Source: Alphaproteobacteria bacterium (GTDB lineage: Bacteria; Pseudomonadota; Alphaproteobacteria; UBA8366; Aestuariispiraceae). Taken from it: a DNA stretch of 64,000 nucleotides. This document shows, in pieces, positions 1 to 64,000 of the stretch (the stretch's first letter is position 1; every line of letters starts with the position of its first letter). The stretch is from contig JANSXE010000005.1 of the NCBI GenBank assembly GCA_024743195.1, forward strand, positions 62,001 to 126,000, read 5' to 3'. Under the pieces are notes generated by a model. The model worked only from the letters and a program-made list of their open reading frames with translations, was not told the origin of the DNA and did not search any database. A program made the position numbers and the translations under genes.

Positions 1-1526
1 AGGAACCAGCGATCGTGGCTGATCACCACCGCGCAGCCGGGGAAGGTGGTCAGCGAGTCCTCCAGCGCGCGCAGGGTGTCGACGTCGAGATCGTTGGTCG
101 GCTCGTCGAGCAGCAGCACGTTGGCGCCGGATTTCAGCATCTTGGCGAGATGGACGCGGTTGCGCTCGCCGCCGGAGAGCTGGCCGACCTTCTTCTGCTG
201 GTCGCCGCCCTTGAAGTTGAAGGAGCCGACATAGGCGCGGCTCTGCACCTTGCGTTTGCCCAGTTCCAGGACGTCGGCGCCCTCGGAGATCTCCTCCCAG
301 ACCGTGTGGTCGGCGGCGAGCGCGTCGCGCGACTGGTCGACATAGCCCAGCTTCACGGTCTCGCCGATGCGCATGGTTCCCTGATCCGGCTGCTCCTGTC
401 CCGTGATCAGGCGGAACAGCGTCGTCTTGCCCGCGCCGTTCGGGCCGATCACGCCGACGATGCCGCCCGGCGGGAGCTTGAAGCTCAGATTCTCGAACAG
501 CAGCTTGTCCTCATAGGCCTTGGAGACCCCCTCGGCCTCGATCACCAGATCCCCGAGGCGCGGGCCCGGCGGGATGACGATCTGGGCGGTCTGGTTGGCC
601 TGCTCGGCCTCCTGCGCCTCCTGGACCAGCTTCTCGTAGGACTGGATGCGCGCCTTGGACTTGGTCTGGCGGGCGCGGGCCGAGGCGCTGACCCATTCGC
701 GCTCGGCGGAGATCGTGCGCAGGCGCGCCTCCTGCTCGCGGCCTTCCTGGCGCAGACGCTTCTCCTTCTGCTCCAGCCAGCTCGAGTAATTGCCCTCGTA
801 GGGAATGCCGCGGCCGCGGTCGAGCTCCAGAATCCAGCCGGTGACGTTGTCCAGGAAGTAACGGTCGTGGGTGACCATCACGACGGTGCCGGGATAGTCC
901 GCCAGGAAGCGCTGCAGCCAGGCGACGCTTTCGGCGTCCAGATGGTTGGTCGGCTCGTCGAGCAGCAGCATGTCCGGCTTCGACAGCAAGAGCCGGCACA
1001 GCGCGACGCGCCGCCGCTCGCCGCCCGACAGGTTGGTCACCGCCCAGTCGCCCGGCGGGCAGCGCAGCGCGTCCATCGCGACCTCGACCTGCCCTTCCAG
1101 GTCCCAGGCGTCGGCGGCGTCGATCTTTTCCTGCAGCTCCGACTGCTCGCCGATGAGGGTCATCATCTCCTCGTCGTCGGTGACCTCGCCCAGCTTCATC
1201 GAGACCTCGTTGAAGCGGTCGACCAGCGCCTTCAATTCGGCCATGCCCTCCATCGCGTTCTCCGCGACGGTCTTGGCCTCGTCCAGATGCGGCTCCTGCT
1301 CCAGATAGCCGACCTTGATCCCATCGGCGGCCCAGGCCTCGCCGGTGTATTCCGTATCCCGCCCCGCCATGATGCGCAGCAGGGTCGACTTGCCGGCGCC
1401 GTTGTAGCCGAGCACACCGATCTTGGCGCCGGGCAGGAACTGAAGCGTGATCTCCTTCAGCACTTCCTTGCCGCCGGGATAGGTCTTGGACAGCTTGTGC
1501 ATGCCGAAGACGTACTGCTGGGCCAT
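1..1526 (-). CDS. ettA: Energy-dependent translational throttle protein EttA (ABC-F), truncated at left window edge
   Basis: Minus-strand translation from ATG at 1526: [26 protein letters not shown]..., two Walker A motifs ([18 protein letters not shown]), two LSGGE signatures. No stop before position 1. The supplied ORF track does not list it because it is open at the edge. Confidence 0.93.
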
Positions 1527-1766
1527 GGGGCTCTTCCTCTCGAACGGGGCTTTGTCGCCGGATATCGACGCTCAAAAACGCGCGCGCCGGATGTCGGCGC
1601 GCAGCGCCTTCTTACTATCGAAGGGGCTCAAGCCGCTCAAGCCGGCAGTTCGGCGGCCGCGCGGCGCCGCGCTCCGGGCGCGCACGCCCGCTGGGCGCGC
1701 TCTTGCCCGAAAATGCGCCTGACGTATAGTGCCCGCCTGGATCAGGGGATCGAACGGACGGGGACC

Positions 1767-2312
1767 ATGGCGGCGGAGGGGCGACCGGATATCGAGGGGG
1801 TGATCTCCGACAAAACGATCGCGAGGACCCGCGATACGGCCGCGCTGTTGAGCCCCCAGGCCCGAGAGACCATAACCGGGGCCGCCAGCTATTTCGTGCG
1901 CCTGGCGGAGGCGAGGCGCACACCCGACGACCTGCGCCGCCTGCAGAACCGGCCGTCGCTTCGCAGCCACGCGATGGTCACGCTCACACCGCCGGGCGGG
2001 GGCGTGGCCTGGCCGGTCCTGGCGCATCCGATGGCCAAGATCTGCACGGTCGTCCTTTTTACCGGCGTCCTCATCCGGGCCGGCCAGGTCCTGCGCCCGC
2101 AGAACCAATGGCCCGGCGGCGCGGCGGATCGGCCGTACCTCGAAGGCGCGTTCCAAGGCTTGCCGGTCCGACGGGACACGCTGCGCCTGTTCATGCTGCG
2201 CGTTCACAGCACCACGCCCGGCGCCCTTGAAACGCCGTATGACTGGCGGGACTGGGTGCTGGCGACGGTCGCCGCCGTCGGACCCGACGACTTGAAGGAC
2301 GCCTTGCTGTGA
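1767..2312 (+). CDS. Hypothetical protein (about 181 aa)
   Basis: Downstream in-frame ATG within the 15..2312 ORF; the upstream part of that ORF is antisense to ettA. No family recognised. Confidence 0.45.
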   Translation: MAAEGRPDIEGVISDKTIARTRDTAALLSPQARETITGAASYFVRLAEARRTPDDLRRLQNRPSLRSHAMVTLTPPGGGVAWPVLAHPMAKICTVVLFTGVLIRAGQVLRPQNQWPGGAADRPYLEGAFQGLPVRRDTLRLFMLRVHSTTPGALETPYDWRDWVLATVAAVGPDDLKDALL

Positions 2313-2370
2313 CGCGCCGATATCTTGCCGGTGCGCGCCCTACTATTGAAAAAGCCGAAAACATGCTAAC

Positions 2371-2652
2371 GTGACGACCATGAAGCGCAGCGAGAAATAC
2401 ACCGGCGCCGCCGCCGTTCGCGCCCTGGCCAAGGCCGGGTTGCCGGTCGATCGGGTGGAGGAGCGCGTTCGCGCGGCGCTCGACGGCGAGACGTCCTTTC
2501 AGGAGGCGTTCGACATTCCCGCCTGGCCGAATGGCGAGGCCGACGCCATCGGCGGGGCCGACGCCATCAGGGAGGCCGCGGACGCGCCGGATGAGGCCGC
2601 CGAGGCGGGCGCCGTCGCCGATGGGCCGGCCGAAACGGAAGCGAGCTACTGA
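2371..2652 (+). CDS. Small hypothetical protein, Ala/Glu/Asp-rich C-terminus
   Basis: ORF MTTMKRSEKYTGAAAVRALAKAGLPVDRVEERV...; GTG at 2371 or ATG at 2380. Confidence 0.45.
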   Translation: MTTMKRSEKYTGAAAVRALAKAGLPVDRVEERVRAALDGETSFQEAFDIPAWPNGEADAIGGADAIREAADAPDEAAEAGAVADGPAETEASY

Positions 2653-2678
2653 CGCGGGGCCGATCGGCCGCCCCCGCC

Positions 2679-2719
2679 CGGTTCCACGCCAGGTTCCATG
2701 CCCGGTTCCATGCCCGGTT
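2679..2719. repeat. Short tandem repeat, about 12-bp unit (ggttccatgccc-like), 3+ copies
   Basis: cggttccacgccaggttccatgcccggttccatgcccggtt read directly. Confidence 0.8.
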
Positions 2720-2790
2720 GAGGTCTCAGCGATCCGGAGCGGGGTAGATTCAGCGCGCATCATGACCGTCGGCCAGGGAGCACGGCGCCT

Positions 2791-3282
2791 ATGGAGGCTT
2801 GCGATCTCGCGGTAGCGCCCTACCAGGGCTACGCCAACGCCTTGGGCGTTCTCCTGTCCCTGGCCGCCGTCGTGATTTCGGCGGCGCCGATCTATCAGGC
2901 CCATCGCACCTTCAGGGAGCGCGCGCGTCTCCTGGACCGCACCATCCAGGATATCCAGTCGGGGGCGATCGAGTCCGTCGACGCCTATCACACCATGCCG
3001 ACAAAGCCGTCGACCGAGAGTCCGGCCAGCGACGCCGAACGGGCGGCGTTGGAGGAAGCGCGGGCGACCGACCCCGACTACACGCTTCAGAGGCTCCGGA
3101 TCGAGCGTCTCGGAACCTGGGACGTCTTTCGGATGATGCGCTCGATCCTCGACGCGGTGGAGAGCAGCTTCTCGCGGCCCCGCTGGTTTACCGGCGCGTG
3201 CCTCGCCTTGGCGCTCGGGTATGTCGGGGTCCTGGCGGTGGCGCTGTTTCCAACCTGGGCGCTGGGCTGGGCGGTCTGCTGA
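2791..3282 (+). CDS. Hypothetical membrane protein, two predicted TM helices
   Basis: Hydrophobic segments ALGVLLSLAAVVISAAPIY and FTGACLALALGYVGVLAVALFPTWALGW. Confidence 0.5.
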   Translation: MEACDLAVAPYQGYANALGVLLSLAAVVISAAPIYQAHRTFRERARLLDRTIQDIQSGAIESVDAYHTMPTKPSTESPASDAERAALEEARATDPDYTLQRLRIERLGTWDVFRMMRSILDAVESSFSRPRWFTGACLALALGYVGVLAVALFPTWALGWAVC

Positions 3283-3343
3283 CCGGTGCGCGGAATCGGT
3301 CGCCGGGCTTGATTTTGCCGGCCGGCGACCCGATTCTATCTGC

Positions 3344-3784
3344 ATGATTGATGAGAGCAACAACACGCAAGGCCATGCGGGCCGCGGGAACGGCGACGGG
3401 GCGGACGGCCAGCCGCCGGTGGTCGGCGCCTCGGAGACGGAGCGCGAGACCCCGATGCTGGTTCAGGCCAAGTTCCCCATCGGCCTTCCGGTGCGGCACC
3501 GCCGCTTCGGCTTCCACGGCGTGATCTTCGACGTGGATCCGGAGTTCGACAACAGCGAGGAATGGTATCAATCCATCCCGGAAGAGGTGCGCCCGCGCAA
3601 GGACCAGCCCTTCTACCACCTCCTGGCGGTCAATCCGCAGGACCAGTCGCCTTACGTCGCCTACGTCTCCGAACAGAATCTGGAGGCCAGCCCGGAGGAT
3701 GAGGGGCCCTTCCATCCGGCGGTCGCGGACCTGTTCGACGGCATGGCCGAAGGACGCTTCGTCCCGCGCCATCCCTACAACTGA
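3344..3784 (+). CDS. hspQ: Heat shock protein HspQ (hemimethylated DNA-binding-like family)
   Basis: MLVQAKFPIGLPVRHRRFGFHGVIFDVDPEFDNSEEWYQSIP...KDQPFYHLLAVNPQDQSPYVAYVSEQNLE is characteristic. Start may be 3344 or 3455. Confidence 0.88.
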   Translation: MIDESNNTQGHAGRGNGDGADGQPPVVGASETERETPMLVQAKFPIGLPVRHRRFGFHGVIFDVDPEFDNSEEWYQSIPEEVRPRKDQPFYHLLAVNPQDQSPYVAYVSEQNLEASPEDEGPFHPAVADLFDGMAEGRFVPRHPYN

Positions 3785-3811
3785 TCGGGCCGGCGGCCGC
3801 AGCGCGCCCAC

Positions 3812-4050
3812 ACCCTTCGAGACGGGCGCTCACGCGCCCTCCTCAGGGTGAGGCCCGCAAGCGACAAAGTCCGACAGACGGCCCTCATCCTGAGGAGCGG
3901 CCGGCAGGCCGCGTCTCGACGGACGGAAGCCTGCTCGCCGCACCGGACAGTCCCCTCCCCGAAACGAGGCCCGGAGCCTTGCATTCCCGCAGGAAGCCCG
4001 CATCCTGAAGAGCCGCCGTCAGGCGGCGTCTCGAAGGGTGCGGCCTTGCC
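3812..4050. repeat. Cluster of three REP-like palindromic units
   Basis: cccttcgagacgggcgctcacgcgccctcctcagggtgagg; cctcatcctgaggagcggccggcaggccgcgtctcgacgg; gcatcctgaagagccgccgtcaggcggcgtctcgaagggtgcgg. Confidence 0.8.
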
Positions 4051-4118
4051 CGGACGCCGGCCGGCGCGATGGAAATCGACCGACCGGGCCGGGATAGGCC
4101 TATGGAAGGACCTGGCAG

Positions 4119-5723
4119 ATGCTGACCCGCGCGCCGGACTATCGCACCCTCTATGACGGGTTCCGCTGGCCGATCCCGGATCGCTACAACATCGGCGTCG
4201 ACTGCTCGGACAAGCATCCGCCGGACCGGTTGGCCTTGATCTATCGCGCCGCGGACGGCTGCGTGACGCGCTTCACCTTCGGGGATCTCTCCCGACAGTC
4301 CAATCGGCTCGCCAACCTTTTGACCGCGAGCGGGCTCGCGCGCGGCGACCGGGTCGGCGTGCTGCTGCCGCAGGCGCCGGAGACGGCGTTCGCGCACTTG
4401 GCGGCCTTCAAGGCCGGTCTGGTCTCCGTCCCGCTTTTCACGCTGTTCGGGGAGGAGGCGCTGGAATACCGCCTCAAGGCCTGCGGCGCGAAAGCGCTGG
4501 TGACCGACGCGGCCAGCCTGCCCAAGATCGCCGAGATCCGGGACCGGCTGCCGGAGCTGGCGTTGGTGCTGTGCATCGACGGTCCGGCCGAGGGGGCGGA
4601 GGACCTGCACGCCCTGATGGACCGAGCCTCCGACGCGTTCGCGCCCGTCGATACGGGGCTCGACGACCCGGCGCTGATCATCTTCACCTCCGGCACCACG
4701 GGGCCGCCGAAGGGGGCGCTGCACGGGCATCGGGTGCTGCTCGGCCATCTGCCCGGGGTGGAACTGCCGCAGGAGTTCTTTCCGGAGCCCGGCGACCTGT
4801 TCTGGACGCCGGCGGACTGGGCCTGGATCGGCGGGCTGATCGACGTGCTGCTGCCGAGCCTGCATCACGGTGTCCCCGTCCTTGCCTACCGGATGGGCAA
4901 GTTCGACCCCGAGGACGCCTTCCGCATCCTGGCGGATTTCGAGGTGCGCAACGCCTTCATGCCGCCGACCGCGCTGAAGCTGATGCGGCAGGTCGAGGGT
5001 CCGGCGCGCTTCCGCGTCCGGATGCGCTCCATCGGCAGCGGCGGCGAGACGCTGGGGGAGGAGCTGCTCGCCTGGGGGCGCGAGACCTTCGGGCTGACGC
5101 TGAACGAATTCTACGGCCAGACCGAATGCAATCTGGTGCTCTCCAACTGCGCCAGCCTGTTCGAGGTCCGGCCCGGCTCGATGGGCCGCGCCGTTCCCGG
5201 CCACCGGGTCGGGATCGTCGACGCCGAGGGCCGCGAGCTACCCGATGGCGAGGTCGGCGCGATCGCGGTCAAGCGCCCCGACCCGGTGATGTTCCTGGGC
5301 TATTGGGAGAACGAGGCGGCGACGCGCGCGAAGTTCGCGGGCGACTGGCTCCTGACCGGCGACACGGGCCGACGGGACGAAGACGGTTACTTCTGGTATG
5401 TCGGCCGCGACGACGACGTGATCACGACGGCCGGCTACCGCGTCGGCCCGGGGGAGATCGAGGATTGCCTGACGGGGCACCCGGCCGTCCAGCTCGCCGC
5501 CGTCGTCGGCGTCCCCGACCCGCTGCGCACCCAGACGATCAAGGCCTTCATCGTCCCGGCGGCCGGCCACGAGCCAAGCGACGCGCTGGCCGAGACGATC
5601 AAGAGTCACGTGAAAACAAAGCTCGCCGCCCACGAATACCCGCGGATCGTGGAATTCGTCGACAGCCTGCCCATGACCGCCACCGGCAAGATCATGCGCA
5701 AGGCGCTGCGGGAGCGGGGCTGA
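4119..5723 (+). CDS. AMP-binding acyl-CoA/acetyl-CoA synthetase family protein
   Basis: IIFTSGTTGPPKGALHGH, YGQTECN, GYWENE...WLLTGDTGRRDEDGYFWYVGRDDDVI, C-terminal TATGKIMRK. Confidence 0.9.
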   Translation: MLTRAPDYRTLYDGFRWPIPDRYNIGVDCSDKHPPDRLALIYRAADGCVTRFTFGDLSRQSNRLANLLTASGLARGDRVGVLLPQAPETAFAHLAAFKAGLVSVPLFTLFGEEALEYRLKACGAKALVTDAASLPKIAEIRDRLPELALVLCIDGPAEGAEDLHALMDRASDAFAPVDTGLDDPALIIFTSGTTGPPKGALHGHRVLLGHLPGVELPQEFFPEPGDLFWTPADWAWIGGLIDVLLPSLHHGVPVLAYRMGKFDPEDAFRILADFEVRNAFMPPTALKLMRQVEGPARFRVRMRSIGSGGETLGEELLAWGRETFGLTLNEFYGQTECNLVLSNCASLFEVRPGSMGRAVPGHRVGIVDAEGRELPDGEVGAIAVKRPDPVMFLGYWENEAATRAKFAGDWLLTGDTGRRDEDGYFWYVGRDDDVITTAGYRVGPGEIEDCLTGHPAVQLAAVVGVPDPLRTQTIKAFIVPAAGHEPSDALAETIKSHVKTKLAAHEYPRIVEFVDSLPMTATGKIMRKALRERG

Positions 5724-5786
5724 CGACCGGGCGGCGCGCCCAACCTGCGAACCGCCTGACCTGCGAACCGGAGGAACCGCTTCAGG

Positions 5787-6362
5787 TCACGCGTCGGGTT
5801 TGGCGGGCGGGTTTGCGGTCGTGACCGACGCGCCGGCGACGATCTGCGGGCGTTGGCCGTTGCCGGGCTTGGCGAGCGGGCGCTGCGGGGCGCGCGGCGG
5901 CGGCTCCTTGGGCGCCTCCACCGCCGGACGCTTCTCCAGCTTCTGCTCCGCCTTCGCGCCGGGTTTGGTCTCAGACGCCGCGTCGCCGTCAGCGGACGCG
6001 CGGCTGTAGCGGCCCTCGATCCTGGCGCCGGCGGCGACCTCCAACACCTCGTGCGCGACGTCGCCGACGACGACCGCGCTGGCCGCGAGCGTCACCTGGG
6101 TGGCGCGGATGTCGCCGCGCACCGTTCCCTCGACGCTGACTTCCTGCGCGGAGACGCGCCCGACCAGTTCGCCGGACCGGCCGATCACCAGCGCCCGACA
6201 GCGCACATTGCCTTCAAGGCGCCCGTCGAGCCGCACGTCGCCCTCGCCGTCCAATTCGCCGACCACGGTGAGGCCTTCCGCGATCTCGGAGGTCTTGCGC
6301 GCGGGCTCGGCCGACATGGGGGCCGGCGGCGGCGCGGTCTCGGGCTTTTTCGATCCGAACAT
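5787..6362 (-). CDS. Bactofilin family (polymer-forming cytoskeletal) protein
   Basis: GLTVVGELDGEGDVRLDGRLEGNVRCRALVIGRSGELVGRVSAQEVSVEGTVRGDIRA beta-helix repeats; disordered C-terminus. Confidence 0.88.
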   Translation of the reverse strand: MFGSKKPETAPPPAPMSAEPARKTSEIAEGLTVVGELDGEGDVRLDGRLEGNVRCRALVIGRSGELVGRVSAQEVSVEGTVRGDIRATQVTLAASAVVVGDVAHEVLEVAAGARIEGRYSRASADGDAASETKPGAKAEQKLEKRPAVEAPKEPPPRAPQRPLAKPGNGQRPQIVAGASVTTANPPAKPDA

Positions 6363-6533
6363 GGGTGCTCTTTCCTGCCAGGCCCGACGACGGGCGTCCC
6401 TGCGCGGCGACGCCCGCGCGAGCGCCCCCCTCGTGATCGGTGGCGGTCATGGTACGTCAGGCGCGCGCGAGCGGCAATGAAGAGCGTGTGACATTTCGCG
6501 GTCCGCCGCACAAAACGTGCGCGCGGTGGGCCG

Positions 6534-7502
6534 TCACTCCGCGGCTTCGGCCGCTTCGGCGCCGCCGGCGGCCAGGAACCGCTCGGCCTCCAGCGCGGCC
6601 ATGCAGCCCATCCCGGCCGCGGTGACGGCCTGGCGATAGACGTGATCGCTGACGTCGCCGGCGGCGTAGACGCCGGGCACGTCGGTCGCGGTGGAATCCG
6701 CCGCCGTCAGGATGTAGCCGTTGGCGTCCATCTCCAGCTTGCCCTTGAAGATCCCGGTCGCCGGGTCGTGGCCAATGGCGATGAAGACGCCGTCGGCGGC
6801 GATTTCCGAGGTCTCGCCGGTCTTCACGCTCTTCAGCCGCACGCCGGAGACGCCGGGCGGGTCGCCGTCGGCCAGGATTTCCTCGACCGTGCTGTCCCAC
6901 ACCACCTCGATCTTGGGGTGGGCGAAGAGGCGCTCCTGCAGGATCTTCTCCGCGCGCAGGGCGTCGCGCCGGTGGATCAGGGTGACCTTGCTGGCGTGGT
7001 TGGTGAGGTAGAGCGCCTCCTCGACCGCCGTGTTGCCGCCGCCGACGACGGCGACCCGCTTCTCCCGGAAGAAGAAGCCGTCGCAGGTGGCGCAGGCGGA
7101 GACGCCGGCGCCCTGCAGGCGCTGCTCGCTCTCCAACCCCAGCCAGCGCGCCTGCGCGCCGGTGGCGATGATGACCGACTCCGCGGTGTAGACGGTCCCG
7201 CTGTCGCCGGTGCAGCGGAAGGGGCGGACCGTGAAATCGACCTCGGTGATCAGATCGTAGCGGATGTCGGTCCCGACCTTCTCCGCCTGCTTCTGCATCT
7301 GCTCCATCAGCCAGGGGCCCTGGATCACGTCCTCGTAGCCCGGATAGTTCTCGACGTCCGTCGTGATCATGAGCTGGCCGCCCGGCTGCAGGCCGGCGAC
7401 GAGGCGCGGGGCCAGACTGGCGCGCGCCGCGTAGATCGCGGCCGTGTAGCCGGCTGGGCCGGCGCCGATGATCAGGACCTTGCTGTGCAGTTCGTCGGCC
7501 AT
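6534..7502 (-). CDS. trxB: Thioredoxin-disulfide reductase
   Basis: MADELHSKVLIIGAGPAGYTAAIYAARA..., redox motif CATCDGFFF, NAD(P)-binding VVGGGNTAVEEALYL. Start moved from 7589 to 7502. Confidence 0.96.
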   Translation of the reverse strand: MADELHSKVLIIGAGPAGYTAAIYAARASLAPRLVAGLQPGGQLMITTDVENYPGYEDVIQGPWLMEQMQKQAEKVGTDIRYDLITEVDFTVRPFRCTGDSGTVYTAESVIIATGAQARWLGLESEQRLQGAGVSACATCDGFFFREKRVAVVGGGNTAVEEALYLTNHASKVTLIHRRDALRAEKILQERLFAHPKIEVVWDSTVEEILADGDPPGVSGVRLKSVKTGETSEIAADGVFIAIGHDPATGIFKGKLEMDANGYILTAADSTATDVPGVYAAGDVSDHVYRQAVTAAGMGCMAALEAERFLAAGGAEAAEAAE

Positions 7503-7605
7503 CGAGAAACTCTCCCGGGATGGAGCGTGATGTCGGAGCGGGCGGCGCCAGGGAAGCCCCCACCATAGCCGCGACCGCGCGCCGCGCAAGACCGCGCGCC
7601 GGCCC

Positions 7606-8139
7606 TCATGCGCCGCCGCGCGCCAGCAGCAGGAAATCGTGCGCGGGCGCGCCGTCGGCCGCCGGGCGCGCCTCGCGCCGGACCGTGCGCCAGGCCGCGC
7701 GATCGAAGGGCGGGAACAGGGTGTCGCCGTCCGGCTCGGCGTGCACCTGCGTCAGATAGAGCCGCGTCGCGCGGCCAAGCGTCGCAGCGAAGATCTCCGC
7801 CCCGCCGATGACGCTGATCTCCGGGTCGTCCAGGCCGCTCAGGCTAGCGAGTGCTTCGGCCCGGGCGAGCGCCGCGTCGAGGTCGGTGAAGACCTCCGCC
7901 CCGTCCGCCTGATAATCGGCCTGCCGCGTGACGACGATGTTCGGCCGGCCCGGCAGCGGTCGCTTCGGCAAGGAGTCCCAGGTCTTGCGGCCCATGACCA
8001 GGGGCTTGCCCATCGTGACGCGCTTGAAATGCTTCAGATCGTCGGGCAGGCGCCATGGCAGATCGCCGGCGGCGCCGATGACGCCGTTGTCCGCGACCGC
8101 CACCACCAGTGCGATCGGATGCGCGAGCCGTTGCCCCAT
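7606..8139 (-). CDS. folA: Dihydrofolate reductase
   Basis: HPIALVVAVADNGVIGAAGDLPWRLPDDLKHFKRVTMGKPLVMGRKTWDSLPKRPLPGRPNIVVTR. Confidence 0.95.
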   Translation of the reverse strand: MGQRLAHPIALVVAVADNGVIGAAGDLPWRLPDDLKHFKRVTMGKPLVMGRKTWDSLPKRPLPGRPNIVVTRQADYQADGAEVFTDLDAALARAEALASLSGLDDPEISVIGGAEIFAATLGRATRLYLTQVHAEPDGDTLFPPFDRAAWRTVRREARPAADGAPAHDFLLLARGGA

Positions 8140-8144
8140 CGCGT

Positions 8145-8951
8145 TCACACCGCCACCGGGGCCTTGATGTGCGGGTGCGGGTCGTAGCCCTCCAGCGTGA
8201 AGTCCCCGTAGCGGAAGGCGAACAGATCGGTGACCGCGGGGTTGAGACGCATCGTCGGCAGCGGGCGCGGCGCGCGGGCGAGCTGCAGTTCGGCCTGCTC
8301 CAGATGGTTCAGGTAGAGATGCGCGTCGCCCAGCGTGTGGATGAAATGTCCGGGCTTCAGGCCCGTCACCTGCGCCGTCATCATCGTCAGCAACGCGTAG
8401 GAGGCGATGTTGAACGGCACGCCCAGGAAGATGTCGGCGGAGCGCTGATAGAGCTGGCAGCTCAATCGCCCGTCCGCGACATGGAACTGGAACAGGCAGT
8501 GGCAGGGCGGCAGCGCCATCGCGTCCACCTCCGCCGGGTTCCAGGCGCTCACGACGTGGCGCCGGCTGTCGGGATTGCGGCGGATCTGCTCGACGACCTG
8601 CGATATCTGGTCGATGCGCCGGCCGTCCGGCGCGGGCCAACTGCGCCATTGCGAGCCGTAGACGGGGCCGAGATCGCCGTTCTCGTCGGCCCAATCGTCC
8701 CAGATGCTGACGCCGTTGTCCTTGAGGTACTTGATGTTGGTGTCGCCGGCGAGGAACCAAAGCAGCTCGTGGATGATGGAGCGCAGATGCAGCTTCTTGG
8801 TCGTGACGAGCGGAAAGCCGTCCGCCAGATCGAAGCGCATCTGCCAGCCGAAGACCGAGCGCACGCCCGTCCCCGTCCGGTCGCCCTTCTCGACGCCGTG
8901 GTCCTTCACATGGGCGAGCAGGTCGAGATATTGCCGCATGAGGCCCGTCAT
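8145..8951 (-). CDS. thyA: Thymidylate synthase
   Basis: [38 protein letters not shown]..., catalytic [14 protein letters not shown]. Start probably 8951 or 8939. Confidence 0.96.
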
Positions 8952-9017
8952 AGTGCGAGTCCGCATCCGGCGCAATGAGGCGCCGTGACGGCGGACGCTG
9001 CGATCGGGCGTCGGCCT

Positions 9018-9132
9018 CGTCCTTCGAGACGGGCGCTGGCGCGCCCTCCTCGGGATGAGGCCTACTTGCCTTGGGTCAGCCTTCAAGCCCTCGTCCTGAG
9101 GAGGCGCGAACGCGCCGTCTCGAAGGGCGAGG
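9018..9132. repeat. Pair of inverted REP-like palindromic units
   Basis: cgtccttcgagacgggcgctggcgcgccctcctcgggatgagg and ccctcgtcctgaggaggcgcgaacgcgccgtctcgaagggcgagg; same family as 3812-4050. Confidence 0.8.
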
Positions 9133-9174
9133 GCGACGCCGGCCGCTGCGCGCAGTCGCCGGGCCCTCCACCGC

Positions 9175-9490
9175 TTCTTTTCCCTTCAAATCTCCCCTTC
9201 GAACGCCTATATCTCCTCTGTCGGGCAACCGACTATGGCGCTAGACGGCGCCGCGGAATAAGCGCAGCGGACCCGGGGGCAGTACCCGGCGCCTCCACCA
9301 ATTCCGCCGTTCGGCCGGCCCGCAGGGGTCGCCGGCGGCTCTTCGGGGGCGAACCAGGATCGACGCGCGTGGTAAAGGCGGTGTTGGCGCTCGGTATGGC
9401 ACCACCGTTATCGGGCCATTCGCTTAAATGCGAACGACAACGATGAGATGGTCGCCGTCGCCGCGTAAGCGGTCAAAGCGACATTGACTC
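9175..9490 (+). ncRNA. ssrA: Circularly permuted two-piece tmRNA gene (acceptor piece, spacer, coding piece); outer ends approximate
   Basis: Acceptor 3' end ...gcggacccgggggcagtacccggcgcctccacca ends at 9300. The coding-piece 5' end gggggcgaaccaggatcgacg starts at 9345. GGGGGCG pairs with CGCCTCC, placing a G-U at pair 3. Tag ORF 9430-9468 reads ANDNDEMVAVAA stop. Confidence 0.94.
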
Positions 9491-9766
9491 GCAATCCCCG
9501 GTCGGTTCATCGCCGGCCGGGTGGGGCCGGGCGCCGCCTAGCAACAGAAGGCGCCCACTTTCTCCCCGCCGACCCGGCGTCCACGACCACTTCCCTCGGG
9601 CATATCCCTTCCCGCCATGCGGTTGCTTTTCCCCGGGCGATTTGTTTCGCTGACCCGACGTTGGGGGGCTGCCCCGGCCCCGGCGCGCTTTGCTCTGGAG
9701 CGCCGGGGGGATTGCGACTAGGCTTACGGGCGCCGCGCCGGATGGCGGGCCTCAAGGCGGGACCGG

Positions 9767-10300
9767 ATGGACGGGATGAGCGAAGATCTGCTCGGCTATA
9801 ACGAAATGGTGGAGACCGCGATGCGCTCGGTCGTCCGCCAGGCGTTGGAGCGCGCCGCCAAAGGCGGCCTTCCGGGCAACCATCATTTCTACATCACCTT
9901 CCGCACCGAGCATCCGGACGTGCTGATCCCCGATCGGCTGCGCGAGCAGTACCCGGAGGAGATGACCATCGTCCTGCAGCATCAGTTCTGGGGCCTGATC
10001 GCGGACGACGAAGGCTTCGACGTGGAGCTCAGCTTCAACAAGATTCACGAGCATCTGCGCATCCCCTACGACAGCCTGATCACCTTCGCCGATCCGTCGG
10101 TCAATTTCGGCCTGCAGTTTCATGTCGAGATGGAGGACGCGCCGAGCCGCGAATCCCCGCCCGCCGCCTCGGACGAGAAGGGCCCGGACATGAGCGCCGA
10201 CGCCGGAGCGGGCGACGACGAGACGGCCGACGCCGCCGAGCCGGCCAAGGAAGGCGAAGGCGACAACGTCGTCACGCTCGACGCGTTCCGGAAGAAGTAG
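9767..10300 (+). CDS. sspB: ClpXP adaptor SspB (alphaproteobacterial type)
   Basis: YNEMVETAMRSVVRQALERAAKGGLPGNHHFYITFRTEHPDVLIPDRLREQYPEEMTIVLQHQFWGL; C-terminal VVTLDAFRKK. Confidence 0.92.
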   Translation: MDGMSEDLLGYNEMVETAMRSVVRQALERAAKGGLPGNHHFYITFRTEHPDVLIPDRLREQYPEEMTIVLQHQFWGLIADDEGFDVELSFNKIHEHLRIPYDSLITFADPSVNFGLQFHVEMEDAPSRESPPAASDEKGPDMSADAGAGDDETADAAEPAKEGEGDNVVTLDAFRKK

Positions 10301-10342
10301 CCGGCGGCGCCGGCGGGCGCGACGCGGGCCCGCCCACGGCCC

Positions 10343-10481
10343 TTCGACGGGAGTAACGGTTGTTGCTCCCCTGACGGTCGTCCCGGACGGCCGCAAGGCC
10401 GAGCGGGAACCCAGGAGCGGCGAGCGCCGATGGGAGCGACCCGCCCTGGCTCCCGGCTCTCCGCTCCGCTCCGGTCGGGAT
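10343..10481. repeat. Intergenic inverted-repeat region, second palindromic repeat type
   Basis: tcgtcccggacggccgcaaggccgagcgggaacccagg faces cctggctcccggctctccgctccgctccggtcgggata; a separate small hairpin gggagtaacggttgttgctccc lies just upstream. Confidence 0.7.
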
Positions 10482-10656
10482 ATCCGAAAGAACGGGGACA
10501 TCGTCTCTCATGCTCCGGCCGCCGGCGGTCGCTGGGCCGACGGCGACGCCCGGCCCCGCTCCGAGCCGGAGCGCCGCCTTGCGATTCCGCCCCGCTTCGC
10601 GGATAACCGGGGCGCAGTCCAGCAGTCCAGACCGTCCGCGCCAGGAGGCCCCAGCG

Positions 10657-12297
10657 ATGCCCGATTCCGCGCCCCCGCCCGCCCATATGGAGATGTTCCC
10701 GCTCGGCCCAGACGAGACGCCCTATCGAAAGCTCGACGGCGATTTCACGACGGCCGCGGAATTCGACGGCGAAGAGATCCTGAAGGTCGAGCCCGAGGCG
10801 CTGCGGCTCTTGTCGGAGGAAGCGTTCCGCGACATCAACCATCTGCTGCGCCCGGGCCATCTGAAGCAGCTCGCGGCGATCCTGGAGGACCCGGAGGCCT
10901 CTCCCAACGACCGGTTCGTCGCCTTCGATCTCCTGAAGAACGCCAACATCGCCGCTGGCGGCGTGCTGCCGATGTGCCAGGACACCGGCACGGCGATCAT
11001 CATGGGCAAGAAGGGCCGGCGCGTCTGGACCGACGGGACGGACGCCGCCGCGCTGGGCCAGGGCGTGTTCGACGCCTATGATCGGAACAATCTGCGCTAC
11101 AGCCAGGTCTCGCCCGTCTCGATGTTCGAGGAGGTGAACACCAAGACCAACCTGCCGGCGCAGATCGACCTCTACGCCCAGGGCGCCGGCCAGGACGAGG
11201 CCGCCTACAAGTTCCTGTTCGTCGCCAAGGGCGGCGGCTCCGCCAACAAGACCTTCCTGCATCAGGCGACGCCCTCGCTGGTGGATCGCGAGCGCATGCT
11301 GGCCTTCCTCAATGAGAAGATCCGCACGTTGGGCACCGCCGCCTGTCCGCCCTATCACCTGGCGGTGGTGATCGGCGGAACCTCGGCGGAGCTGAACCTG
11401 AAGACGGTGAAGCTCGCCTCCTGCCGCTATCTCGACGGGCTGCCGACCGAGGGCGGCGCCGCCGGCCAGGCCTTCCGCGACCTGGAGATGGAGGCCGCGG
11501 TGCACGAGATGACCCGGAATATGGGCATCGGCGCGCAGTTCGGCGGCAAGTATTTCTGCCACGACGTGCGCGTGATCCGTCTGCCGCGGCACGGGGCCTC
11601 CCTACCGATCGGGATCGGCGTCTCCTGCTCCGCCGACCGGCAGGCGCTGGGCAAGATCACCCGGGACGGGGTCTTCCTTGAGGCGCTTGAGCGCGATCCG
11701 GCCGCCTATCTGCCGGACGTCGACGCGGGCGAGTTCGAGGGCCAGGTGGTCGAGATCGACCTGACCCAGCCGATGGCGAAGCAGCTGGAGACGCTGTCGA
11801 AGCACCCGATCAAGACGCGCCTCAGCCTGACCGGCCCGATCATCGTGGCCCGCGATTCGGCGCACCGGAAGCTGCGCGAGCGGCTGGCCCGCGGCGAGGA
11901 CCTGCCGCAGTATTTCAAGGATCATCCGATCTATTACGCCGGGCCGGCCAAGACGCCGGCAGGCTACGCCTCCGGCTCCTTCGGGCCGACGACGGCGGGC
12001 CGGATGGACGGCTTCGTCGACGAGTTCCAGGCCGCCGGCGGCTCCATGATCATGCTGGCCAAGGGGAACCGCAGCCCGGCCGTGACCAAGGCCTGCGCCA
12101 AGCATGGCGGCTTCTATCTGGGTTCGATCGGCGGGCCGGCGGCCCGCCTCGCCCAGGACTGCATCAAGAAGGTGGAGTGCCTGGAATACCCCGAACTCGG
12201 CATGGAGGCGATCTGGAAGATCGAGGTCGAGAACTTCCCCGCCTTCATCGTGGTCGACGACAAGGGGAACGATTTCTTCAAGGAATTGAAAATCTAG
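10657..12297 (+). CDS. fumA: Fumarate hydratase, class I (Fe-S)
   Basis: [74 protein letters not shown]. Confidence 0.94.
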
Positions 12298-12332
12298 CCG
12301 GGTAGGATGCGGATCCTCAAAGGAGACCCAAC

Positions 12333-12749
12333 ATGGACGCCGAGAACCCCAGCATCCTGAACCACGTCTCGCTCGGCGCCAGCGATCTGGCCCGGTCCGC
12401 CGCCTTCTACGACGCCGTGATGGCGACAATCGGCGCGACGCGCGTGTTCGAGCACGGCGATCAGGCCATCGCCTATGGGCGCATGTTCCCGGAATTCTGG
12501 ATCGGCGCCCCCTATGACGGCGGCCCGGTGGAGACCGCAAACGGCGTGCATGTCGCCTTTTTCGCCCGGTCCAAGGCGGAAGTCGACGCCTTCTACGAGG
12601 CGGCGCTGGCTGCGGGCGCCGCGGGCGACGGCCCGCCGGGCCCTCGTCCGGAGTATGGGGCGCCCTACTACGGGTGCTTCGTGCGCGACCCGGACGGCCA
12701 CAAGATCGAGGCGACCTATTGGGACATGGCGCTTCAGGACGCCGGGTGA
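12333..12749 (+). CDS. VOC (glyoxalase/bleomycin-resistance-like) family protein
   Basis: ILNHVSLGASDLARSAAFYDAVMATIGATRVFEHG...YYGCFVRDPDGHKIEATYW. Confidence 0.9.
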   Translation: MDAENPSILNHVSLGASDLARSAAFYDAVMATIGATRVFEHGDQAIAYGRMFPEFWIGAPYDGGPVETANGVHVAFFARSKAEVDAFYEAALAAGAAGDGPPGPRPEYGAPYYGCFVRDPDGHKIEATYWDMALQDAG

Positions 12750-13093
12750 GCGTCGACGCCGGCTACCTCGCTTTCGTCCGCGATCTGTACGATCAGGCGG
12801 GGTTGGGCTCCGTTACGACGCGCCGCATGTTCGGCGGCGCGGGCGTCTTCCGAGACGGCGTCATGGTCGCGTTGATCGCGGACGAGACCCTCTATCTCAA
12901 GACCGACGCACAGACCCGCCCGCGCTTCGAGGCGGCGGGCCTGCCGCCCTTCACCTATCAACGCGCCGGCAAGCCGGCCGTGGTGATGTCCTATGCGCTG
13001 TGCCCGGATGAGGCGCTGGAGGACCCCGACGCCTTCGCCGATTGGGCGGGCGAGGCGATGGCGGCGGCCCGGCGCGCCAAGGCGTCACGCTAG
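12746..13093 (+). CDS. TfoX N-terminal domain-like protein
   Basis: DLYDQAGLGSVTTRRMFGGAGVFRDGVMVALIADETLYLKTDAQTRPRFEAAGLPPFTYQ. GTG start overlaps the upstream TGA; stop codon lies inside the inverted-repeat element. Confidence 0.85.
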   Translation: MSVDAGYLAFVRDLYDQAGLGSVTTRRMFGGAGVFRDGVMVALIADETLYLKTDAQTRPRFEAAGLPPFTYQRAGKPAVVMSYALCPDEALEDPDAFADWAGEAMAAARRAKASR

Positions 13094-13356
13094 AGCCTGA
13101 TGATATCATACAGACCCACCTGAGACGCCGCTTTCGGTTTCCTGGCTAGGAGCGGCGCGCGCGGCGATGCGCGACATCGCAAGCGCGACGCGACGACGAC
13201 CAGGGAGCCGAAAGCGGCGCCTTCGGTCGGTTTTCCGGGCCTCCGAACCGCGTCGAGGCCGCTTGACGATGCACCACATCGCCTGCACGACCTCTCCTAG
13301 CCGGAAACCCGGAAAACCGATCTCAGGTGGGTCCGGATGATATCATCAGGCTCTAG
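13090..13356. mobile_element. MITE-like element: 35-bp terminal inverted repeats (33/35) bounded by CTAG, with two internal hairpin arms
   Basis: Left CTAGAGCCTGATGATATCATACAGACCCACCTGAG; reverse complement of right CTAGAGCCTGATGATATCATCCGGACCCACCTGAG. Internal arms at 13127-13218 and 13225-13322. No credible ORF inside. Confidence 0.75.
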
Positions 13357-14471
13357 TATGAGACCCGATAGCGCGCGACCGCCGCCTCGTCCCAGGCGAT
13401 CCCGGACCCGGGCGCCTCCGAGGCCGCAGCAGCCCCGTCGCGGATCGATAGGCCCTCTGCCAGGACCGGCTCCGCCCAATCGACATATTCCAGCCGGTGC
13501 GCCGTCGGCGTCGCGGCCAGGAGATGGGCGGAAATCTCCGGGAACAGATGGCTGGAAACCGGCAGGTTCGCCGCCTCCGCCAACGCCGCCGCGCGCAGCC
13601 AGCCGGTGACGCCGTAGATCTTCATGACGTCCGGCATCAGGTGGTCGCACGCCCCGGCGTCGATGGCGCGCGCGACGTCATGCGGCCCCCAGCAGTTCTC
13701 GCCAAGCTGGATCGGCGTGCGCGTGCGGCGGCGAATCTCGGCCATGCCGGCGTAATCGTCCGCGCGCACGGGCTCCTCGACCCAGGCGAGGCCGCGGCCT
13801 GCGGCGCTCTCCGGCGTCGCCTCGAAGGCGGCGATCCGGCGCACGGCCTCCGCGACCGACAGCGCCTGATTGTAGTCGACGGGCAGTTCGGCGTCGCCGA
13901 CCGCCTCACGCACCGCGCGCACGGCGGCCAGATCCTCCGCCGCCGTCGGGTAGCCGAGGCGTAGCTTGACCGCCCGGAACCCCCGACCCGCACCGTCCAG
14001 CAGGGCGCGCGCCTCGTCCGCCAGACGCTCCGGGCCGCTCAGCCCCAAGCCGTTCGAATTGTAGGCCGGGATCGGACGCGGCGCCGCCCCCAACAGCCGG
14101 GCGAGCGGCAGGCCCGCCGCCTTGGCCGCGGCGTCCCACAGCGCCATGTCGATCCCTGCGAGCGCCATCCCCGCGATCCCCTGCGCGCCCAGCAGGCGGA
14201 GCTTGCTCTGCAGCAGCCTTTCGAGTCGGAAGGGCTCGGCCGGCTCTCCCGCGATCACCTCGCCGAAGGCGTCCAGCATGCGGCAGACCGGCGCGAGCGC
14301 CGGCGGCGTGTAGCAATAGAGATACGCGACGCCCGAGACGCCGTCGCTGCGTTCGAGATCGATCAGCGCCAGCGGCGCCGCCTCGACCGTCCCCCCGCCC
14401 GTTACCAGGGGGCGGGCGAAGGGCGTCATAACGGCGCGCGCCTCAAGGCGTCGGATCACGGCGGGGCGCAT
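13353..14471 (-). CDS. Mandelate racemase/muconate lactonizing enzyme (enolase superfamily) protein
   Basis: RGFRAVKLRLGYPTAAEDLAAVRAVREAVGDAELPVDYNQAL...WVEEPVRADDYAG...IQLGENCWGP...DHLMPDVMKIYGVTGW. Start moved to 14471. Confidence 0.9.
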   Translation of the reverse strand: MRPAVIRRLEARAVMTPFARPLVTGGGTVEAAPLALIDLERSDGVSGVAYLYCYTPPALAPVCRMLDAFGEVIAGEPAEPFRLERLLQSKLRLLGAQGIAGMALAGIDMALWDAAAKAAGLPLARLLGAAPRPIPAYNSNGLGLSGPERLADEARALLDGAGRGFRAVKLRLGYPTAAEDLAAVRAVREAVGDAELPVDYNQALSVAEAVRRIAAFEATPESAAGRGLAWVEEPVRADDYAGMAEIRRRTRTPIQLGENCWGPHDVARAIDAGACDHLMPDVMKIYGVTGWLRAAALAEAANLPVSSHLFPEISAHLLAATPTAHRLEYVDWAEPVLAEGLSIRDGAAAASEAPGSGIAWDEAAVARYRVSY

Positions 14472-14539
14472 GCGGGCGGTCGGCCTCTCCTGCTGACGGC
14501 GCAACGATACCAACCGCCCGATCTCACGACCAGCCGACG

Positions 14540-15037
14540 CTACCCATCGTCGACGGGCAGAATGGATTCGATCGTATGGTGCGCCCGGACGCCGTCCTCG
14601 GACAGCGGGAGCTCGAGATAGCGCACGCGTTTGAACTCCCGCCCCTTCACATTCAGCGGCCCGTCCAGGTAGGAGATGTAGAGGTTGCGGCAGATGAACT
14701 CGCTGAAGGCGTCGATCTCGGAATCGCGCAGATAGTACTCGTTGAAATCCGCGCGGGTGAGCCCGGTCATCGTCCGGCCGAGGAGCGCGTCCTGTTGGGT
14801 TCCCGAAAGCCGCGTGGTGTAGTCGAACGGATCGTAGCGCACGTCGTAGACGCTGAACAATCCGTGCCACCCGACGAAATCGTAGAAATCGAAGTCCGAC
14901 CAGGCGGGAACCCGGCGATCTCCCCGTTTGCTTTGCCAGACCTGGATCAGGCCCTCGAACTCCGGGATCGAGGCGGGGTCGACATCCGGCTCCAGGTACC
15001 GGTAGGTCCATCTGTCGGTTTGAAGCCAAACAGTCAT
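14540..15037 (-). CDS. PAS-like (PAS_5 type) domain protein
   Basis: IPEFEGLIQVWQSKRGDRRVPAWSDFDFYDFVGWHGLFSVYDVRYDPFDYTTRLSGTQQDALLGRTMTG. Confidence 0.7.
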   Translation of the reverse strand: MTVWLQTDRWTYRYLEPDVDPASIPEFEGLIQVWQSKRGDRRVPAWSDFDFYDFVGWHGLFSVYDVRYDPFDYTTRLSGTQQDALLGRTMTGLTRADFNEYYLRDSEIDAFSEFICRNLYISYLDGPLNVKGREFKRVRYLELPLSEDGVRAHHTIESILPVDDG

Positions 15038-15265
15038 GCCGGCCGCTCAGTCCCCCGCTGTTCAATCCGCCTTCGATGCGTAGCAGAATAGGGAACGCGG
15101 ACTCGCAGGCCAGCAGAAAATCCCCTCGGCCGCACCGGAGGACGCGCCGGCCGACGGCGCCCGCCCCTGCGGAGCGGTGGCGGCAGGCCGTCGGCGGCCC
15201 CATATCAATCGGCGAAGCCGCGTCGTCCGCACGATGAGAGCCGAGAGGAAACTCAAGGCGATCCC

Positions 15266-16660
15266 ATGACCGACACCCGCATCGAATCCGACAGCCTCGG
15301 CGAGATCGAGGTTCCGGCCGATCGCTACTGGGGCGCCCAGACCGAGCGGTCGCGCCGCAACTTCCGGATCGGCGCGGAGCGGATGCCGACCGCGCTGATC
15401 CACGCCTTCGCGATCCAGAAGAAGGCCTGCGCGCGCGCCAACAAGGCGTTGGGCGACCTGCCGGCGGAGATCGCGGACGCCATCGCCGCGGTCGCCGACG
15501 AGATCGCGTCCGGCGCCCTCGACGATCACTTCCCGCTGGTCGTGTGGCAGACAGGCTCAGGCACCCAGACCAACATGAACCTGAACGAGGTGATCGCGAA
15601 CCGCGCTTCCGTCCGGCTGGGCGGGCGGATGGGCGAGAAGGCGCCGGTTCATCCGAACGATCATGTCAATCGCGGCCAGTCCTCCAACGATTCCATGCCG
15701 ACGGCGATGTCGATCGCGGTCGCGCAGGAGGCGACGAAGCGCCTGCTGCCGGCGCTCGACCGGCTGGCTAAGAGCCTGGAGACCAAGCAGGCCGCCTTCG
15801 CCGAGGTCGTGAAGATCGGCCGCACCCACACCCAGGACGCCACGCCGCTGACGCTGGGACAGGAGTTCTCCGGCTACGCGCAGCAGGTGCGCAACGCGAT
15901 CGCGCGGATCGAGGCGGCGCTTCCCCGCGTCATGGAGCTGGCGCAGGGCGGCACCGCGGTCGGCACCGGCCTGAACGCGCGCGCCGGGTTCGACCGGCGC
16001 GTGGCGGAGGAGGTGTCGGCGATCACCGGCCTGCCCTTCACCCCGGCGCCCAACAAGTTCGAAGCGCTGGCCGCGCACGACGCGATGATCGAGATGTCCG
16101 GCGCGCTCAACGTCCTGGCAGCAAGCTGCATGAAGATCGCCAACGACATCCGCTTCCTGGGCTCCGGCCCGCGCTCCGGTCTGGGGGAGTTGATCCTGCC
16201 GGCGAACGAGCCCGGCTCGTCCATCATGCCGGGCAAGGTCAATCCCACCCAGGCGGAGGCGCTGACCCAGGTCGCCGCGCAGGTGATGGGGAACCACGTC
16301 GCGGTGACGGTCGCGGGCTCAAACGGGCATTTCGAGCTGAACGTCTTCAAGCCCGTGATCGTCTACAACGTTCTGCAGTCGATCCGCCTGCTGGCGGACG
16401 GGGCGGAGAGCTTCGCCGAGCGCTGCGTCGACGGGATCGAGGCGAATGAGGCGCGCATCGCCGAGTTGATGCGCCAGTCGCTGATGCTGGCGACCGCGCT
16501 CAACCCCCATATCGGCTACGATGCGGCCGCGAAAATCGCCAAGCACGCGCACGCCGAGGGGACGACGCTCAAGCAAGCCGCCGTCGCCCTCGGGCTCGTC
16601 AGCGAAGAGGACTTCGATCGCTGGGTCGACCCCAAGCGGATGATCGGACCGAGCGACTGA
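15266..16660 (+). CDS. fumC: Fumarate hydratase, class II
   Basis: [56 protein letters not shown] signature. Confidence 0.97.
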
Positions 16661-16687
16661 ACCGCCCGGCGCGCTCGGGCCGCCGGA

Positions 16688-17710
16688 TCAGCCGCCCATC
16701 GCCTCTTCGCGCAGTTCCTCGACGGCGGTCATGACCGCCTCGATCAGATCGTCCGGCAGCCCCATCTGCGCGAGCACGTCGGACAGCACGGCCGCCGCCG
16801 CGATCACATGGCCGTGGTCGAAGCCGTGCGCGGTCTCGAGCGACTTCACCGCCTTCTTGATCGTGCGGGCGTCGTAACTCTGCGGCCCGCCCAGCGCTTG
16901 CGCCAGAAGCGCCTTCGCAACCGGCCCGGAGGCCGAGGCGTCGCCGATCACCGGCGCGAGCTGTTCGTGCGCGCCCGCCTTCTCGAGGAACAGCTCGACG
17001 GCGCCGTCGATCGCCGCCTCGCCGCCCATGCGCTCGAACAGCGCGGGCTCGGCCGCCTGCTTGGGCGTTCCGGATTTGGCGGCGGGTTTCGCAGACGCGG
17101 CCGCGTGGCCGTCCTCGTCGTCGGAATCGTTCGCCGGCGCGCTCTTGTGGGCCGCGCCTTCGGCTTGGGCGGACTTGGCGCGCCCGTCCTTCCGGCGGCC
17201 AAGCGCGAGGCGCTGGCGCGTGCGGGTCGGCATGGCCGAGATGAACTCGTCGTCGAGCACCTTCTCGACGTCGAGCACGGCCAGAAGCTGGCCCTCCAGC
17301 CGGAACACCCCGGTGCAGAGCCGCCGCATGCGCTGATCGAGCGTCACCGGCGGCTTGTCGAACGCCGCGCGCGGCAGCGAGCGCACATCGCCGATCGAAT
17401 CGACCAGCAAGGTGAAGAGGTCGCCCTTGTGCTCCACGGTGACGGACATCAGCCGCTCCGCGTCGTCCACCGTGGGCGCGCCCAGGCATTCGCGCAAATC
17501 GATCACCGTCACAATGCGCCCGCGTAGGTTCAGAACGCCGGCGATCGCCGACGGCGCCAGCGGCACCGGCGTGATCTGCTGCGGCTCCACGATGTCCTGA
17601 ACCCGCAGGATCGGGATTCCGAACATCTGACCGTCCACCATCATGGTGACGAGCTGCTCCTCGTCTCCCGCGGTCAACTCGTTGCGCTCCGCCACCGCCA
17701 GTTCGGCCAT
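16688..17710 (-). CDS. CheW-like domain protein with C-terminal truncated-globin-like domain
   Basis: N-terminal CheW: EQLVTMMVDGQMFGIPILRVQDIVEP...IAGVLNLRGRIVTVIDLRE. C-terminal LFERMGGEAAIDGAVELFLEKA...LLAQALGGPQSYDARTIKKAVKSLE resembles group-1 truncated haemoglobins. Confidence 0.85.
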   Translation of the reverse strand: MAELAVAERNELTAGDEEQLVTMMVDGQMFGIPILRVQDIVEPQQITPVPLAPSAIAGVLNLRGRIVTVIDLRECLGAPTVDDAERLMSVTVEHKGDLFTLLVDSIGDVRSLPRAAFDKPPVTLDQRMRRLCTGVFRLEGQLLAVLDVEKVLDDEFISAMPTRTRQRLALGRRKDGRAKSAQAEGAAHKSAPANDSDDEDGHAAASAKPAAKSGTPKQAAEPALFERMGGEAAIDGAVELFLEKAGAHEQLAPVIGDASASGPVAKALLAQALGGPQSYDARTIKKAVKSLETAHGFDHGHVIAAAAVLSDVLAQMGLPDDLIEAVMTAVEELREEAMGG

Positions 17711-17844
17711 GGTCCCGTCCCTCCATCTCGTCCGTTACGGCGGCCCCGCCCTCGCGGAAGCCCGCCGGCGCGTCATGCGTTGCGCCGGTTACGGGGCGAC
17801 GATAAACAGAGGAAGGTTAACATCCTATTGACGCACCGCGCGCC

Positions 17845-18546
17845 GTGCGCGCCGTGTTCCCTCCGACGCCGGCAGGATCGATCGTGCGCGACGCTCCCTC
17901 CCAGCCCCTGTCCTTCCTGAACACGGGCCCGAAAGACGCGCCTTGGCGCCTGTGCCTGGCGCATGGGGCCGGCGCGCCGATGGATTCCGACTTCATGGAG
18001 GGGATCGCCGCCCGGCTCGCCGAGCGCGGCGTCGCGACCGCCCGGTTCGAATTCCCCTACATGGCCCTGCGCCGTCTCGACGGACGCAGGCGCCCGCCGG
18101 ACCGGGAGCCGAAGCTCCTGGCGGCTTGGCGCGCCGCCGTCGCCGAGCTGCGCGGGTGCGCGCCGGCGGGTCAGCGCCTGGCGATCGGCGGCAAGAGCAT
18201 GGGCGGACGCATGGCGAGCCTCGTCGCCGACGCCCTGCATGTCGATGCGCTGATCTGCCTCGGCTATCCCTTCCACCCGCCGGGCAAGCCGGACCGGCTG
18301 CGGACCGGGCGTTTGGAGACGCTGCAAACCCCCGCGCTGATCCGCCAGGGGGAGCGCGATCCATTCGGCCGGCGCGAAGAAGTCGAAACCTACCGCTTGG
18401 CCCCGACCGTCACGGTGAGCTGGAGTCCCGACGGCGATCACGACTTGAAACCGCGGAAGAGATCGGGCCTCGATCACGCCGAGACGCTCGACGCGGCGGC
18501 GCAGACCGTAGCCGAATACCTCTTCGGGTTGCCGGAGCGCCCTTGA
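17845..18546 (+). CDS. Alpha/beta hydrolase (KANL3/Tex30-like) family protein
   Basis: LCLAHGAGAPMDSDFMEGIAARLAERGVATARFEFPYM; nucleophile elbow GGKSMGGRMAS. GTG start at 17845 or 17884. Confidence 0.85.
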   Translation: MRAVFPPTPAGSIVRDAPSQPLSFLNTGPKDAPWRLCLAHGAGAPMDSDFMEGIAARLAERGVATARFEFPYMALRRLDGRRRPPDREPKLLAAWRAAVAELRGCAPAGQRLAIGGKSMGGRMASLVADALHVDALICLGYPFHPPGKPDRLRTGRLETLQTPALIRQGERDPFGRREEVETYRLAPTVTVSWSPDGDHDLKPRKRSGLDHAETLDAAAQTVAEYLFGLPERP

Positions 18547-18711
18547 ATAGCGTCTCGGTAATCATTCATTAAGGACCATCGCCCATAGTGACGGACGCGT
18601 CGCGGACCTATAGGTAAATGACCGAAGAGATCCGCACGGTCAGATGACGGGTGCGCGCCGCCGCCTCAGCGGCGACGCGTCGCGGACCCGGAGCGAAGGA
18701 CGTTGCAGGCG

Positions 18712-18996
18712 ATGACCAAACATCACCCCACCGCTGTCGTTCCGGTCGAGCATGAAAGCGCGAGTATGATCGATCTGCCGAACGAAGCCGCCGAAATCAA
18801 GAAGCGCTCCGTCGTGATCGCCGGGCATCGAACCAGCATCTCCCTCGAGAACGCCTTCTGGGAGGCGCTGCGCGATCTGGCGAGCGCCCGGAATCTGTCG
18901 GTGAACCAACTCGTCACTGAAATCGACCGAAATCGACAGGGCAATCTCTCAAGCGCGATCCGCACCCACGTGCTGCTGGCCAGCCGGAGCGCCTGA
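18712..18996 (+). CDS. Ribbon-helix-helix domain protein
   Basis: KKRSVVIAGHRTSISLENAFWEALRDLASARNLSVNQLVTEIDRNR. Confidence 0.8.
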   Translation: MTKHHPTAVVPVEHESASMIDLPNEAAEIKKRSVVIAGHRTSISLENAFWEALRDLASARNLSVNQLVTEIDRNRQGNLSSAIRTHVLLASRSA

Positions 18997-19013
18997 GCGA
19001 CCGCCGAGCGGTC

Positions 19014-22000
19014 TCAGCGGCCCGAGATCCAGCCGCCGCCCGTGCGCACGTCGGGCCGCTCGATCGGCCCCCGCGCCTCCACCTCCAGATACGCAGCGCT
19101 TTCGCCGTCCGCGCGGACGGCGAAGTCCGCCGTCAGCCGTTCCGCCGCAAAATCGGCCTCCACGCCGCCGGTCGCCCGCGCGCCCTCGCCGCGAATGACG
19201 ATGTCCGAGAGCGTCAGCCGGCCGCCGCTAAAGCGGGCCCGCCCGCTCAGGTCCCCGCCCTCGGCGCCGAAATGCTCCGCCAGACGGGCGGCCAGGCGGT
19301 CGATCTGGCGGACGCCGGAGCCGCCCGAGGCCGCGTCGGGCCGCACGCCGAGCCGCACGGCGCCGGTCAGCCGGCCCTCGGCATCGATCGCCTGCACAGG
19401 CGCGCGCGCCCCCGACGCGCCGAGCCCCGATGCGTCCAGCGTCAGGCGACCCATGAGCGCCGCCTCGCCGCCGACCGTCAACAAGGGGCCGAGCGACCCG
19501 ATAGTCCTGTCGAGCGAGAGCCCGTCGAGGGTTCCGTCGAGCGTCAACGCAGCCCGGCCGCCGCCCAGGGTGGCGGTCCCCGCGCCGCGGAAAACGCCGC
19601 CGGCGACGGCGGCCGCCGCGGATTGGATGTCGATCGTTTGCGGCGACGCATCGCCCGTCGGAATCAGGGCGGCGAGTTGCAGACCCGACGCCTCCAGTCC
19701 GTCGAACGCCGCGTCGCCCTGAGATATCTGAAGCAGAAGCCCTCCCGACGCGCCGGCCGTGAGAACGCCGCCGAGCGACAGGCGCTCGTCCGGCGCGTCG
19801 GCGAGCGCATCCGGTCCAGCGCCGAGATCCGCCCGGAAGCCTAGTCCGGCGGCGTTGCCGTCGACCGTTGCGCGCAGCACGGCCTGTTCCAGCCCGCGCG
19901 CGCGTCGCATCAGATCGGGGTCGGCGCCGAGCGCCGCCGCCGCATCGCCCAGGGACGGCGCCTCGAGCCGCAGCGCGAGACGCCAATCGACCCGCGGCTC
20001 GTCGATCGGAAACCTAAGGCCCGCGCGCAGGGAGGCGGCGGCGCTGCGATCGATGGAGAGCGTCGCCCGGCGCTCCCCGGCGCGCGCGCCGAGCGTGAGA
20101 CGCACCCCCTCATAGGCGCGGCCTTCGTGGATCACCCGGCCGAAATCCAGATCCAGATCGAGCGCCGCGGCGGCCAGCGCCGCGGCCCAGTCGCTCGCCG
20201 CCTCGAGCCGCCGGGACACGGGATTGGCGGGCGCCGCCCCGGTCGCCGCCCCTGCGGCGGGCGCGCCGGCGTCGACGCCGGCGGGACGGTCGCCCGGGGC
20301 GTCGACGGGCCGACTCGGGTCGCCGACGCCCGTCGGATCGATCAGAGCCGGCCCCCGATAGGCGTCGATGTTGAGCGTATCCGCATCCAGATCGACCGAG
20401 AGCGCGGCCGCCCCAGACTCCAGCGACAGATCGGCCGAGCCGGCGAGCGTCGCCGCATCAATCGTGGCGAGCAGATCGCCCAGCCGAAGCCCTGTGCGGT
20501 CCAGCACCGCCGAGCCCGACAGCCGCATGGAGCGCAGACGGTCGCCGGGCAAACGCGTGAGCCAGGGGGCGTCCGCCAGCCCGGCCCAGTCCAGGAGACG
20601 TCGCGCGTCATCCGACTGCAGCGCCAGTTCGCCCTCGAAACGGGGATCGTCCGGCGCGGTGGCCACGAACCCGAAAAGTGAGACGTCAGAGCCCCCGGGC
20701 AGCAGCGCCGCCGCACGCTCGATCAGCAACTCGCCGCGATCGGCCGAGGCGCGCAGGCTGGCCTGCCGCACGACCCCGCCCGGCACACGCAGCGTATCGG
20801 CGGAGAGGTCGACCGACGCGCTCAGCCCCTCGAAGGCCCGCGCCGCCGACGCCGTCGCCGCCACCCGCCGCATCAACGCGCGGTGGAGACGCTCCGCGTT
20901 GCGCGAGAGGGCGGGCGCGAAACTCTTCGGATCGGCGAGCGTAAGGGCGTCCAGCGCGTCGGCGCCGTCATCCAGCACCGCCGCGTCCATCGACGCCCCC
21001 GCCCCGGTGCGCGCGTCGTCGGAGGCGTCCAGGACGTCCCCGCCGCTGCGCACAGCATCCGGCGGCGGGGCGCCCCGGGTGAGGTCGAGAGACGCGAGCG
21101 AGAGCCGCATCGAAAGCCGCGGGCGTCCCGCAAGCGCGAGCGACAGGCCGCCCGTGCCGCGCAGGTCGTCGGTCGCCGCCGTCGCCGAATCGAGCGTGAT
21201 CCGCTTCTCGCGCCGATCGGCCGCAAACCGGCCCTCGAGCGTCAATGCGCCCGGCGCATAGCTCTCCGCCGCCGCCAGCGCCTCCTCAGGCAACCAAGGC
21301 AGGCGGGTCAAGCGCTCCGCCGTGAGGCGAAGGTCGCCGGCGAGCCGGCCGGGCGTCGCCGCGTCACCGGCTCCGCTGAAGGTCAGGCGGACGGACGGCG
21401 TTCCGTCGCCGCCGCGACTGTCCGCGGTTTCGATCTCCATGGCCAGCCGCAGGCTGTCCTGGCGCGGTTGCAACCGGAAGCCGCCGGAAAGTCGCCGCCC
21501 CGCAAGCGTCGCGACGCCGTCGAACGCCGCCTCCGCGATGCGCCCTTGGGCGCCCGGTCGGAGCTGAAGCGCGCCCGCCACGGCGTCGAGCCGGATTTCG
21601 ATCCCCTCGACCGGGGCGCCGCGAACCACGCCGTCCTCGATCTCGAAGGGGATGACCGGCCGCTCGCTCCTACCGCCGAGGAAGCCGCCGTCTGCGGGCG
21701 CCCCGGAGGCCGCCGCCGCCGCGGGCGCCGCGGCGGCGAGCAGCCGATTGATATGGGCCACGGGCTCGACCAGGCTGACCCGCTGCAGGACGACGGCGCC
21801 CTTGATCAACTCGCGCAGGTCGAGCGCCGCGCGCGCCCACCGGATCTCGGCCGCCGGATCCTGCGGATCGCCGAGGGCGACCCGGCTCGCGGTCAGACGC
21901 GGCGTCGGCAGCAGATCGACCGCGAGATTTCCGCGGATCGTGACGGGCAGCCCGAGCCAGGCGCTCGTTTGCGCTTCGATCTCGCCGCGCCACGCGTTCC

Positions 22001-22082
22001 AATCGACGAAACGCGGCGCGAGCGCAAGCGCCGCGACCAACAGGAGCAGCGCCAGACCGCCCGCCCAATAGAGCCGTTTCAT
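19014..22082 (-). CDS. AsmA family protein
   Basis: [73 protein letters not shown]; very long repetitive C-terminus. Confidence 0.88.
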   Translation of the reverse strand: MKRLYWAGGLALLLLVAALALAPRFVDWNAWRGEIEAQTSAWLGLPVTIRGNLAVDLLPTPRLTASRVALGDPQDPAAEIRWARAALDLRELIKGAVVLQRVSLVEPVAHINRLLAAAAPAAAAASGAPADGGFLGGRSERPVIPFEIEDGVVRGAPVEGIEIRLDAVAGALQLRPGAQGRIAEAAFDGVATLAGRRLSGGFRLQPRQDSLRLAMEIETADSRGGDGTPSVRLTFSGAGDAATPGRLAGDLRLTAERLTRLPWLPEEALAAAESYAPGALTLEGRFAADRREKRITLDSATAATDDLRGTGGLSLALAGRPRLSMRLSLASLDLTRGAPPPDAVRSGGDVLDASDDARTGAGASMDAAVLDDGADALDALTLADPKSFAPALSRNAERLHRALMRRVAATASAARAFEGLSASVDLSADTLRVPGGVVRQASLRASADRGELLIERAAALLPGGSDVSLFGFVATAPDDPRFEGELALQSDDARRLLDWAGLADAPWLTRLPGDRLRSMRLSGSAVLDRTGLRLGDLLATIDAATLAGSADLSLESGAAALSVDLDADTLNIDAYRGPALIDPTGVGDPSRPVDAPGDRPAGVDAGAPAAGAATGAAPANPVSRRLEAASDWAAALAAAALDLDLDFGRVIHEGRAYEGVRLTLGARAGERRATLSIDRSAAASLRAGLRFPIDEPRVDWRLALRLEAPSLGDAAAALGADPDLMRRARGLEQAVLRATVDGNAAGLGFRADLGAGPDALADAPDERLSLGGVLTAGASGGLLLQISQGDAAFDGLEASGLQLAALIPTGDASPQTIDIQSAAAAVAGGVFRGAGTATLGGGRAALTLDGTLDGLSLDRTIGSLGPLLTVGGEAALMGRLTLDASGLGASGARAPVQAIDAEGRLTGAVRLGVRPDAASGGSGVRQIDRLAARLAEHFGAEGGDLSGRARFSGGRLTLSDIVIRGEGARATGGVEADFAAERLTADFAVRADGESAAYLEVEARGPIERPDVRTGGGWISGR

Positions 22083-22187
22083 CCGGCCTCCCGCATGGGG
22101 CCGCCCCCCTTTCATATCGTCCCTGAGGCGCGCTAAGCTTAGTCAGCGTCGGCGCGCGATCAACCGCCCCGGCGGACGGAGCGCGAC

Positions 22188-22391
22188 ATGGCCGACATCG
22201 TCAATCTGAAGCGGACGCGCAAGCAGCGCGTCCGCGCGCGAAAGGAGGCCGAGGCGGCCGCCAACCGGCGCCAATTCGGCCGTCCGAAGGCCGAGCGTCT
22301 GGAGACGGAGCGCGAACGCGAGCGTGCAGAGCGCGCACAGGACGGCGCGCGGCTCGACCGCTCGGACGACGCCGATCCGCCGGGGGCGTAG
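22188..22391 (+). CDS. DUF4169 family protein
   Basis: MADIVNLKRTRKQRVRARKEAEAAANRRQFGRPKAER. Confidence 0.88.
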   Translation: MADIVNLKRTRKQRVRARKEAEAAANRRQFGRPKAERLETERERERAERAQDGARLDRSDDADPPGA

Positions 22392-22418
22392 CCTGCGCCA
22401 CGGACGTCCGCGCGCGGC

Positions 22419-23309
22419 TCAGCGACCCGCCGCCTCGAACAGCCAGTCCCGGAACAGCCGGATCTTCCGCTGTGCGAGCCCGTCCGGCAGCGTAATGAAC
22501 CAGTAGCTCGCCTCCGCCTCCAACTCGGTGTCGAACGGCTTCACCAGCGCGCCGCTCGCCAGCGCGTCGCCGACAAGGACCGAGCGGCCCAACATCACGC
22601 CGCGCTCCGCGATCGCCGCCTGGACCAGAAAGGCGCTGTTCGTGAAGCCCGGCCCGCGCGTCCCATCGACGCCCGTTACGCCATAGCGGCGCAGCCAGGT
22701 CGGCCAGGAATAGCTCGACCGCGCGCCGGCGCTGGCGTCCTGCAGCAGGGTTACGTTGGCCAGATCCTCAAGCCGGGTCAGACGCTCCGCCAAGGCCGGC
22801 GCGCACACCGGCGTCACCGTCTCGCCCATCAGCCACTCTGCGTGCAGGTCGGGATAGGGACCGGGGCCGTAGCGCACGCCGGCGTCCACCCCGTCGGCCG
22901 CCAGGTCCGTGAGGCGGTCCGAAGTGGAGAGCCGGATATCGATGTCAGGCGCATAGGCTTCGAACTCCGCCAGCCGCGGCGCCAACCAGAGCGCGCCGAA
23001 CGAGCCGAGCGCCGTGATCGTCAGCGTGCGGTCGTCGAGACCGCTCGAGGCCGCCCGCGTCGCCTCCGCCACCGCGTCCAAGGCGTCGGTCAGCGCCGGC
23101 AGGTAGCGCCGGCCAGCCGCGCTCAGCCGAAGACCGCGCGCTTGCCGGTGGAACAGCGTCTGGCCGACGAACTGTTCGAGCGCCTTCACCTGCTGGCTGA
23201 CGGCGGAGGCCGTCACCGCCAATTCGTCCGCGGCGAGCGCGAAACTCTCATGCCGCGCGGCGGCTTCGAAAGCGCGCACGGCGTTCAGGGGCGGAAGGCG
23301 ACGACGCAT
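22419..23309 (-). CDS. LysR family transcriptional regulator (GcvA-like)
   Basis: RRRLPPLNAVRAFEAAARHESFALAADELAVTASAVSQQVKALEQFVGQTLFHRQARGLRLS. Confidence 0.92.
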   Translation of the reverse strand: MRRRLPPLNAVRAFEAAARHESFALAADELAVTASAVSQQVKALEQFVGQTLFHRQARGLRLSAAGRRYLPALTDALDAVAEATRAASSGLDDRTLTITALGSFGALWLAPRLAEFEAYAPDIDIRLSTSDRLTDLAADGVDAGVRYGPGPYPDLHAEWLMGETVTPVCAPALAERLTRLEDLANVTLLQDASAGARSSYSWPTWLRRYGVTGVDGTRGPGFTNSAFLVQAAIAERGVMLGRSVLVGDALASGALVKPFDTELEAEASYWFITLPDGLAQRKIRLFRDWLFEAAGR

Positions 23310-23450
23310 ATCTTAGGCCAAGTTTCTCTAATTCTTCACGTCAGATATTCGCGTTTGTTCCGAAGCGGGTCAAGTCATAGGTTTTCATCGTGACCTCAGG
23401 AAAAGCGGCGCACTCAGTGGACCGCCGGAGCGTCAGAGAGGAGCCGAACC

Positions 23451-23660
23451 ATGTTGTCCGCAGAAAAGAATTGCTTCGCCCAACCCGTCCTCCGCCCCAG
23501 CGCGCGGCGCCCCGGTCTGTTCGGCCTGCTGCGGGCCTGGCAGGCGCGTGTCGAGGAGCGCGCCCAGCTTCGCGCCATGCCCGAGTTCCTGCTCAAGGAC
23601 ATGGGCGTGAGCCACGAGAGCGCGCAACGCGAGGCCGCGAAACCGTTCTGGCTGGCCTGA
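23451..23660 (+). CDS. DUF1127 domain protein
   Basis: GLLRAWQARVEERAQLRAMPEFLLKDMGVSHESAQREAAKPFW. Confidence 0.88.
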   Translation: MLSAEKNCFAQPVLRPSARRPGLFGLLRAWQARVEERAQLRAMPEFLLKDMGVSHESAQREAAKPFWLA

Positions 23661-23773
23661 GAGGGACACAGTCGTCCGCGGCGCGCCGGGCCGATCTGCG
23701 CGGACCGCCCGGCCGCCCGTAGGGCGACGCCCCCGAAGCCCCGTCCCTCGCCCCATCAGACCAGCCGGAACGC

Positions 23774-23813
23774 GAACGGCCGGTCGGCGATTACCCCCGC
23801 CGACCGGCCGTTC
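23774..23813 (+). terminator. Perfect 16-bp stem hairpin downstream of the DUF1127 gene
   Basis: GAACGGCCGGTCGGCG-ATTACCCC-CGCCGACCGGCCGTTC, followed by tattcc (weak T-run). Confidence 0.7.
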
Positions 23814-23841
23814 TATTCCTACGACGCGCAGACGGGCCGCC

Positions 23842-25257
23842 TCAAAGGCTGACGATCTTGCCCGGATTGAGCAGGTTGTGCGGGTCCATCGCCTGCTTCA
23901 GCGTGCGCATGACGGCCACCGCTTCGCCATGCTCGTGGCTGAGGAAGCCCATCTTGCCGGCGCCGATCCCGTGTTCCCCGGTGCAGGTCCCGCCATAGGC
24001 GATCGCCCGGTGGTTCATCCGCTCGACCAGATCCTTGGCCCGCGCCTTCTCCGCCGGATCGTCCGGATCGAACAGCAGCACCAGATGGTAGTTGCCGTCG
24101 CCGACATGGCCGACGATCGGGGCGACGAGGCCGCTCTCCTCGATGTCACGCTTGGTGTCGAGGATGCAGTCCGCAAGCCTTGAGATCGGCACGCAGACGT
24201 CCGTCGCCATGCCCTTCTTGCCGGGCGCCAGCGCCATCGCCGCGTAATAGGCGTCGTGCCGCGCCTGCCAGAGCTTGTTGCGGTCCTCCTGCAGCGTCGA
24301 CCAGGCGAAGGCGCTGCCGCCGAAGTCGTCGGAGATGGCGCGCACCTGCTCGGCCTGTTCCTCGACCGAGGCTTGGCTGCCGTGGAACTCGAAGAACAGC
24401 GTCGGCTTCGCCTCGAAGCCGTCGAGATCCGAATACTCGACGCAGGCGCCCATCTGCACCTCGTCCAGAAGCTCGATCCGCGCGACAGGAATCCCCGACT
24501 GGATGGTCAGGATCACCGTATTCACCGCGCTTTCCAGGTCCGGATACTGGCAGACCGCGCTGGAGACGGCCTCCGGGATGCCGTAGAGCTTGAGCTGCAC
24601 TTCCGTGATCACGCCCAGCGTCCCCTCAGAGCCGACGAAGAGGCGCGTCAGATCGTAGCCGGCGGCCGATTTCTTCGCGCGCCCGCCCGTGCGGATGACG
24701 CGCCCGTCCGCCAGCACGACGGTCAGCCCCATGACGTTCTCGCGCATGGTGCCGTAGCGCACGGCGTTGGTGCCGCTCGCCCGGGTCGCCGCCATGCCGC
24801 CGATCGAGGCGTCGGCGCCGGGATCGATCGGGAAGAACAGGCCGGTGTCGCGCAGATGCTCGTTCAACGCCTTGCGGGTAACGCCGGCCTGGACGCGGCA
24901 GTCGAGATCCTCGGCGTTGACCTCCAGGACGGCCCGCATGCCGCTGACGTCGATCGACACTCCGCCGGAGAGCGCCGCCACGTGCCCTTCCAGCGACGTG
25001 CCGGTCCCGAAGGGAATCACGGGAACCCGGTGCTCGGCGCATACGCGCACGATCTCCGCCACCTCCTCCGTCGTCTCCGCGAAGACGACCAGATCGGGGG
25101 CGGCGGTCGGGAACCAGCCTTCGCCCCGGCCATGCTGCTCGCGCACCGCCTCGGCGGTCGAGGCGCGCTCCCCGAAGCGCTGCTTCAGGATGGCGACGGC
25201 CTGATCGACCGTCGGCTTGTCCGGGGCGGGGAGCGTTTCGGCGGCGTCTGCGGTCAT
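23842..25257 (-). CDS. FAD-linked oxidase (D-lactate dehydrogenase/GlcD-like)
   Basis: VIPFGTGTSLEGHVAALSGGVSIDVSGM; GTCTGEHGIGAGKMGFL; PHNLLNPGKIV. Confidence 0.92.
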   Translation of the reverse strand: MTADAAETLPAPDKPTVDQAVAILKQRFGERASTAEAVREQHGRGEGWFPTAAPDLVVFAETTEEVAEIVRVCAEHRVPVIPFGTGTSLEGHVAALSGGVSIDVSGMRAVLEVNAEDLDCRVQAGVTRKALNEHLRDTGLFFPIDPGADASIGGMAATRASGTNAVRYGTMRENVMGLTVVLADGRVIRTGGRAKKSAAGYDLTRLFVGSEGTLGVITEVQLKLYGIPEAVSSAVCQYPDLESAVNTVILTIQSGIPVARIELLDEVQMGACVEYSDLDGFEAKPTLFFEFHGSQASVEEQAEQVRAISDDFGGSAFAWSTLQEDRNKLWQARHDAYYAAMALAPGKKGMATDVCVPISRLADCILDTKRDIEESGLVAPIVGHVGDGNYHLVLLFDPDDPAEKARAKDLVERMNHRAIAYGGTCTGEHGIGAGKMGFLSHEHGEAVAVMRTLKQAMDPHNLLNPGKIVSL

Positions 25258-25461
25258 GGCGATCTCTCGTTGGGTGCTTGGCGGCCAAAAAGCTCCGAAG
25301 GGGCCTATTTGGTCTTACCAGTTTCGGACTATAACACCAACCGATCGGCCGGCCCAGCGGGGCCCGCCCAATCCGGACGGCCGCACGCCCTTCATGCAAT
25401 CTTCAGAAGTTTCGGATAGAAGGGCGACGTCATCCATCGGAGTCTCGGTTTTTCGTTCCCC

Positions 25462-26088
25462 ATGGCGCGCCCGGCAGAGAAGAAAGCGACCTTCGGCGGC
25501 CTCAGCCGACTGATGCGCTATCGCCTGATGATCCCGATCCACCGCAACCGGCAGGACCCGCGGCCGGCGGCGCGCGGCGTGGCGGTCGGCCTGTTCTTCG
25601 CGCTGATGCCGACGGTGGGAGTCCAGTTGGCGCTGCTCGGCCTGTTCTGGGCGGGCATGCGGTGGCTCCGGCCGCAATGGCGCTTCAACATCATCGTCGC
25701 CGGGGCCTGGATCTGGGTCACCAACATCCTGACCATCCCGTTCGTCTACTATGTTTTCCTGGTCACCGGACGGCTGATCCTCGGCGCGGAAGATCCGTTC
25801 GGCGGTTTCGACCACTTCGTCGCCCATATCCGTGAGATCCTCGCGGGCGACGCCGGCTTCTTCGAGTCGCTCTACGTCTACACCGTCGGGATTTTTCAGG
25901 AATGGGGGGAGCCGCTGTTCATCGGCTGCATCCCCTGGGCGGTCGGCGGCGCCTGGCTCGGCTATGTCTGGGCGCTGAAGCTGCTGGAGAAGCTGCACGC
26001 CCGCCACCGCCGCAAGCTGAAGGAGCGCTTCGCCCGTCAGCTCCGGACGGCCGGCGCCGACCCCTCAGACGGCGGTTCTTCCGGCTGA
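25462..26088 (+). CDS. DUF2062 domain protein
   Basis: RGVAVGLFFALMPTVGVQLALLGLFWAGMRWLRPQWRFNIIVAGAWIWVTNILTIPFVYYVFLVTGRLIL. Confidence 0.85.
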   Translation: MARPAEKKATFGGLSRLMRYRLMIPIHRNRQDPRPAARGVAVGLFFALMPTVGVQLALLGLFWAGMRWLRPQWRFNIIVAGAWIWVTNILTIPFVYYVFLVTGRLILGAEDPFGGFDHFVAHIREILAGDAGFFESLYVYTVGIFQEWGEPLFIGCIPWAVGGAWLGYVWALKLLEKLHARHRRKLKERFARQLRTAGADPSDGGSSG

Positions 26089-27404
26089 CCAGGGGCGGGG
26101 CTGGGGGCAGGGGCGGGCGCGTCGGGACCGTCGGCCGCCGCATGGTCCAAATCCTCCTCGCTGCGCGGATCAAGGACGAAAACCTGCGGCGTGGTCTGCT
26201 CCACCGGCACGAAGGCGGCTTGGTCCGCCGCCGGGACCGGCGGGCGCCGGGTCATGCGGAACAGGCCGTAGAGCGCGAGCGCGAGAAGCGCCGCCGCGGT
26301 CAAGAGAAAGAGGCTCGCGGGTCCGTAGCGCGGCAACAACTCGCCCGCCGCCAGCGGCCCCGCCACGGCGCCGATGGCGTAGGCGGCGAGCAGCGCGGCG
26401 CCCGCTTCCACAAAGTCCCCGGCGGCCAAATGGTCGTTCATATGCGCGACGCACAAGGAATAAAGCGGCATCGCGAGCCCGCCGAAGAGACCGACCGCCG
26501 AGAGGAGCAGCCATCCCGTCGCGCCCGCCTGCAGCGCCGCCGCCAGGGCCGCGCTCGCCAGCGCCGCCGCCGCGGCGGTCGCGGTCAGAACGCGCCGTCG
26601 GTCGAAGAAATCCGACAGTCGTCCGATCGGAAACTGCAACACGGCGCCGCCGACCACGGCGCTCGCCATGAAGGCGGCCACATCGGTCGTCCCAAGGCCG
26701 GCGTCGACCGCCACCCGCGCGCCCAACCCCCAGAACGCGCCCAGCGTAACGCCGACGATCACGCACCCCGCCATGCCGAGCGGCGAGGCCCGAAAGAAGT
26801 GGATCAGCCGCACCCGGCTGGAGGCGACCGGCCCGGGCTGGACGCCGCGAGTCAGTCCCACGGGCACGAGACTGAGCGCGATCAGTACGGTGACGATGGA
26901 GAACAGCTCGAACCCCGCCGGGTCGGCCAGCGGCAACAGAAATTGCGCCGCCGTCACGGCCCCGAGATCGACGATCCGGTAGATCGACAGCACGCGCCCG
27001 CGATTGTCGTTGGTGGAGAGTTCGTTGATCCAGCTTTCGATGACGACGTAGAGGCCGGCGAAGCAGAGGCCAGCCACCGCCCGGAAGGCGACCCAGGCCC
27101 AGGGGTCCACCGCCAGCGCATGTCCCGTCGCCGCGGCGGCCGCGGTCGCGGCCAGCACCGCGAAGGAGCGGATGTGGCCGACGCGCCTCACCAAGGGCGC
27201 CGCCGCAAGACAGCCCAACCCGAAACAGGCGAAATAGGCCGCCGCGATAAGACCCAGCTCGCCGGCGCTGAACCCTTCGATCGCCGCGCGCACCGCGATC
27301 AGCGTCGGCATCAGGCCCGCGCCCAGCGACAGGATCGCAAGCGACAGGAACAGCGCCCCGAAACTGACGAAAACCGTGATCAACAGAGAGCCCCTTCGCC
27401 GCAT
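26037..27404 (-). CDS. MFS transporter
   Basis: About 12 hydrophobic segments; YVVIESWINELSTNDNRGRVLSIYRIVDLGAVTAAQFLLPLADP. Confidence 0.9.
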   Translation of the reverse strand: MRRRGSLLITVFVSFGALFLSLAILSLGAGLMPTLIAVRAAIEGFSAGELGLIAAAYFACFGLGCLAAAPLVRRVGHIRSFAVLAATAAAAATGHALAVDPWAWVAFRAVAGLCFAGLYVVIESWINELSTNDNRGRVLSIYRIVDLGAVTAAQFLLPLADPAGFELFSIVTVLIALSLVPVGLTRGVQPGPVASSRVRLIHFFRASPLGMAGCVIVGVTLGAFWGLGARVAVDAGLGTTDVAAFMASAVVGGAVLQFPIGRLSDFFDRRRVLTATAAAAALASAALAAALQAGATGWLLLSAVGLFGGLAMPLYSLCVAHMNDHLAAGDFVEAGAALLAAYAIGAVAGPLAAGELLPRYGPASLFLLTAAALLALALYGLFRMTRRPPVPAADQAAFVPVEQTTPQVFVLDPRSEEDLDHAAADGPDAPAPAPSPAPGQPEEPPSEGSAPAVRS

Positions 27405-27606
27405 CTCACCGCGCCGACCCGCCCAAACCGAATCGTCTAAGGAAACGGGCTCTGCGACTGTAGCAGCTTGTTTTCCTTTGACGAGTCAGAGGCGCGCCGG
27501 CATGCCGCCGACGGCCAGCCGGTCGTCCGCACGCGGCGCGCGGATTGGCGCCATGTCGATCGGTCCGGCGCGGCGTGTCGCGCTCGGCGAGCGCTGACGC
27601 GCCCCC

Positions 27607-28041
27607 TTACGCGGCCGCGTGATCCGCCGCGATCGCCTTGATGCGGTCCACCATGGCGACGAACCCGTTGCGGCGGTTGGGCGAGAGGTGGCTGGCGAGG
27701 CCCAGTTCGCCAAGCGCGGCGACCGCATCGGTCTCCAGAATCTCTTTCGGCGTGCGGTCGTTGTAGAGCTCCATCAGCACAGCGATCAGGCCCTTGACGA
27801 TGAAAGCGTCGCTGTCGGCGCGGAAATGCAGGCGCGTCTCGCCGCCGCCGTTCGAGGGCGCCGCCGCGTCATAGGCCAGCCAGACCTGGGACATGCAGCC
27901 TTTGACTTTGGCCTCCTCGGTCTTCTCGGCCTCCGGCATGGGCTCCAGCTTCTTGCCGAGATCGATGACATAGGCGTAGCGGTCCTCCCAATCGTCCAGC
28001 AGGGAGAAATTCTCCACCAGTTCCTCGACCGTCATCGCCAT
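27607..28041 (-). CDS. sufE: SufE family cysteine desulfurization protein
   Basis: LVENFSLLDDWEDRYAYVIDLGKKLEPMPEAEKTEEAKVKGCMSQVWL...SPNRRNGFVAMVDRIK. Confidence 0.95.
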   Translation of the reverse strand: MAMTVEELVENFSLLDDWEDRYAYVIDLGKKLEPMPEAEKTEEAKVKGCMSQVWLAYDAAAPSNGGGETRLHFRADSDAFIVKGLIAVLMELYNDRTPKEILETDAVAALGELGLASHLSPNRRNGFVAMVDRIKAIAADHAAA

Positions 28042-28100
28042 GCTGACATCCCTTCCGCACCCGCCGGCTTTGCACCTTCGCGTCTTCGCGACCGATATAG

Positions 28101-28784
28101 TCAGGCGGGACGCTCGGGGAAACCCTCCGTCGCGGGGTCGTGCAGGCGATAGCCCTCCGCCCCGGCAGCCGCGCCCGCTCCCCACCAGACGTAGAGCGCC
28201 AGCAGCGGGTCGGGGCGGGTCTCGATCGCGTGCGCCTCGTCGGCCGCATGGCGGCGGATCGCGCCCGGCGGATCGGGCCTAGCCGCCCAGTCTCCGGACC
28301 GTCCCCACCAAGCGATCCCGCCGAGCGTGACGTACAATTCCTCCGCCGCATGGGCGTGCCAGGGATAGAGGGTGCGCGGCCCCTGCAGATGCAGCCCCAG
28401 GCGCAGGCGGTCGCTGGGGACCGGGGCGGCGGGGCCGACGATCTCCGCCCAGGCGACGCGGCCCGCGACCCGCCAGCCAAGCGCCGCCGCCTCCGGCCGG
28501 CGCCAGATGAGGCGGCCGCGCAGCGCCGCGACCGCGCCCACGAGATCGGCCGTCGCCGCCGCGCCGCGGGCCAGCGCCGGGTCGAGAAAGGCGACCGCCG
28601 GCTCCTTGCGCGCAGACAGTGTGCGCAAACGCGCGCGGCTCAACCCCTCGATCTCGTCGGCGACCGTCAGGCCCGCACGGCCGGCGCGCTCGCGCAGGAA
28701 GGCGGCGGCGATGTCCAGCAGCGGCTGATGCGGGTCCGACCGGTCCGGCCGCGCGATGCGGCGGCTTGTAGAGCCGGCTTTCAT
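28101..28784 (-). CDS. DMSP lyase-like cupin protein (DddL/DddQ-related family)
   Basis: LRLGLHLQGPRTLYPWHAHAAEELYVTLGGIAWWGRSGDWAARPDPPGAIRRHAADEAHAIETRPDPLLALYVWWG; HxHxxxExY-type metal motif. Substrate not established. Confidence 0.72.
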   Translation of the reverse strand: MKAGSTSRRIARPDRSDPHQPLLDIAAAFLRERAGRAGLTVADEIEGLSRARLRTLSARKEPAVAFLDPALARGAAATADLVGAVAALRGRLIWRRPEAAALGWRVAGRVAWAEIVGPAAPVPSDRLRLGLHLQGPRTLYPWHAHAAEELYVTLGGIAWWGRSGDWAARPDPPGAIRRHAADEAHAIETRPDPLLALYVWWGAGAAAGAEGYRLHDPATEGFPERPA

Positions 28785-29620
28785 GCGGGCGCGTCGCCCG
28801 CGGCCGGCGGCCAGACCTGCGGCAGCATCGGGCAGTCCAGAGGCGCGTCCGGCGCCTGCCCCTGGTCCATCAGATAGTCCGCCGTCTCCGCCGTCCAGGG
28901 GCCGCGCGGCCGGAAGCGCACGTCCTGGTCGCCGTAGCGCAGGGAGAGCCTGCGGATCGTCCGCGGCAAGGGCCGCCGGCCGGCGCTGGCGCCGTGCACC
29001 GCGCGCAGGTCGAAGACCAGGCAATCGCCGGGCGCCATGTCCCAGGAAAGCCGTCGGTCGTCGAAGCGCGGATCGTCGAAGTCGGGCGCTTCGGCGTAGT
29101 CGGGGCCGACGCCCTCGAACGGCTGATCCAGCTTGAAGTTCTTCGGTTGGAACAGCGGGAAATCCCGGTGCGAGCCGCGGATGAAGGTCAGCCCCTCTTC
29201 CGGCGAGGCGGCCTCAAGCGGGATCCAGACCGCCGCCATGCGCCCGCCGTCGAAATCGAAATAGGGCTCGTCATGGTGCCAGGGCGCGCCGTTGCGCGCG
29301 CCCGCTTCGCGCAGGAACCAATTGTCCATCAGAAGGGTGACCCGCTCCGCCCGCAGCAGGTCGGCGACGAGCGCGGGGACCGGGCCGGTGCGTGCGACCT
29401 CGGCGATCTCCGGATTGTCCGGCCACATCCAGTAGCTGAAGAGGTAGCGCGCGGGCGAGCCGTCGGGCGTCTGGTCACGGAAGAAGCGACCCGGCGCCGC
29501 GCGATCGCGCGCGATACCGGCCGCAATGAGATCCAGCCAGCGCGGCCCGATCACGCCGCGCAGGCGCACCACGCCGTCCAGGTCCAATCGCTCGCGGGTC
29601 GCCTCGTCGATCACGGTCAT
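28781..29620 (-). CDS. Phytanoyl-CoA dioxygenase (PhyH) family protein
   Basis: APWHHDEPYFDFDGGRMAAVWIPLEAASPEEGLTFIRGSHRDFPLF (HxD); ATGA overlap with the DMSP-lyase-like gene. Confidence 0.9.
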   Translation of the reverse strand: MTVIDEATRERLDLDGVVRLRGVIGPRWLDLIAAGIARDRAAPGRFFRDQTPDGSPARYLFSYWMWPDNPEIAEVARTGPVPALVADLLRAERVTLLMDNWFLREAGARNGAPWHHDEPYFDFDGGRMAAVWIPLEAASPEEGLTFIRGSHRDFPLFQPKNFKLDQPFEGVGPDYAEAPDFDDPRFDDRRLSWDMAPGDCLVFDLRAVHGASAGRRPLPRTIRRLSLRYGDQDVRFRPRGPWTAETADYLMDQGQAPDAPLDCPMLPQVWPPAAGDAPA

Positions 29621-29651
29621 GGGCGCGACGTCAGATCCTCTTCAAGCCGTT

Positions 29652-30464
29652 TCAAGCCGCCGCCTTCGGCCAGAGCACGGGAAACCAATCCTCGCGCAGC
29701 CGCTCGCCGGCGCGCATGCCGTGACCGGGGAACGGCGGCGAGGTGCGGCCCGGCCGTTCGGCGTAGCGCACGTCGTCGCCGACCCAGCGCATCGAGAAGG
29801 CGCGGCGGCGGTTGGCGGACAGGTTGCCCGGCGCGCCGTGCGCAGTGCGGAAATCGAACAGGATGGCGTCGCCCGGCGCGAGCGCCCAGGACAGCAGATC
29901 GAAGGGCTCGCGCTCCGGATCGGGAACCGGCCGATAGAGGGCGGGATCGGCGTAGAAATCGCTGTCGTCGAGCCAGCGCACCGGCGTCACCATCTTCTCC
30001 CAGCGGTGGGAGCCCCTGATGAACTGCGGGCAGGTTTCCTCGGCGACCGGATCGACGGGGATCCAGAAACTCACCGTCTGGCGCCCCTCGACGAAGTAAT
30101 AGGGGATATCCTGATGCCAGGGGGTGGGCTTGGCGGTGCCCGGCTCCTTCACCAGCACATGGTCGTGGAAGAACTGCGCGCTGCGGCTTTGCATCACGGC
30201 CGCCGCGATCTCGGCCGCGGGACTTTCCTCGACCAGCTCGACGAACTCCGGGATGCGCCGCCAATTGCAGTAATCGTCGAAGAAGCGCCCGGGTTCGCCC
30301 GGCTTCAGGTTTTCGGCCGCATAGGGGCCAGGCTCCGCCATGTTGCGGGCGACGCCGGCCGCGATGGTCTCCACATAGGGCGCGAACACCCCGCGCAACA
30401 GCACGGCCCCATCGCGCGCGTAGGCTTCGATCAGCGCGTCGTCGATCAGCGCGTCGTCGATCAT
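29652..30464 (-). CDS. Phytanoyl-CoA dioxygenase (PhyH) family protein
   Basis: TPWHQDIPYYFVEGRQTVSFWIPVDPVAEETCPQFIRGSHRW; second PhyH paralogue. Confidence 0.9.
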   Translation of the reverse strand: MIDDALIDDALIEAYARDGAVLLRGVFAPYVETIAAGVARNMAEPGPYAAENLKPGEPGRFFDDYCNWRRIPEFVELVEESPAAEIAAAVMQSRSAQFFHDHVLVKEPGTAKPTPWHQDIPYYFVEGRQTVSFWIPVDPVAEETCPQFIRGSHRWEKMVTPVRWLDDSDFYADPALYRPVPDPEREPFDLLSWALAPGDAILFDFRTAHGAPGNLSANRRRAFSMRWVGDDVRYAERPGRTSPPFPGHGMRAGERLREDWFPVLWPKAAA

Positions 30465-30528
30465 GGGGCGGATGCTAGGCCGGCTGCGCGCGGGCGGCAA
30501 GCGCGGTCGGCAAGCGCGGTCGGCGCCC

Positions 30529-31044
30529 CTACTCCGCGCCCAGCACCTCGCGGGCGATCTCGAAGCGCTCCACCGCCTCGCCGGAGGCGATCAGCGGCTT
30601 TTCCGGACCGGTCCTGCTGTAGTCGTAGACTTGGCTTACCAGGACGAAACCGATCTCCCGCGGCGCGGCGTCGCGCGCGAAAGGCAGCATCAGGCGCCGC
30701 GTGTCCAGGGTCCGCCCGCGGTCCCACTGAAAGCGGCTGTGGGAGAAGACGCAGCGCTGCGTTTCGATCGTCTGGTCGAACAGGCTGCGGATGAAATCGT
30801 GATACTCGCCGCTCATGATGTCGCGGAGGCGTTGGCCCGTGTAGTCGTAGCCCCAGGCCTCCACCATGTCGGTGCCGACGACGCGGAAGGTGAGGTCCGG
30901 CCCGGTCACCTCGGCCAGCACGAGCGTCGACAGGGCCTTGGGCGCATCCAGCGGATCGAAGGCCGAGCGCGGCGGCGCCCCGCCCTCCAACGGTCGGAGG
31001 TCGCCCCACAGTCGATAGAGCTCCGCCTGTCGCGGGTCGAGCAT
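30529..31044 (-). CDS. PAS-like (PAS_5 type) domain protein
   Basis: LYRLWGDLRPLEGGAPPRSAFDPLDAPKALSTLVLAEVTGPDLTFRVVGTDMVEAWGYDYTGQRLRDIM. Confidence 0.75.
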   Translation of the reverse strand: MLDPRQAELYRLWGDLRPLEGGAPPRSAFDPLDAPKALSTLVLAEVTGPDLTFRVVGTDMVEAWGYDYTGQRLRDIMSGEYHDFIRSLFDQTIETQRCVFSHSRFQWDRGRTLDTRRLMLPFARDAAPREIGFVLVSQVYDYSRTGPEKPLIASGEAVERFEIAREVLGAE

Positions 31045-31223
31045 GCCCGCCTCCGTTCACTCACCCGAAGCCTTCAATCTAGGATGGGCGCCGCTCGAGG
31101 ACCAGGGCGTGTTGCGATAGGCTTAATCTACCTTGGATGGGCGTCCGGGGCGACAGGATCGCGCCGGCGCGATCCGGCCTCACGCGCCTTTCGACGTGGG
31201 GGCGGCGACCGTCGGGGCCGGCT

Positions 31224-31775
31224 CTACGCCAGCGACTTGCGCATGATCGGGCGCGTTTCGGAGCGCCGGGCGACTTCCTCGAAACCTGCGTCCCGGAACG
31301 CGCCGACGAACCCGGTCCAGGCGTAGACGGCCGGATAGCGCCGCTTCGGGGCGTCGATCGGATAGCCTTCCAGGATCGTCGCGCCCCGGCTGCGCGCCCA
31401 GTCGCAGGCCGCCTCCAGCAAGCGCACGGACAGCCCCTTTCGCCGATGGCGCTTGTCGATCAGGAAGCAGGCGACGCTCCAGACGGGCTGTTCGTCGACG
31501 GGCTTGAGGATGCGCGAGGACTCCAACCGCGGAAAGGCCGCGCGCTCGTCAAGCTGAATCCAGCCCACCGCCTCGCCGTCGTGACGGGCGACCAGACCCG
31601 GGACATGGCCGCTGTCGAACAGTCGCTTCATGGCACCGCGGTTGCCGGCGCCCATGCCGGCGTCCATCTCCTTCTTGGACACCCGCCAGAGCATGCACCA
31701 GCATCCGCCGCAGCCGCCCTTTTCGCCCATGACCGCCGAGAAGCCGTCCCAGTCCGCCGGTCCAATGTCATACAT
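31224..31775 (-). CDS. GNAT family N-acetyltransferase
   Basis: VWSVACFLIDKRHRRKGLSVRLLEAACDWARSRGATILEGYPID; N-terminal GGCGGCWCMLWR. Confidence 0.85.
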   Translation of the reverse strand: MYDIGPADWDGFSAVMGEKGGCGGCWCMLWRVSKKEMDAGMGAGNRGAMKRLFDSGHVPGLVARHDGEAVGWIQLDERAAFPRLESSRILKPVDEQPVWSVACFLIDKRHRRKGLSVRLLEAACDWARSRGATILEGYPIDAPKRRYPAVYAWTGFVGAFRDAGFEEVARRSETRPIMRKSLA

Positions 31776-32319
31776 CGTCGAAAATCCCCGTGGGCGCGCC
31801 GTCGATCGAAACTTCATTCTTGCGCCGCCAGTACTCCCTCAGACCCTCGTCGCCCATGGCTGCATAGAAGGGCGTCATCTGAGTTTCCGCGCGGCTCTCC
31901 CTGAACTCCATCAAGGGCACGCCGGTCCCGCAAGAGGTCTGCACCAGATCGACGGCGAGGTCGAAGATCTGGCGGCTCCCGGCGATCGTCGGAAAGGCGG
32001 CCAGCGCCTCGCCCCACCCGTCGTCCCTGGGATGAAGGACCCGGGCCCGCCCGTAGACGCGCAGGATCATGGCCGGCCCCTCGAAGGCGCAGAACATTAG
32101 CGTCATGCGGCCGGTCTCCGCCACATGGGCGGCGGTCTCGTTGCCGCTGCCGGTCAGGTTCAGCCAGCGGATCGTTCCGTCGTCGACGACGCGCAGCGTG
32201 TCCATCCCTTTGGGCGACAGATTGACGCGACCGCCGCGGCCGGCCGTCGCGACGAAGAAAAGCCGCTGTCTTTCGATGAAGTCTCGCAGCTTTCCGGTGA
32301 GCGTGGTGCGTGTCGGCAC
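31768..32319 (-). CDS. Pyridoxamine 5'-phosphate oxidase-like (FMN-binding split barrel) protein
   Basis: DFIERQRLFFVATAGRGGRVNLSPKGMDTLRVVDDGTIRWLNLTGSGNETAAHV; GTG start at 32319; overlaps the GNAT gene. Confidence 0.88.
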   Translation of the reverse strand: MPTRTTLTGKLRDFIERQRLFFVATAGRGGRVNLSPKGMDTLRVVDDGTIRWLNLTGSGNETAAHVAETGRMTLMFCAFEGPAMILRVYGRARVLHPRDDGWGEALAAFPTIAGSRQIFDLAVDLVQTSCGTGVPLMEFRESRAETQMTPFYAAMGDEGLREYWRRKNEVSIDGAPTGIFDDV

Positions 32320-32490
32320 GGGTCTCGTCTCCTGATCGCGGCGCCGGCTCAGACCGGGCGACGGGCGAAGCCTAGCGAACCGCTGCTGACAACAGCCTGT
32401 CAGCAATGGGAGACCGTCGATCGCTGATCGACGAGGACGCGCCGCGGCGCAAGGGCAAGGCGTTTCGACCGCATCCGACCGCTGCGGTCG
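32245..32490. repeat. Copy A of a duplicated divergent promoter region
   Basis: ctcctgatcgcg...gcgaagcctagcgaaccgctgctgacaacagcctgtcagcaatgggagac...gcggcgcaagggcaaggcgtttcgaccgcatccgaccgctgcgg; matches 32650-32900 with offset about 409. Confidence 0.8.
32384..32405. promoter_or_regulatory. Candidate operator TGCTGACA-N6-TGTCAGCA
   Basis: Perfect 8-bp inverted repeat in the upstream region of the PNPOx-like gene. Confidence 0.6.
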
Positions 32491-32494
32491 GCGC

Positions 32495-32728
32495 TTACCG
32501 ACGCCGGCGGATCATGGAACGGGTCGTGCACGCACCGAGGGCCTGCGGGTGCTGACCCCATTGCGGCGCGGCCGGATCGACGGCGAGTCGCTCCAACCCG
32601 ATATCGCGCAGCAGCCGGTCGTCGAGACGCGCCAGGGCGTCGGCGTTGCGCGGCGCCGTTGCGCATAGCGCGGCTTGTTTCTCGATGGCGGCCCTGAGCG
32701 TATCGATAAGCCTTGCGCGTTTCGGCAC
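32495..32728 (-). CDS. DUF1127-like small protein with PNPOx-like N-terminal leader
   Basis: VPKRARLIDTLRAAIEKQAALCATAPRNADALARLDDRLLRDIGLERLAVD; N-terminus parallels the PNPOx neighbour VPTRTTLTGKLRDFIERQRLFFVATA. Confidence 0.65.
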   Translation of the reverse strand: MPKRARLIDTLRAAIEKQAALCATAPRNADALARLDDRLLRDIGLERLAVDPAAPQWGQHPQALGACTTRSMIRRRR

Positions 32729-32900
32729 CGGTTTCGTCTCCTGATCGCGCCGCCCCCTCCGAACGGGCGGTTTGCGAAGCCTAGCGAACGGCTGCTGACA
32801 ACCGTCTGTCAGGAGTGCGAGACTGTCGGTCTCTGACGGCGAGGATGCGATGCGGCGCACGGACCGGCTTTTCGACCTCATCCAACTGCTGCGGGCGGCG
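32650..32900. repeat. Copy B of the duplicated divergent promoter region
   Basis: ctcctgatcgcg...gcgaagcctagcgaacggctgctgacaaccgtctgtcaggagtgcgagac...gcggcgcacggaccggcttttcgacctcatccaactgctgcgg. Confidence 0.8.
32795..32812. promoter_or_regulatory. Candidate operator CTGACA-N6-TGTCAG
   Basis: Second copy of the operator-like inverted repeat between the DUF1127-like and WYL genes. Confidence 0.6.
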
Positions 32901-33506
32901 CGGGAGCCCGTGACCGCGGCGCGTCTCGCGGCCCAGCTCGAGGTGTCGCCGAGAACGGTCTATCGCGACGTCGTCACCCTGCAGTCGATGCGCGTGCCGA
33001 TCGAAGGGGAGGCCGGCGTGGGCTACGTCATGCGGGCGGGCTACGACCTGCCCCCGCTCAACTTCTCCCGGGAAGAGATCGAAGCGATCACGGTGGGATT
33101 GAGCCTCCTGCCCAGGACCGGCGACAAGGGCCTTCAGGCCGCCGCGCAGCGGGTCCTGGCCAAGATCGACACCGGCCGCGTCGCGGATGGGAGTCTCAAC
33201 GCCTCCGGCTGGGGCGTTCGGGCGGAGGCGGACGACCTGCCCGCCCGGCTGCGCGACGCGATCCACGGCGAGCGGGCGCTGTTCATTCGCTACAAGCGGC
33301 TGGACGGGCGGGAGAGCGCGCGCAAGATCCTGCCGCTCAGCCTGACTTACTACATCGAAGTCGCCGTCCTGGGCGCGTGGTGCGCCCTGCGGGAGGATTT
33401 CCGGCACTTCCGGATCGACCGGATTCAGGCCTGCGAGACCTTGGCCGAAACCTTCGCCGGCGAGGGCGCGGCGCTCCGCCGCGCGCTGGAGGACGCCCGG
33501 GGGTAG
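32850..33506 (+). CDS. YafY/WYL-domain family transcriptional regulator
   Basis: [61 protein letters not shown]. Confidence 0.92.
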
Positions 33507-33536
33507 GCGGCGCGGGCGCCCCGGCGGCCCCCCTCC

Positions 33537-36500
33537 TTACGGCTCCGGCGCGCCGAACCCGCCGCCCGTCGGCGTCTGCAGGACGAAGACGTCGCCGGCC
33601 TCGACCGCGCGGGCGTCGGCGCCGCCCATCTCGTCGATCGATCCGTCGGCCCGCTCGATCCAATTGCGCCCGCATTCGCCCGGCGCGCCGCCTTCCAGAC
33701 CGAAGGGCGGCACGCGCCGGCGGTTGGCCAGGATCACCACCTCCATCGGCTCCAGGAACTTCAGGCGCCGCAGCGTCCCGTCGCCGCCGCAATGGCGGCC
33801 CGCGCCGCCGGAGCCCGCGCGGATCTCGAAGCTCTCCAACCGCACGGGGAAGCGCCATTCCAGCACTTCCGGATCGGTCAGGCGGCTGTTGGTCATATGG
33901 GTGTGCACGCCCGCCGTGCCGTCGAAATCCGGCCCCGCGCCGGAGCCGCCGCAGACGGTCTCGTAGTACTGATGCTCCGCATTGCCGAAGGTCGTGTTGT
34001 TCATCGTGCCCTGGGCGCCCGCCAAGACGCCGAGCGCGCCATAGAGCGCGTCGGTCACCACCTGGCTGGTCTCCACATTGCCGGCGACCACGGCGGCCGG
34101 ATAGGCCGGCTTCAGCATCGAGCCTTCGGGGATCACGATGTCGATCGGCTTCAGGCAGCCCTCGTTCATCGGGATCTCGTCCTCGACCAGCGTGCGGAAG
34201 ACATAGAGCACCGCCGCCCGGCAAATGGCGGAGGGCGCGTTGAAATTGCTCTCCTGCTGCGGGCTCGTGCCGGTGAAGTCGACCGTCGCCTGACGGCGCG
34301 CCTTGTCGATGGAGACCGCGACCGCGATCACCGCGCCGTCGTCCATCTCGTAGCGGAAGGAGCCGGGCTTGAGCACGTCGATCACGCGGCGGACCGATTC
34401 CTCCGCATTGTCCTGCACATGGCCCATATAGGCCTGCACCGTCGCCAGCCCGAAACTGGCGACCATGCGGCGCAGTTCGGCGACCCCCTTCTCGTTGGCG
34501 GCGATCTGCGCCTCCAGGTCGGCGAGGTTCTGCTGCGGGTTGCGCGCCGGATAGGGGCCGGAGGAGAGGAGCTCCAGCATCGCCTCGCGCCGGAAATCGC
34601 CCTGATCGACCAGCTTGAAATTGTCGATCAGCACGCCCTCCTCCTCGACCGTCCGGGAGTTGGAGGGCATGGAGCCGGGCGTGATCCCGCCGATGTCCGC
34701 CTGATGGCCGCGGCTGCCGACATAGAACAGGATTTCGGCCCCCGCCTCGTCGAAGACAGGCGTCACCACCGTCACGTCCGGCAGGTGCGTCCCCCCGTTA
34801 TAGGGGGCGTTGAGCACGAAGACGTCGCCCGGACGAATCGCGCCGGCGTTGTTGCGGATCACCGCGCGCACGCTCTCGCCCATGGAGCCCAGATGCACCG
34901 GCATGTGCGGCGCGTTGGCGACCAGTCCGCCGCCGGCGTCGAAGATCGCGCAGGAGAAGTCGAGCCGCTCCTTGATGTTGACGGAGAAGGCGGTGTTCTG
35001 GAGCGTGAAGCCCATCTGCTCGGCAATCGACATGAAGAGGTTGTTGAAGACCTCCAGCATCACCGGATCGCTCTGCGTGCCGATCGCGTGGGCGCGCTCG
35101 ACCGCTTGCGTGCGGCTCAGCACCAGATTGCCGATGGCGGACAGCTCGGCCTCCCAGCCGGGCTCCACGATGACGGTGCCGGTCTTCTCCGTGATGACGG
35201 CGGGACCCGTCACCCTGTTCCCGGGATGCAGCGTTTCGCGATCGTAGACGGGAGCCTGCATGGCTTCGCCGCCGCTGTGCAGACGCACGGCGGCCAGCGG
35301 ATCGGGCGCGGCGCCCGACGCCCCGGCCGCATCCTCGGCCAGATCGAAGGTCTTGCCGACAGCCTCGACCGCGGCGTTGGCGGCGATCATCGCCTTGCCG
35401 GCCATGACGAAGCCGAAGCGCGCGCGGTAGGCGGCCTCGAAGGCGGCGGCCATCTCCTCTTTCGCGCCGAACGGAACCTCCAGCGGCGTGTCGGAGCCCT
35501 CGTAGCGGATATGAACCCGCCGATGGATCGCGATCTTCGCCTCCGGAACCTCCTGCGCGCGCAGTTCGCGGTGCGCGTCCTCGGCCATCGCGTCGAGCGC
35601 GCGGGTCAATTCGCCGCTCTCCAGCGCCGAGCCGAGCTCCGCCTCGATCGACTGCTCGCGCAACGCGCGCACGTCCGCGAGGCCCATGCCATAGGCCGAC
35701 AGCACGCCGGAGAAGGGGTGCAGCAGCACCCGCTTCATGCCCAGCGCGTCGGCCACCAGACAGGCGTGCTGCCCGCCCGCCCCGCCGAAGCTGACCAGCG
35801 TGTAGTCGGAGACGTCGTAGCCGCGCTGCACGGAGATCTTCTTGATCGCGTTCGCCATGTTCTCGACCGCGATCTTGAGGAAGCCTTCGGCCACCTCCTC
35901 CGGGCTGCGGTCGTCGCCGGTCGCCTCGCGGATCTCCGCGGCGAGGGCCTCGAATTTCCGCCGCACGACTTCGCCGTCGAGCGGCTGGTCCTGATCGGGG
36001 CCGAAGACGGCCGGGAAGAAGTCCGGCTGCAGCTTGCCCAGCATCACGTTGCAGTCGGTGACCGCCAGCGGCCCGCCGCGGCGATAGCAGGCCGGGCCGG
36101 GATTGGCGCCCGCGCTGTCCGGCCCGACGCGATAGCGCGCCCCGTCGAAATGACAGATCGAGCCGCCGCCGGCGGCGACCGTGTGGATCTGCATCATCGG
36201 CGCGCGCATGCGCACGCCGGCGACCAGCGTCTCGAAGGCGCGTTCAAGCTCGCCGTCATAGTGGGCGACGTCTGTGGAAGTGCCGCCCATATCGAAGGTG
36301 ATCAGCTTTTCGAAGCCCGCCTGTTCGCTGGTCTTCACCGCCCCGACGATGCCGCCGGCGGGGCCGGAGAGGATGGCGTCCTTGCCCTGGAACAGCCGCG
36401 CGTCGGTCAGCCCGCCGTTCGACTGCATGAACTGCAGGCGCACGTCGCCCAACTCGCCGGCCACCTGGTCGACATAGCGCCTAAGGATGGGGGAAAGATA

Positions 36501-37190
36501 GGCGTCCACCACCGTCGTGTCGCCGCGCCCGACGAGCTTGATGAGCGGGCTCGTCTCATGGCTGGTCGAGACCTGCGTGAAGCCGATCTCGCGCGCGCGC
36601 TCGGCGATCCGCTTCTCATGTTCGGGGTAGCGGTAGCCGTGAAGACACAGGATCGCGACCGCCCGGATTCCGTCGTCATAGGCCGCCTGCAGGCGCGGCG
36701 TCAGATCGTCGAGGTCGAGAGGCGTCACCGGATCGCCGTGGGCCCCGATCCGCTCAATCGCCTCCTCAACCCGCTCGTACAGCAACTCAGGCAGCACGAT
36801 ATGGCGGTCGAACAGCCGCGGGCGCGCCTGATAGCCGATGCGCAGCGCGTCCCGGAAGCCCTTGGTGACGACGAGAAGCGTGCGGTCGCCCTTGCGCTCC
36901 AACAGCGCGTTGGTCGCGACCGTCGTGCCCATCTTCACCGCGTCGATCTGCGCTTCCGGGATGGCGTCGTCCGGCGCCAGACCCAGCAGGTCCCGAATTC
37001 CCTGCAGCGCCGCGTCGCGATAGGCCTCCGGATTCTCCGACAGGAGCTTGTGCGTCAGCAGCCGGCCGTCCGGCGCGCGCGCAACGACATCGGTGAAGGT
37101 CCCGCCGCGGTCGATCCAGAACTGCCAGCCCTCGCGGGCGTCGGCCGTGTCGGTCTGGGCGGGGGTCGGGCTCACGGCGGGTCTCTCCAA
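33537..37190 (-). CDS. 5-oxoprolinase/hydantoinase A+B fusion protein
   Basis: [97 protein letters not shown]. Confidence 0.95.
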
Positions 37191-37248
37191 CGGCTGCGGG
37201 GGATCGAACGCGCCGTAGAGTGACGGGCGAGAGCCGAGAGTTCAATCG

Positions 37249-37563
37249 CTAGAGAACCATCCGCAGGAGCACCACGGCGCCGACGCCGATCGCCGCCGCG
37301 GCCAGCACGGGCAGGCGCCAGGCGGCCAAGACGGTAAGCGCGGCCGCCAGGCTCTCCGCCGGTCCGGTGGCGAGCGCCATCGGCGCGACCAGGCTGGTCA
37401 GCACCGCCGGCGGCACGCTCTCCAACGCGGCGGCGAGGCGCCCGCGCGGCTGCAGGCGGCCAACCGTCAGATAGCCCGCGAAGCGCACGATCAGCGTCAC
37501 CGCCGCCATACCGAGGATGGTCGCCAGATTGGCCGGGTCGAGCGCGAAGACGTCAGCCGGCAT
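37249..37563 (-). CDS. azlD: AzlD family branched-chain amino acid transport subunit
   Basis: Small membrane protein overlapping azlC; AAVTLIVRFAGYLTVGRLQPRGRLAAALESVPPAVLTSLVAPMAL. Confidence 0.85.
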   Translation of the reverse strand: MPADVFALDPANLATILGMAAVTLIVRFAGYLTVGRLQPRGRLAAALESVPPAVLTSLVAPMALATGPAESLAAALTVLAAWRLPVLAAAAIGVGAVVLLRMVL

Positions 37564-38290
37564 GGACCCGACCCTCCCGCGCCGCGACGGCCTTCACGCC
37601 GGCCGGGTCGAGGGCGCCCGCCAGCGTTCCCGCCAGCGCCCCCAGGAAGACGTACCAGACCCCCGGCAGATAGAGATAGCCAAGCGTCGCCGCGACCGCC
37701 GCCGCCGCGACCGGCGGGGCCGAGGTCCGCCCGCGCCACAGCCCGACGACGAGGCACAGGAACATCGCCGTGAAGACGAAGTCGGCGCCGAAACGCGCCG
37801 GGTCGGTCACCAGCCCGCCGAAGACGCAGCCGATCACCCCGCCGATCGGCCATTGCAGATAGAAGGGGATCAGCATCCCCGCCAGATAACCGGGCGTCAG
37901 CCCCGGCCCGCGGGTCGCGCGCTTCAGACCGACGGCCCAGGTCTCGTCCGCATGGATCGCGATATAGCCGAGCCGGACGCCGCGCGGCAGCCCGCCCAGA
38001 TGCGGGGCCAAGGCCGCCCCCATCAGCAGGTGGCGGGCGTTGACCATGAGGGTCGCGGCGACGATGGCGAGGATCGGAACCGGGCTCGCCCACATGTCGA
38101 CCGCGATGAACTGCGAGCCGCCTGCGAAGACCAGCGCGCTCATCAGCCCCATCTCCAGCGGGCTCAGCCCCTTCTGGGCGGCGAGCGCGCCCAGCAGCAG
38201 CGCGAAGGGGATCGCGCCCAACAGCAGCGGAAAGATGTCGATGAAGCCCTGCCGCGCGTCGGCGGCGAAGCTGGCGGGGTGTTGCGTCAC
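37553..38290 (-). CDS. azlC: AzlC family branched-chain amino acid transport subunit
   Basis: GFIDIFPLLLGAIPFALLLGALAAQKGLSPLEMGLMSALVFAGGSQFIAVDMW...NARHLLMGAALAP. Confidence 0.92.
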   Translation of the reverse strand: MTQHPASFAADARQGFIDIFPLLLGAIPFALLLGALAAQKGLSPLEMGLMSALVFAGGSQFIAVDMWASPVPILAIVAATLMVNARHLLMGAALAPHLGGLPRGVRLGYIAIHADETWAVGLKRATRGPGLTPGYLAGMLIPFYLQWPIGGVIGCVFGGLVTDPARFGADFVFTAMFLCLVVGLWRGRTSAPPVAAAAVAATLGYLYLPGVWYVFLGALAGTLAGALDPAGVKAVAAREGRVHAG

Positions 38291-38355
38291 GATGCGATGG
38301 TCCTTCCCTTAGGGCTGGCGGCGCGGGAAAGACCTAGAGATCGCGGCGGGCGCGG

Positions 38356-38374
38356 TCTTGTAGAAAAGTGCGGG
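38356..38374. promoter_or_regulatory. 19-bp motif TCTTGTAGAAAAGTGCGGG upstream of azlC
   Basis: Exact duplicate of 39302-39320. Confidence 0.7.
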
Positions 38375-38381
38375 CGCCGCG

Positions 38382-39266
38382 TCAGTTCACGCAGGCGGCG
38401 CGGAAGGCGGCGGGCGTCACGCCGACGACCGACTTGAAGGTGCGGGTCAGGTGCGCCTGGTCGCAGAAGCCGGCCGCCGCCGCGGCCTCCGCCGGGGCCA
38501 TGCCGGCGGCGAGGCAGCGCTTCGCCCGGATCACCCGGCGGGAGATGCGATAGGCGTGCGGCGTCACGCCCAGCGTCTTGCGGAAGCTGCGGATCAGCCG
38601 GTAGCGGCTGAAATCGACCAGCTTCGCCAGCTCGTCCAGCGACCAGTCCTGCTCCAGCGTCTCCTCCATCGCCTCGCAGACGCGGGCGACCGCCTTGTCC
38701 TCCCGGCGCGCCAGATCGGCGGGCGGACCGGACGCGCCGTGTCGGCGGATCAGCAGCGCCATCGCCTCCAGGAAGGCGCCGTCGCTCTCCAGCTTCTCCG
38801 CCCCCGCCTCCAGCAGGCGATGGACCCGCTGGATCGCGCGCACGACCACCGGGTCGCCGCTCTTGGCGTGGCGGAAATGCGGCGCGCCGGCGGGGCGGTC
38901 CGTCATTTCCTCCGCGATCTCCGCCATCACGCGGGGGCTCGGATACATCATGCGATAGCGATAGCCGGCCTCGCCCGGCCGGCCGTCATGCAGCTCGTGC
39001 GGGTCGAGGATGACGAGTTCCCCCGCCCCCACCGCATGCTCCACGCCGCGATAGCGGTAATACTCCACCCCCGCCTCGATCACGCCCAGCGCATAGGTGT
39101 CGTGAACATGCGGCGCGTAGACGTGCCGCACGAAACGGGCCGACAGGCATTCCAGATCGTCCCAGCGCGGGTCGCGCCAGAAGCGGGTGCGGTCCGCCCC
39201 CGTCAGCAGCTCGCGCGAGAGGGCGGATTCCTGGTCGATCGGTCGGTGCAAAGCGGCCTGCGTCAT
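38382..39266 (-). CDS. AraC family transcriptional regulator (cupin-type sensor)
   Basis: YAPHVHDTYALGVIEAGVEYYRYRGVEHAVGAGELVILDPHELHDG; C-terminal HTH SLDELAKLVDFSRYRLIRSFRKTLGVTPHAYRISRRVIRAKRCLAAG. Confidence 0.93.
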   Translation of the reverse strand: MTQAALHRPIDQESALSRELLTGADRTRFWRDPRWDDLECLSARFVRHVYAPHVHDTYALGVIEAGVEYYRYRGVEHAVGAGELVILDPHELHDGRPGEAGYRYRMMYPSPRVMAEIAEEMTDRPAGAPHFRHAKSGDPVVVRAIQRVHRLLEAGAEKLESDGAFLEAMALLIRRHGASGPPADLARREDKAVARVCEAMEETLEQDWSLDELAKLVDFSRYRLIRSFRKTLGVTPHAYRISRRVIRAKRCLAAGMAPAEAAAAAGFCDQAHLTRTFKSVVGVTPAAFRAACVN

Positions 39267-39301
39267 GACGCGGCGGAGCCTAGCACGGCCCGCCGGAGCG
39301 C

Positions 39302-39320
39302 TCTTGTAGAAAAGTGCGGG
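39302..39320. promoter_or_regulatory. 19-bp motif TCTTGTAGAAAAGTGCGGG upstream of the AraC-type regulator
   Basis: Exact duplicate of 38356-38374, about 36 bp upstream of the regulator start. Confidence 0.7.
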
Positions 39321-39341
39321 AAGCGGCTCGCCGCAAGCGAC

Positions 39342-40097
39342 TCAGAATTCCGCCACCCGCCGGGCGGTTTCCGGGTCCAGAAAGCCGCGGACGGTGGCGT
39401 CGGTTTCGCGCGCCATCGCCGCCTCCAGATCCTCCGCAGCCGGCGCGCGGGCGAGGCAGCGCTTCAGGTCGCGCACCGGGCCGGGCGGCAGGCCTGCAAT
39501 GCGCGCCGCCAGCGCCAGCGCCTCGGCCTCCAGCGCGTCGTCCGCGACGACGGCGCGCAGCAGGCCCCAGTCGCGCGCCTGGTCGGCGTCGAAGCGCTCC
39601 CCGAACAGGATCAGGTCCCGGGCCTTCTGCAAGCCCACCAGGCGCGGCAACAGCGCGGTGACCCCGCCGGTCACGAACATGCCCCACGCGACCTCCGGAA
39701 AGAAGAAGCGCGTCCCCTCGGCGGCGAGCGCAAAGTCGCAATTGATGACCCATTCCAACCCGCCGCCGACGGCCCAGCCGCGGACCGCGCCGACGACCGG
39801 CGTATCGCCCAGGACGATCGCGCGGGTGACGTCCTGAATGCGCTCGATATAGGCGCGCACGGCGGTCTCGTCGCCGGTCGCCTGCTCTTCGAACTCCTTC
39901 AGATCGTCGCCGGCGCAGAAGGCCCGCCCCTCCCCCGTCAGCAGGATCGCGCGCACCGCCGGGTCGGCGCCCGCCGCCGACAGCGCGGCGGTCAAATCCT
40001 CCAGCAGCGCCGGATTGATGGCGTTCAGCCGGTCCGGCCGGTTGAGGCTGATCCGCCGAACCCCCTCAGCCGGCGCGTCGGTCAGAACCGTGCTCAT
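39342..40097 (-). CDS. Enoyl-CoA hydratase/isomerase family protein
   Basis: ISLNRPDRLNAINPALLEDL; GRAFCAGDDLKEF; GAVRGWAVGGGLEWVINCDFALAAEGTRFFFPEVAWG. Confidence 0.92.
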   Translation of the reverse strand: MSTVLTDAPAEGVRRISLNRPDRLNAINPALLEDLTAALSAAGADPAVRAILLTGEGRAFCAGDDLKEFEEQATGDETAVRAYIERIQDVTRAIVLGDTPVVGAVRGWAVGGGLEWVINCDFALAAEGTRFFFPEVAWGMFVTGGVTALLPRLVGLQKARDLILFGERFDADQARDWGLLRAVVADDALEAEALALAARIAGLPPGPVRDLKRCLARAPAAEDLEAAMARETDATVRGFLDPETARRVAEF

Positions 40098-41455
40098 GAG
40101 GCGTCTCCCCTTTCGTCGGTCTGGTCGCGGCGAAGCACGCGCCGGATCTTGCCCTCGCTGCGCGGCAGGCTGGCGTAGGGCAGGATTTCGACGGCGGCGG
40201 TGACGCCGAGGTCGCGCTTGATGCGATCGGCCAGCGCCCGGGCGAGATCGGGGCCGGGCGGCCGCCCTTCCGCCGCTTCCGCCGCAACCGGCAGGCGATC
40301 GTAGGGGCCCGGTCCGTCGAGCGGGATGCGGTACTCGCCCGACAGGCCGTCTTCGGCGGTGACGCAGGCGGCGACCTGGGTCGGAAAGACGTTGATCCCG
40401 CGCACCACCACCATGTCGTCGGCGCGCCCCACCACGCGGAAGCGCGGCGCGGTGCGCCCGCACGCCGCGCGCTCGGTCCCGGTCAGCTCGACGATGTCGC
40501 CGGTGCGGAAGCGGACCAGCGGCTGGCAGGCGCGCGCCATATGGGTCAGCACCAGCTCGCCCCGCTCCCCCGCGGCCCAGGGTTTGGGCGCCGCCGTCTC
40601 CGGATCGATCACCTCCGGATGCAGCACGTCGAGCGCCATGAAATGCAGGTCTGGGTCTTGCTCGGTCTGACCCGCGAAATTGCAGAACACGTCAGAGACG
40701 CCGTAGTTCGCGTTGCGCGGCGCGAAGCCCCAGACCGTCTCCAGCCGCGCCCGGAAGGCCGGGTCGTCGAGCCCGGCCTCCCCGCCGAACAGCGCGAGCT
40801 TCAGGCCAAGATCGCACGGATCGAGATCCGGGAAATCGTCGGCGATCACGCGCTCCAGGACCGCGGGATAGGACGGCGTGCAGCTGATGGCGTCGATCGC
40901 GAGCTCGCGGATCGTGCGGATCAGCAGGCGCGTCTCGCCGACCCCGAAGGGGACGACGGTCGCGCCCGTCTCCTCCAGCGTCGTGTGGTCCGTGAAGCCG
41001 CCCATCCAAAGCCGGTAATTGAGGCAATGCACGACGCGCATCCCCGGCCGGAGACCGGCGGCCGCCTGGGCCCGGGCGCCGACGACGGCCGTCTGCCGCG
41101 CGTCCCCGGCGGAGAGCGCGAGGTTCATCGCCTGACCCGTGGTCCCGGAGGTGCGGTGGATGCGCGCGACCGCCGCCGGATCCGCCGTCAGATAGTCGCC
41201 GAACGGCGGGTGCGCCGCCTGGGCGGCGCGCAACTGCTCCTTGTCGGTCAAGGGCAGCGCGGGCAGATCTTCAAGCCGGTCCGGCGGCGCGCCCGGCCAG
41301 CCGGCCGCCGCCCACACCCGGCGCAGGAAGGGCGAGCCGGCGACCCAGCGCCGTTGCCGCGCCCAAAGCGCCTGACGATGGCGCGCCAACGCGTCGAGGG
41401 CTTCGAAGTCCGCGGCCTCGACCAACGCCTGCTGCGGGGCGATCGCGTCCGTCAT
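40094..41455 (-). CDS. AMP-binding phenylacetate-CoA ligase-like protein
   Basis: IHRTSGTTGQAMNLAL; YGVSDVFCNFAGQTEQ; VRFRTGDIVELTG; VVGRADDMVVVRGINVFPTQV. Confidence 0.9.
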   Translation of the reverse strand: MTDAIAPQQALVEAADFEALDALARHRQALWARQRRWVAGSPFLRRVWAAAGWPGAPPDRLEDLPALPLTDKEQLRAAQAAHPPFGDYLTADPAAVARIHRTSGTTGQAMNLALSAGDARQTAVVGARAQAAAGLRPGMRVVHCLNYRLWMGGFTDHTTLEETGATVVPFGVGETRLLIRTIRELAIDAISCTPSYPAVLERVIADDFPDLDPCDLGLKLALFGGEAGLDDPAFRARLETVWGFAPRNANYGVSDVFCNFAGQTEQDPDLHFMALDVLHPEVIDPETAAPKPWAAGERGELVLTHMARACQPLVRFRTGDIVELTGTERAACGRTAPRFRVVGRADDMVVVRGINVFPTQVAACVTAEDGLSGEYRIPLDGPGPYDRLPVAAEAAEGRPPGPDLARALADRIKRDLGVTAAVEILPYASLPRSEGKIRRVLRRDQTDERGDAS

Positions 41456-41470
41456 GTTGCGCATCCGTCA

Positions 41471-41500
41471 AAAACTGATAGTGATATCAGTATCAGTTTT
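41471..41500. promoter_or_regulatory. Near-perfect palindromic operator AAAACTGATAGTGATATCAGTATCAGTTTT
   Basis: Two symmetric mismatches only; lies between divergent ligase and TetR-type genes. Confidence 0.78.
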
Positions 41501-41539
41501 CAGCACGGACCGCCCCCCGTCAAGCAAGGAGTCCGCCGC

Positions 41540-42448
41540 ATGGCGTCTTCCAAAGCCCGGTCGAACGCCGCGTCGCCCGCTGCGTCGCCCGCTGCGTCGC
41601 CCGCTTCGTCGCCCGCTGCGTCAACCAGCGCGTCGGCGCCCGCCCCGCCGGGGCTGACCCCGCCGCCCTCTCCCTTTCGGGCGCCGACCGATCGATTGTC
41701 CTATGCGGCGGCGCTCGAGGCGACGGGACGACAGGCCGGCCTGCGCCGGTCGGAGCGCACGCGCCTCGCCATCCTGGCCGCCACGGCGCGTCTGCTCGGC
41801 CGGATGAGCCCGGCCGCCCTCACCATCTCCGCCGTCGCCGCCGAGGCGGGCGTCGCCCATGGCACGGTCTATCTGCACGCCCGCGACGGGCGCGCGCTGT
41901 TGGAGGCGACAGCGGAAGGGTTCGCGCACTTCATCCGCGATCACCTGGCGGCGGTGCGCGACGGCGCGGCCGGCGAGCCCGTCCGCGTCCTGGCGACGAC
42001 GCGCCGCTACGTCGCGCTGTTCCGGGAGAACTCCGGCCTGATGCGCTGTCTGACCCAGGCGGGAGAGAGTGGGGCCGCAGAGAGTGGGGCCGCAGAGAGT
42101 GAGGCCGCAGAGAGTGAGGCCGGAGAGAAAGGCGCGGGCGAGACTAGCGCGGGCGGCTTCCGCGCGACCTTCCACGCGCTGAACCGCGATTGGAACGGCC
42201 GCGCGGCGCATGCGATCCAGCGGCGCCGGCGCGCCGCCGGCCGCTCCGACGATCCGGACGATGCGCTTCAGACCGCCTATGCGCTGGGCGGGATGGTGGA
42301 CGAGTTCCTGGCGCAACTCTATCTGCGGCGCGATCCGGCGCTGGCGGCCGTCGCGTCGGACGAAGAGGCGGTCGCGCGCCTGCTGACCCGGCTCTGGCTC
42401 GCCGGCGCCGACGCCGACGCGGACGCCTACCCGATGGCGCGGGAGTGA
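41540..42448 (+). CDS. TetR/AcrR family transcriptional regulator
   Basis: RRSERTRLAILAATARLLGRMSPAALTISAVAAEAGVAHGTVYLHARDGRALLEATAEGF. Confidence 0.9.
   Translation: MASSKARSNAASPAASPAASPASSPAASTSASAPAPPGLTPPPSPFRAPTDRLSYAAALEATGRQAGLRRSERTRLAILAATARLLGRMSPAALTISAVAAEAGVAHGTVYLHARDGRALLEATAEGFAHFIRDHLAAVRDGAAGEPVRVLATTRRYVALFRENSGLMRCLTQAGESGAAESGAAESEAAESEAGEKGAGETSAGGFRATFHALNRDWNGRAAHAIQRRRRAAGRSDDPDDALQTAYALGGMVDEFLAQLYLRRDPALAAVASDEEAVARLLTRLWLAGADADADAYPMARE
41571..41623. repeat. 12-bp in-frame tandem repeat (tcgcccgctgcg-like, about 4 copies)
   Basis: Encodes SPAASPAASPASSPAAS. Confidence 0.9.
42065..42125. repeat. 15-bp in-frame tandem repeat (gagagtggggccgca-like, about 4 copies)
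   Basis: Encodes ESGAAESGAAESEAAESEAGE. Confidence 0.9.
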
Positions 42449-42559
42449 CCGGGAAGGCCTTGTAATTTTCGGCCCTCCCAGCATATCTGAGGCCAGTTGA
42501 CGGGGGCCAGTTGACGGGGGGCCGTCCACCGGCGAGCCGAGGCGGGGTCCGCTATTCTT

Positions 42560-43528
42560 ATGGATGTCATATTTGTCGCGGTCGGGCTGGCGCTCCTGTT
42601 CATCGCCGGCGAGGCCACGCTCAGAGGCGCGATCGGGCTCGCGAAGAAGCTCGGCGTGTCGCCCGCGGTCATCGGCCTGACCGTGATCGGCTTCGGCACC
42701 TCCGCGCCGGAACTGGTGGTGACGGTCCAGGCCGCGCTTCTCGGCCAATCCGACCTCGCGATCGGCAACGTGGTCGGCTCCAACATCTCCAATCTGCTGC
42801 TGATCCTCGGCTTCGGCGCCGTGATCTGGCCGCTGACCTGCGACGCCGGCGCGGCCAAGCGCGACGCGGGCATGATGGTCGCGACCGGCCTGCTGCTGGT
42901 CGGCCTCGGCATGACGGGGGAGATCGTGCGCTGGCAGGGCGTGCTGATGCTGGCGGCGCTCTTCGCCCTGCTAATCTGGTCCTATCTCGAGGATCGCAAG
43001 CAACAGAAGAAGAACGGCGACGACACCCACGCAAAGGAGGTCGAGGAGGTCGGCTCCGTCCCCGAGAACCCTTGGGTGATCGCGGCCTTGACCATCTTCG
43101 GCATCGCCGGCCTGGTGGCCGGCGCGGACCTTCTCGTCACCGGCGCGGTCGGGATCGCGACCGACTTCGGCGTGCCGGAGAGCATCATCGGCCTGACGCT
43201 GGTCGCGCTCGGCACGTCGCTGCCGGAACTGGCGGCCACCATCGTCGCCGCCATGCGCAAGCACACCGATGTGGCGATCGCGAACGTCATGGGCTCCTGC
43301 GTCTTCAACGTGCTCTCGATCCTCGGCATCACGGCGATCGTGCGCCCGCTGACCATCGCGCCGGACATCCAGTCGATCGACCTTTGGGTGATGCTGGCCG
43401 CCTCGCTCCTGGTGATGGTGGTGCTGCTGCGCGCCAGCCGCATCGGGCGCCTCGCCGGCTGGGTGCTGCTCGTCGCCTATGTCACCTACATCGCCAGCAT
43501 GACGCAGCGCATCCCCGGGCTCGCTTAG
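42560..43528 (+). CDS. Calcium/sodium antiporter (CaCA family)
   Basis: GLTVIGFGTSAPELVVTVQAALLGQSDLAIGNVVGSNISNLLLILGF and GLTLVALGTSLPELAATIVAAMRKHTDVAIANVMGSCVFNVLSILG alpha repeats. Confidence 0.95.
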   Translation: MDVIFVAVGLALLFIAGEATLRGAIGLAKKLGVSPAVIGLTVIGFGTSAPELVVTVQAALLGQSDLAIGNVVGSNISNLLLILGFGAVIWPLTCDAGAAKRDAGMMVATGLLLVGLGMTGEIVRWQGVLMLAALFALLIWSYLEDRKQQKKNGDDTHAKEVEEVGSVPENPWVIAALTIFGIAGLVAGADLLVTGAVGIATDFGVPESIIGLTLVALGTSLPELAATIVAAMRKHTDVAIANVMGSCVFNVLSILGITAIVRPLTIAPDIQSIDLWVMLAASLLVMVVLLRASRIGRLAGWVLLVAYVTYIASMTQRIPGLA

Positions 43529-43644
43529 GCTGGACGTCTGTCAGGCGCGTCGATTCCGTCTCGAAAGCGTCACCGCGCGGTGCTAGCGTCGCCGGCGCCC
43601 AAAGGCCTCCCCGCCCCGTCTGGCCCGCCCGGAGACGCCCGCCT

Positions 43645-45234
43645 ATGTCCGCCATCCGGAACATCCTGTTCGTCACCTTCGACCAGTGGCGCTGGGACTG
43701 CCTGTCCGCCCTCGGCCACCCGACGCTGAAGACGCCGACGCTCGACGCCTTCGCGGCCGATGCGACGCTGTTCGCGAACCATTGGTCGGTCGCCTGTCCC
43801 TGCGGGCCGGCCCGCGCCTCGCTCTTCACCGGGACCTATCCGCATCGGCACCGCTCGGTGCGCAACGGCGCGCCGCTCGATTCGCGCTTCACCAATCTGG
43901 CGCTGGAAGCGCGGGGGCTCGGTTACGATCCGGTGCTGTTCGGCTACACCGACATCTCGCCCGACCCGCGCGGGCGCAATCCGCGCGACCCGGTCTTCGA
44001 CAGCTACGAAGGCGTGCTGCCGGGCATGACGCGGCTGTGCCGGCTGGACGAGGATTTCGGGACCTGGTTCGCGGCGCTGAAGGCGAAAGGCTACGCCATC
44101 CCCGACGAGCCCTGGGACATCTTCCGGCCCGAGCCGGCGGCGCTGGCCGACGCGCAGGCGGCCGGCCGGGCCTATTGCGCGGCGCCGGCGCGCTACGCCG
44201 CCGAAGATTCGAACGCCGCCTTCCTGACCGACGAGCTGCTGCGCTATCTCGAGGCGAAGGGCGACGCGCCCTGGTTCGCGCATATCAGCTACATCAGCCC
44301 GCATCCGCCCTTCATCGCGCCCGCCCCCTACCATGACCGCTACGATCCGGCCGAGTGCCCGCCGCCGGTTCGCGCGGCGACCCCGGATGCGGAGGCGGCC
44401 GCGCATCCCTTCCTCGACCACCTGATCCGGCGCAGCGAGAGCGGAACCAACGCCGGCTTCGGCGCCTTCGTCGGCCGGAGCGTGCGGCCGGCGGAGATGA
44501 CGGACGCCGAACTCGCGCAACTGCGCGCGACCTACTACGGCATGATCAACGAGGTGGAGGACAATTTCCAACGCCTGCTCGAGCGTCTGCGCGCGCTCGG
44601 CGTCTATGACCGGACGCTGATCGTGCTGACCTCCGACCATGGCGAGCAGCTCGGCGATCACTGGCTCCTGTCCAAGACCGGCTTCTTCGACGAGAGCTAC
44701 CGCGTGCCCCTGATCGTGCGCGACCCGCGCCCGGACGCCGAGGCGGGCCGCGGCCGGCGGGTCGCGGCCGTCACCGAGAGCGTCGACGTCGCCCCGACCC
44801 TGCTGCATCTGCTGGGCGCGCCGATCCCGCATCAGATGCAGGGCGTCCCGCTGAGCGCCTGGATCGAGGGGCGGACGCCCGCGCGCTGGCGCGAGGCCGC
44901 GCATGTCGAGTTCGACTTCGGCCATCCGATCGAGCCGGAGGCGGCGCGCGCCCTCGGCCTCGGCCCCGACCGCTGCGGCATGGCGATGCTGCGCGACGCG
45001 CGCACGAAATACGTCCATTTCCAGGGGCTGCCGCCGCTGCTCTACGATCTGGAGGCGGATCCGACCCAGCTCCGCAACGTCGCCGACGACCCCGCCTATC
45101 GCGACCGCCTGGCGGAGATGCGCGGGCGCATGCTGACCTGGCGCATGGAGACGGAGGAGCGCAGCCTGAGCCGTCTGCACATCGACCGCGGCGTTCAGGA
45201 AGGGCCCGACGCGCGCTTCGAGGGGATGTTGTGA
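43645..45234 (+). CDS. Alkaline phosphatase-superfamily sulfatase / phosphonate monoester hydrolase-like protein
   Basis: NILFVTFDQWRWDCL; formylglycine motif CGPAR in CPCGPARASLFTG; TSDHGEQLGDHWLLSKTGFFDESYRVPLIV. Confidence 0.88.
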   Translation: MSAIRNILFVTFDQWRWDCLSALGHPTLKTPTLDAFAADATLFANHWSVACPCGPARASLFTGTYPHRHRSVRNGAPLDSRFTNLALEARGLGYDPVLFGYTDISPDPRGRNPRDPVFDSYEGVLPGMTRLCRLDEDFGTWFAALKAKGYAIPDEPWDIFRPEPAALADAQAAGRAYCAAPARYAAEDSNAAFLTDELLRYLEAKGDAPWFAHISYISPHPPFIAPAPYHDRYDPAECPPPVRAATPDAEAAAHPFLDHLIRRSESGTNAGFGAFVGRSVRPAEMTDAELAQLRATYYGMINEVEDNFQRLLERLRALGVYDRTLIVLTSDHGEQLGDHWLLSKTGFFDESYRVPLIVRDPRPDAEAGRGRRVAAVTESVDVAPTLLHLLGAPIPHQMQGVPLSAWIEGRTPARWREAAHVEFDFGHPIEPEAARALGLGPDRCGMAMLRDARTKYVHFQGLPPLLYDLEADPTQLRNVADDPAYRDRLAEMRGRMLTWRMETEERSLSRLHIDRGVQEGPDARFEGML

Positions 45235-45989
45235 GCGCGCCGGCCGGCGAAGCGGCGCCGCGTTTCCGACCGCGCACCGACGTCCCGCGATTGATCGCCC
45301 ATCGCGGCCTCAGCGCGGCCGCGCCCGAGAACACGATCGCCGCCTTCGAAGCCGCCGAGGCGGCGGGCTTCGCCTGGGTGGAGTTCGACGTGATGCTGTC
45401 CGGCGACGGCGTCCCGGTCGTGATCCATGACGAGACGCTGGGCCGCACGACCGACGGGCGCGGCAAGGTGGCGGAAACCCCGCTCGCGACCCTGAAGACG
45501 CTCGACGCCGGGCGCTGGTTCGCGCCCCAACTCGCCGGCCAACGCATCCCGACGCTCGAGGAAGCGCTGGCCGCGCTCGACCGGCTCGGCCTCGGCGCCA
45601 ATGTGGAGATCAAACCGGCCCGCGGCCATGAGGCCGAGACGGGCGCGGCGACGGCCCGCCTCCTCGCCGAACGCTGGCCCGCGCGCTTGGCCCCGCCGGT
45701 GGTCTCCAGCTTCTCGCCGACGGCGCTCAAGGCGGCGCACGCGGCGCACCCGGCGCACGACTACGCCCCGCTGTTCGAGCGCATCCCGAAAGACTGGGCG
45801 GCGCGCATGCAGGCGCTGAGCGCCCAGGCCCTCCACTGCAGCGCCAAACGCCTGAGCGAAGCGCAGGCGCGCGAAGTCACGGCGACCGGCGCCGCGATCC
45901 GCTGCTACACGGTGAATGATCGCGCAATGGCGGAGCGGCTGTTCGGCTGGGGCGTTGAAAGCCTGTTCGCGGACGACCGGCCGACCTGA
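45231..45989 (+). CDS. Glycerophosphodiester phosphodiesterase family protein
   Basis: LIAHRGLSAAAPENTIAAFEAAEAAGFAWVEFDVMLSGDGVPVVIHDETLGRTTDGRG; overlaps the upstream stop. Confidence 0.94.
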   Translation: MSAPAGEAAPRFRPRTDVPRLIAHRGLSAAAPENTIAAFEAAEAAGFAWVEFDVMLSGDGVPVVIHDETLGRTTDGRGKVAETPLATLKTLDAGRWFAPQLAGQRIPTLEEALAALDRLGLGANVEIKPARGHEAETGAATARLLAERWPARLAPPVVSSFSPTALKAAHAAHPAHDYAPLFERIPKDWAARMQALSAQALHCSAKRLSEAQAREVTATGAAIRCYTVNDRAMAERLFGWGVESLFADDRPT

Positions 45990-45995
45990 CGCGCC

Positions 45996-46811
45996 TTACC
46001 GAAGCCGTTCCGTAATCTCCGCCAACGCCGCCCCGACCTCCGCCACCGTATCCACCACATAATGCGCGCCGGCGCGGGCGAGTTTGTCGGCGGCTTTGGC
46101 GCGCAAGGGAGCCTGTTCGGCGGGGGTGAGCGCGGTCCACTCCTCGTAGGACAGCCCCACCTCATTGCCGGAGCAGGAGAGGCCGATCGTCCACATGCCG
46201 GCGGCGAGGCCGGCCTCGATCCCCGGCGCGCTGTCGTCGATATTGACGCAGGCGGCCACGTCGGAGACGCCGAGAGTGAGGGCGCTCTTGAGGCACATGT
46301 CCGGGTTGGGCCGGCCTTGCGCCACGTCGCTGGCGCAGACCAGGCTGTCCGGGACGATCCCCTGTTCGGCGAGCTTGGCGGTGAGCGCCTCCATCACCTC
46401 GCGCGGATAGCCGGTGGTGGTTCCGATCCTGATCCCCTGCGCGCGCAGGCTCTCGAAGCAATCGAGCGCGCCGGGGATGACCGTCGCATGGTTCTGCAGG
46501 CACTCGACCTGCAGCGGCAGGAACTCGGCGTACAGCGCGTCGATGTCCGCCTCCGTCGCGGCCGCGCCGGTCGCCTGCGCCCAGCGCGCGGCGACGCCGG
46601 GCATGGCCAGCATCTGGGCGATGTGGTCGCGCTTGGCGGCGCCCATGGGGCCGCGGGCCTCGTCCACCGTGACCGCGACCTGACGGCGCTTGAACAGCTC
46701 GACGAACGCCATGACCGGCGCGGTCGAGCCGAAATCGACGATGGTGCCCGCGTTGTCGAACAGCACGGCCTGGATCGGCCCGGCGTAGCGGCGGGTGTAG
46801 CGATAGCTCAT
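45996..46811 (-). CDS. phnX: Phosphonoacetaldehyde hydrolase
   Basis: VLFDNAGTIVDFGSTAPVMAFVELFKRRQVAVTVDEARGPMGAAKRDHI; IGTTTGYPREVMEAL; AQGRPNPDMC; adjacent to phnW. Confidence 0.92.
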   Translation of the reverse strand: MSYRYTRRYAGPIQAVLFDNAGTIVDFGSTAPVMAFVELFKRRQVAVTVDEARGPMGAAKRDHIAQMLAMPGVAARWAQATGAAATEADIDALYAEFLPLQVECLQNHATVIPGALDCFESLRAQGIRIGTTTGYPREVMEALTAKLAEQGIVPDSLVCASDVAQGRPNPDMCLKSALTLGVSDVAACVNIDDSAPGIEAGLAAGMWTIGLSCSGNEVGLSYEEWTALTPAEQAPLRAKAADKLARAGAHYVVDTVAEVGAALAEITERLR

Positions 46812-46846
46812 CGGACGCTCCTGGAAAACGAGGTGTTAGGGCGGGA

Positions 46847-48013
46847 TCAGGCGGGCGCGCCGGCGGCGACGCCCATCTCGGCCATCACGGCGTCGACGGC
46901 GGCGAGCGCGCCGGCCATGTCGGCGCGGTCGAGGCGGCCGATGCAGCCCATCCGGAAGCTTTCGGCGACCGTGAGCTTGCCCGGATAGATCAGATAGCCG
47001 CGCGCAGCCAGCCCGTCATAGAAGCGCTGGAAGTCGAAGGCCGGGTCGACCGGCGTGCGAAAGGTGACGATGATCGGGGCCTGCAGCGCGTCCGGCAGCA
47101 GGGTCTGGAAGCCGCGCGCGCGCATGCCCTCCACCAGCACCCGGCAATTCTCGTAATAGCGCGCGCCGCGGCCGGCGACGCCGCCTTCGGCCGCATGCTC
47201 CCGGATCGCCTGATCGAGCGCGGCGATGACGTGGATCGGCGGGGTGAAGCGGTACTGACCCGTCTTCGCAAGCGCCGCCTGCTGGTCCGCCAGATCGAGC
47301 GACAGCGAGGGCGCATGGCCCGCCGCGGCGGCGAGGGCCGCCTTCTCGCACAGCACGAAGCCGAGGCCCGGCACGCCCTCCAGGCACTTGTTCGAGGAGG
47401 CGGCCAGCGCCTCGAACGGCGCGGCGGCGGGCGTGATCGGCAGCGCCCCGAAGGCGCTCATGGAATCGACCAGCAGCTTGCGGCCGGCCGCGGCGACGCG
47501 GGCGGCGATCTCCTCGATCGGGTTCAGGATCCCGCTCGTCGTCTCGCAGTGGACGGCGAGGACGTGGCTGATCGCCGGATCGTCGGCCAGCGCCCGCTCC
47601 AGCGCGGCGAGGTCCGGCGGCCGATCCTCCGGCGTCTCCAGCGCGGCCGACGCGCGGCCCAGCCGGGCGCAGATCGCCAGCGCCCGCTTGCCGTAAGCGC
47701 CGTTCACCAGGACCAAAAGCTTCCCGGACGCCGGGACCAGCGTGGCGATCATCGCCTCCACCGCGAAGGTGCCGCTGCCCTGCATCGGGACCGCGACGTG
47801 GCTGTCGCCCGCCTCCGCCAGATCGGCGATCGCGGCCAGCACCCGGCGGTTCATGGCCAGGAAGCCCTCGTCACGCGAGCCCCAGTCATGCAGCATCGCC
47901 CGCTTCACGGACAGCGAGGTGGTGAGCGGTCCCGGCGTCAGCAGCAACGGATCGCCCGTCTCGCTCGCCGCGACGCTCGGTCGGAGGTCGGCTTCCGCCA
48001 TCATGCGCCTCAT
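46847..48013 (-). CDS. phnW: 2-aminoethylphosphonate--pyruvate transaminase
   Basis: LLLTPGPLTTSLSVKRAMLHDWGSRDEGFLAMNRRVLAAI; MSAFGALPITP; SSNKCLEGVPGLGFVLC. Start may be 48001-48013. Confidence 0.94.
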   Translation of the reverse strand: MRRMMAEADLRPSVAASETGDPLLLTPGPLTTSLSVKRAMLHDWGSRDEGFLAMNRRVLAAIADLAEAGDSHVAVPMQGSGTFAVEAMIATLVPASGKLLVLVNGAYGKRALAICARLGRASAALETPEDRPPDLAALERALADDPAISHVLAVHCETTSGILNPIEEIAARVAAAGRKLLVDSMSAFGALPITPAAAPFEALAASSNKCLEGVPGLGFVLCEKAALAAAAGHAPSLSLDLADQQAALAKTGQYRFTPPIHVIAALDQAIREHAAEGGVAGRGARYYENCRVLVEGMRARGFQTLLPDALQAPIIVTFRTPVDPAFDFQRFYDGLAARGYLIYPGKLTVAESFRMGCIGRLDRADMAGALAAVDAVMAEMGVAAGAPA

Positions 48014-48124
48014 CGCTTGGTCGGGACTGCGCCCGGGGGGATCGACGCCGGGTGTACGCCCGCGCAGACGTCCGCGTCCAATCGATAGGCGGTATAGCCG
48101 AAATAGGTTTTGTCTATATGACAG

Positions 48125-49111
48125 TCAGGGCCGGCCGGCGGATCCGAGAACGGGCGCGCCGGCGGCCTCGTCCCAGCGCCAATCCGCCGCGCCGTCCAGG
48201 AAAAGCCCGCCCCACCAGCGCGCGATCCCGTTCGCGGCCACCCAATCCGCCCCGCCGTCGAGCAGACGCTCCCCGAAAGGCGTGAGGCGGATCGGATCCC
48301 GCCAGGAGGCCGGCGCCGGGGCGATCGCGGGCTCCGCGCCCTGGGCCAGCCCCGCGACGTCCGGCCAGTACATGAGGTCTCCGAGGAACGGCAGCGGGTC
48401 GAGCCGTTCCATCAACGCGCGGAAGCAGGCGGCCGGCGTCGCCGCCCCATACCGCAGCGCCTGGAGCGTCAGGCGCTCGGTGAGCGAGAGCCCGTCGCCG
48501 GCGCCCGGAAGCTCCTGAAGATGCCGGGTCAGGGCGGGTCCGACGCATCGCAAGGCGCCCGAGCGCGTCTCCGAAGCGGCCGCCGCGAGCGCCGGCGGAG
48601 CGGCGTCGCGAAACAGCGCGTAGAGCGCGGCCGCGTCGGCGATCTCCCGACCGGTCACGGGCTCGCCGCCGGCCGCATGCAGGGCCGACAGCTCATCCGG
48701 CGCCAACTGACCCAGACCGATGAACCGGGCGTGGTTCGGGTGACGGTCAACGAGGATGATCCTCGGGTCCGCAGGCTGCGCGTCCAACGCTCTCAGCCGC
48801 TCCAGCAGCCCCAGCAGGCACAACTGGTCATACGGATCGTGCTCGAACCAGAGCAGGACGCGGTCATAGGCGCCGAGCCCTTCAAGGGCCGCGTCAGCCG
48901 CCGTCAGGCGGGCGGCGACGGCGTCTCGATCCTCGTCCCACGCCGACGCGATCCAGCCCGCCCGCTGGGCGATCAGCGCGCGCCGGTCCAGGCCGGCCGG
49001 CGCCGGTCCCCGGCAGAGCGGATCGCTCCATTCGAGGAAATCCCCCGGGACGCCCGCTTCCGCGAGTCCGTCCCGGATATCGGATCCACAGCGAATATGC
49101 AGATCGGTCAT
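48125..49111 (-). CDS. DUF1835 domain protein
   Basis: LHIRCGSDIRDGLAEAGVPGDFLEWSDPLCRGPAP...LWFEHDPYDQLCLLGLLERL. Confidence 0.85.
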   Translation of the reverse strand: MTDLHIRCGSDIRDGLAEAGVPGDFLEWSDPLCRGPAPAGLDRRALIAQRAGWIASAWDEDRDAVAARLTAADAALEGLGAYDRVLLWFEHDPYDQLCLLGLLERLRALDAQPADPRIILVDRHPNHARFIGLGQLAPDELSALHAAGGEPVTGREIADAAALYALFRDAAPPALAAAASETRSGALRCVGPALTRHLQELPGAGDGLSLTERLTLQALRYGAATPAACFRALMERLDPLPFLGDLMYWPDVAGLAQGAEPAIAPAPASWRDPIRLTPFGERLLDGGADWVAANGIARWWGGLFLDGAADWRWDEAAGAPVLGSAGRP

Positions 49112-49323
49112 CGCCGCCGTTCCCGGTTCGATCCCGATGTGAAATGACGCGCACCCCTGGCATTCTGACACATAACGCGGGCTTCGGCGACGCTCCGGGT
49201 TCGTGCGGCCAACCGGAGCCGCGGATCGGGTGACGGCCCTCGATCCGTTGGCGACGGGGGCCTTAGAGCGCTTTCCGACCCGGTCTCGACGGGCGCCGGA
49301 GACGCAGCGGAAGAAGGCCGCCG

Positions 49324-50838
49324 CTACTCGAAGCTGCGTCCTTCACCGCCGTAGAACCAATCGTCGGGGTAGGGATACCACCAGTCCTGCACAACCGCGT
49401 CCGCGTCGATGATGACCATCTTGGACTGACGGAAGGCGTCGAGCCCCTGGCGGCCGAGTTCACGGCCGACGCCGGACATCTTCCAACCGCCGAAGGGCAA
49501 AGCGTCATTGTCGATCAGCGGGTTGTTCACCCAGACCATGCCGGACTGGAAGCGTTCGGCCGCCGCCATCGCCTCGCGCATGTCGCGCGTGAAAAGCGAC
49601 GCGCCCAATCCGAACGGCGTGTCGTTGGCCCGCGCCATCGCCTCATCGAAGGAGGACACCTTGCACACCGCCGCCACCGGCCCGAAGATTTCCTCCTGCA
49701 TGACCGCCATATCGAGCGTCACGTCGGTCAGGATCGTCGGCTCGTAGAACCAGCCCCGATTGCGGTCGGGCGGCGCACCGCCCCCGCAGACGAGACGCGC
49801 GCCGTCGGCGACCGCCGCGTCGACAAGGCGCGCCACCTTGTCCCGGCCGGCCTCGCTGACGAGCGGCCCGATCTCCGAGCGTTCCAGCCCGGGCCCGACG
49901 CGCAACGCGCGCGCTGCGTCGGCGAAGCGCTCGACGAAGGCGTCGTGAACCGCCTCATGCACGAAGAACCGCTCCGCCGAAGTGCAGATCTGACCCGTCA
50001 GATGGAAGGCCGCCGTCACCGACCCGGAGACGGCGACGTCGAGATCCGCATGCTCGCTCACGATCAGGGGATCGCTGCCGCCGGCTTCGATGACGCAAGG
50101 CTTCATCAGGTCGGCGCAGGCGGCGCCGACGGCGCGGCCGGCCGCGACGCTGCCGGTGAAGGCCACGACATGCGTGTCGGGCGAGCGGATCAGCGCCTGG
50201 GCGGTCTCGACCCCGCCCGTCACGCAGCCGACGAGGCCGTCCGGCAGATGGTCGAAATGCTGCATGAAGCGCAGGCTGCACAGCGTCGTCGCCTCGGCCG
50301 GCTTGACCAGGCAGGCGTTGCCCGCGGCCAGCGAGGCCGCGACGGTCCAGCACATCAGCAGGATCGGGAAATTGAACGGCAGGATATGAACGCTCACGCC
50401 ATAGGGTTCGTAGCGCGCGAACTGAAAGGAGCCGGTCTGGGTCGTCCCGGCGATGCGTCCGGCCTCGTCCCGCGCCATTTCGGCGTAGTAGCGGAAGACC
50501 CCGGCGCAATTGGCGAGTTCGCCCACCGCTTCGGGATAGGGCTTGCCCTGTTCGCGCACCATCTGCAGCGCGACGTCGTGGAAGTCGCTCTCCTCGATCC
50601 GGTTGGCGATGCGGTGGAGCGCGCTCGCGCGGCTCTTGGCGTCCAGGCGCGCCCAGTCGGCCTGGGCGCTGTTGGCGAGCGCGATCGCCTCGGCCAGCGT
50701 CCCGGGGTCGCACTCGGCGAGCGCGCCGACCGGCTCCAGGCTCGCCGGATCGAGCCTCTGGCGCGCGGCGGCGTTCGCGAGCGGGCGATAGGCGTTCGCC
50801 AGAAAGCTTTGGGGCTGGAAGGGGTTGAACTGGGCCAT
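49324..50838 (-). CDS. Aldehyde dehydrogenase family protein
   Basis: GGSDPLIV; GQICTSAERFFVHEAV; MQEEIFGPVAAVCKV; unusual C-terminus DWWYPYPDDWFYGGEGRSFE. Confidence 0.93.
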   Translation of the reverse strand: MAQFNPFQPQSFLANAYRPLANAAARQRLDPASLEPVGALAECDPGTLAEAIALANSAQADWARLDAKSRASALHRIANRIEESDFHDVALQMVREQGKPYPEAVGELANCAGVFRYYAEMARDEAGRIAGTTQTGSFQFARYEPYGVSVHILPFNFPILLMCWTVAASLAAGNACLVKPAEATTLCSLRFMQHFDHLPDGLVGCVTGGVETAQALIRSPDTHVVAFTGSVAAGRAVGAACADLMKPCVIEAGGSDPLIVSEHADLDVAVSGSVTAAFHLTGQICTSAERFFVHEAVHDAFVERFADAARALRVGPGLERSEIGPLVSEAGRDKVARLVDAAVADGARLVCGGGAPPDRNRGWFYEPTILTDVTLDMAVMQEEIFGPVAAVCKVSSFDEAMARANDTPFGLGASLFTRDMREAMAAAERFQSGMVWVNNPLIDNDALPFGGWKMSGVGRELGRQGLDAFRQSKMVIIDADAVVQDWWYPYPDDWFYGGEGRSFE

Positions 50839-50843
50839 GGCGG

Positions 50844-51959
50844 CTACTCCTGAACGGCGGGCTCTTGGGTCGGGCCCGGGGACGCGGGCTGGGAAGGGGG
50901 CTGGGAAGGGGGCTGGGAAGGGGGCGGCGCATCGGCTAGAGCGGGGAGGTCCGGCGCATGCGCGGCGATCCAGTCGGAGACGGGCGCCAGGAACCCGTGC
51001 GCTGCAAGCCGACGGCGGAGCAAGCCGACGACCCGCGGGATATGCCGGAGATACGCCGGCTTGCCGTCGCGGCGGGCGAGGCGCGCGAAGATCCCGATCA
51101 CCTTGGCGTGCCGCTGGGCGGCGAGCAACGCGGCCCAGCGCTCGAAGCCTTCGGCCGGCTCCATCGCCGCGCCCATGCCGGCGCGGTACCGCGCGAGAAG
51201 CTCTTGGCGCAGCCCCTCGGAAAGGTCGCGCCGGGCGTCCTCCAGAAGCGAGATCACGTCATAGGCGCGCGGCCCGATCACCGCGTCCTGGAAGTCCAAG
51301 AGGCCGCACGCCCGCACGCCCGGCTCGCCCTCGAGCCGCATCAGATTGTCGACATGGAAGTCGCGCAGCACGAGCGCGTCGGGCGTCGCCGGCGCCCGGT
51401 CGAGCAGGCTGCGCCAGAGCGTGCGCCACTCGGCCGCGGCCGCCGCCCCGCAGGGCCGGTCGAGCAGCACCGGCAGCGCCCAGTCGGCGAGCAGGGCGGC
51501 CTCCTCGACCAACAGGTCGGCGTCGTAGCGCGGGCGGTCGAGCCGCGCGGCTTCTTCGGCCTTGTGCAGACGGACCAGCGCATCGACGGCGAGCGCGTAG
51601 AGACGCCGCTCGGTCTCGGGGTCGGAGTCGGCTTCGGCCCGGGCGAGCAGGCGGGTGTAGGTGGCGTCGCCGAAATCCTGGATCAGCAGGAAGCCCTTCG
51701 CCCGGTCCTCCGCCAGGACGGCGGGCGCGCTCAACCCGGCCGCGCGCAGGGCGCCCGCGACCTGGACATAGGCGGCGAGATCCTCCTCCGGCGGCGCGTC
51801 CATCAGCAGGACGGACGGCGCCCCGGGGCGGCGCAGCCGGAAATAGCGGCGCGGAGAGGCGTCGCTCGCGAGCGCCTCCCAGTCCGCGTCCGCAAGCCCG
51901 GCGCACGCGGCGAAAGCCCGCCGCGCCTCGGCGCGCTCGGCCTCCGCGTCCGCACTCAT
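50844..51959 (-). CDS. Aminoglycoside-phosphotransferase-fold kinase, AmgK-like (cell-wall sugar kinase family)
   Basis: DASPRRYFRLRRPGAPSVLLMDAPPEEDLAAYVQVAGALRAAGLSAPAVLAEDRAKGFLLIQDFGDATYTRLL; LRDFHVDNLMRL; GLLDFQDAVIGPRAYDVISLLEDARRD. Confidence 0.78.
   Translation of the reverse strand: MSADAEAERAEARRAFAACAGLADADWEALASDASPRRYFRLRRPGAPSVLLMDAPPEEDLAAYVQVAGALRAAGLSAPAVLAEDRAKGFLLIQDFGDATYTRLLARAEADSDPETERRLYALAVDALVRLHKAEEAARLDRPRYDADLLVEEAALLADWALPVLLDRPCGAAAAAEWRTLWRSLLDRAPATPDALVLRDFHVDNLMRLEGEPGVRACGLLDFQDAVIGPRAYDVISLLEDARRDLSEGLRQELLARYRAGMGAAMEPAEGFERWAALLAAQRHAKVIGIFARLARRDGKPAYLRHIPRVVGLLRRRLAAHGFLAPVSDWIAAHAPDLPALADAPPPSQPPSQPPSQPASPGPTQEPAVQE
50888..50925. repeat. 12-bp in-frame tandem repeat (gctgggaagggg, 3 copies)
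   Basis: Encodes PPSQPPSQPPSQ at the C-terminus of the AmgK-like protein. Confidence 0.9.
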
Positions 51960-52324
51960 CGGATCATGTAGACCTTTCGCACGGTCTCATGCACCCGGCA
52001 GGTCCCTTTCCAGCCCTTCGGGAAAAAGGCGGCCGTGTCGGGCTCGATTTCGATCACCTCGCCGGACTCGTGGGTGTAGGTCGCCCGGCCGGACAGAAAA
52101 TGGCAGAACTCGTGCTCCGTCACCTCGCAGGCCCAATAGCCCGGGGTGCAAACCCAGACGCCGGATTCGGGCGAGCCGCCGGGCCCCTTGTAAAGCAGCA
52201 CGCCGGAGACGCGCGATTCCCCCTCGATCATCGTCGGGATGACGCCCCAATCGACCAGGTCCGCGTCGGGGATGTCGGCCGGATCGTAGAGAACCGGCGT
52301 CGCGTCAAGCTGTGCGTCGCTCAT
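51956..52324 (-). CDS. Cupin domain protein 1 (EutQ/DUF861-like)
   Basis: ESGVWVCTPGYWACEVTEHEFCHFLSGRATYTHESGEVIEIEPDTAAFFPKGWKGTCRVHETVRKVYMIR. Confidence 0.85.
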   Translation of the reverse strand: MSDAQLDATPVLYDPADIPDADLVDWGVIPTMIEGESRVSGVLLYKGPGGSPESGVWVCTPGYWACEVTEHEFCHFLSGRATYTHESGEVIEIEPDTAAFFPKGWKGTCRVHETVRKVYMIR

Positions 52325-52354
52325 TGTTGGAACCTCATGATGTCGCGCCGCGCC

Positions 52355-52723
52355 TCAGCGCAGCATGTAGACGCTGCGCAGCGTCTCGAAGACTTCAACG
52401 TCGCCGGACCAATCTTCCCGGAAATGCACGACCATCCCGGGGCGGATTTCGATCACCTCGCCGTCGTCGCGCCGGTAGACCGCCCGGCCGGCGAGGAAAT
52501 GGCACATCTCGTCCCGGGGCAGGGTCAGGCGCCAACTGCCGGGCGTGCAGATCCAAAGACCGGCCTCCGGCGTTCCGTCCTCGCCCTTCCAAAGCAGCCG
52601 GCCGCTGTTGCCGGATCGCCCGTCGATCGGCTCCAGGTGGCCGCCCCAATCGCTCATCGGGCCCGCCCATTCGCGGGCCGGATGAAGATGCGGCGCGCTG
52701 CTGTCGAACTTTGCCTCGCTCAC
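52355..52723 (-). CDS. Cupin domain protein 2 (EutQ/DUF861-like)
   Basis: EAGLWICTPGSWRLTLPRDEMCHFLAGRAVYRRDDGEVIEIRPGMVVHFREDWSGDVEVFETLRSVYMLR. Confidence 0.85.
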   Translation of the reverse strand: MSEAKFDSSAPHLHPAREWAGPMSDWGGHLEPIDGRSGNSGRLLWKGEDGTPEAGLWICTPGSWRLTLPRDEMCHFLAGRAVYRRDDGEVIEIRPGMVVHFREDWSGDVEVFETLRSVYMLR

Positions 52724-52741
52724 AATGCTCCTCAGCCTCCC

Positions 52742-53149
52742 TCAGACCAGCATGTAAAGGTTCCGGAGGGTCTCCGTCACCTCGCACTCGCCGCGCCAGC
52801 CCTTCCGGAAATGCACGACGGCGCCGGGTCGAACCTCAATCGTCTCGCCGCCGTCCGCGCGGCGATAGACGGCGCGGCCGGCGACGAAGTGGCACAGCTC
52901 GTCGGCCGGCATCTCCAGGGTCCAGCGGCCCGGCGTGCAAATCCACAGGCCGGATTCCGGCCGGCCTTCCGGCCCCTTGAAGAGCAGGCGGCCGGAGCTT
53001 GCGCTTTCCGCGGCGTTCGCGGCCGGCAGCGCACCCGGCTGCCGGCCCCAGTCGCGCAGATCGGCCTCCCACCCCGTCGCCGGGGCGAGGGACGGCGCGC
53101 TCGCCGCCAGGCGGGCCGCCGCCGACGCCCGCGCGCCGTCGCCCGCCAT
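52742..53149 (-). CDS. Cupin domain protein 3 (EutQ/DUF861-like)
   Basis: ESGLWICTPGRWTLEMPADELCHFVAGRAVYRRADGGETIEVRPGAVVHFRKGWRGECEVTETLRNLYMLV. Correct start at 53149 lies inside the 52742..54160 shadow ORF. Confidence 0.85.
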   Translation of the reverse strand: MAGDGARASAAARLAASAPSLAPATGWEADLRDWGRQPGALPAANAAESASSGRLLFKGPEGRPESGLWICTPGRWTLEMPADELCHFVAGRAVYRRADGGETIEVRPGAVVHFRKGWRGECEVTETLRNLYMLV

Positions 53150-53151
53150 GC

Positions 53152-54450
53152 TCAGACCGTCTCCGCCAGGCCGACCAGCAGCTTGGCGGCCTGGTTGGGG
53201 CTGCCGTGCGACTGCATGTGCGCCGAGGTGGCGTCGAGCTTCTGACGCATGGTCTGGTCGGCCGTCAGGCGCTCCAGATTCGCGCGCAGTTCGTCGGGCG
53301 TCCAGGCCTTGCGATGCATGTAAAGCCCGTGGCCGGTTTCCTGCACGCGAGTCGCGTTGTCGTGGCCGTCCCAGACATAGGGCATGACGATGGCGGGCTT
53401 TCCGAAATAGAGGCACTCGGTGAAGCTGTTGTTGCCGCCGTGATGGATCACCGCGTCCGCCTGGGCGATGACGGAGGGCTGCGGGAACCAGCCGTCGATA
53501 TGGACATTGCCGGGCAGCGTCCCGTAGGCGTCCTTGTAGTCGCCCACATTGACCAGCGCGCGCACCTGCATCCCGCCGAGCACGTCGATGATCCGTTTCA
53601 ACAACTCCGTGTCGCCGGAGCCCAGGCTGCCGAAGCTGACATAGACCAGCGGCGCGTCGTTCTTCTCTGCGAAGCGCGGGATCTCGTAGGGCTTCTCCTC
53701 GCGCACGCAGCCCTCGAGATAGCGGAAGCGCTTCGGGTCCAACGGGTTGCGGCGTCGGAACTTCACCGGCTCCGGATAGAGCAGCAGATTCAGATGCGGC
53801 GAGGTCTCGAAGAACTCGCCCAGCGGATAGGGCTCCTCGCCGCACTCCTTCAGGAAGGCGTTGAAGCGGGCGTGGCAGTCCGCCACCACCTCCTTGAACT
53901 TGGCGTCGAACTTGTGGAAGCAGTCGCGATCGTTCTCGCCGCAGCCGGACAGGTGCGGGGGGATGTCGGGATCGGGAATCTCGTTCTCCGAACAAGAGAT
54001 AACCCGCACCCAGGCCTTGCCGTTCTCCTGCGCGTAGCGCTTGATCGCCGGGAACAGGATGACGTTGTCGACGCACACCACGTCCGGCTTCACCCGGTCG
54101 AGCACGCCGGGCAGCTCTTTCTCCGCCCAGACCGAGGTTTCGACGATCGCCTCCCAGCACTCCTTGACGTAGTTGTCGAGCTGTTCGTAGGGCGTCAGGT
54201 CGAAGTTCGGGATGTGGCCGTTGATGAAGTCGGACCAGTACTTCGCCATTTCCTCCGGCGGCATCGGCTCCGACATGTTCACCTCATGCTCCTCGAAGCC
54301 GTAGCCCTTGTAGAGGCCGGCCATGCCGGGGTCGGTCAGGAACACCGCCTTGTGTCCCTGCTTCTCCACCGCCTGGGCGATGGCCACCGAATTGAGGGCG
54401 GGGCCGAAGGCGGCCTCGGGGAAGAATGCGATCACCTTCTTGTCGCTCAT
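53152..54450 (-). CDS. GT1-family (UGT/macrolide glycosyltransferase-like) glycosyltransferase
   Basis: PLVYVSFGSLGSGDTELLKRIID; IDGWFPQPSVIAQADAVIHHGGNNSFTECLYFGKPAIVMPYVWDGHDNATRVQETGHG. Confidence 0.9.
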   Translation of the reverse strand: MSDKKVIAFFPEAAFGPALNSVAIAQAVEKQGHKAVFLTDPGMAGLYKGYGFEEHEVNMSEPMPPEEMAKYWSDFINGHIPNFDLTPYEQLDNYVKECWEAIVETSVWAEKELPGVLDRVKPDVVCVDNVILFPAIKRYAQENGKAWVRVISCSENEIPDPDIPPHLSGCGENDRDCFHKFDAKFKEVVADCHARFNAFLKECGEEPYPLGEFFETSPHLNLLLYPEPVKFRRRNPLDPKRFRYLEGCVREEKPYEIPRFAEKNDAPLVYVSFGSLGSGDTELLKRIIDVLGGMQVRALVNVGDYKDAYGTLPGNVHIDGWFPQPSVIAQADAVIHHGGNNSFTECLYFGKPAIVMPYVWDGHDNATRVQETGHGLYMHRKAWTPDELRANLERLTADQTMRQKLDATSAHMQSHGSPNQAAKLLVGLAETV

Positions 54451-54483
54451 CTTTTTGCCTCCTGTTCCATTGGATTGGCGTTG

Positions 54484-55572
54484 TCATCCGTCCGCCAGAA
54501 GACGGGTGTGCTCTCGCCGCCAGCAGCACCAGACCTCCCGGCCTGGGGACCAGTCTCCGGCCTCTGCGGCGTCGGCCGTCAAACGCACGATCACCGGATC
54601 CTCCGCCGCCTCGACAGACAGGCGCACATTCATGTCCTGGCCGTGATAGGCGATGTCGAGGATCCGTCCGGGAAGCGCGTTCTCCGCATCGTCTCCGTCG
54701 GCCGGCGGCGCATCGACGAGGCGCAGGCGCTCCGGCCTGACCGCCGCGATCGGCCGGGCGGCGGGCGCGAGGTCGCCGTCGCCGCGGATCAGGCGGCCCG
54801 AGACGCGCAGTCCGCCGTCCGCCGCCTCGCCGCGAAAGACGTTCATCTTCCCGATGAAGCCCGCGACGAACCGGTTTGCGGGCCTTTCATAGAGCGTGCG
54901 CGGCGCGCCCACCTGCTGCACGACGCCGTCGCGCAGCACCGCCATGCGATCGGCCATGACGAGCGCCTCCTCCTGATCGTGGGTCACAACCACGAAGGTG
55001 ACGCCGACCTCCTCCTGCATGCGCTTCAGTTCGAGCTGCATCTGCTCGCGCAGCTTCTTGTCGAGGGCGGCCAGCGGTTCGTCGAGCAGCAGCACGCGCG
55101 GCCGCTTGACCAGAGCGCGCGCGAGCGCCACGCGCTGGCGTTGCCCGCCGGAGAGTTGATCGGGCTTGCGCGACGCGAAATCGGAGAGGTGAGTCATCTC
55201 CAGGATTTCGCCCACGCGGCGTTGGGTCTCGCGGCGGTCGACCCCTTCGACCTCCAGCCCGTAGGCCACGTTGGCGGCCACGCTCATATGCGGGAACAGC
55301 GCGTAGGATTGAAACATCATGTTGATCGGCCGCTTGTTGGGCCGAAGCGGGGTCATGTCGCGCCCGTCGAGCAGCACGCGCCCCTCGTCGGGCCGCACGA
55401 AGCCGGCGACGGCGCGCAACAGGGTCGTCTTGCCGCAGCCGGACGGGCCCAGCAGCGCGAAGAACTCTCCCTCCGCCAGATCCAGCGAGACGGCGTCGAC
55501 GGCCTTCAGGGCGCCGTAACGCTTGGTTACCCGCTCGATGGCGATGACGGTTCGCTCAGCCTTGTCCTTCAT
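54484..55572 (-). CDS. ABC transporter ATP-binding protein (PotA-like)
   Basis: LLGPSGCGKTTLLRAVAGFVRPDEGRVLLDGRDMTPLRPNKRPINMMFQSYALFPHMSVAANVAYGLEVEG; TOBE-type C-terminus. Confidence 0.95.
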   Translation of the reverse strand: MKDKAERTVIAIERVTKRYGALKAVDAVSLDLAEGEFFALLGPSGCGKTTLLRAVAGFVRPDEGRVLLDGRDMTPLRPNKRPINMMFQSYALFPHMSVAANVAYGLEVEGVDRRETQRRVGEILEMTHLSDFASRKPDQLSGGQRQRVALARALVKRPRVLLLDEPLAALDKKLREQMQLELKRMQEEVGVTFVVVTHDQEEALVMADRMAVLRDGVVQQVGAPRTLYERPANRFVAGFIGKMNVFRGEAADGGLRVSGRLIRGDGDLAPAARPIAAVRPERLRLVDAPPADGDDAENALPGRILDIAYHGQDMNVRLSVEAAEDPVIVRLTADAAEAGDWSPGREVWCCWRREHTRLLADG

Positions 55573-56372
55573 CCGGTGATGGACCCTTTGTTGATGCGTT
55601 GCGAGAGAAGGACCAGCGCGAAGCTGACCGCCATGACGATCGTCGCCATGGCGTTGATTTCCGGCGTCACGCCGAACCGGATCATCGAGTAGATCTGCAT
55701 CGGCAGCGTGGTCGATCCCTGACCCGGGCCTGCGGTGAAGAAAGCGATGATGAATTCATCCACCGACAGGGTGAAGGAGAGCATCGCGCCCGCCAGGACC
55801 CCGGGCAGGATCGCCGGCAGGATGACCCGGCGGAAGGTCGTCGCTTCATTGGCGCCGAGATCCACCGAGGCCTCGAACACCGACCAGTCGAACCCGCGCA
55901 GCCGCGTGCGGACGACCGCACAGACGAAGGCGATGTTGAACACGACATGGCTCAGGATGATCGAATGCAGGCCCAGCGTGAATTCCAGTAAGGTGAAGAA
56001 GGACAACAGCGCGATCGCCAACACGATGTCAGGAATGATCATCGGCGCGAACAGCACAGCCTCCAGGGCCGGTCCGCGCCGGCGGTACTCGACGCCGATG
56101 GCGAGCAACGCGCCGAGCGCCGTGGCGAGCAGCGTCGACGTCACCGCGACGATCAGCGTGTTTCGGGCGGCGGCCAGGACGGCCTCGTTCTCCAGCAGCA
56201 CGCCGTACCATTTGACGGAAAACCCGGTCCAGGCCGTGGGCAGTCCCGCCTGATTGAAGCTGAGCGCCATCAGCACCAGGATGGGCCCGTACAGGAAGAG
56301 CAGCACGAGCCCGAGATGACCGGACAGCCAGACCCGCGAGGGGGCGGCGCGCGCGTTTGCGCCGTCAAGCAT
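55569..56372 (-). CDS. ABC transporter permease (PotC-like)
   Basis: PILVLMALSFNQAGLPTAWTGFSVKWYGVLLENEAVLAAARNTLIVAVTST; SVDLGANEATTFRRVILPAILPGVLAGAML. Confidence 0.94.
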   Translation of the reverse strand: MLDGANARAAPSRVWLSGHLGLVLLFLYGPILVLMALSFNQAGLPTAWTGFSVKWYGVLLENEAVLAAARNTLIVAVTSTLLATALGALLAIGVEYRRRGPALEAVLFAPMIIPDIVLAIALLSFFTLLEFTLGLHSIILSHVVFNIAFVCAVVRTRLRGFDWSVFEASVDLGANEATTFRRVILPAILPGVLAGAMLSFTLSVDEFIIAFFTAGPGQGSTTLPMQIYSMIRFGVTPEINAMATIVMAVSFALVLLSQRINKGSITG

Positions 56373-57228
56373 GGGCGCCCTCCCGATCGCCCTGCATGCG
56401 GCGGACCACCATCGCCTGCGTGAAGAGCAGGATCATCATCACGCCGATGAGCATCATGCTGAGGGTGGCGCCGAAGGGCCAATCCCGCGCCGTCAGGAAC
56501 TGATCGTAGATGATGTTGCCGACCATCTGGATGCGCCCGCCTCCGAGCAGATCCGGCGTGATGAAGTTGCCGATGGACAGCACGAAGACGAAGACCGCGC
56601 CGGCGGCGACGCCGGGGATCGTCAGCGGCAGCGTCACCCGAAAGAAGGTGCGCACCGAGGACGCTCCGAGATCTTCCGACGCCTCCAGCGTCTCGGGATT
56701 GAGCCGCGAGATGGACGCGAAGATCGCCAGGATCACAAAGGGCAAGTAGTTGTAGACGAGCCCGGTGACGACCGCGAACTCGTTATAGAGCAATGAGAGC
56801 GGCTCGTTGATCAATCCCAGGGCCGTCAGCGCCTGATTGATCAAGCCCTCCCGATTCAGCAGCACGATCCAGGCGTAGGTGCGGATCAGGTAGTTGCTCC
56901 AGAAGGGCAACATCACGAGGACCAGGAACACGGTCTGTCTCCGCGGGGCGGCGCGCGCGATCGCGTAGGCCGCGGGATAGCCGATCAGCAGCGCGACGAG
57001 CGTCGCAAGGCCCGCGATTTTGGCGGACTTCAGAAAGATCGACAGATAGAGCGGATCGAAGGCGCGGCCGAAATTGTCGAAGCCGAAGACATAGTCGACG
57101 CCGCCGTAAACGCCCCGTTCGAAGAAGGCGAAGAAGAAGACGATTGCGCACGGCGCGACCAGCAGCAGCGCCAGCCAGGTGAGCCCGGGGCCGAGTAGAA
57201 TCCAGTCTCTGAGGAGCGAGCGCGGCAT
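56365..57228 (-). CDS. ABC transporter permease (PotB-like)
   Basis: LPFWSNYLIRTYAWIVLLNREGLINQALTALGLINEPLSLLYNEFAVVTGLVYNYLPFVILAIFASISRLNPETLEASEDLGAS. Confidence 0.94.
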   Translation of the reverse strand: MPRSLLRDWILLGPGLTWLALLLVAPCAIVFFFAFFERGVYGGVDYVFGFDNFGRAFDPLYLSIFLKSAKIAGLATLVALLIGYPAAYAIARAAPRRQTVFLVLVMLPFWSNYLIRTYAWIVLLNREGLINQALTALGLINEPLSLLYNEFAVVTGLVYNYLPFVILAIFASISRLNPETLEASEDLGASSVRTFFRVTLPLTIPGVAAGAVFVFVLSIGNFITPDLLGGGRIQMVGNIIYDQFLTARDWPFGATLSMMLIGVMMILLFTQAMVVRRMQGDREGAHA

Positions 57229-57327
57229 GACGGACGCCTATGGCCGATGGAGGGCGACGATCGGGCGGGATGGCGGGCGGCGCCGCGGCCAAGCCGAGCG
57301 CGCCGCCCGTTCCGCGAACGCCGCGGC

Positions 57328-58374
57328 CTATTCTGCCGCGAGAACTTCCGTGACCGTGCGCGAGAAGGCTCTCTGCCCGTCGCCGAGGTCGCGGAGCTGC
57401 TCCTGGGCGAGCAGCGTTTCGGGATCCATGCCGAGATTCGGGAACTGCTCGATCAGCGCGGGATCGAGCGCCGCCATGGCCGCCTGATTAGGCGTCTTGT
57501 AGAGAATGTTCGCCGGCACCCAGGCCCCGTTGTCCGCCTCCAGGACGAAGTTCAGGAAGGCGTGGGCGGCATCCTTGTTCTCCGACGCCTCGGTGATCAC
57601 CATCGCGTCGACCCACAGGTCGCTGCCCTCTTCCGGAATGACGTATTTGATCGCGTCGTTCTCGGCGACGCCATAGTTGCACCAGCCGTCCCAGGCCTGA
57701 ACCAGCCACGCCTCGCCGGAGACCAGCTTGGAATAGAAGGTCGTGTCGTCATAGGCGAGCAGCGACTGCTTCGCCTCAACGAGCAGATCCTTGGCGGCGT
57801 CAAGCGCCCCCTGGTCCGTCGTGTTGACGCTCTGCTCCTGCGCCAGGAACGCCGCCGCCATCAGCCAACGGTCGGTCGAGAGCATCGTCACCTTGCCCTT
57901 CAGGTCGTCGGACGGGCGCAGCAGGTCCATCCAACTGTCGGGGGTCTGCGAAACCAGATCGGAGCGGTAGCACAGCCCGGTCGTGCCCCAGGCGTAGGGA
58001 ACGGACACCTGATTGTCCGGGTCGTATTCGAGCTGCGCGGCCTCCGGATAGAGGTTTTTCAGATTGGGCAGCTTGTCGTGGTCGAGCTCGGCGGCGAGGC
58101 CCAGCGCTTTCAGCGCTTCGACGAACGGGGAGGATACGAACACGACGTCGTATCCCTTGCCCCGGCCGGCTACGACCTTGCCCATGATCTCCTCGTTGGT
58201 GGCGTGCACGGCGAGTTCGGCCTCGATGCCGGTGGCTTCCGTGAAGCGCTCGAGCATGTCCGCCGGCATGTAGCCGTCCCAGTTGGAGATCACGATCTTG
58301 TCTTGGGCGAGGGCCGGCCCGCTTATCGCGGCCGCACAGAACGCCGCCGCCGCCAGCTTGGTCAATTTCCGCAT
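57328..58374 (-). CDS. Extracellular solute-binding protein (PotD-like)
   Basis: Signal peptide MRKLTKLAAAAFCAAAISGPALAQ; DKIVISNWDGYMPADMLERFTEATGIEAEL. Confidence 0.92.
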   Translation of the reverse strand: MRKLTKLAAAAFCAAAISGPALAQDKIVISNWDGYMPADMLERFTEATGIEAELAVHATNEEIMGKVVAGRGKGYDVVFVSSPFVEALKALGLAAELDHDKLPNLKNLYPEAAQLEYDPDNQVSVPYAWGTTGLCYRSDLVSQTPDSWMDLLRPSDDLKGKVTMLSTDRWLMAAAFLAQEQSVNTTDQGALDAAKDLLVEAKQSLLAYDDTTFYSKLVSGEAWLVQAWDGWCNYGVAENDAIKYVIPEEGSDLWVDAMVITEASENKDAAHAFLNFVLEADNGAWVPANILYKTPNQAAMAALDPALIEQFPNLGMDPETLLAQEQLRDLGDGQRAFSRTVTEVLAAE

Positions 58375-58503
58375 GGTCAGTCTCCCGTTTCAGTTTCCCT
58401 GCACGGCAGCGCCGCGACGTCCTTCACGGAGCGCCGGACCCTGCAAACGTCCCTCTCGCGAGGCGCGGCCGTTCGACCGGTCGCTTGTCAGTTGCGAAAA
58501 CTC

Positions 58504-58527
58504 TGTACTATTTTGATAAAAAGTACA
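58504..58527. promoter_or_regulatory. Candidate operator TGTACT-N12-AGTACA in an AT-rich patch
   Basis: tgtactattttgataaaaagtaca, between divergent solute-binding and FAD-oxidoreductase genes. Confidence 0.6.
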
Positions 58528-58586
58528 ATCTGATTTCGGGTAGCGGGTCGTCGATCGCCGACAACGCCTGATTCGGGAGCTGTTTC

Positions 58587-59936
58587 ATGCGCCGCCTTTA
58601 CGCTGCGGAGGCCTACGATGCGACGCGATCTCCGGACAGCCACTGGCTGGCGACGGCGCCGCCGCTCGCGGCCGAATGTCGGCCGCTTGAGGATCCTGTG
58701 CGCTGCGACGTCGCCGTGATCGGCGGCGGCTTCACGGGCTTGTCGGCCGCGCATCGGCTGGCGCAAACCCATCGGCGTGCGGTTCGGCTTTTCGAGGCGG
58801 GACCGATCGCGTGGGGCGCGTCCGGCCGCAATGGCGGCTTCTGTTGTCTCGGCGGCTCGAAGCTCGGTCATGAGGCGATCGCGCGCCGCGTCGGGGGCGA
58901 GGAGGCCCGGCGCTTCGCCGACGCGCAACGCGCCGCGATCGATCATGTGGCGGCCTTTCTCGATCGCGTCGGCGTCGACGCCGACAGGCACAGCCGCGGC
59001 GAACTCGTGCTCGCGCACAAGCCGTCCCGGCTGTCGGCCCTGCGCGCCGAGGCGGCGCATCTGGAGTCACAGTTCGGCGTCGAGGCCGAGGTGATGGACC
59101 GAGCGGCCCTAGAGGCCGTCGGAGTCTCGGGACCGGAGTTCCACGCCGGACTTCACATTCCCTTCGGCTTCGCGCTCAACCCCCTCACCTACGCACGCGC
59201 CCTGGCGGCGGCCTGCGCGCAGGCCGGGGTCGTCCTGCACCCGCACAGCCCGGTGACGGACTGGCGGATGGACGGCGGGCGGCATCGGTTGCGCGTGAAC
59301 GGTCTGCCTGTGGTCGCGGACCGCGTGGTCCTGGCCGCCAACGGCTACGGCTCGGAAGACATGCCCGAATGGATGGCCGGACGCACGCTGCCCGCCCTGT
59401 CGCGCATCCTGGTGACCCGCCCGTTGACGGCTGCGGAGCGCGCGGCGCAAGGCTGGACGAGCGCGCTTATGGCGCAGGATTCACGGCGGCTGCTGCACTA
59501 TTTCCGCCTGCTGCCCGACGGGCGTTTCCTGTTCGGCGGCCGCGGCGGGCTGGCCGCCGGCGAGGCCGCAGCCGGCCGCTCGCACAGCCGGTTAAGGGCC
59601 GACTTCGACCGGATGTTCCCCGGCTGGGCGCATGTCGAAACGGAACGGAGCTGGTCGGGTTTCGTCTGTCTGAGCGCCTCGTTGGCGCCGTTCATCGGGG
59701 CGCTGCCGGATCGACCCGGCGCGTGGACGGCGCTTGCCTATCACGGCAACGGCGTCGCGATGGGCAGCTGGTCGGGGGCCCGCGTCGCCGATCTCGCCGC
59801 CGGCGTCGAGGGGGCCGAAGCGGCGATTCCGCAGCTTATGCGCGGACCGTTGAAGCGATTTCCCGCCTCGCGTATGCGTCTGGCCGCCTTGCGCGCCGCC
59901 TATGTCGCGTATGGGGTCGCGGACCGGTTCCTGTAA
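58587..59936 (+). CDS. FAD-dependent oxidoreductase (DAO / gamma-glutamylputrescine oxidase-like)
   Basis: CDVAVIGGGFTGLSAAHRLAQTHRRAVRLFEAGPIAWGASGRNGGFCC; ALAYHGNGVAMGSWSGARVADL. Confidence 0.9.
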   Translation: MRRLYAAEAYDATRSPDSHWLATAPPLAAECRPLEDPVRCDVAVIGGGFTGLSAAHRLAQTHRRAVRLFEAGPIAWGASGRNGGFCCLGGSKLGHEAIARRVGGEEARRFADAQRAAIDHVAAFLDRVGVDADRHSRGELVLAHKPSRLSALRAEAAHLESQFGVEAEVMDRAALEAVGVSGPEFHAGLHIPFGFALNPLTYARALAAACAQAGVVLHPHSPVTDWRMDGGRHRLRVNGLPVVADRVVLAANGYGSEDMPEWMAGRTLPALSRILVTRPLTAAERAAQGWTSALMAQDSRRLLHYFRLLPDGRFLFGGRGGLAAGEAAAGRSHSRLRADFDRMFPGWAHVETERSWSGFVCLSASLAPFIGALPDRPGAWTALAYHGNGVAMGSWSGARVADLAAGVEGAEAAIPQLMRGPLKRFPASRMRLAALRAAYVAYGVADRFL

Positions 59937-59950
59937 CGGGTCGGGCGTCG

Positions 59951-60871
59951 CTAGACGCGGGTCAGACGGCGGTGCGCGAGGGCGCGGACCTTGTTGAAAT
60001 CCGGGCGGATGCGCCGCGACGTCGCGATATGGTCGGTGAGACGGGCGGCGGCGCGCTCATAGTCTCCGGCCTCGATGGCGTCCAGTATCTCAAGATGCTC
60101 GCGGCAGGAATCGGCCAGACGGACCCGATCGCCGTAGTTCTCATATTCGCTCAGGCGGCGCAGACGGGTTTGCTGCTGGATGGCCTGCCGCAGGAAGCGG
60201 TTCCCGCAGCACTCCGCGACGGTCTCGTGAAAGTCGGCGTCGACGGCGAACAACTCCGCGACCGGCGCGGTGTCGACGGCGCCCGCCAGCATCTCCTCGT
60301 GCCGGGCGCGAAGGCGTGCGAAGGCGCGGGGATCGGGCTGAAAGCCCGGGGCCGCGACCGCCGCCGGCTCTATCAGCAGCCGGAACTCGTAACTCTCGTG
60401 ATAGGCGTTCGCGTCATTGAGCACCGGGCCGAAACGATAGAAGCGGCCCGGACCGCGCTCGACCACGCCTTCCTCGGCCATGCGGGCCAGGACGCGGTTG
60501 GCGGCGGCGCGATCCACCTCATACCGGCGCATAACGTCGGCGACGGCGATCTGCTCCGGCGCAAGGTTCGCGAATCGAGCGCGCACCAGATCGCGATAGA
60601 TGCGCTCTTCGCCGCTTTCGGGAATGGCGCGGTCGCGAAAGGCCTCGCCGTCCGCATCCAGCGCCAGGAAGTACCCGACATTGGGTTCCGAGCGCACGAC
60701 GCCGCGCGTCTCAAGCACCGACAACGCCGCGCGGACCGGGGAGCGGGAGACCCCGAGCAATTCGGACAGCCGGTTTTCCGTCAGCTTGGCCCCCCGCTTC
60801 AATCCCTCGCGTTCGACCTGCGCCATGATCCGGCGGGCGAGATCGAGGGTGCGTGCTTTCGGGACGGACAT
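59951..60871 (-). CDS. GntR/FadR-type regulator with FCD domain and two winged-helix segments
   Basis: GAKLTENRLSELLGVSRSPVRAALSVLETRGVVRSEPNVGYFLA; second segment IAVADVMRRYEVDRAAANRVLARMAEEGVVERGPGRFYRF; FCD-like C-terminus. Start moved to 60871. Confidence 0.88.
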   Translation of the reverse strand: MSVPKARTLDLARRIMAQVEREGLKRGAKLTENRLSELLGVSRSPVRAALSVLETRGVVRSEPNVGYFLALDADGEAFRDRAIPESGEERIYRDLVRARFANLAPEQIAVADVMRRYEVDRAAANRVLARMAEEGVVERGPGRFYRFGPVLNDANAYHESYEFRLLIEPAAVAAPGFQPDPRAFARLRARHEEMLAGAVDTAPVAELFAVDADFHETVAECCGNRFLRQAIQQQTRLRRLSEYENYGDRVRLADSCREHLEILDAIEAGDYERAAARLTDHIATSRRIRPDFNKVRALAHRRLTRV

Positions 60872-61230
60872 GGGGAAATGACACCCTGGAGCGGCCGCTC
60901 TGTTGAGGCTCGTAACCGTACGTCGATCATACGCCCTGGCCCATGCGCGGGACAAGCCGACCTCGCGGGCGATGCGAAGCGGCGCCCTGCCCTCTCTGGC
61001 GAGATTGGCTACACGCGGTCGATCAGGCCCGGCTCGCCCTACGTCGTCTCTGCAGTCGCGATCGGATAGCGACAATGCATCCGCCAACGGTCGGCGCGCG
61101 GCGCAAGACGCCGAGGAATTGCGTCCGTTCCGTCCAGGTTTACGGCCAGGATCGTAGGACGCCCGCAGCGGATCTCGGGCGCCGCCGGTCCGGTGCTTTG
61201 CATCGTTTCACACCCGACGCCCGCACGCCC

Positions 61231-61743
61231 TCATCGGCGAACCGTCGCCCCATCGATGCGCAACCGAACGTCCGGGATGACCGCGCCCGGTTCCGCCGGG
61301 CGCAGGCTGAGCGAGACGGCGCGCGGCTCGGACGACGGGGGAATCCCGTCCCGCGGCAGGGTGATCGTGAAGCGCCGGGTCTCGCCCGCGGCCGGCGGCG
61401 GAAAGAAGGCGACGACGCCAAGGTCCAGTCGGCCCGCCGCCGACGCCTCGCCGCACAGGATGAGGTCGACGGCGACCAGGAAGGCCCCGGGCGCCGTCCG
61501 TTCCGGCGTGAGATCGAGATGCAGCAGGCCCGGGCCGACCGTCGCGTCGGCCATGGCGCGCACGGCCCGAACGCCGGGGTTCTCTCGCGAGAGGACGGGG
61601 GCGGCGTCATCCATCACGGCCGGACAGTCTCCTCCCTCGCCGGCCGCGACGACGCCGGCCGCGCCCCAGACGCTCAGGAGCGCGGCGGCCAGAGCGGCGG
61701 CGCAAAGCCGGGCGCGTTTCCCTGAAAGCATGACGAGGCGCAT
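61231..61743 (-). CDS. Secreted hypothetical protein next to tyrosinase
   Basis: Signal-like RARLCAAALAAALLSVWGAAGVVAAG; no family recognised. Confidence 0.6.
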   Translation of the reverse strand: MRLVMLSGKRARLCAAALAAALLSVWGAAGVVAAGEGGDCPAVMDDAAPVLSRENPGVRAVRAMADATVGPGLLHLDLTPERTAPGAFLVAVDLILCGEASAAGRLDLGVVAFFPPPAAGETRRFTITLPRDGIPPSSEPRAVSLSLRPAEPGAVIPDVRLRIDGATVRR

Positions 61744-61810
61744 CGACGGGACCGTCTCCAGAACCGGCAAAGCGGCCCGCGCCGCCTGTGCCCCTGTTGA
61801 CCCAGATGGG

Positions 61811-61844
61811 CGGCCGCGCCCGCGGGATCAAGCGGGCGCGGCCG
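61811..61844 (-). terminator. Perfect 13-bp stem hairpin after tyrosinase
   Basis: CGGCCGCGCCCGC-GGGATCAA-GCGGGCGCGGCCG; no strong T-run. Confidence 0.5.
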
Positions 61845-61866
61845 TTCGGCCCGGTCTTCGTCCGGC

Positions 61867-63417
61867 CTAGAGGCGTAGGACCTCGATCTTGCCGACGGTG
61901 ATCGACATCTCCGGCGGATCGGCTTCCGGCTGCACCGGCAGCGGCAGGAGTTGCACCGTCAGGTCGTTCGGGTCGAGCCGCCCCGCCTCGGCGAGATGGC
62001 GCAGCGCGTCCGTCGCGTCGACCGTGAAGGCCTGCATGGCCGCATGACTGCCTTCGACGGGCGGCATGAAGTAGCTGAAGGAGCCGGCGTAGCCCGGAAC
62101 GCCGTAGCCGTCCGACGGCGTGACGCCGGGCGTGTTGACGTAGACGTTGACCACCGCCTGGGTGGCGGCGCCGGTGACGGTGATCTCGCTCAGGCGCAAC
62201 AGCGTCCGGCTCGGCTCCAACGCCACCCGGCGCTGGTCGGCCGACAGCGTCTTGTTCTCGGACGGGAAGAAGGCCCGGGTTCCGAACAGCCCCTCGGCCA
62301 GCCCCGTCGCGGCGACGGCGATCGACGCCGGCCGGCCGATGCTGGCGGTCGGGCCGCCGGGGCCGCTGGCCAGCAGGACCGCCGGCGCCGCGGGATCGAC
62401 CGGCGCCTCGGCCAGGCTCATCACACCCTTCTCGGACGGCGCGGCGGCGACGGCGGGCGCGACCAGCGTCTCGTAGGTGAAGCCCATCGCCCGGAAGTCG
62501 ACCGCCGCGGCGGCGGTCGCATCCACCGACCGGCCGTCGGCGTTGACGAATTGGCCGTTATAGACCTGCGGCTGGCTCGGCATGGTGTTGCCGACGGTCT
62601 GCCACTCCGCCCACAGGCGATCGACATTGCAGTGGTGCAGCCAGAAGATCGGGTCGAGCGGCGACATGCCGTTGCTCATGTGCCCGTTCGAACCGCCGGT
62701 CAGGACATGGCCGGTGTTGTGCGGGCCGGTTTCGACCGCGTGCCAGAAATCGTTGAAGGGGCCGAGCTTCAGGATCTGCGCGATGTTCGCGGCCGTGAAG
62801 TTGCCGCCGGTGTCGCGATCCTGCAGCCCGACCGTGGGCGTCAGCGCCCGGGTCCCGACGGTCCGAACCTCGACCGGGCTCCAATTGTTCGACTGGGCGT
62901 TGGACGGGTCCTTCCAGTAGGTGACGTTCAGATAGTCGTTGCTGAAGAAGGGCGCCGGCAGCCGGCCCCGGATTTCCGTCCAGTCCCAATAGGCCAGCGC
63001 GAAGTCCGGCTTGCCGATCAGCTTGCCGCAGATCTCCTCGTAAAAGGTGATGTAGTTGCGATGCCAGGCGAAGAAGTCGTCCAGCCCATGCGGACAATGA
63101 CCGAGATGGATCAGCGACTGGTTGCGCCAAGTCCGCTGGTCGGTCGGGTCGCTGGCCTGCAGATCGTGCATGGCCTTCACGGCCTCGCCGTAGTCGGTGA
63201 AGAAGCTGTCGGTCGACGCCATGGTCGACGCATTGCGCCGCACCCGGAGCGTCCCGCCCTGGGCGCGGACGATCGCCGGCGCCGACAACGCCCCCGCCGT
63301 CGCGACGGCGACGGCCGCGGCCGCCCCGCCCTTCAGAACCTGTCGGCGCGAAGGACCGCCGGTCCCGCCGCTGCGCCGCATGCTCGGCTTGGCGCCAGCC
63401 TGGATTTTCCCCACCAT
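61867..63417 (-). CDS. Tat-exported tyrosinase / polyphenol oxidase-like copper protein
   Basis: Tat motif SRRQVLKGGAAAAVAVATAGALSAPAIVRAQ; CuA HLGHCPHGLDDFFAWHRNYITFYEE; CuB GPHNTGHVLTGGSNGHMSNGMSPLDPIFWLHHCNVDRLW. Confidence 0.92.
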   Translation of the reverse strand: MVGKIQAGAKPSMRRSGGTGGPSRRQVLKGGAAAAVAVATAGALSAPAIVRAQGGTLRVRRNASTMASTDSFFTDYGEAVKAMHDLQASDPTDQRTWRNQSLIHLGHCPHGLDDFFAWHRNYITFYEEICGKLIGKPDFALAYWDWTEIRGRLPAPFFSNDYLNVTYWKDPSNAQSNNWSPVEVRTVGTRALTPTVGLQDRDTGGNFTAANIAQILKLGPFNDFWHAVETGPHNTGHVLTGGSNGHMSNGMSPLDPIFWLHHCNVDRLWAEWQTVGNTMPSQPQVYNGQFVNADGRSVDATAAAAVDFRAMGFTYETLVAPAVAAAPSEKGVMSLAEAPVDPAAPAVLLASGPGGPTASIGRPASIAVAATGLAEGLFGTRAFFPSENKTLSADQRRVALEPSRTLLRLSEITVTGAATQAVVNVYVNTPGVTPSDGYGVPGYAGSFSYFMPPVEGSHAAMQAFTVDATDALRHLAEAGRLDPNDLTVQLLPLPVQPEADPPEMSITVGKIEVLRL

Positions 63418-63526
63418 GATCGCGTCTCCCTGTTTGCCGCGCATGATTGCGCGCTAAACGATATTTTTTTGGATCATACTCGTTAAAGAAGCATCTGTGA
63501 AGCTTTTGCACCGGGGACGCCGCCAC

Positions 63527-63558
63527 GAAAAAAGCCGCGCCCGTTACGGGCGCGGCTT
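63527..63558 (-). terminator. Rho-independent terminator of the mmsA-like gene
   Basis: Minus-strand AAGCCGCGCCCG-TAA-CGGGCGCGGCTT followed directly by TTTTTT. Confidence 0.9.
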
Positions 63559-63591
63559 CCATCGGCGGCCTCGCGGGGGCGAGGCGGCGGA

Positions 63592-64000
63592 TCAATCGTT
63601 GGTCGGGAAGGCGAGCTGGTGTCCCTCCTTGATGCCCGAGGGCCAGCGGGAGCTCACCGTCTTCATCTTCGTGAAGAAGCGGATCGATTCCGGCCCGTGC
63701 ATCTGGGTGTCGCCGAACTTGGAGCGCTTGGCGCCGCCGAAATTGTGGAACGCCATCGGCACCGGGATCGGCACGTTGACGCCGATCATGCCGATATCTA
63801 CCGCCGCCGTGAAGCTGCGCGCCGCGTCGCCGTCGCGGGTGAAGATGGCGACGCCGTTGCCGTATTCGTGGGCGTTGATCATGTCGACCGCGTCCTCATA
63901 GGTCGAGGGCGCCATGACCGAGAGCACCGGCCCGAAGATCTCCGTCTTGTAGATCTCCATATCGGTCTTGACCTGATCGAACAGCGTACCGCCGACGAAG
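63592..64000 (-). CDS. mmsA: CoA-acylating methylmalonate-semialdehyde dehydrogenase, truncated at right edge
   Basis: EIYKTEIFGPVLSVMAPSTYEDAVDMINAHEYGNGVAIFTRDGDAARSFTAAVDIGMIGVNVPIPVPMAFHNFGGAKRSKFGDTQMHG. Confidence 0.93.
   Translation of the reverse strand, partial: FVGGTLFDQVKTDMEIYKTEIFGPVLSVMAPSTYEDAVDMINAHEYGNGVAIFTRDGDAARSFTAAVDIGMIGVNVPIPVPMAFHNFGGAKRSKFGDTQMHGPESIRFFTKMKTVSSRWPSGIKEGHQLAFPTND

Follow-up and report, generated by a model that had tools for sequence, protein, structure and literature searches.

A conserved gene unit joining a Pot-type importer to a GT1 glycosyltransferase, cupins and an AmgK-like kinase, and its possible role in amine catabolism

Described amine routes and the layout of the locus

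Five routes of polyamine catabolism in bacteria were distinguished in a 2022 review: gamma-glutamylation, the aminotransferase route, direct oxidation, the spermidine dehydrogenase route, and acetylation. None of them uses a sugar (PMC9397018). The locus described here resembles the Puu pathway in its Pot-type import, FAD amine oxidase, and aldehyde dehydrogenase (ALDH). It also resembles the AmgK–MurU salvage system of peptidoglycan recycling, with an APH-fold sugar kinase and, at some loci, a GlmU-like nucleotidyltransferase after it; AmgK adds a phosphate to the anomeric carbon of GlcNAc and MurNAc (PMC5371407). A third likeness is to GT1/UDP-glycosyltransferases such as MGT and OleD. In the literature searched, no description was found of a combination with a GT1 glycosyltransferase, cupins, and a kinase resembling AmgK.

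The window, i.e., the whole stretch of 64,000 nucleotides that was analyzed, contains ten minus-strand ORFs (49324-58374) in the order PotD-B-C-A, GT1, three cupins, kinase, and ALDH (Table 1). Pfam assigned the families (PotD solute-binding, PotA ABC ATPase with TOBE, GT1 as EryCIII-like_C/UDPGT, three Cupin_3, APH, and Aldedh), and the same-strand run reported in the preliminary description is real. From PotD onward, the intergenic distances are 99, -8, -4, 33, 2, 18, 30, -4, and 5 bp. Of the four junctions first listed, three are overlaps (56365/56372, 8 bp; 55569/55572 and 51956/51959, 4 bp each), and 53149/53152 is a 2 bp gap.

The FAD oxidase lies outside the ten genes, next door and in the opposite direction. 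Both this divergent oxidase and the GntR regulator belong to the unit: relatives of the former are found inside the operon, after the ALDH gene, in three related genomes, and a relative of the latter lies directly upstream of PotD in Pelagibius. The candidate operator between PotD and the oxidase overlaps a promoter-like site (58485-58514). A conserved GntR operator is not claimed; the palindrome is present in the window, but a GTAC pair was found upstream of PotD in just two of the 40 other loci. The 2-aminoethylphosphonate genes PhnW and PhnX (45996-48013) were rejected as members, as no relative of either occurs in the other loci and the gap exceeds 200 bp. Antibiotic resistance, which the names of the GT and APH families might evoke, was rejected on the basis of the GntR–importer–ALDH context and the lack of an efflux system.

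Table 1. Features of the locus, with positions in the window
Feature	Position	Strand	Evidence
PotD-type periplasmic amine-binding protein, 348 aa	57328..58374	-	Pfam SBP_bac_8; related to PotD/Lmo0810 (E to 3e-43); pocket residues the same in 41 orthologues
PotB-type permease	56365..57228	-	ORF; orthologue at same place in ~40 loci
PotC-type permease, overlaps PotB by 8 bp	55569..56372	-	ORF; orthologue placement; spacing
PotA-type ABC ATPase with TOBE domain	54484..55572	-	Pfam ABC_tran, TOBE_2
GT1-family glycosyltransferase, 432 aa	53152..54450	-	Pfam; PDB matches; conservation; model pLDDT 94.8
Cupin A (Cupin_3/DUF861 type), separated from GT1 by 2 bp	52742..53149	-	Pfam; spacing
Cupin B (Cupin_3)	52355..52723	-	Pfam
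Cupin C (Cupin_3), best conserved of the three	51956..52324	-	Pfam; conservation
APH-fold sugar kinase resembling AmgK; paralogous to the kinase of this genome's TsaE-AmgK-MurU set	50844..51959	-	Pfam; tree
Aldehyde dehydrogenase, BADH/aminoaldehyde type	49324..50838	-	Pfam Aldedh; has the catalytic Cys and Glu motifs
Divergent FAD-dependent amine oxidase (DAO family)	58587..59936	+	Pfam DAO; 41-45% identical relatives within operon in L131-L133
GntR/FCD-family regulator	59951..60871	-	Pfam FCD, GntR; 68% relative in Pelagibius L021
Candidate operator TGTACT(12)AGTACA, PotD/DAO intergenic region	58504..58527	.	Pattern occurs once in the window

Conservation of the unit

The GT1 protein has 141 close relatives, and a Pot transporter lies upstream of the gene in 38 of the 55 with sufficient flank; these carriers include Pseudomonas, Halomonas, Marinomonas, roseobacters, and other Alpha- and Gammaproteobacteria. 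The order PotDBCA, GT1, and then cupin and ALDH recurs in about 40 loci from many genera at protein identities of approximately 40-80%, which is far beyond chance. Related loci were read with a simple ORF caller that places starts by codon usage, so that a start may be misplaced. In the Pot loci with at least 4 kb of downstream sequence, a cupin is always present (36/36), ALDH nearly always (33/36), and the kinase in 21 (absent from 15/36). The unit is carried by 11 of 289 species sampled from the class to which the window belongs, and in this genome Cupin_3 relatives are confined to the cluster.

In the haloarchaea Natrialba and Natronorubrum, GT, cupin, and ALDH genes occur with a glucokinase-like ROK protein and a GlmM-like mutase, in loci that adjoin Pot-type transporters, FAD oxidases, and aminotransferases. 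A locus from Desulfobacterales combines GT and kinase with an aldehyde ferredoxin oxidoreductase (AFOR) in the place of ALDH. At the sequence level, these loci show functional replacement of the kinase and ALDH steps. Judged by gene content and order, the ten genes form a single unit that is common to many bacteria and has a reduced form in salt-loving archaea. It is a conserved unit and no accident of annotation, and the concern that it might not extend beyond close relatives is refuted by its spread across genera and by the haloarchaeal loci.

Roughly one half of the GT relatives occur elsewhere than in Pot loci, and several of these adjoin Liv-type transporters together with GcvT-like proteins or OYE/ETF genes. 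This distribution suggests that the GT may serve a chemistry wider than one amine. In one locus (L053), the GT adjoins PuuD and a glutamine-synthetase-like gene; the Streptomyces relatives (35%) offered no useful gene context. The neighbors of the GT also bear on a different explanation, that GT, cupins, and ALDH form a detoxification module that traps a reactive aldehyde or cyclic imine arising from amine oxidation or demethylation, and not the imported amine. Such trapping would explain the GT–cupin pair in several different amine pathways, including those with GcvT-like demethylase relatives, OYE/ETF genes, or PuuD, and it is consistent with the retention of GT–cupin–ALDH as the core in archaea and with the presence of ALDH or AFOR in most full contexts. 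However, the invariant PotD pocket described below and the strict adjacency of Pot and GT genes link the GT with a single solute that is imported, and the sugar-recycling enzymes suggest a stoichiometric flux more than occasional detoxification. We regard this module as unlikely, although it is the most probable of the alternatives weighed.

The PotD pocket and the relation to Puu

The importer is composed of a solute-binding protein, two permeases, and an ATPase, all of the Pot type. The solute-binding protein shares with PotD/PotF the fold and the amine clamp, formed by W32, Y35, W228, W254, D256, and Y292 (W34, Y37, W229, W255, D257, and Y293 in PotD numbering); its pocket, of which this clamp is a part, is invariant in 41 orthologues. 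Other PotD residues are replaced (E171 by W, Y85 by P, D168 by T, Q327 by L, T35 by D, N230 by D, and S232 by W), and nearly all of these replacements are invariant in the 41 proteins. By the roles of these residues in PotD, the amine end of the ligand site is kept and the distal polyamine-binding residues are lost, so that the term "polyamine-like" of the preliminary description holds for the amine end and not for the distal end. A pocket identical in 41 orthologues points to one substrate. By way of comparison, the proven polyamine transporter of Ruegeria pomeroyi is potFGHI (SPO3466-3469).

With respect to Puu, the unit has a GT1, cupins, and sugar-activating enzymes but neither a glutamine-synthetase-type ligase nor a gamma-glutamyl hydrolase. 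Among the genes of 45996-60871, no glutamine-synthetase-type ORF was found, nor was PuuD found in the unit; relatives of such a ligase and the Peptidase_C26 matches of this genome are on other contigs. The FAD amine oxidase and ALDH are assigned by Pfam, but neither reaches the Puu equivalog cut-off (for ALDH, 246 bits vs. 850 for PuuC). The absence of Puu ligase and hydrolase that was first noted thus holds within the unit and not for the genome, which encodes PuuA-like ligases with DAO (L121) and PuuD-like hydrolases (L115/L122, L116), a situation that goes part of the way toward what the preliminary description had named as refuting its proposal (puuA/puuD homologues elsewhere that complete a normal Puu pathway). 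We therefore reject the cluster as a replacement of Puu and view it as an additional pathway.

The importer, DAO, and ALDH are also the usual set of an ordinary polyamine operon, to which GT, cupins, and kinase could be loosely linked as accessory genes. This is improbable, given that, apart from the transporter, no members are more constant than GT and cupin, that archaea retain GT–cupin–ALDH although their transporter is another, that the distal PotD residues are replaced in 41/41 orthologues, and that the genome has separate Puu-like genes.

The glycosyltransferase, the kinase and a proposed sugar cycle

The GT1 model has a GT-B fold, with PDB matches and a conserved UDP-binding C-terminal motif (H336, H337, G338, G339, and E345). 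The donor-site HHGG...E and D361 are kept as in MGT and OleD, whereas the DQ of the family is DG. The best structural match is the spider-mite UGT203A2 (TM 0.89, 26% identity). In contrast to the GT1 family, in which a GHxN motif provides the catalytic His, the window protein has Pro17-Ala18 and its paralogue Ala17-Ala18; no His was found at positions 8-31 in 102 of the 103 family members, nor at the motif position in any. Asp128 is kept and Glu12 is invariant, as are E155, E157, D160, W72, W99, and W147, together with Asp128. These acidic and Trp residues would fit a cationic acceptor, and the loss of His would fit an acceptor with no need of a His base, but it could equally mean a different reaction.

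The kinase falls far below both NCBIfam equivalog cut-offs for AmgK (204 and 192 bits vs. 500 and 550) and outside the clade of 16 housekeeping AmgKs (support 100/100). The genome also keeps its own tsaE–AmgK–MurU (L120), which suggests that the copy in the unit, a dedicated paralogue by its position in the tree, has another job. Unlike the salvage kinase, it is not beside tsaE or murU, and the uridylyltransferase of the unit is of the GlmU type. In other genomes, this stand-alone enzyme (GlmU model, E 6e-82, N half) follows the kinase; it is present in nine Pot loci, all with the kinase (9/23 vs. 0/17 without, Fisher p 0.005). It is absent from the window, and only a full-length GlmU-like gene was found.

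As kinase and GlmU-type enzyme are a classical sugar-salvage pair, and an aldose-epimerase-like gene is present in Marinomonas L100, the imported solute could be an amino sugar or aminoglycan-like molecule that is activated by this pair and built by GTs into a glycoconjugate, the alternative first offered. Yet the transporter is of the PotD type and has an amine clamp, such a scheme leaves the FAD oxidase and ALDH without a function, and many loci do without the kinase and uridylyltransferase but not without transporter, cupin, and ALDH. We consider import of an amino sugar to be distinctly unlikely; the kinase more likely re-activates a conjugating sugar.

The reading we favor, tentatively, is that of a unit under GntR control for the uptake and catabolism of one specific amine, in which the amine or an intermediate is glycosylated and oxidized and the sugar is recycled to UDP-sugar. 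PotDBCA would import one specific organic amine, and GT1 would glycosylate the amine or an early intermediate from a UDP-sugar, with UDP-GlcNAc or UDP-glucose as the most likely donor. By protecting a second functional group, the sugar would play the part of gamma-glutamate in Puu or of acetyl in the acetylation route. FAD oxidase and ALDH would then oxidize the conjugate, with an aldehyde as intermediate and an acid as product. The freed sugar would receive a phosphate on C1 from the AmgK-like kinase. The UDP-sugar would be rebuilt by a uridylyltransferase of the GlmU type, which some genomes encode in the operon and for which the housekeeping GlmU presumably serves here. For a sugar conjugate in the place of gamma-glutamyl, as first suggested, independent support comes from the GlmU-type enzyme after the kinase and from the haloarchaeal kinase–mutase pair. 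The sequences establish the gene unit, its conservation, its protein families, and the coupling of kinase and uridylyltransferase; that the amine or an intermediate is the acceptor, and likewise the sequence of reactions, the sugar, its release, and the substrate, is what we infer.

Several points speak against this reading: the stand-alone uridylyltransferase is missing from the window and the kinase from 15/36 Pot loci, many GT relatives have other surroundings, and the unit encodes no glycosidase. Release of the sugar might be spontaneous, if the bond is that of a glycosylamine, or cupin-assisted. The lack of a glycosidase, and the unusual enzyme without catalytic His, would suit a GT running in reverse, moving sugar from an imported glycosylated amine to UDP in an operon for glycoside breakdown. 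In that case there would be no need for a kinase and a uridylyltransferase to produce sugar-1-phosphate and UDP-sugar, and the PotD pocket, judged by its sequence, gives no sign of a sugar site; this seems the least probable of the explanations weighed.

For the favored pathway, the broader proposal, which we advance with somewhat more reserve, is that of a sixth and widespread bacterial amine route: a His-less GT1 would glycosylate an imported amine with GlcNAc (or glucose), FAD oxidase and ALDH would oxidize the conjugate, and a dedicated kinase and uridylyltransferase would return the sugar to UDP-sugar. In haloarchaea, the same logic would have been put together independently, from a different kinase and a mutase. 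The unit is present in many soil and marine bacteria (Pseudomonas, Halomonas, and roseobacters). If the sugar is a protecting group, this would be a new conjugation chemistry in central nitrogen metabolism; many proteins now mis-annotated as "macrolide glycosyltransferases" and "aminoglycoside phosphotransferases," a large family, would gain a function, and it would point to an abundant amine matching the invariant PotD pocket.

The gene unit and its surroundings

The preliminary description proposed ten consecutive same-strand genes; all were confirmed as real open reading frames on the minus strand, and they form a conserved unit. From PotD on, the intergenic gaps are 99, -8, -4, 33, 2, 18, 30, -4, and 5 bp, and 212 bp lie between the unit's end and the next downstream gene. 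Upstream, between PotD and a divergent FAD oxidase (DAO), there is a TGTAC/GTACA palindrome, the sole one of its spacing within the window. Among neighboring genes, PhnX and PhnW both exceed curated cut-offs.

Features of the window (unit in transcription order, Pfam families)
Feature	Position	Strand
PehA-like phosphonate/sulfate ester hydrolase, near the 2-AEP pair	about 43741-45234	+
2-AEP degradation pair, downstream of unit: PhnX phosphonoacetaldehyde hydrolase, PhnW 2-aminoethylphosphonate transaminase	45996-48013	-
PotD, PotB, PotC, PotA, GT1, three Cupin_3 proteins, APH-fold kinase, ALDH	49324-58374	-
Glycosyltransferase of the unit (GT)	53152-54450	-
TGTAC/GTACA palindrome	58504-58527	
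DAO-family FAD oxidase, divergent from PotD	58587-59936	+
GntR/FCD regulator, beyond DAO	59951-60871	-
Predicted tyrosinase-like copper protein, twin-arginine-type signal	61867-63444	-

Distribution and variation among genomes

Searching GTDB species genomes with the window GT identified 141 close relatives, and loci were fetched for 80 of these. The unit recurs widely across Alpha- and Gammaproteobacteria, with a Pot transporter upstream in 38 of the 55 GT loci that had 4.5 kb of upstream sequence. Pot loci with 4 kb downstream contained a cupin (36/36), ALDH (33/36), at least two cupins (25/36), and the kinase (21/36). Carriers include Pseudomonas, Halomonas, Aidingimonas, Marinomonas, Amorphus, Oricola, Ancylobacter, Pelagibius, and many roseobacters, as well as Shinella and Ruegeria plasmids. 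The GT was present in 11 of 289 sampled species of the window's class, and within the window's order, genomes have either a relative at 74% or more or none at all. Alpha- and Gammaproteobacteria are intermingled in the GT tree, which suggests spread by horizontal transfer.

In 29 of 34 Pot loci, a second GT paralogue (about 45-50% identity) and the GntR gene run divergently. A divergent paralogue of this kind next to GntR, 44-51% identical to GT1, was noted at L093:3637-4908, L100:4031-5314, and 29 other loci; the window genome lacks it. Nine Pot loci encode a stand-alone GlmU-type uridylyltransferase, the N half of which matches NCBIfam GlmU (E 6e-82), and all nine have the kinase (Fisher p 0.005, an optimistic value given that related loci are non-independent). 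A second ALDH and a DAO are frequently next in other loci. Three genomes from a single related genus (L131-L133) carry a DAO directly after ALDH; it shares 41-45% identity with the window DAO and so links that divergent gene to the unit. On plasmids of Natrialba and Natronorubrum, a glucokinase-like ROK kinase and a GlmM-like mutase come after the GT-cupin-ALDH core, with Pot-type transporters, FAD oxidases, and aminotransferases nearby; on a Desulfobacterales contig, GT and kinase precede an aldehyde ferredoxin oxidoreductase. We read these as unrelated enzymes substituting the sugar-activation and aldehyde-oxidation steps.

Other contexts were also observed. Seven loci (L038, L043, L047, L050, L055, L060, L051) have a GcvT-like protein divergent upstream of the GT, with cupins and genes for a Liv-type ABC importer often lying downstream. 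In another context resembling amine oxidation (L134:327-9579), an OYE-family flavoenzyme and a fused Fe-S/ETF-beta-like protein adjoin GT, cupin, GcvT-like, and ALDH genes. In three marine MAGs (L026, L032, L033) a PilY1 beta-propeller protein directly precedes the GT, and on a Pseudomonas frederiksbergensis plasmid (L130:9025-9660) a GT relative, split across two annotated ORFs, adjoins a type VI secretion locus.

Transporter, glycosyltransferase, and kinase

Aligned with E. coli PotD, the 41 operon PotDs keep W34, Y37, W229, W255, D257, and Y293, the amine clamp of PotD. However, E171 is replaced by W, Y85 by P (40/41), D168 by T, and Q327 by L or M, and Asp is gained at T35 and N230. The invariant pocket points to a single substrate, and with the distal residues lost, ordinary putrescine or spermidine is an unlikely ligand.

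The predicted GT model (mean pLDDT 94.8) best matches spider-mite UGT203A2 (TM 0.89, 26% identity; phmmer E 5e-47). Unlike in GT1 enzymes, the GHxN histidine is replaced by Pro17-Ala18 or Ala17-Ala18 in 103 family members, among which Asp128, presumably the partner of the lost His by alignment with GT1 enzymes, a new Glu12, and several acidic and tryptophan residues are invariant. The catalytic His is missing in the second paralogue too. The donor motif is DG instead of the usual DQ, which could make space for a 2-acetamido group. In a comparison with PDB 7lvy, the closest solved structures were spider-mite UGTs, not bacterial macrolide GTs; this bacterial family may lie near the donor of the spider-mite UGT genes.

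AmgK phosphorylates the anomeric carbon of MurNAc and GlcNAc (PMC5371407). The window kinase is AmgK-like, yet falls under both curated cut-offs, and the window genome has a separate TsaE-AmgK-MurU set (L120). In a tree, the window kinase falls outside the clade of the 16 main housekeeping AmgKs, which has full support; the operon kinases do not make a single clade.

Relation to putrescine catabolism and proposed function

The Puu ligase and hydrolase had been read as absent, which applies to the cluster but not to the genome: glutamine-synthetase-family genes lie with a DAO at one locus (L121), and PuuD-like hydrolases at two others (L122, L116). A complete Puu route is thus likely, although unproven, since none of this genome's ligases reaches the curated PuuA cut-off. 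Because Puu-like genes exist elsewhere, the cluster is an additional pathway.

The open-access papers searched yielded no published description of the unit, and glycosyltransferases go unmentioned in a review of bacterial polyamine and ethanolamine metabolism (PMC9397018). Amine import, amine oxidation, and aldehyde oxidation by the unit are well supported by families and context. The GT-cupin-ALDH core may act as an aldehyde trap, given that the GT is also found away from Pot loci, either next to Liv-type importers and GcvT-like proteins or next to OYE/ETF genes. That these functions are accompanied by a sugar kinase, a uridylyltransferase, and an enzyme using a UDP-sugar is most simply accounted for by an inferred sugar-conjugated intermediate, the sugar of which would then be recycled.
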